Made by a program: the position numbers and the translations under genes. From Bugula neritina (lineage: Eukaryota > Bryozoa > Gymnolaemata > Cheilostomatida > Bugulidae): a DNA stretch of 64,000 bases. The notes under the pieces are model-generated. The model made no database searches and had not been told where the DNA came from. It saw only the letters and a program-made list of their open reading frames with translations. The stretch spans positions 2,408,628 through 2,472,627 of the forward strand of contig OZ037771.1 in the NCBI GenBank assembly GCA_964035545.1, given 5' to 3'. Positions 1-64,000 of this stretch are shown piece by piece (positions within the stretch are counted from its first letter, which is position 1; every line of letters starts with the position of its first letter).

Positions 1-206
1 TTACAAGTTTTTTTTAAAAACTAAGAGCAGTACATATAAATATTCCCAAAACAAAGCAAAGTTAAGGGTTTCAAAATGCAAAATTCTTTTATTTCTGGTA
101 TTGAGGGCATCAAAATGTAACTTTAAGCCTTTTCTTTGCCCCATCCTTTACAAATGTAGTCAGTAAAAGACGCACTAGTAAGTAGAAAATGTAAATCCTA
201 CTTTAC

Positions 207-1196
207 CTTCTTCGCAATTCTACATATATTCTGCCATAAATTAGGAAAAGGAAAATTGCCGGGACGACAAAAGTCATGATAGATGAGTACATGACAAAGT
301 CTATTCGGATAAAAAGGGAGCAAGTGGGAGGGTGAGGCACTTGTAGGTAGCTTTTCCGAGTCATGTTGCCGAACCCAAAGAGCGGTGGTATACTAGTGAC
401 AGTGGAGATCAGCCAGACGGTTGTGATGTATACCACTGATCTCTTCATGTGATGTCCACTTCTATACCATATAGGCCTGAATGTTGCAGTGTATCTATCA
501 ATGGCTATCACCACCAAACCCCATATACTAGCAGTACACAACAAGACATCTGCAATACAATCAGTGACAACATTTGTTGGTATCCTGAAAATTTCTACAT
601 TTCAAATTAAAGTTTAGGAGATGACTCAGTAGGGTTGGTGATGCTTATGTATATGTTTATTATTTTAATGTTTGCCAAATGGGAGCAGTCATGTTTTAGA
701 AATAATGTAAAAGGCTCTCAGCTGAAATATTTGGGCTTAGTTCTGGCATGTCCATTGGTTTTAAGAGAAAGGGCCAGAAATAGCAGCCTCTCTCATGTTT
801 AGGAGGTTTTGGTAGCTTTATCATCTGTAAACATTTTTAAAATACCATTTAAATAAATGCTATTATTTATACAAACCAGTTGCCCTTACCTATTATAAGC
901 CATAAAAAACACAGCTCTTTTCCTATTGGCCAGTACTGAAAGATGTCATACATTGCCGAGAAGGGCAAGACAAGCGTGCCCAGTAGAAGGTCGCTGACTG
1001 CCAGGTTTGCAATTAGAATATTTGAAGGTGATGATTTGAGAGCGGAGCTGATTCTAACTGCTATAACTACAGTGATGTTCCCAGCTATGATCCATATTAT
1101 TATGACGATGAATACTATGATTAAGACCAGGTTCACAGCCGTTGAATTATCACTGTATGGAAAGAGTTTATCAGAGGAAGTAGTGTTAAAAGACAT
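207..1196 (-). CDS. Aminergic-type class A GPCR, N-terminal part (partial gene)
   Basis: Two exons on the minus strand: 1196-890 and 549-207. The donor at 889 (AG|GTAAGG) joins the acceptor at 550 (TTGCAG) in frame and creates Asp103 from a split codon. Exon 2 ends at a GTAAAG donor, so TM6-TM7 lie beyond the left edge. ATG 1196 is the start: TAA lies in frame at 1226-1224 with no ATG between. Visible marks are two N-glycosylation sites (NTT, NST), TM1 with GN (N40), TM2 with LAVSDLLLG (D69), the TM3 run DVLLCTASI, then DRY, TM4 with W and SIPPLFG, an ECL2 Cys, and TM5 with YSS and the FxxP motif. Asp103 is at the amine-binding position 3.32 and the TM5 serines match catechol/amine receptors (family knowledge). 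The ligand (tyramine, octopamine, dopamine or serotonin) cannot be assigned from this half. It would be a plasma-membrane, G-protein-coupled receptor. Confidence 0.85.
550..889 (-). other. Intron 1 of the GPCR gene
   Basis: A 340-bp intron between the TM2-ECL1 exon and the TM3 exon. It has a strong donor (GTAAGG) and an acceptor with TTGCAG. The joined codon restores the TM3 aspartate, which supports the junction. No other feature is seen in it. Confidence 0.75.
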
Positions 1197-1282
1197 GGTT
1201 GATCTGTCTCGGGCAGCTAGCGGTTAGCTGCCAATTATTCGCTCTTGCAGCTGTCTCTATATTTCCTCGTAGCTGGTCCTTA

Positions 1283-2446
1283 CTAAGGAAGCCAATTTAG
1301 ACATATAATGGAGATTTTCTTCCAAGGCAGCTCCTATTTTTTGTTGCTCGCTGTAAACAGGATATCAATGCTGTGTTACAGTTTCTATACATTGAAATCT
1401 ACTTAGAACAGTTTTAATACAATAAATTTGGAAAAATGCACTTTAACTGGAAGTGATTAAGTAAGATTGATAAACTTGAACTTGTTTTTTATTACTTGAA
1501 GCTAAAGTTATAGGTAAATTAGTATAATAAAATCTAAATTATAGTTCAATTAGACTTAATAAAACATTTGGTAATGTCATATGAAAGGTGTCCAATACTT
1601 TATCAAGCAAAAAGGAATTTCTTCTGCATACATGTATATAATTATTATACACTGTTATGGCAGTTATAAAAAGAGCTGCAACAATATTCCTTTATACTTT
1701 TAGACTACTGCCTACCGTCAAAGGTGTTTGCAAAATATAATCACCAAATTTTCTATATGGCATTTGTACATTTTAGTTTTAGATTGCGTTTTAACCTAAT
1801 TTGCTCTCGGTTTCAAAGTTTTCAGGGCTAATCCACACTCCAAATTAAAAAACACCATAAAGGAAATAAAGTGAATTGCATAATAATAAAATAATCTAAC
1901 AGCCACATAGCAGTTTACTGACAAGGTACTACAAGTGGCTGCATATGATTTAGTTATCAGCTGTCAACACAGTTTGGCTTAACTGAAGGCTGTGACAACT
2001 TTGAAAAAAGTAATAAACATCGTCTTGTAAAAAGTTGATAACCAAAACGTTTGTGCCAACTTTAATATTTTTAGCAAATCACAAACTGAAATTTTAAAAT
2101 GTAAGTTGCTTTTCATCATCAACCTGGTGTTTATATTAGTTCTTGTCTCGTTTGAGAAATTTGGTTGGGAGGTTTTTATGTGATATGATATGTGATTTTT
2201 GTCTCAAGCTATTCTAGAGATCTTAATAAGAGCATGTACATGTACAAAGTAACGATGACATATACATGCAAAACAACGGTAATTATGATCATATTTATTC
2301 TTGCTTTTTTGATTAACTTTTACAGATTTGGGTTCACCCACCTATGTACATGCTAAGCTGATGTACCTATGTTTGAATGTAAATTCAAAAGTTGAAACAT
2401 TCATCAGCTTTAACTAGAATAAGTGAAGGTTACATAACATCTTACC
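1283..2446 (-). other. Possible 5' UTR intron and upstream exon of the GPCR
   Basis: On the minus strand a perfect donor (TTTTCAG|GTAAGATG, exon end 2446) can pair with an acceptor ending at 1283 (GGCTTCCTTAG), 86 nt before the GPCR ATG. The joined RNA would carry a five-codon upstream reading frame (ATG GCG AAT TTT CAG then TAA across the junction). This is an inference from splice signals only. The upstream exon boundary and the promoter are not identified. Confidence 0.3.
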
Positions 2447-4153
2447 TGAAAATTCGCCATTCCCCACTCTACTTCATCTCTCCTTGGGATTCACTTTATA
2501 ATTAACGACTGTTTGTAAAAGCTTTCAATCTTATCAGTAGTTACTGTATACCATAAAACGCTAGCAATCTATTTCGTACTATGCTATCAAGCATGGCTAT
2601 TCATTATAATATGCCAGTATGTATACATCATGATTATAATATAGCAATGAATATGAAGGCATGTTGTTATTAGCTAAGTAATTGAATGACATGGAATCAT
2701 AATCGATATGTAACTTTATGTAATTAAATCACAACGTGTGACTGACTGATAGTGCCATTTTCATTATAAATCTCTAAACAACATGATGAGTATTAAATTT
2801 GTCAACATTATTATGCTGATGTAAAAGTTTACAGAAAAAAAAACTCTAACGAATTAAAAATGGAATTTGCCAGAAGGAATTTCTCTAGTCTGACTATTTA
2901 GAACATAAAAGTTCATTGCCCTTTGTTCCACTTTATAATATGTTACTAACAAAAATAAAATAGTAATCTAATGATTTTAGATTCAATTACAGCATGATGT
3001 TTAAGGCAAATGTTTATTTTATAGAAAGAAAATTGCCTGATGGCAAGCAATTGACATTACTTAATATTGGCAGTTGTAACACATTGGCACTTGGCATGAA
3101 TACATCTAATACTACATCTAAAGGGTCATAAACTTTGAAGATTGCAAAATACTTTTAAATGATTAGTATCTACGACTTATATATAAGCTGTCAACCTGCT
3201 GTGCTAAAATATTTATTTGAATTACGTGCAAGAAATACATTCAATCCATTATTTCACTTTGTATAATGGATTTGAGTTCCATAAATATTGCATGGATTTC
3301 AAGCCAAACAATTCTTTACTTCACTTTACTGATTACAAAGTATTGTCTCTAAAAACTACCAGTACAGCTGCCATTTCTCTTGTGTAATGCTACTTCTCAA
3401 TTATTTATCATGTAATTCATATCATTTCGCACCTTTTTTAATTTTATAATTACTTGTAGTAAAATGACTTGATGTCCTAACTCCAAACTCTATTTTACCA
3501 GTGTCACTTGATAGCACCATTTTTACAGAAGAATTTTTTAAAGTTCAACAAAATATTATATTGAAAATTATATTTAAAACACATTTTTCAAACTCATTGA
3601 ATAAAAATAGAAAGTTGTGCAGTGACTTGGGACAGTGCAAAAACAATTTGAGCAATGATTCATAGTTTTTAGAGCCATTATCTTAGATTAGGATACTTGG
3701 AACACTTGAGTTAGATGTCATATTCTTATGTCAACTGAAAACCATCAACTAGATGTTAATCAAACTTGACTGTAAAGAAGTTAAACGTAAAACATTGATA
3801 ATAATATATAGTTGTTGATGCATTACTTAGTGCTGTTCCTTGTTGAAGTTGATTCAAATTCATTGCTGTTATGGTATAGTGTCTCTCTAAGTTTTATGTA
3901 GATCTATAGGTAGCAGACTATTTGTTACTCGATTGAAGGAATAATTTTCACCACACTTTATGTATACTCTTACAAACAATGGCATGATATTTGAAGTTCA
4001 GATTTAATGCGAGTAAGCAATTGGCTACACAAAATATAACGGTTTTAAATTCATAGTTTTGAAAAAAAATTTCCTTTTTCATTTTTTTTATAATGTGGTT
4101 GTATTAAACAGTACTAGTTACAGATAATGTTGAACATGTAATTTGTGTTTTAG
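1300..4153. other. AT-rich non-coding stretch between the GPCR start and the first visible channel exon
   Basis: I see no open frame with coding character on either strand, apart from the possible minus-strand 5' UTR exon near 2446. If the plus-strand channel gene begins left of the window, this is part of one of its introns. If not, it holds that gene's promoter. No repeat array is visible here. Confidence 0.5.
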
Positions 4154-7100
4154 GTGAAGAGTACGACATGATTTTAGAGAACTATAGATCTGAGGCTAGA
4201 TTCGAAGTATCACAGTCTACGAAGGCCATCGTTGATGCTAAACACCAGTAAGTTTTGGTAGAGTATTTCTTTTGTAAACCATTATTACTTGTTGAAGAGG
4301 AGAAAACTTTAAACAAGTAACGAAATGCAGTAAACAAGAAAATTATGCTAATTATTGTAACTGGTCAGTGATTGTTATATGTTCCGACAAGTAAATCATT
4401 GGAATCTGTTTTGATTATAGTGCTAATATAATGTTATTCTAATACACACTCCACTCTCTATATTTGTGAGAACATGTGATGACAAGTGTTTTCAAATGAG
4501 CTAAGGACTTTGTCTTTCACCTTGCTGGCAGCATGGGTTAAAAAGCATTCAAAGTAAAACAGGAAAATTATGACAGCAATTCCATTACTTCGAATTATAC
4601 GAATGGGTGCAGTAGCAGTTTGCATGAACTTATGGATGTGGTTTCATTTGATGCAACTGTTCTCAAACATGAATGAAAATTCATTCTCGTAATTCCAAGC
4701 TTGAAAACAGCTTTGAAGCCTAGTGTATGACCGGATGCCTTTCTTTGCATCCCTAAGGACCTTGCTGAGATTTGACCTCATGACATAGCATACTAGGCTA
4801 GATCTCTAGCCACTAGACCACGTGACTGTTTCCTGTTATGTCACTATATTATTATTATTTCTCTGTTATTCAGAGCCATGGAAGTCCTGGATCTGCTGTT
4901 CAACTTCCGGTTCAACACGAGACTGGAGCAGTTTGTGTACGAGTTCAAGAATATCCACCACCAAGCTATGCAGGCTACTTCCGACATGCCAGAAATAGGT
5001 ATGCAAAGCTGTAAAATGTTGAAAATAGGTATTCTGAGCTGTAAGAGTATGTCAAAAGTATGGAGCACTTTCATTTACTTGAACTAAACTAAATTTGCTA
5101 ACATTGATTACATATAATATGTAGTGAATTGTGAATTTATGATAGAAATAGGTGAGAGATACTGTGCACTGTAAACACTAAACATAGATAAGTGGTACTA
5201 AGTTTTGCCAGGTATTAGCATGCACTCGTCTGGTGCTGTTAAATATCTAGTATGTTGTACAGGGCACCTGCTGTAAATATCTAGTATGTTGTACAGGGCA
5301 CCTGCTGTAAATATCTAGTATGTTGTACAGGGCACCTGCTGTAAATATCTAGTATGTTGTACAGGGCACCTGCTGTAAATATCTAGTATGTTGTACAGGG
5401 CACCTGCTGTAAATATCTAGTATGTTGAACAGGGCATCTGCTGTAAATATCTAGTATGTTGTACAGGGCACCTGCTGTAAATATCTAGTATGTTGTACAG
5501 GGCACCTGCTGTAAATATCTAGTATGTTGTACAGGGCACCTGCTGTAAATATCTAGTATGTTGTACAGGGCACCTGCTGTAAATATCTAGTATGTTGTAC
5601 AGGGCATCTGCTGTACGAGACCTTCGAGATTGAAGAGAAGCCACACGTCTGCAAAGTCGCCATTCGAAAGTTAGAAGAGATTTTTCACAAAACTGACTAT
5701 CTAAGAGGAAACTTTGACCTGGTGGCCATCCTCATGGTATTGTATATAGATTACCTTGACTTTATGTCTTAATCAAATCTCCCTTGTTTATTGATTTTCT
5801 CATGGAGCATTATTTTAGCAGAGGGGAGACAATTCTACACTAATGTGCAGCTATTCAGTAAAATACCATGGCTTAGTTTGTACTTTGTGAGGTGATGGAA
5901 TCAATATTTTCCTGTAAATTTGATGGGTACACAGTAAATGTTGTGATTATTTGTCAGTTGTTTTATGCATCTTTGTTTAATTTAGTCAATTTTTAAATCA
6001 TTGAGTAGTTTTTAAATATTATTTTGTTAAATACGAATTTTTTATTTGCCGTAATGTGAATTATCAATAACTATAGAAACTAGAATTTTTTTCAAAACTC
6101 GTAAAACTGGTATGACAATTTCATTGTTTTCTACATCAATCTCTTTTAGTAAAGCAATGCTGATAGTTCAAATGCAAAGTTGTCTCTTCTGCTAATAATT
6201 TTTCCATGACAATCTACTTGATGGTAAGTTACTAATATTTATTTAATTTTAGGATTTATCTGACTACAAGTACGACAAGCTGCTCATCAAGGCAATGGCA
6301 CTGCTCAACAGGTTCTATTCAGCTAATGATTCCCTCTTCAGTCGCGCAGTACAAGCGCAGGTGCTCATAACTCCTAAATCTGTGCAAGTCTACAAACGCG
6401 TGCAGGCTATCCTTCCCAAACTACAGGTTAGAATTGGTTTTTGTTTACTTCTTCATAATTTGAAGTCTGAGGTTAAAAAACATTTCCGAATAATGTTGTA
6501 ATTTTAAGATGTAATTAGATCTCTTTAATTTCTACCACCATTAAGCAAGCGACAGCGAAAACACAATAACAGGGAGTAGATAAAGCATCATGGTAAAAGT
6601 GTCATGTGACCATGTGCACAAAATGCAGACAACTCTTTAGATTTAAAACTATAATATTACAAATAATTGAATACCTACTTTTACCACTACAACTTTGATA
6701 TTCTCCTTTATATAGAGACTAAGCAAGTCAAAGCTGAGTAACGAAGCAGGAATGGAGCTTGCTCAAATCATTGATCAGCTGACTCTCTTCTGCCATCTTG
6801 AAAATGAGCCAGAGGAACCTCATCCCATGAACCAGAAGATTCTATACAATTTCAGTGAGTTGGTTTGATTTAACAACATTACTGATATTTTTGAATAATA
6901 TGTTTAACCGCAATTTGTAAATGCAATGTAATGATATTTTCTAGAAGTGTCTGTATTTATAACCGCTAGTTTAGACAATGAAGGCACAATGTAAAGAGCT
7001 AAAAAAATTTTATTGTATTTACCAAATGGTTATATTTTAAAAGTAGAATGTATTCAAAATTAAAAAAGGTAAGTGGATTTTATGCTGCTCAAATCTGTAA

Positions 7101-10100
7101 TTGATGTGTAATTGCAAATTTCTCCAATGTTTGAATTTTTATTTTCCAGACCTGCTTTCGGACATATTTGACATATTAGCAAAAGAATATGACGTGAAGC
7201 TGGCCGACCAGTACAAGGGAATGAAGTGTGCTCTGCAAGCCAGCTTTCGTTTTCTGAAGGGCATCTCCAGGGGAAATGATGCTGTACAGATCCGGCTGTT
7301 TGATCAGCTGGACTTTATGCTGCGGGTGAAGGGAGCTGAACCTGAGATGGCTGAGGCAGTTCTTGAGGTTAGTAGTTGATAGTGTGTGAGAGATTGAGTG
7401 AGTGAGTGAGTGAGTGAGTGAGTGAGTGAGTGAGTGAGTGAGTGAGTGAGTGGGTGAGTGAGTGAGTGAGTGAGTTAGTGAGTGAGTGAGTGAGTGAGTG
7501 AGTGAGTGAGTGTGTGAGTGAGTGAGTGAGTGAGTGTGTGAGTGAGTGAGTGAGTGAGTGAGTGAGTGTGTGAGTGAGTGAGTCAGTGAGGGAGTGGTGT
7601 CAGTGAGTGAGTGAGTGAGTGAGTGTGTGTGTGAGTGAGTGAGTGAGTTAGTGAGTGAGTGAGTGAGTGAGTGAGTGTGTGGGTAATTGAGTGAGTGAGT
7701 GAGTGAGTGAGTGAGTGAGTGAGTGAGTGAGTGAGTGAGTGAGTGAGTGAGTGAGTGAGTGAGTGAGTGAGCGAGCGAGCGAGTGAGTGAGCGAGTGAGC
7801 GAGCGAGCGAGCGAGCGAGTGAGTGAGCGAGTGAGTGAGGGGTATATTTATTATTTGTACCAGAGTATGTGATTGAGTAAGTCATTTAGTTAATAGTAGA
7901 TTGTGATGAGTTTAATCCAGTATAAAATATTGTTAGTTATTGTTTATATATACATATATGTATACATAAACACGCACACGCACGCACACACACAATGTGT
8001 AATAATATTGCAATAATAGTTATGTTTTGCATAATGTATTTTTATTTTATAGATATTCACAGGAAACAAAGTAACTTGTATGAAGGTTTTAGCCTATCAA
8101 ATTCAAAGGATTATGTTACTGGCGGCAGAACACAGAGCGGAAGCGCCTCAGTTTCTAGACTTGCTCAATGCTATCGTGAAGGTGGAGGAGCTCAACCTGC
8201 CCCTTAAAAGGAATCAAGGTTAGCGTGAAGTTTTTAGTATATTCCAGCACACAACATAGTCTCTTTTCCAAAGCAGCAATGTCAGTGGCTAAATGCGTCA
8301 AGTAGTCCAGCTATTACTTTGCGCTATCTACTCGTACCCATAACCATATCTGGAAATAGACTAAGTTTTTAAATTAAAGGTTAGTTGTAATGTCTATTAA
8401 TTGAATACATTGACTTGTTTTAGGCTACGTGATGAAGTATTTCATGCAGTACCGTTCAGAAGTTTCTGGCTCTTTGGAGTATGACCAGCCCTCTAGGATG
8501 GAACTCCTCAAAAGTAACTCCAACATCAAAGAGCTTAGATATATGCTGTCTATGGTAGATCTACTATCTACTTGCGCAGAGGTAAGCAACTTGTTTGGTA
8601 TCCTAGTGACTGCTTGAGAAATTTCAAATATTGCCAGGGATAACTATGAAAAATTTACTAGTGGATATAGTTACTAAGTAGGAAAGCTGTGCAGCATGAT
8701 TAATAACATATGGCTTTACTATTTCAGGGGGAGAACAGATTTATTGAGTCTATATGTCAGACTATCTTCAATCTGGACGAATTGTTAGAGATTTTGACAG
8801 ACGAAAACCTTTCTAATGCCGTAAAGAAACCATTTCTGCGGTACATGCTCTGGGTCTATATGAACACTGCTGGAGGGATCATTGAGAGTGGGGCTGGAGA
8901 CCTCCCTCATGACACGTAAGATATGATGTAACTTCTCCCTCGTGACACGTAAGATATGGTGTAACTACTCCCTCATGACACGTAAGATATGGTGTAACTA
9001 CTCCCTCATGACACGTAAGATATGGTGTAACTCCTCCCTCATGACACGTAAGGTATGATGTAACTCTACTCCCTCATGACACGTAAGATATGATGTAACT
9101 ACTCCCTCATGACACGTAAGATATGATGTAACTACTCCCTCATGACACGTAAGATATGATGTAAGTTTACTCCCTCATGACACGTAAGATATGATGTAAC
9201 TACTCCCTCATGACACGTAAGATATGGTGTAACTACTCCCTCATGACACGTAAGATATGATGTAACTACTCCCTCATGACACGTAAGATATGATGTAACT
9301 ACTCCCTCATGACACGTAAGATATGATGTAACTACTCCCTCATGACACGTAAGATATGATGTAACTGTGCGTATGAGTTGTTAACACAACTCCTTAGTTA
9401 TTCACCCATGAGCTAAACCAGGTCAACTAATGGGGTAGCTTAGTAGTCAGCCTGTTTTATAAATGCTTTATTATTTGATTTATAGGATTTGCCCTCTTGT
9501 GTATTTCAGCATTGCTATCAGTAAATAACATAATGTGTGTGATATCTTTACCTTCAACAGTAAAGCATTTATAATAATGCACAATGTTGATGTCAGTAAT
9601 AATAATATTTGCTATGAATTTTTTAAACTAAACCAAACAAATATACAACTGTTATTTGCTTCTGCTATTTGGAGTTATTCCCCACTTCTTGTACTCGTAG
9701 AAACATGTGGAAGTTCATCAAGATGGTAATCAGTGATCTGGATAAACTGATCAGCTTTGTTCGAGATAACCAGGACACCACAAAGCAGTTGCTGAAAGAA
9801 GCGCCCAATATAGCTGCGTATGTATTATTATATAATATATATGTGTATGTATTGTTATATAATATATATGTGTATGTATTGTTATATAATATAGCTGTGT
9901 ATGTATTATTATATAATATATCTGTGTATGTATTATTATATATCTGTGTATGTGTTGTTATACACATCTGGTTTGTTTCCCATGTTACTTAAAAGATTTT
10001 TACCATGAATTAATGCAGCATTGGTCAATTGTTCGTCCCATTATCAATTATATTTACCTTCATTGCAGTTTTTGATCACACTAGTACATTATATTATTTC

Positions 10101-13100
10101 AAAAGAAATTTACTGATTTCAATTTGTCATATATATATATATATAAATATAATTGTGTTTGGAGTGACACTGTGTTCATTATAAAAAAATTGTTTTAATA
10201 AATTATTGAAACTACCCTTTTCTATACACGTAGTATTATGCATGGACGATTTCAAGACATGCTGCCAGTGGCAGCTGGGTAAATATATCTCGTTTGAATA
10301 CGTAGTGACAGTGTAGTGTAAACTAGTGTGATGTATTATTTTGTTTGCAAGATTTTTCAGTTCTCTTTCTTCTAAATTTAAACTCATTTGTTGTGAGCTG
10401 CTTGTTTTTATTTGTTGACCTTTGACCTGTATGACTATTTATAATTTTCTAAATGGAAAATTGCTATAAAATTGTAGCTACGTTGTCAATAAAAAATTTC
10501 AATTAATTTAATTTAGTTTGATTTAATTTGCCCCAATATAATTATTTGGAGTTTTATGTACGCTGAAGCTGCTAGTGTAGCGGACTCCAGTTAGATTTAT
10601 CTTCTCTTGTTACATGGGTTCAATTTAAATGTGATCCTCTTGCTCTAGTGTTTTTCTAATTTCATTCTCACTTCTGCAATCATGTGACAAGTTGCTGAGT
10701 TTTCTGTTACTCACTGCTAAGCTGGTGTAAGTTTTAGCAGCACACGCTCATAAAACTGGGAATTTCCCTATTTTTCTTAGCCCAAGGTTTTTACGAGCAC
10801 TACTGATTGTTACCTGTTTACCGTTTTAGTGAGTCCAAAATTGCCCAGAAGTTGAAAGCAGCGGCTAATAAAGCCAAACTGGTTTCTGATATCACAGAGA
10901 GCAGTGTTCCTTCTATAGAGATCACTCCCAGGTAGTATAAGTTTCGTAGATTACTTTAGTTTTTATTGATTATTTTGTTTCACATTTTGATTGTTTTTGA
11001 AAAGCTCGTCTGTGTACTCAAATGCTTGAAATTAACAGGGAAAGAAGCAGCTTGCTATTTATTATACAATTTCAAAACCTGCTAAGTTTTTGAAATTTAA
11101 TTTATTCTAACCTCTGGGTGCCCTTAGCTCAGTCACTGGTTGGTCACTACCTAAGTTATAGTCAAAAGGATTAAAGTGGTAGCAAAAATTCTGATTTTTC
11201 ACATTTTTTATTTAAAAAAGCAAATTTGGAAATTTTGCAAAAAGCTATCTAATTATCACAACAATAGTATAAGTAAATTATAGCCAGTAGTTTGGAGGAC
11301 TCTTATTTAGCCTCTGTTACACGTTTTATTCAATCAGATATAATTTTTATTAATATGCATCATACTAAGCTGATAGCACAAGCTCTATTGTGTGATTCAC
11401 TGTTTATCACATTGAGCTATGCTTGTAGTTTCATAGTGGAGTTAACTAAAGCCTGCAAGCCGATCCTTTTACTGGTAGCTGCATTAAACTTAATCTAAGT
11501 TTTCTCTTAACTTTTGGCATTTAATTAGAATTCTGCGTATTTTTAGCTTTTAGTGTCTTCAATGTTTGTAGCTAAATATTTGCAGCATGGGCCAAGTAGT
11601 TGTGTTTATTTCAATCAAATTAAATTTTTGCTAGATGCCGAAACTCAGCTGCCCACTAACTGGACACCCTAACTTGAGCTATTAGCCTCAGTTTCTATAC
11701 TTTTAGAGTAGAAAGCAACCTTTTTAGATCGTTTTTATCACCTGCATTTATATGCTAAAATCAAATAACCCAATAACTGAGTATTGATGTTTTAAAATAG
11801 CTTTGCCATATAAAGCATGACATCCAAAATATTTTTAGCCAAAGTTTTACTAGTTGTTCTTGCAGTTTTACTAGACTCAAAGTCTTAGCTTGTAGTTTTA
11901 GCATGCATAATTGTAACTTTATTTCTTTCATATGCCGAGTTTAGTTTTACCTGCAATAGCTAAATACTCTGCTACTGTAACTCATCCAGTACCAGCTACT
12001 GCTGCTTAGAGTTGCTATGACAACAGGAGCACACCTAGGGCTATTCAGAGATTATAGGTCATCATCAGCTCTGCTCTCACCTGACAGTTTCAAATACTAA
12101 ATTCCAGGCCATTTTTATAACAAATATTAACTGCATACACTACCTAAATTACCTACATGTATGTTTATAACAAATATTAACAACATACACCACCTAAATT
12201 ACCTACATGGGTCATTCCGCGTCAAATCAACCAAATTTCAGAAAGTCCCACGCCTTTGCGTCTCAGATTTTGTTCATATTTACACCAAATGGACCTACAC
12301 ATGTCTTGAGTACTATTCTTGAATATTTCTGGCCTGACACAAAAACTTTTTGAGAAATGACTATTTCCATGAACAGAGGTTGGGAAAAATTTTGAGGAAA
12401 ATTTGCGATTTTTACTTTTAGACCAATTTGTAAACGTCCATATCTCCATTATTTTTCTAGACTGAGCCTTAAAATTTGGTGTGTGATTTGATAACACCTA
12501 TCAATTTGCACTAGTAATAACACATACTGCAGAATACTTTGTGTGCATATATGCTACGCCATTGAATATTGGCAAATTTTTGTGAATTTTGAATAAATTT
12601 GAATATTTGCCACATCACAAAGGGCGTTAATTTTTATTTTACTCCCATGAATTTTTATCCATGAATAGTTGATTATGGTGACTTTATACTCCTTAATTTG
12701 TGTAATTTTGAAAATAATATTTTCCGAGATATAGACACCCAAAGTGAAGAAAATGTGAAAATTTGCCCAACTTCACAAGGATGTAACCTGATGTTTGAAT
12801 ACAGTAATATCTTTCAAACAAGCATTTTCTGTAACGTCATTTAGTGTATTTTGTAGATTCATAAATTTAAACGTCCTTATATTGTCCAAACTTAAAATAA
12901 ATTGCATGGAAAAATGGTATGTGTACGAAAATCGGCAAAATGCAATTTTTCAATATAATATGTTGGGATCATACAATTTTTATTATTCACATTGTTCAAA
13001 ATATTAAGTAGATACATATATGTCTCCTATATATGTCAAATCTACTGAAGATTATAATAAAATCTGATTTGTGTGTAATAGCGTAAGAAAAATTCTGCCG

Positions 13101-16100
13101 ATATGCATTATATGATATTCCCATTAAGTTTCAGGTAGCAATTGTTATTTCTGTGAGTGAATGGTGTGAAACAGCTGAAATTTTGCTGGAATCAAGTACA
13201 TTAAGTAGCTGAGGCAAGGAAGGCTTCAAAAAGCATACCCAAATATAACACCAGGGTCCTGAATACAATAGGCCGAATTAGGTCAACGAGGGGGTTAATG
13301 CATGCTGAAAACAATTGTGGCTTTTGAAACAGACCTGTCTAAATATAGCAGAATGGTCCTAACCTCACCCTGATCAGGTTAGTAATTTGCCCAGGCTAAG
13401 AATAATATTCATCATCCTGAAAAAATCTACAACTTTTTCTTTTGAATGTGGAGAGAATGATTTTCCAACTTTACCATCTAGTTCAAACAGAATTTCCTTT
13501 GCAGTTTTCTGGCTTGCTGGGCCAGGTAATTGTTTGCTCCAAATTCTATGGCTGTTCCATCGATGGTCTAGCTTTTCGTGCTAATGTCAATAACTAGACC
13601 CTCTTTAGTCACAAGAAAACTTCCGTGTCCTTATTCAAGGATCATACTAATTTGTTCAAATCTTTATGATTACTACGCTTCATACAGACATTTGTTGCTT
13701 CTGGGTGGAGTTCTTCTTCATCTATACCCAAGACTGTTTCTACCCTTTCAGTAATGACCTCCTGAACTTTCTTTTGTTTTCTTTTCCTATAGCTTACTTT
13801 ACTGGATGGGCTAATTTTGCAACTTTCAAGGGAGAAGCTTCCAATTCTGTCATTCCAGTGTTTAGTGTCTGTGCTTCCTTCTCAACTTCAAGAAATGCAT
13901 CACTTTTAGTTTCCTGAGAGTATTCTGAGAGCTCAGCTTTTTTTAAAGCAATTAATATTGCACAGTTTTTCTCAGTTTCTACAGTTCAAAAAAGTAGAAT
14001 TATACCAGGAGAGCCCCAAAAATTAGCCCTTCCAGTAAAGTGAACTATGGGGAAAAAACAGAATCAAGTGGAGGAGGTCATTGCTAAGAAGGTTGCCACA
14101 GTTGCAAGTATAGAGGGAGAGGAACTCCACCCAGAAGCAACAAATGCCTGTATAAAGCCTATTAATCAAAGATTTGAACATATTAATATGTTCCTTGAAT
14201 AAGGTGAAAGTATCTTTGGGACAAAAGAAGGTCCAGTTAGTGACATTGGCACCAGAAAGCTGGACCATTGACAAGACATCTATAGAATTTGGAGTAAACA
14301 ATTATCATTGTGTTTTAAGTTAGAGAAATAAATATTTATTATAGTAGCAGACTGAAGGAATAGCAACATAAAAAAAGGTTAACTCATGAGTTACAAGTTG
14401 CCAGTACAAGCGTGAAATGCAAGTCTGGATAAGAGAAAAACTGCTGGGTCTTTATAGTCGTAAAAAAGTTAGCTTTTGTGTATTAGCTATAATGAAAATG
14501 GAAAAGCATAATATAGCTGAGATGATATGTGAAAAGCTATCATGTATTAGGGAAAAACTTTTTCAGCTTATGTAAAAACCCAACAATTACCTTGCACAGC
14601 AAGCCAGAAGACTGCAAAAGGAATTCTGTCTGAACCAGATATCAAAGTTGGAAGACCATTGTTTCCAGTTATGAAAAAGAGAGTTGTAAATTTTTTCAGG
14701 ATGAACATTGGACATGACATGAGGCCAATTACTTAACCAGTACTGACCAAATTAGGGCGAGGTTAGGGCCATTCTGCTATATTTAGGCACATCTGTTTTA
14801 AAAGACACAATTATTTCCGGTATGTACTAAACACCACCGTCATTCAATTAATTAGGCGTATTGTGTTCAGGGCCATGGTGTTATATTTGGGCATGTTTTT
14901 TAAGCCACCCTTGCTTCAGCTACTTAGTGTACTTGATTCCAACAAAATTTCAGCTGTTTCACACCATTCACTCACAGAAATAACAATTGCTACCTGAAAC
15001 TTAATGGGAATATCATATAATGCATATCGGCAGAATTTTTCTTACGCTATTACACACAAATAAGATTTTATTGTAATCTTCAGTAGATTTGACATATATA
15101 GGAAACATATATGTATCTACTTGATATTTTGAACAAAATGAATGATAAAAAATGTATGATCTCAACATATTATATTGAAAAATTGCATTTTGCCGATTTT
15201 CGTAAACATACCATTTTTCCGTGCGATTTACTTTAAGTTTGGACAATATAAGGACATTTAAATTTATGAATCTACAAAATAAACTAAATGACGTTACAGA
15301 AAATGCTTGTTTAAAAAATATTAACATATTCAAACATCGGGTTACATCCTTGTGAAGTTGGACGAATTTTCACATTTTCTTCACTTTGGGTGTCTATATC
15401 TCGGAAAATATTATTTTCAAAATTACACAAATTAAGGAGTATAAAGTCACCATAATCAACTATTTATGGATAAAAATTTATGGAAGTAAAATAAAAATTA
15501 ACGCCTTTTGTGATGTGGCAAATATTCGAAATTTTTCAAAATTCACAAAAATTTGCCAATATTCAATGGCTTAGCATATATGCACACAAAGTATTCTGCA
15601 ATTTGTGTTACTACTAGTGCAAACTGATAGGTTTTTATCAAATCACACACCAAATTTTAAAGCTCAGTCTAAAAAAATGATTGAGATATGGACGTTTACA
15701 AATTGGTCTAAAAGTAAAAATCGCAAATTTTCCTCAAAATTTTTCCCAACCTTTGTTCATGAAAATAGTCATTTCTCAAAAAGTTTTTGTGTCAGGCCAG
15801 AAATATTTAAGAATAGTACTCAAGACATGTGTAGGTCCATTTGGTGTAAATATGAACAAAATCTGAGACGCAAAGGCGTGGGCCATCGGTTGAGTTGACG
15901 TGGAATGACCCACATGTATGTTTATAACAAATTAACCTGTAATACATTTTGTCAAACTATGATTATAAATATTTTTATACTTCATACAAGAACTTTTTAT
16001 CCGAAACATGAAAATTTGAACATGCTCTTTGGTAATTCGATTAACCGCTACACGTTAAATTCTTTTAATTAAACTTCTAAATGTTGCAAACTTTAATCGA

Positions 16101-19100
16101 ATTTACATTAACAATTCATATCAGCTCTGTTATTAACTCCCACCTCTCTGCACAAAAAATTAAAATGAACCAAATTTTCACTCTGCAATGAGCCGTCAAA
16201 CTATCTTGTTTTAGAGTAAAGCTACCACCTTTGATAACGTCTGCTGATGAGTAAGACCCTACCACTCCTTAATACCTTTCCTATTTTCCTAATAGCTGCT
16301 TGCTTTACAGCTCTTACTAACATCTGAGACACACTTCCAAAATATCTGGTACATCTCTTTAAATTTTGGAGTTATCATTTCTGAGCTTGTATTGTAAATA
16401 CTATGGAATTGAATATAAATCATAACTACATGCACTTACAGTGTAATGTTACACTCTGCCATAACAAAATGGTGGTATTTTTTTAATTAGTTTGTGCTAA
16501 AGTGATTTGCATTGGTTATGTTGTGAGTAAACATTTTTCATGCTGCAAAAGCTCTTAGGATTATATGAGGAAGAATACAAACCAACACACCTCTGAAGCT
16601 TAACTTACATCTCCAACTGAATACTGAATGTGGATTGTGTCTCAGATGTTTCTAGCACCAATTAAGCTCATATGTTTAAGCTGCTTGGTTATGGTTAGAA
16701 ATACTAACAATAAAGCTACAATATGTGAAATATATTCAACAGCTTTAAAATGATTTAGTAAAAGTTTGAAAATTTATTATGATTTTAATATAATTTTATG
16801 CCTATCATTCAAAATGCCAAATGTGCTCGTAGATACTGTATTTTAGTATTTAAATATATTATTTCGTATTATCTTCAAAAGATTGTGTAGAAGAGGTAGA
16901 AAGCTAACATAAATGTTGTGCTTACTAGCTTTGCAAAATTACCCTAGACTAACTCAGCTATAGCACGCCTGCTCACACCTGCCTCCACTTGCCTTTTAAA
17001 GTATTGTTGGCACTTCGTTATTGGTTTGATATTTAAAATAATGATAAGGATCTCAGGGTTTTGGTTGTCTGGTAAAGGGATACCTACGCTAAAAGTTGTT
17101 GTGCTGATGTAGTATACAGTTTCAGGTTGTTTGCAGGGTGACTAGCTGTATATATTTTGTAGGAAAACTCTAAATCGTGCCAAAATTTATTGATTAATGT
17201 AGCAATTGGCTTTTTGATTGCTATAATAATATGTTAATTGGGATTGATACATTACTATATTAATTTGTGCATTGATTGATTGACATATTGTGTGATTAAT
17301 TATTGACTGATGCATTGCTCTTGAGATGGCGTTATCAGGAGGTAGTGGTGTCCACATTTATTCTCTTATATTTGTATTAAAAAATATTTGCCTGTAGTGA
17401 AGCAGGCTTTGAAAGTTCTTATTGCCTATTTTAAATCTGATGTAGTTACAATTGGTTTTAACTAATTATGGTCATATCCCTAAATTTTATCAAGTTTCTA
17501 AATCCTGTTGAACACCTTAAATAAACCTATCCTACATTAGAAGGAAGAAAACTCAAATTTGAGAAAAAGTTTTAATATAAAAGACTAAACTTTTATATAA
17601 TAATAATATATAGAAGTAACAAGTAACTGCATGGAGTACATAACTCTTGTTGTGTTCCAGTGAGCCAGTCAACATACATGACATGCACGGTTCTCTCCAC
17701 TACTACTTTGACGCTGTCATGCCCAGTCTCCAGGTACAGTCTAGACATGCTGTCTTCCAGTGCAATAGTTTCCATTCTGTGCTGTAAACATAGCATGATA
17801 TAAAATTGTCTTCATTCGTTCAAGCGCCAATTTTTTCAATTCGTGAGTTTTAATAGTAATAATTCAAGGTTCCAGTTGCTCAACTTTTTAGTTATTCAGT
17901 GTTCTTCAGTTTTCGTTGAATTATGTTAGAGAAATTAATAGAAATTAACTTATTGGTGCAAACCTTCAATTGTAAATCTGTTCAACTTTAATGGTACATG
18001 AAAAAAGCATCTTCTACTGATTTCTCACACCTGAGTTGTCACAATAATTTTTTTATTTCCCAAAACTTTCTTTCTCGTAGGTTTTCTTCAGATCTTACTA
18101 CCAACCGAATTCTGATGAATTTCCTGACGAAGCTGGCACGGTAGATCAACTTGCTAATAAGTTTATGGTAAGATGTACTTTTAATATGTACAGATAGGAG
18201 TTATCTCCCAGTTAATGTCAATAGTGTGTATGTAGTACTCATGCACACTGAGTGTAATTATACCAAACTGATGCCTCTGTAGTATTGGCCACAATGAAAT
18301 CTTTCAGCAACAATATTTTTACTTCAATTAATCATTATTTCATAACACTCTGTAAATATGAAATGTTAATATTCAAAAGTTTTCAAGTTTTTTTCAGCAA
18401 GTTTAATATGGTTTTTTAACAGACTGTCTAAACTGAATCAGGATAGCCTTTTGGTTTTCTAACTTTCCAACTAATCAATCTCAAATCAGCTCCATCGCTA
18501 TGTTTTTAACTTTTCTTCCTATAAATTTACTTTAAGCCAATGTTTAGCAAACATGTTTAACAATACATACTGGCAGTGGTATCTTTGATGTAAGAGGCAT
18601 AACATAAGCTCACGTGAAAAGCAAAGTCAAATTAATAAAACATTTGTGTGGTGTAACCTTCTATGTCGGTATGTGTGTTTTTACAGAAATTTGTTGATCA
18701 TGTGGGCGGGATCATCTCCGATGATCTTCAACTAAAAACGATGGTGACATGCGTAAGCTCCATCTTGTCATCCTCTAACGTTTCAGTCAAGGTAACTCTT
18801 TTCAAACTTTATGCTTTAAATCTTTTTCAAATAATATTAACTCTAGAGTAAGCCAATTTCTGAGCTCATTGCAAACACAGTTTAAATGACACTCTTGCAT
18901 ATCTAAGTAAAGTAGGCGAGAGTAAAGTGACGGAGAAATTGGGAAAAGCCCGTGTTCTGTATGACAAAAATATCACAAAAGCAGTTATGTTTTCGTGAGA
19001 TTTTCAACCTGTACCTTGAACCAAATTTCAAAAAGGAGTTGGAAAGCGTAATATATTAAAATTTCTTTGTGACTGCATCTACAACTTTCACTTCTTGGGA

Positions 19101-22100
19101 ATGACCTGTAATGTATATGTGATGCATGGCTGTTGCTTTATTGAGAAGGAAGAGAACCAATCACATACGATGCAGGTGACGGGTCAATGTCGTGTCGTGG
19201 TTTTATAAACTCTAAACTTTCTTAATAGGATGTGGTATATTTCACCTATATATTGTATCTTTCTAGTCTTTTCAAGTTTTAAAATATTGTGTACAGCATA
19301 ACTTCTTCATATTCTAAATTCCAAACTAACTTCTTGTAAGCCATGTTGGTGCCAAATAGCACATAAAAACCGTATCAAGCTGTCGCGTTAAACTGCTTTA
19401 CATATTGTAGCCTTCGATAATTAATATTTTGCTATTCTTTTCTGAATACAGAATAAGGTAAGAAATGTTTTTCAAAATAAAAAAACAGCAAAATTATGTC
19501 AATGATACATCCTTAATAAGCTATCATCAAACAGAATGACAAAAGTAAGTCCATGTGTCTATAAAGAATTATAATTAAAGTCGCTCTTTGAATTATGCTA
19601 GTAAATAATTAATAATTTAATAAATGTACAAAAAAGAATTAAAGTTAAATCTATATATTTAGTTCTAGAACTTTGCTACATATTTACTCTGTTGTTATTC
19701 TCCACATACTTCCTGTTCGCAGGTGATGGAGGAGTTCCAGGAGAAGTATGGACATTCAGGGGCCGAGGCTGTCTCCAGCGATGCCAGAAAAGTACGTCAG
19801 ATAATTTACCATAACTTGATGATTTGTCAAAAAAGTTGTAGACCAATATCAATATAGTAGATATGAAAATAATCAATAGTCAATATCAGTATAGTCAATA
19901 GTCAATATCAGTATAGTCAATAGTCAATATTGGTATAATCAATATCAGTATAGTCAATAGTCAATATCAGTATAGTCAATAGTCAATATCGGTATAGTCA
20001 ATATGAAGATAGTCAATAGTCAAAGTCCATATAGTCAATTTATTATCAGTGAATTTTTTTGTCCATTTAGAATTATGTAACAGAGTTTTCGGCGGAAGAG
20101 GAACTGAATGACCAGTTGAATGTTTTTGCCGAGAACTACGCTTATGTGTATGGAGGAAAGAATGACATCAAAAGTCAGACGGGTTTTGATAGTCATGCAG
20201 GTAATACATATTATGTAGCATTATTGATATTTTGTACAGTCATATTAGTGCATCCAGTAGACATTATTAGAGTTTACTTCAACGCTGGTACCTGTAATGT
20301 CTTGTGTAGAATACACTGAGCTGGGTGGTAACGAGGAGCTACCCTTAGGCAAGGAGTTTCAGGACCACATGGGTGCTTTTATCAAAGAGTCTGCATCAAC
20401 ACATGCTGAAAAATACTTCATGGCTAAAAAGCTGATTGACCAATTGGCGTAAGTTTGAGATTCACTTCCATTTCCATACTTTCTAAATATTGAACATTTC
20501 ACTTTTGTTTTAGGCATTTCACTTTCTAAATAACTTTTTATTTATACCATAGCGTTTCCTCGAATTTGAGATTGACCAATGAGAGAGACCGGTTATCTCA
20601 GAATGACCTTGACATAAAATGCTTTCAACTTCTGAGAGGTTTGATTCACAATGAGATCATCAAACTTCCCGCTGAGTCAGAGGAGAATGCCAGACATACG
20701 AAAAGGTACGAAACATGTACCCAGCATACACTAACATTGTTTGAATATCTCAACATCATCCGTTAATTATAATTGTAATGAGTATTTGTTCTAGCTTTAA
20801 CTTTGCCATGTAACACCCTTGATACTTTCTAATGTTTATCCTCACTCAGAGCTTAGCCTATGTTTATGTAACACTTTATGGGTGGGGTTCCTCACTTCCC
20901 ATCCTTTTTGTGTACCTTAAAAACGAGTTGAAATATTTTATATACACAAGAATTAGTTAAATTCTTCTCAGGCAAATAATACATCAGAAGCAAGTTGCTT
21001 TTATGGAAGAAAGTTATGAAGACACTTTTAGCATTTCTAATAAATCGCTTAGCCACAGATTCTGTATCAAACTCACAAGCTATAGCCTTGGATCTAGAAG
21101 TTTTTGCACTCCATCATTCCTTTTATCAGTGCCTGCAGTTATTCTGGAGTTTTTATTTTTATGAAAAGCTAGCAACGTTCTACTTATAACTTTTTAAACT
21201 GATTCTAAACTATTATAGTGGCTCCGTGCTGCCTGCCTCTAAAGTCCGACGGTAAGAAATTAGTCTGAGAATTGAACATCACAGTGATTCATGTATACAC
21301 ACAAGAAATAATTTCTCACTTAATTGAAATTCCATGTTTAGATTGCTGCTCAGTTGCAAATTTATTCACACTGATTATCCTTCAATCAGACAATAATAAT
21401 CTTTGCATCATTCTTATATTAAATTATTATTTGATGATTCTTGCTTTGGAATCCTTATATTTTAGCCCACAATTAGTTGCCAAATATTGTTATTAGTTTC
21501 CAATACCCACCTATTTGTTCCGGGTTAACAATCGCCAGTAGATGCAACTTTACCATGCCATCCGCATTATTATTTTCAAAAATTCCCTTTTCAGTTCTTA
21601 TCTAACAAAAATAGGTGCAATATTTATTATTTATTTGCTTCTTAGAATTAAAAATTATATTGTTTTATTGTTGTATTATGCTAACATTTAAACTTTTTTC
21701 ACTCATTTAAACTTTTAAATTTACATATATATTTTTTTCTTTTTTTTTTATAAAAAGCTTTAAAGTTGAGCATATTAGTGCCCATGATGACTAGTGTTCT
21801 ATTTTATATATATAGGCACTTGGGTTTTGCTGCAAAATAATGGAAGGATTCAATCTCCTCTACGAATAAAGTTTAAACCTTAACTTATTTAGAAATGCTT
21901 AATCTAAAATTCAAGATGTTCTCTAAAAGCTATTACTAAAAAAAAATTGCCACGGTTTCTCATAAATAAGCTTACAGTATGAATATAGGAAATAATAATA
22001 ATTTTACAATGAATAAAATTGAAAATTCATCACTCATTCCTATAAGTACTTTGCTTATTTGTTTACTAATGTATACAGTAATTTATTGGCATTTAGAAAA

Positions 22101-25100
22101 CAAAAAGATATTTAAAGAAACTGATGAACTCTTTGATTTCAAGTCTTTTCTGAAAGTTATGCTAAAGGCTCTGTTGGTAAAATATCTTTATATATGTATT
22201 ACTATCATCTATGGAATATGACTTTCACGTTTTATTGTTTTATTATAGACAACTTCAGCACATAGCCGACGTGCAGAAGGTTCTGGAAGACCACAATGCA
22301 ATACTCAAAGTTCTGCCTCATCTCTCTAAAAATCAAGACAAATTAATCAGAGAGATTCTGGCATTTATGGCAGCCATGTTGCATGGAGGAAACGAGCAAG
22401 TGAGTCATCCCATTCAGTTGTTACTCAATTCTTAGATGCCTATATTGTAATGGAATGTAAATTTATGGGATAAGTTGTAAACAAGAATTTTCTTACTGGT
22501 AGTTTATAAAACACATTCCGGTCCAAGCTAACCGTGGTTTTTTCAATATTATGAATTATGTTTAAACTTATAAGTTGCTATTATAATAGAAACTTGTGGC
22601 AAATGACAATTAAATTTAAAATTCAACATGAGTTTTGCAAATTATTTATTAACATAAATTTAATTTGCCAAATTAAATGTTGCAAAGAGGAGGTTGAAAA
22701 TTTCAGGTACAGAATAGTTTGGTCAACTATTTCTACGGAACTCGAGAAGAGAAATTTTTCTTTGCGGTCAAAAATCGAATAGATTTATCAACAATGGCCG
22801 TGAAAGAGCAGAGATCTCTAGCGGCGCAGTACATGGCTAAAGTGGAGGAGGCAATTGAGATGGCCAAGTCTCTGAAGAAAGCAATGGCTACAGCCAAGGC
22901 CACAGCCCTGGTATGACTTTACTATTCAATTCTGTCTGCCTCTTCAATCCTTTAATCCAATTCTGACTACCCTTTTAATCATTTTGCTTTTATAACTTCA
23001 GCGTATCGGTTGTCTAGTATTTATATCACTTCTGAAGGATATGAACAACTTAAAAGGAGCCATGTTTGGGTCAAGAATGAGCAACAGGAATTTCGGTTCT
23101 CGTATGGGAGGGTCAAGAATGCTCGGCGCCAGAACTGTGAAACCGGTCGGCTCGGCACCTAGACGCAGCCCGTCAGTCAGGGTGAGTTGAGAAGGGGTTT
23201 GTTGAGAATGTATAGTTTACCTACCTTTAATGCACTACAAGTATATTCTTGCTGTAAATTTGAATGTAGTTGTTTTTTATAACATAAATGTGGAAAATTT
23301 TAAATTTGTAGCTGCCGTAGATATTTTTTATATCACTTATAACTATTATTTTGTTACTATGACATCATTTAGATCATTTTTAATATAAAATAATTGCATA
23401 TACTTCGTATAAATAAATAGATATACTATTATATAGCAAAACTTTCAAGTGTGAAACTTATAATAGGGTTGCAATATGTTCAGTATACAAACTAAATAAA
23501 CTCATTTTTTATACTTTTGTTCTGCAAATTATTTAAAGTTTTTTTGTACAAAACTATTTGCCATCTAAATTAGTATTAAAAAGAAATAGGCGTGTTTTAC
23601 TATACTCCTTCATTTCTTGACATACTAATTGTTGATTACAGAAGAAGACCCCAAGTTACATGTCTTTACAAGGCAGCAACACAAATATGTCGGCAGCCAA
23701 TGGGCATGCTGGCTCTGCAGCACACCTGGATGTCAAGAAGAACAAAGTGGCTCCCACCGGCTCTGTCGAACTTGAAGAAATCAAGGTCAAGGACACAGCG
23801 GTTAGTGAACACTTCGCAAGTGCCGAACTTCTCATTTCCTGTGAAATAAATTTACATGTTGGTCTTGTTAAGTAAATGTGGTTGTTTTTAAATTATTTTT
23901 GGCAAAGCTTCTAACTATTATAAAAATATATGAAAACGTAATGATGGATTGTAATAGTTTTGTCTTTTGCATTAATTTATCCTTCGATTGTGTTGTTTAT
24001 GTTCAAAACCAAGTAAAGCTAAAATTAGTCAGTTTCAATGTTGTAGCACTTTTTTAAATTTCATAGCTAAGATGACAAAAACATGGTTTATATACACACT
24101 GGGCTTGTTAAAAAATTATTGTAGTAATAGATAGTGTGACAAGTATTTCACTTTTTCATTTTCTGAAGTAAGATTAACTAGATTGCTCTGTTACCAGGAG
24201 CTGGATAAGGACGAAATAGCTGAGATAGAGGCCATGGCCTCAGAGGAAATGGACATGGAATACGAAGATGATGGCTATATCGAGTTGGTGTTGAAAGTTC
24301 TCGGGCTAATGTGTGATGGACAGAACACACAACTCCAAGTTAGTTGTGAAAAATTAGATATTATTGACTAATTAGGTCATGTGACTAAAACAATGATTGA
24401 AATCAGTTTTACCCTTGAGCTGCATGTACTAGCTACCTTGTTCTGAAAAACAAATGAATATTATATTTTATTAGAGTTTAAACTTTGACAATTGTTGTGT
24501 TCCAGAATTATCTTAGAGAACAGCCTGACAACATAAAGTCATTCAACCTAGTCGGTGAGACGGTGAGATTTCTGCAGTTACTCTACAGTAACATCAACCC
24601 CAACACCATCTCTCTCGTTATTCAAGTGTTCAACACACTAGTTGAGTTCTGTTCAGTAAGTTTTTTTTTAATTACAAAACTTTTACTTAAGATTTAACTG
24701 TGGTCTCTCCCAAACTTTTTAATCTGAAAACATTCCCCAGACGCAAGATTCAAACATGTAGTCTTACCTTTAAGGACTTCAGTACAAGGATCACTATCAT
24801 GTCACACAATATCTTGCAGGGCAATGCATACAATCAGAGTGTAGCGTTTGACAATAAAATCATAGACTATGTCAACTACATTCTCCGCAACAAGCAGTAC
24901 AAAGTCTGTGACCCTGAAGACATCCTTGAACTTAAGACGGGCATACAGCAGCTGGTCAAGGCCATGTGCGAAGAGAACAGAAGTGTCAAGGACCAATCTA
25001 AGGTATCACAAACTCAGTCTATTACTTGCGCAAAGCTACTTGTAGATGCATCCTTTCTAGTCTCAGCCGAATAAATGTTCTCAAGGTTATTCCCAAACAA

Positions 25101-28100
25101 AGAGATCAGAAAAGATAAATGTATATCGATTCCGAATACAGAACTGTTTTTTTGTTCATCGATAATGTGACCGTGACCAATTCAACCATATCGTGGTGTG
25201 TAAAAGCTGCTTAAGTATTTCTTATGGACTTAGTTAGTTGGCAAATGCACCCATTCTCTTCAACAAAGCTATAAACATTCCATAGACAAATTAAATTTAA
25301 AATAATTTCAATTGTGACCTGGTTCTGAGTTATCTTCTCTTATATACACATTGTCCGTGCCCACAATAACAAATTGAGCTGCTACTGGAAAGCAGTAACT
25401 GAAATTGAATCCAAAATGATACAAAATATGAAATTATAGATGTAAATATTTTTCAGCTGAGCATGGAGGTAAGAGAAAGTTTGCTTTTAACTTTTGTATT
25501 TTAATAGCTGAGTAATGCTACGGTTTTTTATTAACATTTTGAAAAGCTGGTGCTTTTCTGTTACAGCAGTTTGTTAATACTTTTAGAAATGTTGATATCT
25601 ATGTGTAGTTTTTGTGTGCCCTTTGTACAATGTTATGCTTTACCCTTTATGACAGGGTACTACAACTCTGATTAAGGTTTGTATTGATATGGCATGTGTA
25701 TTTGATTTTGTACATTTGCTTTAAATTGTTTATTTTTTCAAATTCTTTTTAGTAATTGCAAGTTTACAATAATTGTAGTTTTGCGATTCAAAATAGTTTT
25801 ATTTTGTCTGGAAATCTTTTTCAGTATTTAGCACATAGAGTAGAAAATTTCATGATTCATTGTAATAGTTTAGTTGGAAATTTTTAATTTTTCCTAATGT
25901 TGTGTTCACTTTAAGGTGAAACAACAATCAGATGGTCTAAATTTCACAAACTTAGCAAAGTTGACCACAGTACAGGTAACAGAATGCAGCTTTTCCTTCT
26001 GACTCAGCTTCATTTATCAGTTGGAGTTGTCTCACTGATAGGTGTTGTCTGATATTTTGCTGTGACGCAGAAACAGTTAATGCATGTAGTACTAGCTGTT
26101 GAAAAGTTGTGATGTTAATATTAGATAGTCGTTTGTTGATGTGTTATTAATGCTTCTATTTTATATATTCTATTCTGCCACAGTGTTGCATTGTGCCAGT
26201 TATTTTCTAGAATCTTCTTCCTGATTACTAACTGTTGTTTGTTTGCTTCTCATAAGTTTTGATTTGAGCTGTTTTTGCATGTGACATACTGGCTGTGTTT
26301 TGTTAACACGTTTGAATCAAGACTTTGCTGTTTCACTATAGCCCAGCCGTATTGATGATTACGATACAAAAGTATGTATTGAGAGCTTAGAACACTCATG
26401 AGCTTTGCTTAGCATTAAAGTTCATGTCTAAGATTAACATTTCTCGTGTAGTTTAGAGCTCAGGGGTATTTCCTGTGTAGATAACATAGCATGCTTTTAC
26501 ATTGCGTCATTGTTCAATATAGTCGGAGCTTGGAACGCCCATCAAGGTAATAAACGGCTGCCAGCTATTGCTTAACTACTTTAAAGGTGAAAGATGCTTC
26601 ACTTACAATTTACAATACAATAATATGTCATATAATATAATACAGTATTTCGTATTATATTATATTATACATGTTACATAATATAGTGCTATTGTATCTT
26701 ATATTCTGGCTGTCTTTGCTAGAACCTCCATCTCCCTGTAGATATAAAACACTTACTAGGTAGATATTAGTGACTATTAGACTGTGGTCATAATATGCTT
26801 TAAATGGTAAACTATAGCTAACAGAAAATTTGGTTAGATCACAGTCTAAAATGTTGTTTATAACTATCTTGCTGGTATTTTATTGTCGCATAAAAAGCAT
26901 ATATCTATCTATCTATATCTCGTCTCTTTTAATAGTCTGAAGCTTTGGCTACAATTCCATATATATAATCTTTGATAACAATTTTATATATACACTTTGG
27001 TAATAATTCAAAATATCTTTAACATTTTTGCATAAAAATATTCATTTGTATGAATGAAATGCTTTGAAAGATGAAAACCTAGCTTGACAATACCCTAAAA
27101 TCATGTAAATGAATAATATTGTACTCAATTAACATCCGGTGGTGGCAGAACCTGTAATTTATACTCCGAGACGCAATAGAACATTGGCTTCATACCCGTA
27201 TCCAATCAGAGTCTGTATATTCCAACAGAGCCTCTCTTCCATTGACCCTCCCGGCTTCAAATATTCTCCTCTCAGCTATCTCAATTCTATATTTTAGAGC
27301 TAGTTGTAGCTAGAAGGCATAGTATACGTAATGATGTGTTTACTAAACTTATGCTATTTTTAGAAATACATTTTGAATGACGAATGATTTGATTAAAATA
27401 TTCCATCAATGACTTGGTATCACAGCTTATCTAATATTGGTTCTAGATTAGCACTAGTTATATTGTTGTAAAAAAGTTTGAAAATTTTTAGTAGTAATTG
27501 TTTAAATTACAAAGTTTGACCATTAAACTCAGAATTGTTTTAAATTTTTTAAAAACTGATCAAAACTAATCACTCAAGTCTCATCTTTATTAAACAAAGT
27601 GGCATAAAATGTTAAAATATTTTTGTACTATAAACCGATATTGTTAATTGTAAAACTCATAGCTATTGGCTGAGTCATAGCTATTAGGTGAGTCATAGCT
27701 ATTGGGTGAGTCATAGCTATTGGGTGAGTCATAGATATAGTAAAACTCATAGCTATTGGGTGAGTCATAGATTTTGTGCGAGTCATAGATATTGTAAAAC
27801 TCATAGCTATTGGATGATATTTCAGGAAGTGATGGACACGCTGGACATGGACAGCATACAGGAAGTAATGCTCAGTCTGTTTGATCAGCTGTGTATGTAT
27901 TCAATGGGCTCAGATGAGTACGAGGCTATCAATCAGATTGCGTTTGGCTACTACCACCTTATTAGAAGGTACCAGGATGTGGACGAGACCTTCGACATCA
28001 AAGGTAGATACAGTCACTTTCTTTTTGTCTCGTATGTGTAATAAGTAAATTCATATTCTGCTGACATGTACTAATAAGTTAAATTTTTATCCTTAGATTT

Positions 28101-31100
28101 AGGTAGTAAGTAGTTGATTGAAAATTCTTAAGCCAAAGTAAAATTCTTAAGCCAAAGTACAAAGCTATAAAAATATATTTTTACTTCCAAAGTAAAAAGA
28201 ACTGGCACCTTGTTGACAAGGCCTACTCCCTCATTTCATGGTCTTCTTTTACGAATGGTAAATTGGACACTAATTAGGTTAAAATTGTTGTTCGATGGAG
28301 TTTACAATACACTATACAGCACACACTTGATATGCAGAAAGCATCTGTAGATACTTGTTGATATGTTTTGTGCAGAAATGAAGCAGCGTGCTGACTCATC
28401 ATGGCTGGAAAGAGGCTCCTTTGTAGATACTGCGTGGAGATTCTACGAGACCGGCACCATGTCTATTGAGATACTGAAAGACGATGAACTTCAGAAAACA
28501 TATTTCCATGTTCGAGACAAGGTATAATTGTTTATTTGTGTTGCGATATTTCACGATTGATAATCTTTAGTTTACATGCAGTAATACTGTTTATTTATAA
28601 CAAGTGCATATAAATAATATTTAAGTTTTTTCTATATTCAAATCATTTGTATAAAAAAAAATTCTGTCACTGTGACTTGAAGCCGAGACCTCCGGCTTGC
28701 AAGCAGGCGCGCTAACCATTACACCACTGGTACTGCTGCGTAAACGCAGCATTACAAGTTGATAACAAAATATTAAGTTATATTGTTTTTTTAATCTCAT
28801 AGACTGTGCTCCGAGAAGAGGTAAAGGACAGATTCAACTACGAAGTAGACAGATCATCTCCCACCAACAAGCTGAGAGAGTTCTTGGCCTGGTCTAAGGC
28901 TATCATGGACGACATCATGTACCAAAAGAAGATTTTATCACAGCCAGTTTCTAGATTCTTTGTGAAAAGCGGGTATAATCTGACTTTCAACTCATCTGCC
29001 TGTATTTCTGCATTTTAAATTTCAAATAGGACTGCATTTCAAAGTTTTTTTCATTATGTTGACAATGACCTTCTAATATCTGTTTTGTAGATACTATATG
29101 AGCATGCTAGCGATATTCATCAGCTTCCTTATAGCCATTCTCATTTTATCCACGTGGGTAGACCCTGCTTTAGTCAGTAACCCTCCTTCTTCTACTCATC
29201 TGTTCATCAGGAACGACAACTCCACCTATACAAAGTGAGTTTTTATTATGAGAGGAGGTAATTTCTCATTATACTAAATGAATTTTACTCTTTAGGACAT
29301 GGTCATTCTTCTTCATGAGAAACTAGAGTAAATGCCATGCTTTATATATGAAAACTCAAGTTTTTAGAAGTGTTACTATTTACAATAAACTTGTTTTGTC
29401 GCGAAATATTTATCTACGAGTCAAGTTAAAAATACAGTTTGTTGTTACTATGTAAATCGCTACTACAGTGTGCTCTTAGTTTGTGTTTTATTTCTAATTG
29501 AAATTTTTTATTAACTATTAATTATTAATAATTGCTCCACGACGAATTGTGTTGACTGATTATAGAGTAGCCCCGGGTTACAGATCTGCTCTACAAAATT
29601 ACGACCCGGCAGCGCTGAATATGCCAATAGAAAAGCTGCTGACCTATATTCTAGGAGGACTGCATAATGTAATATCTCTCGGAGTCGTCATTAGCTTTTT
29701 CCTGAGTAATCAGCCGAGAATGCCCACCATTGCCGGCATCCAGCAATGGTTCAAGTGAGTGTTCCGGCAAATTCCACCAGTTTCCATAATGGCTACACTC
29801 TCATGCTAAACTTACCTGCTTGTTGATTAAAGTACTTATAGTCAATATCTTGACCCAATTTGATTCCATGACTTTTTCAGCCGCTCTTTTGACATAACAA
29901 CAATGCAGCACAAGTAGCACTTCCATTTGGCTCGAAATTATTATTATGAGTACTATTAACATCTATTATATATAACAGAGGAAAGTGTGCGCTGTATGCA
30001 ATCACTATCTTAACAAAATAAAATATTATATACATAACACTAATATATGTCACACTAATGTATGTCACAGTCATTTAGGTCACGTGACATATGTTCCAGT
30101 AACATGTCATAGCAATGTATTTCATAATATATGTAATAGTGATATATCTCAAATGATACGTGTCGTATAGCCATATACATTAGTATGTCATATAATATAT
30201 GTCGTATAGTTATATGGTATGTCATATCCCATAACTCTGTACTATTAACTTCAGGACTACTTTCACGACTTCAACACAAGAGAAGGAATATGACGAGGAG
30301 GAGGAGGCCGAGTCTCAGCTTCAGATTCACTTATTTTCATTTCAAACCCTCTATCATATCGTAAGTATTACTCACTGTATCATATCGTAAGTATTACACA
30401 CTGTATCATATCGTAAGTATTACTCTGTATCATATCGTAAGTATTACTCACTGTATCATATCGTAAGTATTACTCACTGTATCATATCGTAAGTATTACT
30501 CTATATCATATCGTAAGTATTACTCACTGTATCATATCGTAAGTATTACACTGTATCATATCGTAAGTATTACTCACTGTATCATATCGTAAGTATTACT
30601 CTGTATCATATCGTAAGTATTACTCTATATCATATCGTAAGTATTACTCACTGTATCATATCGTAAGTATTACTCTATATCATATCGTAAGTATTACTCA
30701 CTGTATCATATCGTAAGTATTACACACTGTATCATATCGTAAGTATTACACTGTATCATATCGTAAGTATTACTCTATATCATATCGTAAGTATTACTCA
30801 CTGTATCATATCGTAAGTATTACACTGTATCATATCGTAAGTATTACTCACTGTATCATATCGTAAGTATTACTCTGTATCATATCGTAAGTATTACTCT
30901 ATATCATATCGTAAGTATTACTCACTGTATCATATCGTAAGTATTACTCTATATCATATCGTAAGTATTACTCACTGTATCATATCGTAAGTATTACACA
31001 CTGTATCATATCGTAAGTATTACACTGTATCATATCGTAAGTATTACTCTATATCATATCGTAAGTATTACTCACTGTATCATATCGTAAGTATTACTCT

Positions 31101-34100
31101 ATATCATATCGTAAGTATTACTCTATATCATATCGTAAGTATTACACACTGTATCATATCGTAAGTATTACTCTATATCATATCGTAAGTATTACACACT
31201 ATATCATATCGTAAGTATTACTCACTGTATCATATCGTAAGTATTACTCTATATCATATCGTAAGTATTACTCACTATATCATATCGTAAGTATTACTCT
31301 ATATCATATCGTAAGTATTACACACTGTATCATATCGTAAGTATTACACCCTGTATCATATCGTAAGTATTACTCACTGTGTCATATCGTAAGTATTACA
31401 CACTGTATCATATCGTAAGTATTACTCTATATCATATCGTAAGTATTACTCTATATCATATCGTGAGTATTACTCTATATCATATCGTAAGTATTACTCA
31501 CTGTATCATATCGTAAGTATTACACTGTATCATATCGTAAGTACTACTCTATATCATATCGTAAGTATTACACACTGTATCATATCGTAAGTATTACTCT
31601 ATATCATATCGTAAGTATTACTCACTATATCATATCGTAAGTATTACTCTGTATCATATCGTAAGTATTACACACTATATCATATCGTAAGTATTACACA
31701 CTATATCATATCGTAAGTATTACTCTGTATCATATCGTAAGTATTACACACTATATCATATCGTAAGTATTACACACTGTATCATATCGTAAGTATTACT
31801 CTGTATCATATCGTAAGTATTACACACTATATCATATCGTAAGTATTACACACTGTATCATATCGTAAGTATTACTCACTATATCATATCGTAAGTATTA
31901 CACTGTATCATATCGTAAGTATTACTCACTGTATCATATCGTAAGTATTACACACTGTATCATATCGTAAGTATTACACTATATCATATCGTAAGCATTA
32001 CTCACTATATCATATCGTAAGTATTATACTATATCATATCGTAAGTATTATTCACTATATAATATCGTAAGCATTACTCACTATATCATATCGTAAGTAT
32101 TATACTATATCATATCGTAAGTATTATTCACTATATCATATCGTAAGTATTACACACTGTATCATATCGTAAGTATTACTCACTATATCATATCGTAAGT
32201 ATTATAATATATCATATCGTAAGTATTATTCACTATATCATATCGTAAGCATTACTCACTATATCATATCGTAAGTATTATACTATATCATATCGTAAGT
32301 ATTACTCACTATATCATATCGTAAGTATTACACACTATATCATATCGTAAGTATTACACTGTATCATATCGTAAGTATTACACTATATCATATCGTAAGT
32401 ATTGCACACTGTATCATATCGTAAGTATTACTCTATATCATATCGTAAGTATTATTCACTATATCATATCGTAAGTATTACTCACTATATCATATCGTAA
32501 GTATTGCACACTGTATCATATCGTAAGTATTGCACACTGTATCATATCGTAAGTATTACACACTGTATCATATCGTAAATATTACACTGTATTATATCGT
32601 AAGTATTACACACTGTATCATATCGTAAGTATTACACACTGTATCATATCGTAAGTATTACACACTGTATCATATCGTAAGTATTACTCACTGTATCATA
32701 ACGTAAGTCGTATGTTCTCAATTATATGGTAAATGAGCAGCACACACTATACTATGTTGTAAGATCACTGTATAATACAAGAGTAGACTGCTGTATTACA
32801 ATATAATAATATTGTATATTTTCCAGCTGTTCTTTGTGTTCTCCATTCTCGGCACGATATACTACGGATACTTCTTCTCCTTCCATCTCCTCCACATAAC
32901 ACAAAACAATCAACTTCTCAAGAGAGTCATCATGGCTGTCACCAGAAATGGTAAGCTTCACAACCTGTTATTCTATTATTTACCAGCTTAAGATGTGAAC
33001 TATCTTTCAGTTGGTTTGACAATAACTCTAAAGCATTGATTTGCTAAGAGGGCGTGGAGATTTTATATGCAGTTGGCGTATACACTCTTTGTTCATACAG
33101 GACTGTCTTTGCTCTGGGTGTTCATCCTTGGTATGATATTCCTGTACATCTATGCGCTGGTGGCGTTTGGCTTCTTCCGAGATCTACATGACCCCAACTC
33201 TGGCATGCAGTGTAGTCACATGTACGAGTGCTTCATCAACTTAGTGCACAAGGGAATGATTTTAAGTACTCTAGAGGTAAGACAACTGCTTACATGTGGA
33301 GAAGACAACTTTTTATTGCTGTCTGAGAAAACTGTAGCTATGCATTTTTACAAACATATTTTATTGTTTTTACTGCTTCATTTTTTATGTTTAAGTAACA
33401 TGTGGGTATTTCTCTACCCTGTCTAGCAGATGTTCTATACCATACATTTAATCTTACTAAGCAGTTTTATCAAACATTTTGAATAGTAAAAATATACATA
33501 ACTTGTGAAATTGAAAGTCTTAGATAAAGAAAGAATATCACCGAAAGCTCTACTATTCTTGTAAAATGTATTAATTTGTACTAAATTACAGATTATTGAA
33601 CTTCTTTTAAATATATTGATGAAACGTGAAATATATTTATGGCACACTTTTAAAATACTGTTCAAAATATATTGGTAGAAACCAATATAATTATAAATTT
33701 CTTTCTGAAACTGTAGAGAAATAGTTGAAGGTTGTTTCACTTTTAGATGTTTTGGGAAGAAGATATTTCAGCCAAGAGTTACGGATGGAACATTGGAAAG
33801 GCTCTGTTTGACTTCTCCTTCTTCATTATCATCTCAACCATTGGATTGAACATCATCTTTGGTATCATTGTGGACACATTCTCTGAATTGAGAGACAGGT
33901 CTGTTACTCTTTGTGTTGGGAGATAGGTTAGTTACTCTTTGTGTTGGGAGATAGGTTAGTTACTCTTTATGTTATGGGATAGATTAGTTACTGTTTGTGT
34001 TGGCGATATTAATTTTGTTGCTCATTGTTTTGTGAAATAAGTTAATTAATCTTTTAAAACTTTTGATCATATGTAATAACAATGTTGTATATTTATTAAA

Positions 34101-35385
34101 TTCATTAACAGTATTAGAAGTAGCTGCCTCAAGATTACTGAGTATGTTTTCCATTCAGTTAGTAAGTTTATAATATAAATTTAAATCTTTTTTGTAGCAA
34201 GTGGCAAATTGATCAAGATATGCGAAACTCCTGTTTCATCTGCAGCAGAGAGAGTTACGACTTTGAGCACCATCCAGGAGTAAGTTTCTCTTGTTGAATG
34301 TTACTTCAAGACAATGGAGTCGTTCATTTCATTTATTTGTATATCTGATCTTCATATATTTATGGACTTTAGAATATTTCAATTCAATAATGCCAACAAA
34401 ATCCAGGTTGTTTTTAAGTCAAATCTAAGCACTTCGAAACATGAACTTAATTGAAAGTCACAGTGTTTAGAAGAGGCAGTTGCTTAGTCTAGGTTCTGAA
34501 AGTTTAGAATAGCCTAAGTTCTTTGACTTCTTACATGGCTGACAGAAGAGAAATAAGCTAAGTATCAAAGCAAGTTAGAAATGTTTACTGGGACCATCAG
34601 AATAGCCAATAAAGTTGTAAAATTTGAATAATGCTAAAATCTCAAGAGTTGTCCCCCTGTTCTGTAAATACTATGTCATAGTAGTATTTGCACAGTTCCT
34701 TGTAATAATATGAAGCAATGTGTTTCCAGGGCTTTGAAAAGCATGTGAAACAAGAGCACTATCAGTGGGCGTATCTCTTCTTCTTTATTCACCTCCGAAA
34801 CACGAGAATCAACGACTATTCTGCCATTGAACTTTACGTGCACCGACAGCTACTCAAAGATAACATCAGTTTCTTCCCTCTTAATAGGGCTATGAGTTTA
34901 GAGGTACGTGTATATCTAGTATAAAGGTACGTGTGTATTAATAGTAAGAATACAGATTGGCGTAAAATAATGTTAGTTACACTTATTGTGAGGTGCATGT
35001 ATAGATATAATTAAGTTTGCTGTAACTACATTATTGTTTATCTGATGACAGCACACTCACCCACTCACTGCCTCACTCACTCACTCACTCACTCACTCAC
35101 TCACTCACTCACATGCACGCACAAGTACGCAACCACACGCACACACACACACACACACATACACACACGATCTCCATTTACCGCTAACTCACACTGGTCT
35201 CTACGTACTGTTGATTTCCACAGGATGAAGAAGATTCCAATGAAGCCAAGATTGACACGCTGCTGCAGAAGGTCAACTACATCATGGAGAAGATGAAAGC
35301 GCAGGAGGCCTTGAAGTTCTACGAAGAAGAGGAGCGTAAGCAGCAGGAGTGGATCCAGCGGAATGCAGCTGGGAAAGCCCCATAA
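4154..35385 (+). CDS. Inositol 1,4,5-trisphosphate receptor-like channel, C-terminal two thirds (5'-partial)
   Basis: About 38 exons join with matching phases into roughly 1,760 codons, ending at TAA 35383-35385. The order matches IP3 receptors from about residue 1150 of the vertebrate protein: central helical (RIH-type) repeats, a basic linker, the RIH-associated region (motif VIQVFNTLVEFC), then membrane segments, the short VTRNG motif after S4, a long S6 (NIIFGIIVDTF), a C2H2 linker finger (CFIC ... HVKQEH) and RAMSL near the C terminus. RAMSL and the size favour IP3R over ryanodine receptor. The first exon starts behind a TTTTAG acceptor in mid-codon, so upstream exons with the IP3-binding core should lie left of the window; they are not in it. 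IP3Rs are tetrameric ER Ca2+-release channels. This one lacks the canonical filter GGGVGD and a visible S3, so channel function is uncertain. I recall reports of a divergent IP3R-B paralogue group in non-vertebrates; assignment to it is unproven. Confidence 0.88.
4750..4826 (-). repeat. tRNA-derived SINE-like fragment
   Basis: On the minus strand the stretch begins GTGGTCTAGTGGCTAGAG (an A-box-like match) and carries GGTCAAATCTC (a B-box-like match) about 40 nt later, the spacing of a tRNA-type Pol III promoter. No stable cloverleaf is evident, so it is a SINE head or tRNA pseudogene rather than a tRNA. It lies just upstream of the exon at 4874. Confidence 0.5.
5233..5612 (+). repeat. 34-bp tandem array of a splice acceptor (11 copies)
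   Basis: The unit contains TATGTTGTACAG|GGCACCTGCTGT and repeats every 34 bp, with AG dinucleotides at 5262 + 34n. The eleventh copy runs into the exon starting 5603. Copies are nearly identical; the sixth and eleventh have CAT for CAC. The upstream copies continue CTG CTG TAA, so an exon started at any decoy ends within five codons. Confidence 0.95.
7386..7840 (+). repeat. (GAGT)n microsatellite next to an exon donor
   Basis: About 450 bp of GTGA/GAGT tetranucleotide with GTGT and GCGA variants starts 18 bp after the donor of the exon ending 7367. Read on the transcribed strand it is a dense series of GTGAGT, the 5' splice-site consensus. The minus-strand Leu/Thr/His/Ser reading frame over it is a repeat artefact. 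Confidence 0.95.
7930..7995. repeat. AT/AC microsatellite
   Basis: Runs of TATATACATATATGTATA are followed by CACACGCACGCACACACACA, 58 bp before the exon starting 8053. This is simple sequence with no further content. Confidence 0.8.
8898..9366 (+). repeat. 33-bp tandem array of a splice donor (14 copies)
   Basis: The unit CTCCCTCATGACAC|GTAAGATATG plus a short tail repeats about every 33 bp. The first copy is the real exon end (8915) and thirteen copies follow in the intron. Extending the exon past the first donor meets ACG TAA at once, so only the first donor keeps the frame open. Two tails are longer by a few bases. Confidence 0.95.
9811..9962 (+). repeat. About 27-bp tandem array of a splice donor
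   Basis: The exon end ATAGCTGC|GTATGTATTATT is followed by five or so diverged copies of GT|GTATGTATTRTTATATAATATA, some restoring ATAGCTGT|GTATGT. Each copy contains a usable GTATGT donor. The array forms the start of the intron. Confidence 0.85.
10932..12110. other. Start of the 6.7-kb channel intron
   Basis: AT-rich intron sequence between the exon ending 10931 and the direct duplication at 12111. I see no exon or RNA gene. A short open frame at 11292-11498 has no recognisable content. Confidence 0.6.
12111..12208. repeat. Direct duplication that preserves the empty transposon site
   Basis: Two about 57-bp copies of TTATAACAAATATTAAC ... CCTAAATTACCTACAT lie head to tail. In the first copy ACAT runs straight into GTATGTTTATAACAAAT. 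In the second, the foldback element intervenes and the same GTATGTTTATAACAAAT resumes at 15916. The first copy is therefore a built-in empty-site reference. Confidence 0.8.
12209..15911. mobile_element. 3.7-kb foldback (long inverted repeat) DNA transposon
   Basis: The ends are inverted: GGGTCATTCCGCGTCAA at the left, and its near-complement ending GGAATGACCC at the right. The inverted similarity continues inward to about 13820 on the left and 14020 on the right, so almost the whole element is a diverged palindrome. The right arm has about 290 bp (roughly 14300-14570) that the left lacks. Flanking ACAT at 12205-12208 and 15912-15915 is a 4-bp target duplication, confirmed by the empty copy at 12148-12176. 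Both arms hold broken reading frames with shared peptides (EELHPEATN; SQKTAK), read on opposite strands: remnants of one coding sequence, function not recognised. I cannot name the superfamily. It sits in a channel-gene intron. Confidence 0.85.
15916..17660. other. Remainder of the 6.7-kb channel intron
   Basis: AT-rich intron sequence between the transposon and the exon starting 17661. I find no exon with matching phase and no RNA gene. Confidence 0.6.
19452..19457 (+). other. Candidate 6-nt microexon (Asn-Lys)
   Basis: AATAAG sits between an acceptor with a pyrimidine-rich lead (TTCTTTTCTGAATACAG) and a strong donor (GTAAGAAA). Both neighbouring exons (ending 18791, starting 19723) are phase 0, so inclusion adds two residues without shifting the frame. 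It is too short for composition evidence, so the call rests on splice signals and phase. Confidence 0.4.
19860..20038. repeat. Degenerate tandem repeat of AGTCAATAGTCAATATCRGTAT
   Basis: Repeats of AGTCAATAGTCAATATCAGTAT, with some shortened copies, fill the intron from 69 bp after the donor at 19791 to 32 bp before the exon at 20071. The unit has no splice motif. Confidence 0.85.
20706..22248 (+). other. 1.5-kb channel intron holding one microexon
   Basis: Apart from the 33-nt candidate microexon at 21219-21251 the intron is AT-rich. Open frames at 20995-21189 and 21979-22221 have low-complexity, AT-driven composition and no phase-compatible splice sites, so they are left out as genes. Confidence 0.55.
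21219..21251 (+). other. Candidate 33-nt microexon in the channel gene
   Basis: A GC-rich 33-nt segment lies in very AT-rich intron sequence, with acceptor ATTATAG and donor CG|GTAAGAAA. Its phase (2 in, 2 out) matches exactly the junction of exons 20705 and 22249. It would insert eleven residues, SGSVLPASKVR, before the arginine of that junction. Phase match, splice sites and base composition agree. Inclusion is likely to be regulated, because the flanking exons also join in frame without it. Confidence 0.65.
25457..26546 (+). other. Cluster of five in-frame microexons in the channel gene
   Basis: Segments at 25457-25468 (LSME), 25656-25676 (GTTTLIK), 25916-25975 (VKQQSDGLNF...), 26342-26371 (PSRIDDYDTK) and 26523-26546 (SELGTPIK) each have a consensus acceptor and donor and a length divisible by three. 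All are phase 0, as are the flanking exons (ending 25002, starting 27826). Any combination keeps the frame. Together they would add up to 49 polar, Ser/Thr/Asp/Lys-rich residues to a cytosolic segment just after the RIH-associated region. Confidence 0.7.
27661..27815 (+). repeat. 18-bp tandem array (GGGTGAGTCATAGCTATT) ahead of an exon
   Basis: About nine units, some variant (AGTCATAGATATTGTAAAAC), end 10 bp before the acceptor of the exon at 27826. Most units contain GGTGAGT, a 5' splice-site-like motif, although the array adjoins an acceptor. Confidence 0.9.
28655..28738 (-). repeat. tRNA-derived SINE-like fragment with Pol III terminator
   Basis: On the minus strand, GTGGTGTAATGGTTAGCGCG (A-box region), an anticodon-loop-like CTTGCAA (TGC, as in tRNA-Ala) and GGCTTCAAGTC (B box) are followed by a T-run terminator. 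The anticodon stem does not pair, so it is a tRNA pseudogene or SINE head, not a working tRNA. Confidence 0.6.
30000..30235. repeat. Degenerate ATATGTCA-rich intron repeat
   Basis: Loosely repeated ATATGTCACAC, ATGTCATAG and TATGTCGTATAG motifs fill the end of the intron before the exon at 30255. I find no exon here that could encode the missing S3 segment. Confidence 0.5.
30349..32707 (+). repeat. 2.35-kb array of about 90 splice-donor copies
   Basis: The exon end CTATCATATC|GTAAGTATTAC is reiterated for about 2.35 kb in units of roughly 24-26 bp. Each unit is CATATC|GTAAGTATT joined by a short variable tail (ACTCACTGTAT, ACTCTGTAT, ACACACTATAT). Nearly every copy keeps GTAAGTATT, close to a full U1 snRNA match. 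The first copy is the end of the coding exon (30360), and the array fills most of the intron to 32826. The count is my estimate from unit length. Confidence 0.95.
33889..33992 (+). repeat. 28-bp tandem copies of a splice donor
   Basis: The exon end GAGAGACAG|GTCTGTTACTCTTTGTG is followed by two close copies of GGGAGATAG|GTTAGTTACTCTTT and one or two decayed copies. The unit again spans an exon-intron boundary (exon end 33898). Confidence 0.85.
35046..35168. repeat. (ACTC)n and (AC)n microsatellites before the last channel exon
   Basis: ACTC repeats, then CACACACACA and ACACACAC tracts, end about 55 bp before the exon starting 35224. Confidence 0.9.
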
Positions 35386-38255
35386 AGTGCTACAACAAAT
35401 CATCTCAGTATCATGCAATTGAGATGTAGTTGTCTTCTCGCTCACCTTTCCAGATATATTATAATATTATGCCTTGTAACATTGTGACACTCTTTCAGGA
35501 ACCTTATGTGTACAGTAACATGCATCAGAATATACTGTGTTTCTAAACGAGCTTAGATCTGATTGGTTGACATCATATCCTAGCATGTTTCTGATTGGCT
35601 GATAAAATGGAACACTAAATATAATTCGTTGCTCTACGATTTATAAAAATTGTTCCAACTTTATATAACTTTGCTCATCACTTCGACTTCCAAGTTTTCA
35701 GTTGTTTCTTTTTTATTAACTAAAACTTTTTTTCATATTGACTATATTTCATTCCATCATCTGCTAGTATTCTTTTGCTATGTCGTTTGTTACGTCTGCT
35801 TATTGTATTTTGCTTCGAATATTAACCCAGCCATCAGATAAATGTTAAATTTTATTATGCTGCTTCTAGTTTTATATTATCATATTTAAATTAAAATTAT
35901 TTTATCTAACAAATAAGGAATTGCTACTCTGTTTTTAATATGATTTACTTTATTTGCAATGCCCTTTATTTTAACTTAATGTTTTTTATCATGATGATTA
36001 CTAATGCGAAGTCAGTTTTCATATTCTATATTTTATTTTAATTGTCATATATTTAATTTAATAATATAATAATAAGCTATACAACTAATAAGTATGTTGT
36101 AGTGTTATTTTGTTGTTTAGTAATGAAAGCACTAAATAGAAAGACTGCTTTTTTAAATTCTTTCAACTCAGTGATAAGAAAATTTATTCAAGTATATTTA
36201 TTGCGTTCAGAATTCATACCTTACATACTCAACATTTGTGACAAAATATCTGACTCAAAGCTGGCTTTATGACTCAACAATTAACTTACAAAACAGAGCC
36301 AAGCTATTGCTCTTTCACTGTTATAAATAGCTCAAATCTGATGCTGAATTACTTAACCAGTAAGTTGGGGGGGAGTTCTGCCACCCATTCTGTCTATCGT
36401 TAGATTTTATATCATTTGTCTTTACTTTGGTCATAAGTAAAGCCGTGAGATCTGCATATTAAGTGGTCAGAATGTTTATTAAGACTGCTGGTTTCAAATT
36501 TCACAATTTCGAAAATTGACTTGTGTTGATATACGCACATGTCAAAAACAAGCTTGTAATTCTACTTGCATATTATGAAGTTTTCACTTCATGTTCTGCT
36601 AGTTGAATAAATTACTAGGTCAGAGAGGCTCACGGACTGTATTTCTTCTTTATTTTTATTATGTAGCAGACCAACCTTTCTTATATAACTAACCAAACAA
36701 CCATTACCAACCCTGAAACCATGTGGTTGTGTTCTTAGTAAGATACTGACTACTAAATTTCATCTACTTGCTTGCTATAAATAATTATAAATAGCTGTAA
36801 TAGCTTACAATAGCTAGCTATATAGCTGAGACAAGCTAGCTTGGAAATTGAGTGACCAATGATGAAATGTAGTCCCCAAGCACAGTCTATAGTGCAAGAA
36901 AAAACTTTACACATATGTTGTTGATTTGTCGATAAGCTGCATAATGCAAATAAACAATTATGAATTGCATTGCACATTGGCTTGCTCACTATAATATTTA
37001 TAACCTAATAAGTGGTTTTATAAAATTATTGGTTCAGAAACTGGGCTAGTCATAGTTTTTTAACAAATAAGAAATTCAAGTTGATATTTTTAAGTTTCAA
37101 TTAAAACTTTTTATTCACTTATTCTACTTATATTATGCTGTTAATTAATTACTTTTCAAAGGTGCTAGTAGCAATGTTGAGCAATTATGCATTCATATTT
37201 AAGACTACACACCAAATTATATTATTATTATTATAAAATTTAATTTATTTATATTGATATCTTGCAGAGATCAATTATATAATCAAATAATAAGGCAACA
37301 TGCAGAAAATTTAGTTTTGGGTTAACACATTTTAATCACATATTATTATTAGAGTTATCTCTCTTGTTAGTTTTACTTTTGTTAAATAATTTACTTTTGC
37401 ATATCACAAAACTAAAACTAAAAAAGATTTTAATGTTTTAAAATTCAATAACTTTTTATTTTAGGGAAAAATTAAAATAAAAATGATTTCAGTTAAAAAC
37501 TAAAAGCGTTTTGTGAACTACACTTTTTTGTGAATTAAATCTATTTTATATAACTTCAAAAACGTGTAACTTAACGGTACTGATATATAAGATCACCATT
37601 GGACATTGTCCATTTCTTTTCTTTGAAGTGTTGGCTATAGCCAACATAATGAGCAAAGCATCTATCTGTTAGAGCATATGTGACAGTTACGCAGGTGATT
37701 GCTTGACCCAGAGTAATTACTACATAATATCACGATATGGATAGTTATGCTAAGACCCCACCAACTGCTAAAAGCAAATAAAGGAATATGCCAAAATTAT
37801 GGGAAGAAGTCCTCATCAACATATCCTACAAATTATAGTAGGGTTGAAGTAATGAACCAATTGTATTGCTATGACTGAAATATAATGTTTACTTAACATA
37901 ATAGTATGCTGGGTATAATGCAATGATTATATATTATTAAACTTTTATCTCCGACACATTTTTTATATAATTAAGTGAAAAAGTTACAAAAAATTAGCTT
38001 TGATTCAAAAACCTTCTCCCAAGGACTTAATTTTTGGGGTTTTCTCCCTTGTTGCAAAAAATTTAATTAAAAGTAATTTTAAATTATATAAAATCATAAT
38101 ATAGTAATTTAAACTGTTGTAGAAATTTATTTAATTTTATGATAGTAAGTTTTATTTAAAGGAAAAACAAATCTTAAATAATAAATAACATTACCTTCTA
38201 AACTACACTTCTTAAATATGTAGCAATTTTTATATAGATTATATATAGATTGTTT

Positions 38256-38477
38256 TTATCTGCCTTGGCCTTTCCAGGTTTTTTCTAGCTCAATGTGAAA
38301 ATTATTTGAATAGTTGGCAATAGCCAGCTTGACACCTGAAATACGCCTTCCAACCGTATAATCATTGCCTTCAATCTTTACTTGCCCTCTACCTTCATAC
38401 CATCCTTCAATGGGAAAAATGAAACTCTTTGAGGGGTAATAAGCTAATCTTTGAAAGTAGCTGGCTGAAATCTTCAC
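38256..38477 (-). other. Unassigned minus-strand open frame, possibly an exon or gene fragment
   Basis: A 73-codon frame of balanced composition (EGWYEGRGQVKIEGNDYTVG followed by RRISG) stands out from the AT-rich surroundings and ends in TAA. It opens with GTG rather than ATG, and an acceptor-like GATTTCAG lies near its start, so it may be a terminal exon or a mobile-element remnant. I do not recognise the family. Confidence 0.2.
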
Positions 38478-38660
38478 ATGTACAGAATTTGTTGATTTGT
38501 CATAGATTTATTGTTCCCAGATGTGCTGTACAGGTATAGCAGCATCTTAGATTAGTGTTCTACATAATGCTACAGTAGCAGTTGGCAGCATAAATTTGAA
38601 GAAAGTATTGGCATTATACTTACAAAACCCTATAGATTGTGCTGCTTCATTTTAGAGGCA

Positions 38661-38661
<1 letters not shown>

Positions 38662-38708
<47 letters not shown>

Positions 38709-38720
38709 TGTATATATATG
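38662..38720. repeat. (AT)n microsatellite
   Basis: Uninterrupted TATATA followed by TATGTATGTATATATATG. Simple sequence. Confidence 0.9.
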
Positions 38721-40339
38721 TATATATCATCCGTTGAAGGTGAAAGTTGAAGAAGTGATGTTATTTTTTATATCCTGGAAATAATATGTTCTTTTTATAA
38801 GATTATTTAATAATTAATTTAATTAATCATGCTAGCATTTACATGTTATCATATTTACTCCATAATCTGTGGGATATTAAGTTGATATAAGTAACATGGT
38901 GCCAATTGTTATAAAATTTTAGTTGGCTACTTTTGAAAGCCAACACACAAAAAGTGATCAAGTAGTATAAGTGGAGGATATGGACCCCTTTCTTATGGTT
39001 GCGCGCGCGTTTAGTCTAATATAAAGCAAGAATATGTACATACAAGGTGTGATGAACAATTATTTTCACTGATTATTTTTACTTGCTTTTATTTTAATTG
39101 AAAATGTTGCAAAATTTAAAAAATAACTATTACTTTAAATTATTAAATGTTCTACTTTAGTTTTCTTAAATTTCAAAGGAGTTTTATAAAATTTGTACTA
39201 ACAAGAGAGACAACTCCTAAATTAAATTTTTGATGGTTAACAATGTAATGTCGATCAGTGATATGAAACATGATTTACTGACAGCGAAAATTTCTAGAGT
39301 AGTTTTTCTTAATTATGACTTTTGTAAAAATTCATCTTTGCATGAAGCACCAGAATGTGTTTTCTCTTTAAATTAACTGTTAACTATTGTTCATATGACT
39401 GTCGAGTTATAATTTTCTTTTTGAATTCAAAGGTTGCACGGTAGAAATAATACTTTTGAATTTTGGCAAGTTAGCTAGTTAGCTATTCTTGACTCAGCTG
39501 CCATTTTATTGCGCACATTTATGCTGTTGGTTACAAGAGAAATCATACTAGCAAAGTAGGAAACTTGTAATTAACTTCATGACTGCTTTAAACAATGCTA
39601 TGCAGGTGATGAGCTCAAAATGCAAGTTGATCTATATTAAAATAATTATGATATTGTATTTCAAAAACTGTATGGTGCAGATTCGTATTAAAAGTACTGT
39701 GGACTTTCAAGTGATAATACATAATATGTAAATGATTTAACTTGCTAATAAGTCCCAAACGTCATTTTCTTCAACATACAGCTGTCCTTGATAAAAAAGG
39801 CATATATAATATGAAGGTACAACACCTGCAAATTATTAAATAACTGGTGCAATTTATTATACAAACATATAGAGGAGATGCATGTGGCAGAAAATCTTTT
39901 GCACTCATCAAGAATTTGTCACATATTTAGTTTAGGATTATATTTTGATTTTTTCAATTGTTTAAATTTCAACATTCTGTTTTGATTGCTACAAGAGCAT
40001 TGTTGAACATTAAGTGACTAAAGATAAGCTGCTCTAAAAAAGCCAGTGGGTATGTAAAGCTACAGAGTTACTTGGTAAAATATCCACAAGTTTCTATCTA
40101 TTTTTAGCCAATGTACATGTTGTTAGGTAAGTAAAATGATTGTCATATCTTGAGTGCAAATGCATCAACTTTCAGGTTTTTAGACTTTATTTAATAACAG
40201 TGATGACATATTTATTTTAAAAAAAAGTTTCAAGACTACTATAATCCTACTTCAACTAGAAATATTATATAATACACAATTGAAAATTTGAACAAGCTCT
40301 CTGCATGTTCTTATAAATTTTGTTGAGTCAATGATGGCT

Positions 40340-40411
40340 TCATGATTTGGTAGTTAGTGATTTGGCTATGGTGTAGCTATTGGGCTGGGGGTGGGGGGGG
40401 GTTCAAACTGC
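40340..40411 (+). repeat. Possible tRNA-derived SINE fragment
   Basis: TTTGGTAGTTAGTGATTTGG resembles an A-box region, and GGTTCAAACTG at 40400 matches the B-box core, with a G-rich tract between. The A-box match is weak. Confidence 0.3.
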
Positions 40412-41556
40412 AATATAAAATTACTTGAAATCAATTTAGAGTTACGTCCTCTTAATGTAGCACAGTAGCACCATAGTTACATAATTATTGTAAGTCACTC
40501 AAATATATTTAATGTATGACTTTAATACCTTATTGTGGCACTAAATGAAACAAGCTAGTTTGCTGAATTTAATTTAACATCTAAATAGTGACATAATATA
40601 GCACTTTTAGCATAAATTACACTGTCATATATATAGAAATGTGTAAAGTGTTAGTGCAAATCGTTCTCTATAGTTTATAGTTTAGGTAATCTTTTTGAGT
40701 GCTGCTTTAGGAAAATTGGATTGCTACCTTCTTAGTTTCATTCCTTTGCTACTTATACTGCTTGAAGTCTTGTGCCTTCTTTATACAAGCCTGAGCTAAA
40801 ACAAACTTATGTAATCTATTTAAAATCTTTATTTCTGAACTTTTCATAGTACAGGTTTGTTAATAAAGCTGAAATATTAGTGACGAATACCTGCTTGCTA
40901 TACAACAGTGTTTAGGTAACGCTTCATAATAGATCATAACATATGATTTGCATTAGAAAAGAGCTAATGGTTTAAACAAAACCTTTTTCAAAATGGCTGT
41001 ATGAACTTACATCAACTCTTAAAGAACTCACTACCAAAGAGTACCTATAACAATATAATTACAAGAATGATCCATCATACATATTGTTCAAATGCACTTC
41101 TTATAATATAGTTTAGCATTGTCAATATTGCATTGTGGCATTTGTTTGCTTTACAAAGACAAGTCTTATTATTTCAAATGTCAGTTTTTATAAGGGTTTG
41201 CAAACATCTCTTCAGGATAGTCAACAAAACAACTAATGTGCCTTCTAGTAGCCAGTAATTTGGTTTATGACTCTCACTGCAATAACACTAGAGAATGATT
41301 GTAGAGCTAAGTTGTTACATCGTAAGCTTTTCTCAAAATCAAAGTGATAATTAAATTTCAATATGAATGATGAAGAATCAAACCTGTTGGACAGAAACCA
41401 CGTGAGTTGACAAATTACGAAACAATTACTATAATTTCCAACATACCACGGATGAACGAGTGCTTAATAGTAAGCCACGCCCCCTAGTAACCACATCTCT
41501 TCTGCAAGTGCATACGTAGCATCTCAATAGATAATTATGACGTGTACTAATGTCAC

Positions 41557-41570
41557 GTATCCATAGCAAC
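41557..41570 (+). promoter_or_regulatory. RFX X-box-like motif upstream of cystathionine gamma-lyase
   Basis: GTATCCATAGCAAC fits the RFX consensus GTHNYYATRRNAAC at every position and lies 87 bp upstream of the ATG. A CACGCCCCC box (KLF/Sp type) lies near 41472. Whether either is used is unknown. Confidence 0.35.
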
Positions 41571-41656
41571 CGAGCTCAGATCTCTTTACACAAGTTTGGT
41601 TACTCGATTTCAAGAGCTCATAGTAGGAACACGTGTTCGGTTATACTCTCTAGATA

Positions 41657-48121
<6,465 letters not shown>

Positions 48122-49040
48122 TCAGATAATAACACTCTCCAGTCTTTGTGTAAAATGATTATGGCTTTTTAGCAAAAATCGTTAGTCGTTTCAGTCACAC
48201 ATCATGAGAACTGTGTCAACATTTGTACCAATTAGAAACATAAAATATTTTATTATATATTGTATCATATACTATACTATGTGCTATATCATATAATTAG
48301 TTTTATATTATACTTTATATTATATACAATTGATATATTGCATTATATTTAATATAATTACATTATTAATAATTTATATTATATTATATATATTTTTGCC
48401 TCTATTGTATCATGTGTTAGAATAAGTCACTATAAATCACGCAGGTCCACTACTTGTATATATTTGTGACCAAAGTTTAGTAATGGTTGCATGACAATTA
48501 TTTACAGTTTGATTTCTTACCACTTTCACTAAAAAATGTTTTCTTAAAAATGTATAGCCATCAACAGAATATATTTCCTTCCATGAGTATATTAGACCTA
48601 TAAGTTGTTTACCTACAAACGTGAGCACAACTAAGAGTAAAACATTAGTGACAGTAAAGTTCAAATATGTTTCCTACATTTTAGGTGGCTGGGTAACTTG
48701 GAGTTTAGAAGAAAGAGCTTCTATCTACACATGAGGTTGAGCCATACTATCTAGACTGTATTTCCTGTCACATATGCATGTGCAATTATAGAATGAACAT
48801 GCCTACATTATTTAAGGACAGTCAATTTGGCCAGTTTTTGGACCAGATAGAGAATTGTCAATATTTTATTTATAACTATATCCAGTTATATTTTTTTGTT
48901 GAATCTTTTTCCATTTTATATAATATTATACTTTAAAATAAAAAAAATATTTTTAAAATACCTTTAACTTATAAATACATATTTTATAGTACAAAATTAA
49001 TTAAAAGCTGAAATAACTTACTGATTGTCAGCTAAATACC

Positions 49041-49043
<3 letters not shown>

Positions 49044-49115
<72 letters not shown>
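49044..49115. repeat. (AT)n microsatellite
   Basis: About 70 bp of pure AT dinucleotide. The Tyr-Ile reading frame across it is an artefact. Confidence 0.95.
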
Positions 49116-49116
<1 letters not shown>

Positions 49117-50022
49117 TAAGGAGTTTCACTCACAATTGATTTTTGCTGTTGGTGCAACATATGATGGAGTTGTGGCAGTATTTAAGGCTTACTTTCAGGG
49201 AAGGAGATAAATGTCATAATGCACTTTATGAACAAAAGCAGTTGGCTAATGAGTCGGCTGAAAAGTATGTTAGATGTGCATAATTCATGGCTGCCAACTG
49301 TAAGTTTAGTGAAGAATAAACGCAATTATTTGGCTTTGCACTTACAATAAACACTTGCAAATATTGCTGCTTGCGCATGTAATGCTAGCCTACCATTCTG
49401 TTTTACTAACCACCATATCTAATTGCTGACTTAAATATTTTGGGAACTAGTTCTACTAGAGCACCAAATTTGAATTATACATGATATTCTTATCATATTA
49501 GAAAATTTAATAGCAAAACTGTTATTTTGTACTAAATAAGGATTGCACAACAACTTTACATAATTCGTTAAGTGTTATCTACCCGTGCGGGCTTGGATTT
49601 TCCACCTGCACGAGTCTTTCAAATCGAGGCGGTTCTAAGAAAAGATTTTAGAAAACAAAACGAGGGGCGTAAGCATGCCGCTCTATTTACAATACCCATA
49701 ATTGAAACAAGGGACATCGTTTATTGGCTACTCATAAGTATAAAAGTTAATGTTTGAGTACCTAGATTTACTACTTTTTTCGAAATGGATAAAATTATAG
49801 CTATGATCATAATCATAATGATGAAGTGATTGACACATTTTTACGGTTATGATAATAACGCTACTAATAACTAATTATCATTATAAATGCAATGCTGCAT
49901 AACGTTAAATTAAAAATATTGATTTAATTTATGATTTTATTGATTTTTAAGTGGCCATTAGTTTCTATTTTGTGATGCTCATACTCATACTGATACTCAT
50001 AGTCATGGTGCCTCTGGGCTCT

Positions 50023-50075
50023 GAGTGTGACTAACTCACTATGACTATGGCTATCATAGTGAGTTAGTCACACTC
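50023..50075. other. Perfect 22-bp inverted repeat (hairpin)
   Basis: Arms 50023-50044 and 50054-50075 are exact reverse complements (left arm GAGTGTGACTAACTCACTAT plus GA) around a 9-nt loop. Shorter related motifs (ATCATAGT, GAGTGTGA) recur within 100 bp on either side. Confidence 0.85.
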
Positions 50076-50570
50076 GCACAGTGACAGTCACTATGTGGGT
50101 ATCATAGTCAATGTCATACTGATACTGTTGGTGATTATCATACCGAGAGCGAGTGTGATGATCATGATGATCATGAACTTGAAGTACCTACTCATAAAGT
50201 TGAATAGATTTGCAATTGCACGTTCACGTTGATGTTCTACTAGTACTTGTATATTAATATTATTATTAAATTTAATGTTACTGCAAATTTATTTGTTTAG
50301 GATTATCATTACATTTTAATTTAAAGCAATTAAATTTACTGACTTATAAATTATCAAGAATCGAATTTTAATTTTCAATTTTTATTTGAAACTTTTATTT
50401 TCGATTTTGCTATGCCTGTGTCAGCTGAACTATGTGATGTAGGTGTAATTCTGATCATCGAGTTTGCTGAGTAGTAATAGTAGTACTAATAGTAATAGTA
50501 AATGTTATAGTTACAGTAATACTCCGAGTTAATGTGATTTAAATATTTATAGACCAAATAGGGAAATTGG

Positions 50571-53500
50571 ATGTCAAAGTGGAAACAGGAGATGGCTAAA
50601 CAAGATGAATTTGATTTCTCAAGTAAGTACCTAGATCCTAGGCAGTAGACTCTTAAGATGATGATCTAGTTGTAATATAATTTCAGATTAACACAATTTT
50701 ATTTTTGGTCTAAAGCCCTGTGCTTGGGCATAGCTTTCATATTTTTCATATTGTCCAACTCTTGTTTATGTTGTATGTTTGACTAATTGATTATAGTTGT
50801 TCTATATTGACAAGTTAGTCTGGAGTTATACCTGTACAACATTTTTAGTAGCGAATGATAACATATGGTGCTGATTTAAGAATTATGATATTTTTCATGA
50901 TGTTCAGTCAAAATTGTTTGTTATCCTTATGGCATTCCATTTTTAGCCAGTTTCAATGAGTATGCAAATGTGTACGATGAAGTTGAAGAGTATTTATATG
51001 AAGGGAGGGGCTCAGGTCATGGTGATGACAACTACTCATATGGTTCAGTGGCGTGCGAGGATGATAGCCCGGCTACTAAACAAGAATACGCGCACATTGG
51101 GGAGTTATCAACTCTACACGAGTGAGTAAACATTTTCACTTTTACTTCCTCAACTCTCATAATGATTTTATAATTTCGGAATAAGCATCCAGTTGTGTAT
51201 TTTGGTAGTATGTCTACAAGCTACATACATATATACACTCCAAGCTTAGTAAATCTTTTTAAAACCTTTCTATTATATTAAATTTTTGATTTATTCAATT
51301 TGTTTCAAACATGTTAATTTATATTCTAAATAATTTATGTTAGTGGTGCACCAGTGAATAAATCATCAAATATGGCTAGTGATGAGACGATAAGAACAAT
51401 GTACCAAGAGTTACAGTTGATAAGCGCTCAGCTCAAGGTAAGAATTCTATCTGAAATATTTCAAACTTTTTGATGAGTTTAGCTTATATCCTTTGAAAAG
51501 TTATAAATGTAAATTTATCAAAAAACTATCTAGACAATATTAACTTCCAAGTTGGTATGACTGTTATAAACCTTCTACTGAATGAGATAAATCCAACAAA
51601 TGTATTTAAAAGATCTAAATGTAGCTTTGTAACTTTTTTTTGTATTTGCCGAGAAAAAGAAGTAGGTCAGCGCTGTGCGACCATGTCTCTGCCACAGTAA
51701 GCATATGTTCTGGTTTTTTAGCCTGTGTACTACAGTTAGAGTGTTTATTTTCTGTCAGACCAAAAATTTGGAGTTGTCCCAGAAGGAGAAGCAGCTATCT
51801 GACAGAGAGTTGAGACTAAATATTAGGGAGGAGGAGCTTGAGCTAGCCTATAAGAAGCTTGTATTCAACCTTCACGAAGCAGTGGATATGGAGGCCTCAG
51901 AAAAGCACAAGGTAATGGAAACTCAGCCTCATATGCTTACCCATCCTTTTTCATAGTCACAAGTTTGTAGAAGTGGAAGGGTTGGAATGGCTGTGTGTTG
52001 AAGGATTTTGCTTTTAAATTCATGTCTATTTTAAGAATTGTGGGGGGCTCTCAGATTGTAATAGAAGGCATAAATTTAAATTTTATTTATTTAAAAGGAC
52101 TGATTAATTACTGTAGCGCAATGTAGTTACTTAGCAGTTATGTCATAATTCTATATGGTAACCTAGCATTAGTCAAGCACATGTTTCGTGTATATTTTGA
52201 GGGTGGGGTGGTGTGACTCCCGATATGACTTGTACGCAAAGACCCCTTCCCTTTGTTTTTTAGAAAGCCAGTGAAAGGCTGGCCGACTACCAGACTCAGG
52301 TGAAAGACAAAACAAAGGAGAACAGACGACTCCGAGCAAACTTTGATTCTCTGCAGGAGGCGAACTCTCTCTTACGGAAACAAGTGAGTCATTTGATTGG
52401 TAGCTAATGGTGCTCTGTTTAATGTGGTATTTTGTTATTTCTTTAAGGCCTTTTATGCATTAATACAAAATTTAATAATGCATTTCCTATTACCTGTATA
52501 TGTGGTAATTTAGTGAGTATTCTTGTATTTTAATCGGTATAAAAAATTTGCAATCTGGAACTTGTATTCCAACTGCTCTGTTTGCATTCATCTGTGCTCA
52601 ATGTTTTATAGAACTTTTCCTTCATTTGCTTGAGACATTATTTGATGCTTCAAGTGAATGTTTGGTCATTAAATACCAGAATCTTTTAAATTATATGTTT
52701 TTACAGTCGAATTCTATTCAACAAGCAAGTTATGTGTTATCAGCATATAAGATATTGCTTGAAGTTATTCACACCTCACTGTCCAGATGTTGAATGATAT
52801 AAGAATAATTTCTACATTTATTTAGTATTACTAAGCATTTCGATACTGCAGGCTGGCCTCTAAGCATGCAATGACTCTGTTTGCACGTATGTAAATTTTT
52901 TGCACGCAAATAATAAACTTTTCAACTTTTATTAAACACAGTGTGAAGGGCTGCAGTCAAGAAACGGTAAACTGGAAAAACAACTCCATAGTCTGAAGCA
53001 GAGGTTGGAAAATCTTCTGGTACTTTTCATTTTATTGGTAGAAACTTATTGAATAGAAGCATTAATAACTGTTTAAATAATCTATAATATGTATGCTGCT
53101 TTAAACATGTGATAAGCAGAGAAAAGTGTCAACTGCACAAAATTCACTTACAAGGTGTTATTTTGTATGTGGTAATTGAGATATTTTTCTAAATGTGAGT
53201 GTTTCAGTTGGAGTTATGCCACTTCTGGCGGGTCACACTTTAGTTACATCTAAAGTTTCCTTGTATCCTACTGCCATGTACTGTTCATGGCGCCTTGTTG
53301 TCACACGAACTACTAGTTTTGATTGGTTGATGTTCATATTCTACTTGACACAGAGATGCCAGGAACTTCGTGAAAGACAAACAGAAAATATTGTCGCTGA
53401 GATGAAAGCAGCGCCCCCTGTGAAGTCAGCAAAACCAGTGAAAGTTTCTAAATCCTATACAGTGAGTGATATTTTGTCATATAGTATTCACGTCACACTG

Positions 53501-56500
53501 TACTGCGTAGTGAATAGTTATCAATATACAGTTTCTCACTACTGGCAATGTTGTGAACACTAACTTTTAGCGGTAGAATGAATGCGAAGCAAGAGTAGTG
53601 CAGTTTTGCTCATTGAAACAAGATATTGTCTAATGGTTAATTGATTGATTGATTATTGATAATAGCAGTTAATATGGCAACTAACTGCATGATGAAAATT
53701 AAAAATTAACTTCATAAATTATCAAGTTACCCTAGTAATACTGTTTCATTTCAGTCTATACAGGGAAGCAGTTCTGACGTGTTTTCAATCCTCCTGGACT
53801 GGACTATTAAAGATATACTTAAACCCAGCTTTGAACGAGGCAAGAACCTTGACGGGTCACTCAGAGTTCACATTCTAGAGAACTGCCAACAGGTAAGATC
53901 TGGGCATGTGACACTCTGACACTGTGTGCCCTGTCCTTATATGGCACATGGTAATTCAAAGCTGAGCAGTGTCACTATTTGACACCCTTCAGCAAGTGAT
54001 TGTTTTTAGCACACAGTAAGAAATGTATACTGCACAGAGTACAACACATGGGTTACCCTGGTCACTAAATGCTTAACTATATTTTCAAACAAGCTTTGGA
54101 GAGGCGAGTACATATACTTCCTGTCCCACTATTGCCTTTTCTTCTCCATCTTCATACTCTTTCTTCCAGTTCTTTTTGCTGCTAAAGAATAGAATGAAAA
54201 TTAAATGGCTTGAAAGGTTTGTTTCTATACTGAGAGCTTGTAGCCTGTGTGTATTGTTAGATGCTTCCCTTCCTGGTGGAGATTATCAGAGAACAGTCCG
54301 CTGAGAGCCACGCTAAGTTCACCCTCCCCTGCTTACAGTTTATATACTGGAGTTGTCTACTTCTTGATCATAATCCCGGCAAGCAGGTATGTCTGTGGAT
54401 AATATAGATTTGTGGCTTAATTTCCGACATGCAGTTTCCCACTATTTCCTCAATCTATTAAACTTAGACTATTGTATTGTCACTGTTTATTTTTTAGAGT
54501 TGTCTTACTGCTATATTTAGCTGTTATTTGTCCGTATCATAAAGTATTCTGATATCTTGCTTTTGTGTAAACTAAATTATATCAGCTAATTTGTTTGGAA
54601 TCACATGTTTTAAAATCAGAGGCTTCCTGAAATGTGTGCTCTGATTTTTTAATTTATTTGTGAAAGCTTTTAAGTTTAATCAGTTGAATCTAACTGGAAT
54701 TTCATGTAAACTGCATACGGGCAATAACTCTTACAATAACTCTTACAATAACTCTTACAATAACTCTTACAATAACTCTTACAATAACTCTTACAATAAC
54801 TCTTACAATAACTCTTACAATAACTTGTATAATTTTTAATGCTTTTTCTTTGCTATTTTCCAGCATAATTTAAAAAAAAACTAATATTAAAAGTAAAATT
54901 GTCAGGTGCAGAGTTCTAATTCTTTGTCAATTGCTACAATTTCACTTTACCTGTGATTAAGAAGTGAAAATGGTACAAGACTTGAACATAATAAACTAAT
55001 AGTAACTAACATATCATACTGTGTTGAATAAACTCTTTGTATATTGATATTATAATATCATTGTGCTACTATAGTCGGTTTCTACAGGTATGTATATCTG
55101 AGAGTGTGTTGCATATGGAACTATCAAATTCTCTGTATAAATCAAACTAGTATATGTAGATGTGTAGGTGTCCATGTGATGGATTAGTATTTATTCATAG
55201 AGTGTGGGTCTTGGTGGTGTACAGAGAAAGTTGGCGGAGGAGTTATACCGCCCCCTTAGACCAGATGAGAATATGGAGATGGCACTGGCCAGTCAGGTGT
55301 TTGTGAAGTCATCAGATACTCAGATCAGACTTTTATCCACTCTTCTTCTTTTACGGACGCTGACACAAGGTGCTACTCTCCTCTTTCTTACATCCCCCTT
55401 CTTACACCCCCTTCTTACACCCCCTTCTTACATCCCCCTTCTTACACCCCCTTCTTACACTCCCTTCTTACACCTTCTTCTTACACCCCCTTCTTACACT
55501 CCCCTTCTTACACCCCCTTCTTACACTCCCCTTCTTACACCTTCTTCTTACACTCCCTTCTTACACCTTCTTCTTACACTCCCCTTTCTTACACCCCCTT
55601 TCTTACACCCCCTACTTACACTCCCCTTCACACGCGCCCCTTATTACACTCCCCTTCTTTCCCTTCTCACGCTCCTTCTCTTTTCTCTCCCCTTCTTAAG
55701 TTGCTTTTATACCTCTGCTGAAAAAAGTTCCGAGTTTCAAAAATAATGCTTGTCCGGGTACCCCTTTATAGTCAAACTGAAAATCGTTGAAATCATATTG
55801 ATGCGGAAGCTTACTTTTAAAAAGTGAAATCTGACTCGCCTAATCACTATTTGATGCCCTTTGAAAACGTCGTGAATTAGTGAAGTTGACAGCATAAAAG
55901 TGATAATTGAAAAGGCGTAGGCGATATAATTATTAACATATAGCCTATAGGTCTGTCATCTAATCGCCAAAGTCATAACTAAATAATGATGTTTACAAGG
56001 AGTTAGTACTTCTTTCGAGCATTATTTTGAAATTGGCCAATTAAGTTATCACAATACAAAATTTTTACAATGCAATGCATCTCGGAGAAATTTCAACTCG
56101 GCCAAATTGTATTTCTGACTGAAAATCGTGTAGGTATAATGGCAACTTTACAATCTTACTTTTTTCAATGACTGTTAAGAAGTATTCAAATGTTATAAAT
56201 ATTTTTAGGTAGTAAAACACCTTAAAACTACTTTGAAAAACATATCCTCTGATTATTTTAAATTTCAAATCACAAGATTTATTTACTTGATTTCATGAAA
56301 TAAGTTCTGTTTGCATACAGCTGACTGCGTAGCCAAAGTGTTCTCTATACTAAAACATGACCTTAGAGATGACCTCATGAAAGAGTTGTTTGTTGGTTAC
56401 CATGGCACCTCTGTGTTGCTGTCTTATTTCAAACCTACCTGCAAGGTATATATCTTATACTTTATTCTTACCTGTGAGCTGTGTTTCTAACACCATCACT

Positions 56501-59500
56501 GTTATACCATACATGAGAGCATAACCGCTAAACTTATGCTGAAAGTCATTGCAGGATTAGCTTTGCTGTGTATTTGATGCACCTCCTATTGATACCATTG
56601 CTTATAATATGCTCATATATATTATATAATTATATATTAATAATTATATACTATGTAGTTTGTGTGTATAAAGTTGTAAATTTGTGTGCAATTGACTTGC
56701 TGGTGTAAATCTGTTATATAATATTTCAATAATTAATATTATTGAAATATTTGTAGGCCCAGTTGCCTGTGGTCTTGGATATTTACATTCTAATGTGTGT
56801 CGAGACAGCAGTTCTACAACCCTTCCTAGCATTCTGTAGTACTGAGGCTTGGTTTAGAGCAGTTTCTATGGTCCTTAAGATTCCATCTCTAGACATCAAG
56901 CAGCATGAGAAGCTGAGTGTAATTCTGCAGAAGCTGTCTAAGATACGGTATGATCGCCCTATTGTTACAGTAGTAGGGGGAGGTTGTGGTAACAGACTAA
57001 GCTACCAGTCTCTACTTGGTAGGATATGTAGGCTAACATGTGGGAAATTCTTCTCATTTACCTTGTAGCTCAGTTTATGCTTTGAAAATGGTTTTTTAGT
57101 AGCTGCTAATGAGTAATACAAAAATTACTAAATATAATGAAACATAATTCGTCTATTAAAATTTGATAACGAAATCAATGTTGAAGTGTCCAAACTTACT
57201 ATGGGATCTGTTGGTAAGAGATCACCAAATGGGAAATGTTATCAAGGAGTTGGAATAGTTTTAAATTTATTTTGAGCTTCAATTTTACTATTAAGGTCCT
57301 AAAATTTCAGGAAAACTGCCTCGAGCCAAGCCTAATGAAAGATTAGATAATATTAACATCAACAAAGTCATGCTCCATTTCTTACCTCCCTGTAGCTAGG
57401 CTATTTGACAAATTCAATTTAAAATGCTGGGATTACTTTTTATATTTGCTTTTCTTGCTAAATAAATTATTAAATCAGCACTAACTTACACTGTTCATCA
57501 GTTATAAATACACTGAATTACAAGATTCGTCTGCTATCGTATTTAAGCACTTGGAAACTGGTTGATAGGCCTGTGGTAGACAAACACATTGTGTAATGTT
57601 TATTTCATATCACTACTGTCATGTATTTACACAAAACATTATGTTTTGCTACTTTTGTTTACTGTTTGTGATAATTTTATGAGTCGAAAAATCACACAAA
57701 TAACGGGATGGGCCTTAGATTGTAAAAGCAATAGCAGCCGGAAATTTAGTTGACTTTTTTGAAAAGATTGAACTTTTTTATTAAAATTTAAAAACTTTTT
57801 TCTAATTTGTTAGCTGTTTAGTTTTATCTGTTATAAGCTTAACTGTTGTTACATATTGATTTACTAAAGTTGTTGTCAAATAAAAATAGCAGATCTGCAA
57901 ATATTTTGACCCAATTATATAAAATATATCTTCCTGATTAGTTTCTTTGACATCGTTTACTGCTGCTGTAGATTGAATGTCCATCCTGAAGCTTGCATAA
58001 ATTAACGTGTTTGAATGTTTGCTTAGGAAATACACCTTTAATTATCTCATCCATTAATATCTGTTTCAATAATAAATGAACTTATTTATTAAATATTAAA
58101 ATGCTGTGCTAAGTCGATGACATTTTAGCTTAGTGCTGGAGATGTTGGTATATATAAACGATCAGCCTGAAGATTATGGACTGTTGGGCTTTTGCGTGGA
58201 GCCATATTTTATTCAAATATTCAAACATACATGCACTTAAATGGCGGTGGAACATTTGCACAATTGCTCAGTCAAAGCCTTACAAATATTTGAAATTGGT
58301 AAAATCAATGTTGTGGATAGGCAATTGACAATGCGAATAAAGAAATTCACTTTTTGATGTTCTAAATCAGCCACAAACAGGTCGTGGCGCCGTTTATATT
58401 TAAGCCACTGAACTTGGCTCAAGTCTTTTAAGCGGAATTAAAATAAAAAGTTTGACGGCATATTCAAATACCAAAAACTCTTAATTCCTTCTAAATGCTA
58501 ATCAAACATCGGAATGCCAATAATCTTTACTGAATTTCTAGTTCAAGTGGCCGGTGGCTGAGGCTAAACCCTCCTTGCCTCTCACAAACTTCACCTACAT
58601 TTACACGAAGCTTAAACAAAGATTTCGAAGGTTAAAGCTTGTCAATCAAACCATTAGTATTTAGATAAAATGCCGAGAGCAAATAATGTTTTTTTAAATA
58701 AAACCTTTTGATTTGAATCATACTTGTAGCTGATAAATCCTTGAATCAACTACTTGAAATGGGTGTCTTGTATTACTTGTGTTTATACAAATAAACACAC
58801 TCATACATGAAGTATACATATGTATATGACAGGTTCCTACATTGTCCATATATCTCACTCTAAACACACGAGTATATTCATTGCTTCCTTATATTGTCAG
58901 GTGCTATAAGTTCAAAGCTCATAGGATTTCCTCTGCTTTCTGTGCCCTTAGCCACTCTAGTTACACCGACCCAAATATTCTACTGCGATTAAGGAATATT
59001 CTTCATGAAATTTCATTGCACTGACCTTATTAAATTTGCTGCCAACTTCAAAAGTATGAGGAAATGAACACTGGCTTTGGTTGGACATAATTTTGAAACT
59101 TTTAGTAAAAGTAATATCAACGAATAATTGATATTTAGTAAAATTTAATGTGATATATAAATTTAGTTGTCTGCATCACTGACTTTTTTTAATGGCTCGC
59201 AATTACAATGATAGCTAAAGAGCTAACATGTCTAATACTCACTTCTTATTCTAACAACTCATTAGCTTTAAAATGCTTGTTGAATTCACTGATGACTGAA
59301 GCTGTCAATAACAGGTTGACTTGTATAATTACCATTCATGTATCTCTATACTACTGTAATACGTATTATTTACTCATTTAGTGGTATACAAGACCTGAAG
59401 CTCACAACCATTCATTTTCTTCGCATCTGCTTTAAAATGTAATTAAGCAGCTTTTGATTAGTGGCTGCTGATTTCTTAAATAAAATAAATTTTCAATAGA

Positions 59501-59814
59501 GACACATTTCAAAATTCTATTGCTTTATTTCTTATAGAAGGGGTTTGGGGTACTTGCTTTAACTAGTTAAGAAATTAGAACAAAATGCTTATTGTCTGAA
59601 ATATTGACCATCTATTTTTCTTTCTTTCGTAAAATAACTGGCGTGGTTTGTAATTTTTAGGGACAACAGAAAATACTTTGACCAGTTCTCTTTGAAATCG
59701 TTGATACGGGACCTTCTACAGAGCACCCCCTCTCATGAAAATAACTCTTTCTTGGTTCTAAATCTAAAATCTGTGCTGTTCAATCTTGGGTCCCCCACAA
59801 CCCTGGCAGGCTAG
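50571..59814 (+). CDS. CCDC138: CCDC138-like coiled-coil protein, complete
   Basis: Thirteen exons: 50571-50622, 50947-51121, 51344-51437, 51759-51911, 52264-52383, 52942-53019, 53354-53461, 53755-53892, 54261-54386, 55201-55369, 56321-56445, 56757-56947 and 59661-59814. Phases agree throughout and give 560 residues. An in-frame TAG precedes ATG 50571. The N terminus is acidic and Tyr-rich. Residues about 95-245 form a Lys/Glu/Leu coiled coil (LSQKEKQLSDRELRL; ENRRLRANFDSLQEA). The C-terminal half is helical and holds the segments that identify the family: SDTQIRLLSTLLLLRTLTQAD, EKLSVILQKLSKI, then SVLFNLG shortly before the stop. Vertebrate CCDC138 (about 665 residues) is little studied; a centrosome or cilium link is known only loosely. 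The protein here is shorter, mainly N-terminally. Confidence 0.8.
54722..54826. repeat. 12-bp tandem repeat (AATAACTCTTAC)n
   Basis: About nine near-perfect units in the intron after the exon ending 54386. Not adjacent to a splice site. Confidence 0.9.
55376..55690 (+). repeat. Pyrimidine-only minisatellite after a splice donor
   Basis: CTTCTTACACCCC/CTTCTTACACTCCC units of 11-14 bp begin within about 10 bp of the donor at 55369. The plus strand is almost free of G for 300 bp. The open frame that continues the exon through the array is intron read-through. Confidence 0.9.
56948..59660. other. 2.7-kb last intron of the CCDC138-like gene
   Basis: AT-rich. I see no extra exon, repeat array or RNA gene. 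Small open frames on both strands have no recognisable content. Confidence 0.6.
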
Positions 59815-61222
59815 AGTATAGATCTATAAGGATATTAAATAGCAGTAATATATTGTTTACTTTACTTTGTTAGTTGTTTGTCTTTTAGAGGTCTGCTAAT
59901 GGTTCTAATACTTACTTTTGTGGACATATATTTTAGTGTTTTGTTGTAATTTTGTGCAAAAACACTTTAGTTTTTCTTATTTTAGTTGGGAACAGGAAAA
60001 CTGATTGTAGTTATCATTTTCAGTTTTCTAAGCATGCAATTATAATTTAAACACTCTGGTGATACATTTCTTAGATAGCTTTTATATTGTGGGTGGTTAT
60101 CAGTTTTTGGGTGTTATTATAGTGCCTTGTGTTTGTACAAGTACAATAATTAAATACTTTTCAATTTAGATCTAATTATATATCAAACTAGAAGCTATCC
60201 TATCATTCGTGTGGTGTACAAGCAGCTACTGTAACAAGCCTAATAAAAGTATATTTATAATTTACAAATGCAGATACAACTGTTTAACACACACTGTATC
60301 AGTATTTGTACACTGATAGCGTGTAGCCAGTTTCAACTATTGTTGTCAAGTTTGTTTAATTTGATTGCAAATTATTGTCTGAAATGTTTAAATACCTGCT
60401 CTGTTTTCTTCCTGCTGCCAGGAAAATACCACCTTAGTAACGGCAGCTGACACATTATTTGCTGAATATTGCCCCCTGCTGATTTGTGCCAATCTAGTTT
60501 TGCCAGTTCAAATATTGCCATTGGAAAGGGAATATTCTCAATTAACTAATAGTGATTAACGTAAGTATTTTGTGACTCAGCCATGTAATTTAAATTTTGC
60601 AACTATAAAATTAACAGTTGCAAAGCATTTTTCTTTTAGTTATGTACTGTAAGTAATTGACTAGTTCTACAACTGGTTTTTTTTCACCTCGTTTTGTAAA
60701 GAGATTCATTAAAATTGGCTGTATTTTTATTTTAATTCCTCTTAACATATTGAATAATTAAAATAGCAATAGCTGCCTCACTGCCTAATTTGATGAAAGA
60801 TTAGAAGTGAAACGTAGTATTTATTTAAACGTTTTTAGAATATTGGATTCTGCAATTTATCTGGCTTGCATTTAGTGTCTTCGAGTTGATCAAGTTACTT
60901 TAAAGCATCTTTCAATTAGTGATGACATTTTAAAAAAGATAGAATTTATATCAGAAGCATAATTGTTAGCTTGCCTTAAAATAGTATACTTGCTATGAGA
61001 AATCTGATTGGTCATAATGATCAGTCTTCCCACTATGCGTGGTTAGTTGAAATAGTCGTTATCTATGGCATACCTTTTAAAGTGAAGAACTGATTTGATT
61101 GGCTAAAGAATTCTAAAATAATTATTAAATATTGGGAACAGCATACACTAGTGTCACTTATAATAGTCAAATACAAAAGTTTTTATTAGTTTTGTTGCAA
61201 ACATTCAACAAGCAGGTTGAAA
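59815..61222. other. Intergenic stretch ahead of the dachshund gene
   Basis: AT-rich sequence that should hold the coiled-coil gene 3' UTR and the dachshund promoter. GATTGG (CCAAT-type) motifs occur near 61009 and 61099. Nothing else is recognised. Confidence 0.5.
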
Positions 61223-63857
61223 ATGATGGATTTAGGAATCAACGGAAACGTAGGAAACCTACCTAATGGTAAATATATTTTGCTTTTCGCTATACTTTTC
61301 TGAATTGGTAAAATTTTTCTTGAATTTTTAAGTTATATTTACAAACTGTATTTATGTTAAATATTGTAAATTCTTAAGGTTTTTTGTATTGTAATAGTGA
61401 AATTTTTAATCTATTCTATGTTAATTTATTCTAAAAAAATTCCAGTTTCATTGTTCAAGTTAGAACTTAAAGCTAGAACTGCTTTGATCATTGTTCTTAT
61501 ATAAAAGTGCAAAGGAAGTTAATTTTCTTAACATTAATTTGACAATGCATTCACTGTGCTGCAATTAAAGTATGCAAATGTAGATTATTATGTCTAATTC
61601 TCTGCATTTCAACTAATACACACACTGTCACTTCACACACACTGTCACACTGTTCAGGTGATCATAGCGCCATGAAGGCTGAGAGGATTGGATACCAAAC
61701 ATCTCCCCATGCACCGAACACTCCTGAAAACAACATTCTAAAGCCAGTTATTTATCGTGGCCGTAAAGTAAGGCATTATTCGTTTTATAACTTCATATGT
61801 TGCATTATAAAATATATTAAACAGTTTTTTGGAATGTTGCCAATGCCACTAGTCATTGAATGAAATATTTTAAACGTACAATCTTAGGGGCTTTATTGTA
61901 TCATCATGAGCATTGCTATTACTACCTTTGACAATAAAGACAAGATAGCCCAAGTATTTATATATACTTGTATCTGCTTTCCTTTACGCAGGTAGCTGGT
62001 TTTCATGTCAATGGTAGAGAGTTGATATGTTTGCCTCAGGCTTTTGAGCTTTTTCTGAAGCATCTTGTGGGTGGCCTGCATACCGTCTACACTAAATTGA
62101 AGAGGCTAGAAATAACCCCAGGTGAATAAAACAGCTGTACCAAGATACATATATTAGTCTATATTTCACTTCTATCATAGCACACTGTACATTTTAATAA
62201 AATTGCTAGAGAGCGTAAATTAAATCAATAAGTTATTTATTTCGAGAATGTAGTCTTATGATATTGAATCAGCTGAGTCATGTCTCATGTTAGTTTATAC
62301 AATTCCTATCTTTTCTCAGGATCAGGGTGAGAGTAAAATAGGTTTACTAAAATATTACTAATAATTAAAAGACTACCTACAAGGGAATTTATCTTAAAAT
62401 AGAAAGTTTGAAATTATCATAGCCCTAAGTCTTTAATCAAATTGTTAATTGATGGGTTATAAATAGGGGTGATCTTCATGGCGTTTCCCTACATAGAACT
62501 ATATATGTATGTGTATGTAGCTGTCTTGTCAGAGGCAGCATCTTGTTGTATTCCGTGTAGACATGACATTGACATATAACCATCTCTTTTCCTAAAGCCT
62601 ATGCACATCCGTCTACTGCATATGTATGTATATATAATGATATGTCAATATCAAGTTATTTGGTCAAAGAACGGTAAATTTTATTTGAGTGTTTTGTCTG
62701 ATTGTTTAATGATAGCCAGCCATCTTGTTTATTTATTTATTAAAAGGTGCACAAACATTACTGACCATTGGCGGCCAATACCAATAATGATGATGGCGTT
62801 TATTTTTTGAGAAAATTTTATTATTATTTAAAATAATTCTTATGGCGTTACTGACCGCTGGAGAAAGTTGCAATCAGACAACCTTGGCAATTAGTTTGTC
62901 CAAATGCAAAACATGTTGAAAATATTAGGCAAAAGTATGGACAAAGTTTAATAGGGAATAATACTACGGTTGTTTGTCTTATAAGATGTATATCTAACGA
63001 AGGACAGTTGCATTTGGTTGAAAAATTTGGCGTTAAGTTTGCAAATTTAGGAATTCATGTTTATTGTGATGATTTTCAGTTTGATTAATCTGTTTACACA
63101 GGTTAGGGTCTGTCAGACAAAGTGTATACACATTCTAGTGTCTGTCTTTATTTGCTAAATTAATTATACATACAACTACATCGGCTAATATCAGTCACCA
63201 GTTTAATGTAATGTTTCATCACAGAAACTTTGCGAGTTTTTACTTTCTCTTGGAAGTTGCACATCCTGCACACAATACAAGTTTGGAACATCGTGAATAT
63301 ATTGGTACTATTATTGATATATTTATTGATACATTGATTTAAGTCTGAAAATTTCTAATCCAATGTATCCACCCTCCTTGTTCCTGTATTAAGATGTGTC
63401 TTGCTGTATATACGATAGTAATGTGTTATATTGTAATGGTATATTACTCTGTTGAAATGGTATATTACTCTGTTGTAGTGGTATATTACTATATTGTAGT
63501 AGTATATTATTATATTGTAGTGGTATATTACTATATTGTAGTGGTATATTACTATATTGTAGTAGTATATTACTATATTGTAGTAGTATATTACTATATT
63601 GTAGTAGTATATTACTATATTGTAGTAGTATATTACTATATTGTAGTAGTATATTACTATATTGTAGTAGTATATTACTATATTGTAGTGGTGTATTACT
63701 ATATTGTAGTGGTATATTACTATATTGTAGTGGTTTGTAACGTCGAACAAGTACGAATACTTAGAGGGGAGCACGCTATACAAGCTGGAGTGAACAGATG
63801 TAAACTTATTTCGTCTCAAGAGTTTGATATTCTGTTCGAGGACTGCACTAGCAGCAG
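61223..63857 (+). CDS. dach: Dachshund (DACH) transcription cofactor, N-terminal part
   Basis: Exons 61223-61268, 61658-61767, 61992-62121 and 63731-63857 join in phase. The segment from KVAGFHVNGRELICLP through QAFELFLKHLVGGLHTVYTK, LKRLEITP, VVCNVEQVRILRG and GVNRCKLIS is the SKI/SNO/DAC (DACH box N) domain and is nearly identical to animal dachshund. That domain forms a winged-helix-like fold for DNA and SIX/EYA-pathway partner contact in the nucleus. The C-terminal DACH box C lies beyond the window. The long Ser/Gly-rich N terminus of vertebrate DACH1 is missing: only about 50 residues precede the domain. ATG 61223 is chosen because an in-frame TAG lies upstream at 61187 without another ATG; a further upstream exon cannot be excluded. 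The last donor (AG|GTTCGC) is weak, so the 3' border is tentative. The alternative is read-through to TAG at 63895. Confidence 0.88.
62122..63420. other. Dachshund intron, unique part
   Basis: AT-rich intron between the exon ending 62121 and the acceptor array. No exon with matching phase is seen. Confidence 0.6.
63421..63730 (+). repeat. 21-bp tandem array of a splice acceptor (about 14 copies)
   Basis: TATTGTAG|TGGTATATTACTA repeats every 21 bp up to the acceptor of the DACH-box exon (TATTGTAG|TGGTTTGTAAC). TAG|TGG and TAG|TAG variants alternate. The unit length is seven codons and no stop occurs in the frame of the downstream exon, so a decoy acceptor would add VVYYYIV-type heptapeptides. 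Confidence 0.93.
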
Positions 63858-64000
63858 GTTCGCAGCAACTATTCGCTTTCTGTCTACTTGTAGCTAGATC
63901 TGGCGGGACTTTAATTAATTTTTTTTCAAATTACTGAATGCAATACTAGCTGATGGCAACTCGATGAGTTGATGTGAGATGCCTGAAAGAATAAACAAGT

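What the first reader, a model, noticed from the sequence alone, without database searches (positions are those of the whole stretch)
5233..12000. Minisatellites repeatedly seeded from splice junctions
Seen: separate arrays at 5233, 8898, 9811, 30349, 33889 and 63421 each have a unit that spans an exon-intron border, and unit sequences are unrelated to each other. Arrays at 7386 and 27661 are also GTGAGT-rich and adjoin exons. Two genes are involved. Inference: some process in this genome (slippage at R-loops or spliceosome-stalled sites, or selection for splice-site redundancy) amplifies DNA at splice sites. I know of no described class of this kind.
Basis: partly seen in the sequence, partly recalled or inferred. 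Interest (0 to 1): 0.9.

Follow-up and report, generated by a model that had tools for sequence, protein, structure and literature searches.

The report
Tandem repeats copied from splice junctions
In the genome of an unidentified animal, six tandem-repeat arrays in two genes have repeat units that straddle an exon-intron border; they match the 'mirages' described in amphioxus, likely grew by ordinary repeat slippage, and are likely tolerated because the original splice site would still be used.

Summary
All six named arrays (5234, 8902, 9807, 30352, 33888, 63427) straddle a splice junction: five in an IP3-receptor gene with 38 placed exons (4 donors, 1 acceptor), one at an acceptor in a dachshund-type gene. 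The arrays at 7381 and 27657 adjoin exons without spanning.

The class is not new: tandem repeats spanning exon-intron boundaries are described in amphioxus as 'mirages', with similar cases in human genes. Outside the window, arrays are in excess only at donors, mainly starting 0-20 bases inside the intron (7 of 57, 1.0 expected; 0 of 1000 placements). Strictly exon-spanning arrays (2 against 1.25) and acceptor arrays show no significant excess. The excess is absent on reversed sequence, but falls to 4 against 1.65 (P 0.066) when only exons with strong coding scores are kept.

A genome-wide GTAAGT-array count looked like a 35-fold signal but failed a composition-matched control: arrays here are rich in AGT/GTA words. 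Selection for spare donor sites gets little support. Most likely: mirage minisatellites grown by slippage or unequal exchange, tolerated because the outermost site is used, with likely faster expansion at 5' splice sites. That last point rests on a small sample and a home-made exon finder.

The parts
4154..35385 (+). IP3-receptor gene, 3' part: 38 coding exons, stop at 35385 (gene begins upstream of the first exon placed)
   Evidence: homologues
5234..5615 (+). 11.2 copies of a 34-base unit; last copy holds the acceptor of the exon starting 5603 (TTGTACAG|GGCATCTGCTGTA)
8902..9366 (+). 14 copies of a 33-base unit; first copy holds the donor after 8915 (CTCATGACAC|GTAAGATATG)
9807..9942 (+). 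5 copies of a 27-base unit; first copy holds the donor after 9817 (ATAGCTGC|GTATGTATTA)
30352..32708 (+). 93.6 copies of a 26-base unit TATCATATC|GTAAGTATTACTCACTG; first copy holds the donor after 30360; 89 exact GTAAGT copies
33888..34054 (+). 5.9 copies (75% matches) of a 28-base unit; first copy holds the donor after 33898 (GAGACAG|GTCTGTTAC)
34895..34938 (+).
63427..63734 (+). 14.7 copies of a 21-base unit TATATTGTAG|TGGTATATTAC; last copy holds the acceptor of a dachshund-domain exon starting 63731
7381..7839 (+). (AGTG)n, 13 intron bases past the donor following 7367; adjoins, does not span
27657..27817 (+). array ending 8 bases before the acceptor of the exon starting 27826; adjoins, does not span
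45334..45405 (+). 3.4 copies of a 21-base unit, 16 intron bases past the donor following 45317, in a Cys/Met-metabolism PLP-enzyme gene
19844..20039 (+). mid-intron array (59/22-base unit) with no junction contact; counter-example in the same gene

Best explanation
Six arrays in this window are minisatellites of the 'mirage' kind: a short piece of DNA at an exon-intron border is repeated head to tail into the intron, likely by slippage or unequal exchange, and is likely tolerated because the spliceosome would keep using the outermost, original splice site. Shown: the units contain exon bases, and the real donor is in the first copy (or the real acceptor in the last). Shown on a small sample with predicted exons: arrays outside the window start near donors about four times more often than random placement gives, mostly 0-20 bases inside the intron, and donor arrays have more and better-matching copies. 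Inferred: repeats at 5' splice sites expand more often or last longer than elsewhere in introns. The cause of that bias is not established.
For: Junction-spanning units on a continuous coding frame. Homologue support for three donor junctions and one acceptor. Out-of-window cases with exon-derived units: L053, 20 coding bases in a Nop14-family exon, and L045, 25 exon bases plus 11 intron bases per unit. Placement test outside the window, exons made of repeats dropped: donor zone -40..+20, 9 of 57 arrays against 2.27 (0 of 1000 placements); donor 0..20, 7 against 1.03 (0 of 1000); random loci alone 4 of 34 against 0.95, P 0.010; reversed-sequence control 1 of 56 against 1.57 (earlier versions). 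Coding-flank score independent of splice signals: 8 or more beside 6 of 12 GTAAGT and 7 of 12 TGAATG arrays against 17% of 900 random intervals. Donor arrays: median 8.6 copies against 3.75 (p 0.019), 92% against 86.5% matches (p 0.007). Amphioxus mirages have the same anatomy and are reported to leave splicing intact.
Against: Outside the window, strictly exon-spanning arrays are not in significant excess (2 against 1.25). Keeping only exons with coding score 12 or more, the donor excess is 4 against 1.65, P 0.066. No RNA data, so which splice site is used is unknown. The exon finder is home-made, trained on the IP3R gene and then on part of the same sample, and makes many false calls: 76 predictions at score 17 or more on the reversed sequence of the 27 loci against 116 on the real sequence. 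4 of 8 out-of-window predicted proteins had a Pfam match, one below its cut-off. Without the hand-picked loci the match-rate difference is p 0.058.
Confidence: 0.6

Rival explanations
1. 5' splice sites are a mutational hotspot: R-loops, bound U1 snRNP or paused polymerase at the donor would break or stall DNA there, so tandem duplications start and expand at donors.
For: Excess at donors but not acceptors, whether or not the unit holds the donor; more copies and higher identity at donors.
Against: No R-loop, germline transcription or mutation data. In the random loci plus window, 1 of 10 donor-zone arrays has under 2.6 copies against 26 of 61 others (p 0.077), which speaks, weakly, for expansion rather than initiation.
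Confidence: 0.2
2. Composition: the repeat-making process in this genome favours AGT/GTA-rich DNA, and the donor consensus GTAAGT/GTGAGT resembles it, so donors are hit by coincidence.
For: ACTACT, GTAGTA and CACTAC are about 9-12 times over-represented in 64 arrays not chosen by motif. AGTGTA triple hits (53768) outnumber GTAAGT ones (24099) genome-wide.
Against: Several donor-zone arrays start 6-18 bases past the donor and do not contain it. GTRAGT sites away from exons were not tested as a matched control.
Confidence: 0.2
3. Selection for spare splice sites: extra donor copies would be kept because they back up the real one or add U1-binding sites.
For: The IP3R array at 30352 keeps 89 exact GTAAGT copies. 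Over nine arrays, donor hexamers have 10 substitutions in 950 bases against 74 in 2199 for the rest of the intron part.
Against: That difference comes mostly from one array: without 30352 it is 5 of 389 against 28 of 1273, and the exon part is 14 of 744 (subtraction by me, no significance test). 7 of 9 donor-zone arrays outside the window start at or after the donor; unit length mod 3 is 6/5/4. Reading on past the real donor meets a stop after 1, 58, 9, 9 and 6 codons.
Confidence: 0.1
4. Chance plus ascertainment: minisatellites are dense in these introns and the reader noticed the ones that touch exons.
For: The window is a discovery locus; exon-spanning arrays outside it are 2 against 1.25, and with strict coding scores the donor excess is P 0.066.
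Against: Donor-zone excess over all predicted exons was not reached in 1000 placements and is absent on reversed sequence.
Confidence: 0.12

Closest known systems
Amphioxus 'mirages' (Adh3, globin, troponin C, PGBD5, other loci)
   Same: Minisatellite-like tandem repeats whose units span exon-intron boundaries, at 5' or 3' borders; many copies carry AG/GT splice signals; unit 10-72 bases in Adh3, 150-160 in globins (passages read).
   Different: Here the named IP3R relatives in the listing are mostly annelids, molluscs and flatworms, so probably not amphioxus; arrays of up to 94 copies; a positional bias to donors was measured; splicing and length polymorphism were not tested.
Human internal tandem repeats at exon-intron boundaries (PMC2812944)
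   Same: Units of about 30 bases, some at exon-intron boundaries, where they change introns (passages read).
   Different: Found in recent segmental duplicates, with novel introns and alternative splicing; here they lie in conserved genes such as the IP3 receptor.
[quoted passage not shown]
   Same: A minisatellite that supplies several donor sites (title seen as a reference entry only; gene name 6-16/G1P3 recalled).
   Different: A single gene in which, by the title, several donors serve; paper not held.
Dual-specific splice sites in tandem repeats such as UBC (PMC10809524)
   Same: Tandem units holding splice signals (passages read).
   Different: In UBC the repeat is coding and the intron is a multiple of the unit; here the array lies at one end of an existing intron.

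Membership tests
Mirage minisatellites | Tandem repeat whose unit spans an exon-intron boundary | tested here: met
   six arrays in the window; L038, L045, L047, L053 outside
Mirage minisatellites | Both 5' and 3' boundaries can be duplicated | tested here: met
   donors at 8915, 9817, 30360, 33898; acceptors at 5603, 63731
Mirage minisatellites | Regular mRNA splicing despite the extra splice signals | not testable with these tools
   no RNA data; only the continuous coding frame across the introns
Mirage minisatellites | Length instability between haplotypes or somatic cells | not testable with these tools
   one assembly only
Splice-site redundancy under selection | Arrays contain the donor in their units | tested here: not met
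   7 of 9 donor-zone arrays outside the window start at or after the donor; one of them, L050:195-473, starts at the donor and does carry GTAAGT in its unit
Splice-site redundancy under selection | Donor part of the copies better kept than the rest | tested here: inconclusive
   1.05% against 3.4% over nine arrays, 1.3% against 2.2% without the 30352 array
Genome-wide enrichment of donor motifs in arrays | GTAAGT commoner in arrays than composition-matched words | tested here: not met
   GTAAGT 24099 against TGAATG 682, but AGTGTA 53768; part of the latter is satellite
Positional enrichment at splice sites outside the window | Array edges nearer to donors than random placement | tested here: met
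   9 of 57 against 2.27, 0 of 1000 placements; strict coding filter 4 against 1.65, P 0.066
Positional enrichment at splice sites outside the window | The same for acceptors | tested here: not met
   3 against 2.50, P 0.45

The most novel reading that the evidence does not exclude
In this animal the 5' splice site itself is a genome-wide hotspot where minisatellites are born and expand, through a transcription- or splicing-coupled mutation process, so that a large share of genes have introns that begin with an array, and mirages are a general animal phenomenon rather than an amphioxus oddity.
Probability: 0.22. Interest if true: 0.75.

Novelty: new member of a known kind. Interest (0 to 1): 0.45.

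Why it matters
In the papers I could see, mirages are a handful of amphioxus genes. A genome where such arrays recur, with a bias to donors that can be measured, turns the question of why repeats grow at splice sites into one that annotation, RNA-seq and pedigrees could settle. It also bears on intron gain, since repeated border copies are proposed raw material for new introns, and on how a spliceosome picks the right donor next to dozens of copies.

Tried and rejected
GTAAGT as a genome-wide marker: 24099 triple hits against 682 for the reversed word, AGGTAAGT 1682 against 9. Rejected after the hexamer survey of arrays and the AGTGTA control (53768 hits). Hits count places, so long arrays count many times. 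The AGTGTA count holds some satellite: L020 has 8 AGTGTA per 103 TTTCAG triples, which scaled to the 93366 TTTCAG hits would be roughly 7000; it stays above GTAAGT, and in C1 up to 190 kb, plus strand, the lists show 10 AGTGTA loci against 5 GTAAGT loci (listings are capped). In the 15 random loci these triples are too rare to compare (0 and 1). AG- against GA-context counts (1682 and 2839) are uninformative because GTAAGT donors here have weak exon ends (AG in 2 of 13 against 47 of 127). TTTCAG triples are swamped by a 20-base satellite. GTATGT and AGTAGT did not complete.

Hairpin-prone units: 83 arrays against 150 random pieces, p 0.46. Per-part substitution rates: its indel rows are an artefact of my end-gap setting. 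The position lists printed are one base too high and are not used. My notes speak of 16-18 random loci and about 28 TGAATG loci in C1; the right numbers are 15 loci used and about 24. In one search one donor-zone case (L054:1121-1467) lay beside a predicted exon that is itself a 15-base repeat; one search drops such exons. For L010:2199-2327 the finder took the second copy's donor; with the first copy's donor the array would start at about the donor.

Pfam-located exons (PF00063) as an unbiased exon set: the genome search did not complete. Species: not identified.

On re-checking I ran, replaced the placement figures, and lowered the novel case from 0.25 to 0.22 and raised the chance rival from 0.10 to 0.12 because of the P 0.066 result.
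Full report
What is there. TRF lists 60 rows in the window. I placed 38 coding exons of an IP3-receptor gene at 4154-35385 by their splice contexts; joined, they read 1795 codons with one stop, at the end. Homology supports the gene and some joins: 52 homologous proteins among the 7998 candidates scored, named hits mostly annelids, molluscs and flatworms; Elysia IP3R reads straight across junctions 33898 and 34903; PDB IP3R2 aligns across 30360|32827. The N-terminal segment aligns to IP3R3 mainly over residues 162-419 of the query, so junctions 5603, 8915 and 9817 rest on frame and splice signals. A dachshund-domain exon starts at 63731; Pfam Ski_Sno_DHD covers 1-71 of the 73 residues that I read across that junction.

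Arrays against junctions. Four arrays straddle IP3R donors (8915, 9817, 30360, 33898), one an IP3R acceptor (5603), and one the dachshund acceptor (63731); a two-copy repeat straddles donor 34903. In the six arrays the real donor lies in the first copy or the real acceptor in the last. Exon bases inside them number 4 to 14. The 30352 array has 89 exact GTAAGT copies; reading on past the real donors of the five donor repeats meets a stop after 1, 58, 9, 9 and 6 codons, so use of a later donor would usually truncate the protein.

Is it more than chance? I built an exon finder from the IP3R gene (34 of 36 internal exons exact on its own training gene, with 5 of 42 predictions touching no exon; retrained on the random loci) and placed each array at random as a one-unit seed not lying wholly inside an exon. 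In the window, 4 of 13 arrays with at least 2.6 copies span a donor (0.30-0.37 expected, 0 of 1000) and 2 span an acceptor (0.28-0.35, P 0.025-0.046). That is the discovery locus. Outside it I used 15 of 20 evenly spaced loci of one chromosome (dropped: two all N, one mostly N, two filled by long tandem arrays) and 12 loci holding TGAATG arrays, picked by eye as clear arrays from about 46 distinct loci in the listing. First count: donor zone -40..+20, 10 of 54 arrays against 2.36, maximum 7 in 2000 placements. At exon thresholds 14, 17 and 20: donor spanning 3, 3, 2 against 1.53, 1.26, 0.93 (P 0.19, 0.12, 0.24); donor 0..20: 7, 7, 4 against 1.23, 0.97, 0.76 (0, 0, 1 per 1000); donor 21..60: 1, 0, 0 against 2.07, 1.69, 1.34; acceptor zones not in excess.

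Re-check. The finder makes many false calls (76 at score 17 or more on the reversed sequence of these 27 loci; 116 on the real sequence), and one donor-zone exon proved to be a repeat itself. With repeat-made exons dropped: donor zone 9 of 57 against 2.27 (0 of 1000), 0..20 7 against 1.03 (0 of 1000), spanning 2 against 1.25, acceptors 3 against 2.50. The same procedure on reversed sequence gives 1 of 56 against 1.57. Random loci alone give 4 of 34 against 0.95 (P 0.010), the picked loci 5 of 23 against 1.39 (P 0.010). Keeping only exons with coding score 8 or more: 7 against 2.03 (P 0.003); 12 or more: 4 against 1.65 (P 0.066). A coding-flank score that ignores splice signals is 8 or more beside 6 of 12 GTAAGT arrays (one array, L041, was mis-picked by the script) and 7 of 12 TGAATG arrays, against 17% of 900 random intervals. 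So there is a bias towards the donor and the first bases of the intron, moderate in strength; border-spanning arrays are part of it rather than a separately proven excess.

Character of donor arrays. Pooled over random, picked and window arrays, 15 donor arrays (the doubtful L054 case among them) against 46 others: more copies (median 8.6 against 3.75, p 0.019), better matches (92 against 86.5%, p 0.007), longer units (28 against 18, p 0.014); period mod 3 is 6/5/4. Without the picked loci: copies p 0.003, matches p 0.058. Arrays with under 2.6 copies are rarer at donors (1 of 10 against 26 of 61, p 0.077). This fits expansion rather than initiation being favoured at donors, but weakly.

Exon-derived units elsewhere. 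L045 carries 25 exon and 11 intron bases per unit; L053 carries 20 coding bases of a Nop14-family exon (E 9.5e-17, domain match across the junction); L047 follows an ankyrin exon (E 3.9e-17); L058 abuts a sperm-tail-domain exon (E 1.7e-10). Of the first 12 listed GTAAGT arrays, 4 sit at a predicted coding donor, 3 lie within about 20 bases of the acceptor side of a predicted minus-strand exon, and 5 have neither; of the 12 TGAATG arrays, 4 lie at a predicted donor, 2 at an acceptor, 6 at neither. The GTAAGT set was chosen by motif and is not used in the placement statistics.

A test that failed. GTAAGT repeated three times at 14-44-base spacing gives 24099 hits genome-wide against 682 for the reversed word. 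This looked decisive. But arrays not chosen by motif are rich in AGT/GTA/TAC/ACT words, and the swapped word AGTGTA gives 53768 hits, of which roughly 7000 may be a satellite (scaled). The GTAAGT signal is therefore best read as composition, which also leaves open that donors attract arrays because their consensus resembles the favoured composition.

Mechanism. Shown: border DNA is repeated into the intron with the authentic site outermost. Background (recalled): minisatellites change length by slippage, unequal exchange or gene conversion. Inferred: the arrays arose that way, splicing keeps the outermost site, and expansion is favoured near donors. Selection for spare donors gets little support. 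Units are not hairpin-prone. R-loop or spliceosome-linked damage remains possible and untested.

Known work. [quoted passage not shown] the PGBD5 paper (PMC3902484, passages) adds another case and cites troponin C. Human boundary repeats are described in PMC2812944 (passages); a human minisatellite giving multiple donors I saw as a reference entry only. In ten literature searches, limited to open-licence papers, the passages I opened use 'mirages' for lancelet genes only; two other listed papers hold the word and were not opened (PMC13078855, PMC10693001). That is not proof of absence elsewhere.

Verdict. Real, recurrent and of a known kind. What may be new is how common it is here and the measured bias to the 5' splice site, which needs an annotated genome to settle.

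Noticed in passing
window 12247-15882: A foldback structure inside an IP3R intron: inverted arms of 248 and 740 bases (97 and 94% complementary), with two shorter inverted pairs inside; looks like a transposon with long terminal inverted repeats.
   Followed up: partly
G000 C1:14695200-14704615; L020: A 20-base satellite (TTTCAGTATGTTACAGTATA) running for 9-10 kb or more at both places; possibly a major or centromeric satellite.
   Followed up: no
L016:1-8402: An array of 35.9 copies of a 234-base unit (117-base half-unit) at 98% matches, much of which scores as coding; a possible repetitive protein gene.
   Followed up: no
predicted and placed donors of the window and random loci: GTAAGT donors have AG at the exon end in 2 of 13 cases against 47 of 127 for other donors, a see-saw between the two halves of the 5' splice site (most donors are predicted).
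   Followed up: partly
G000 C1:4576468-4576686 (minus strand): Array units read CTCCCCCTAG|GTAAGT, which resembles a recursive splice site repeated every 19 bases.
   Followed up: no
window 41654-48085: Predicted exons of a Cys/Met-metabolism PLP enzyme (Pfam PF01053), cystathionine gamma-lyase-like by recall.
   Followed up: partly
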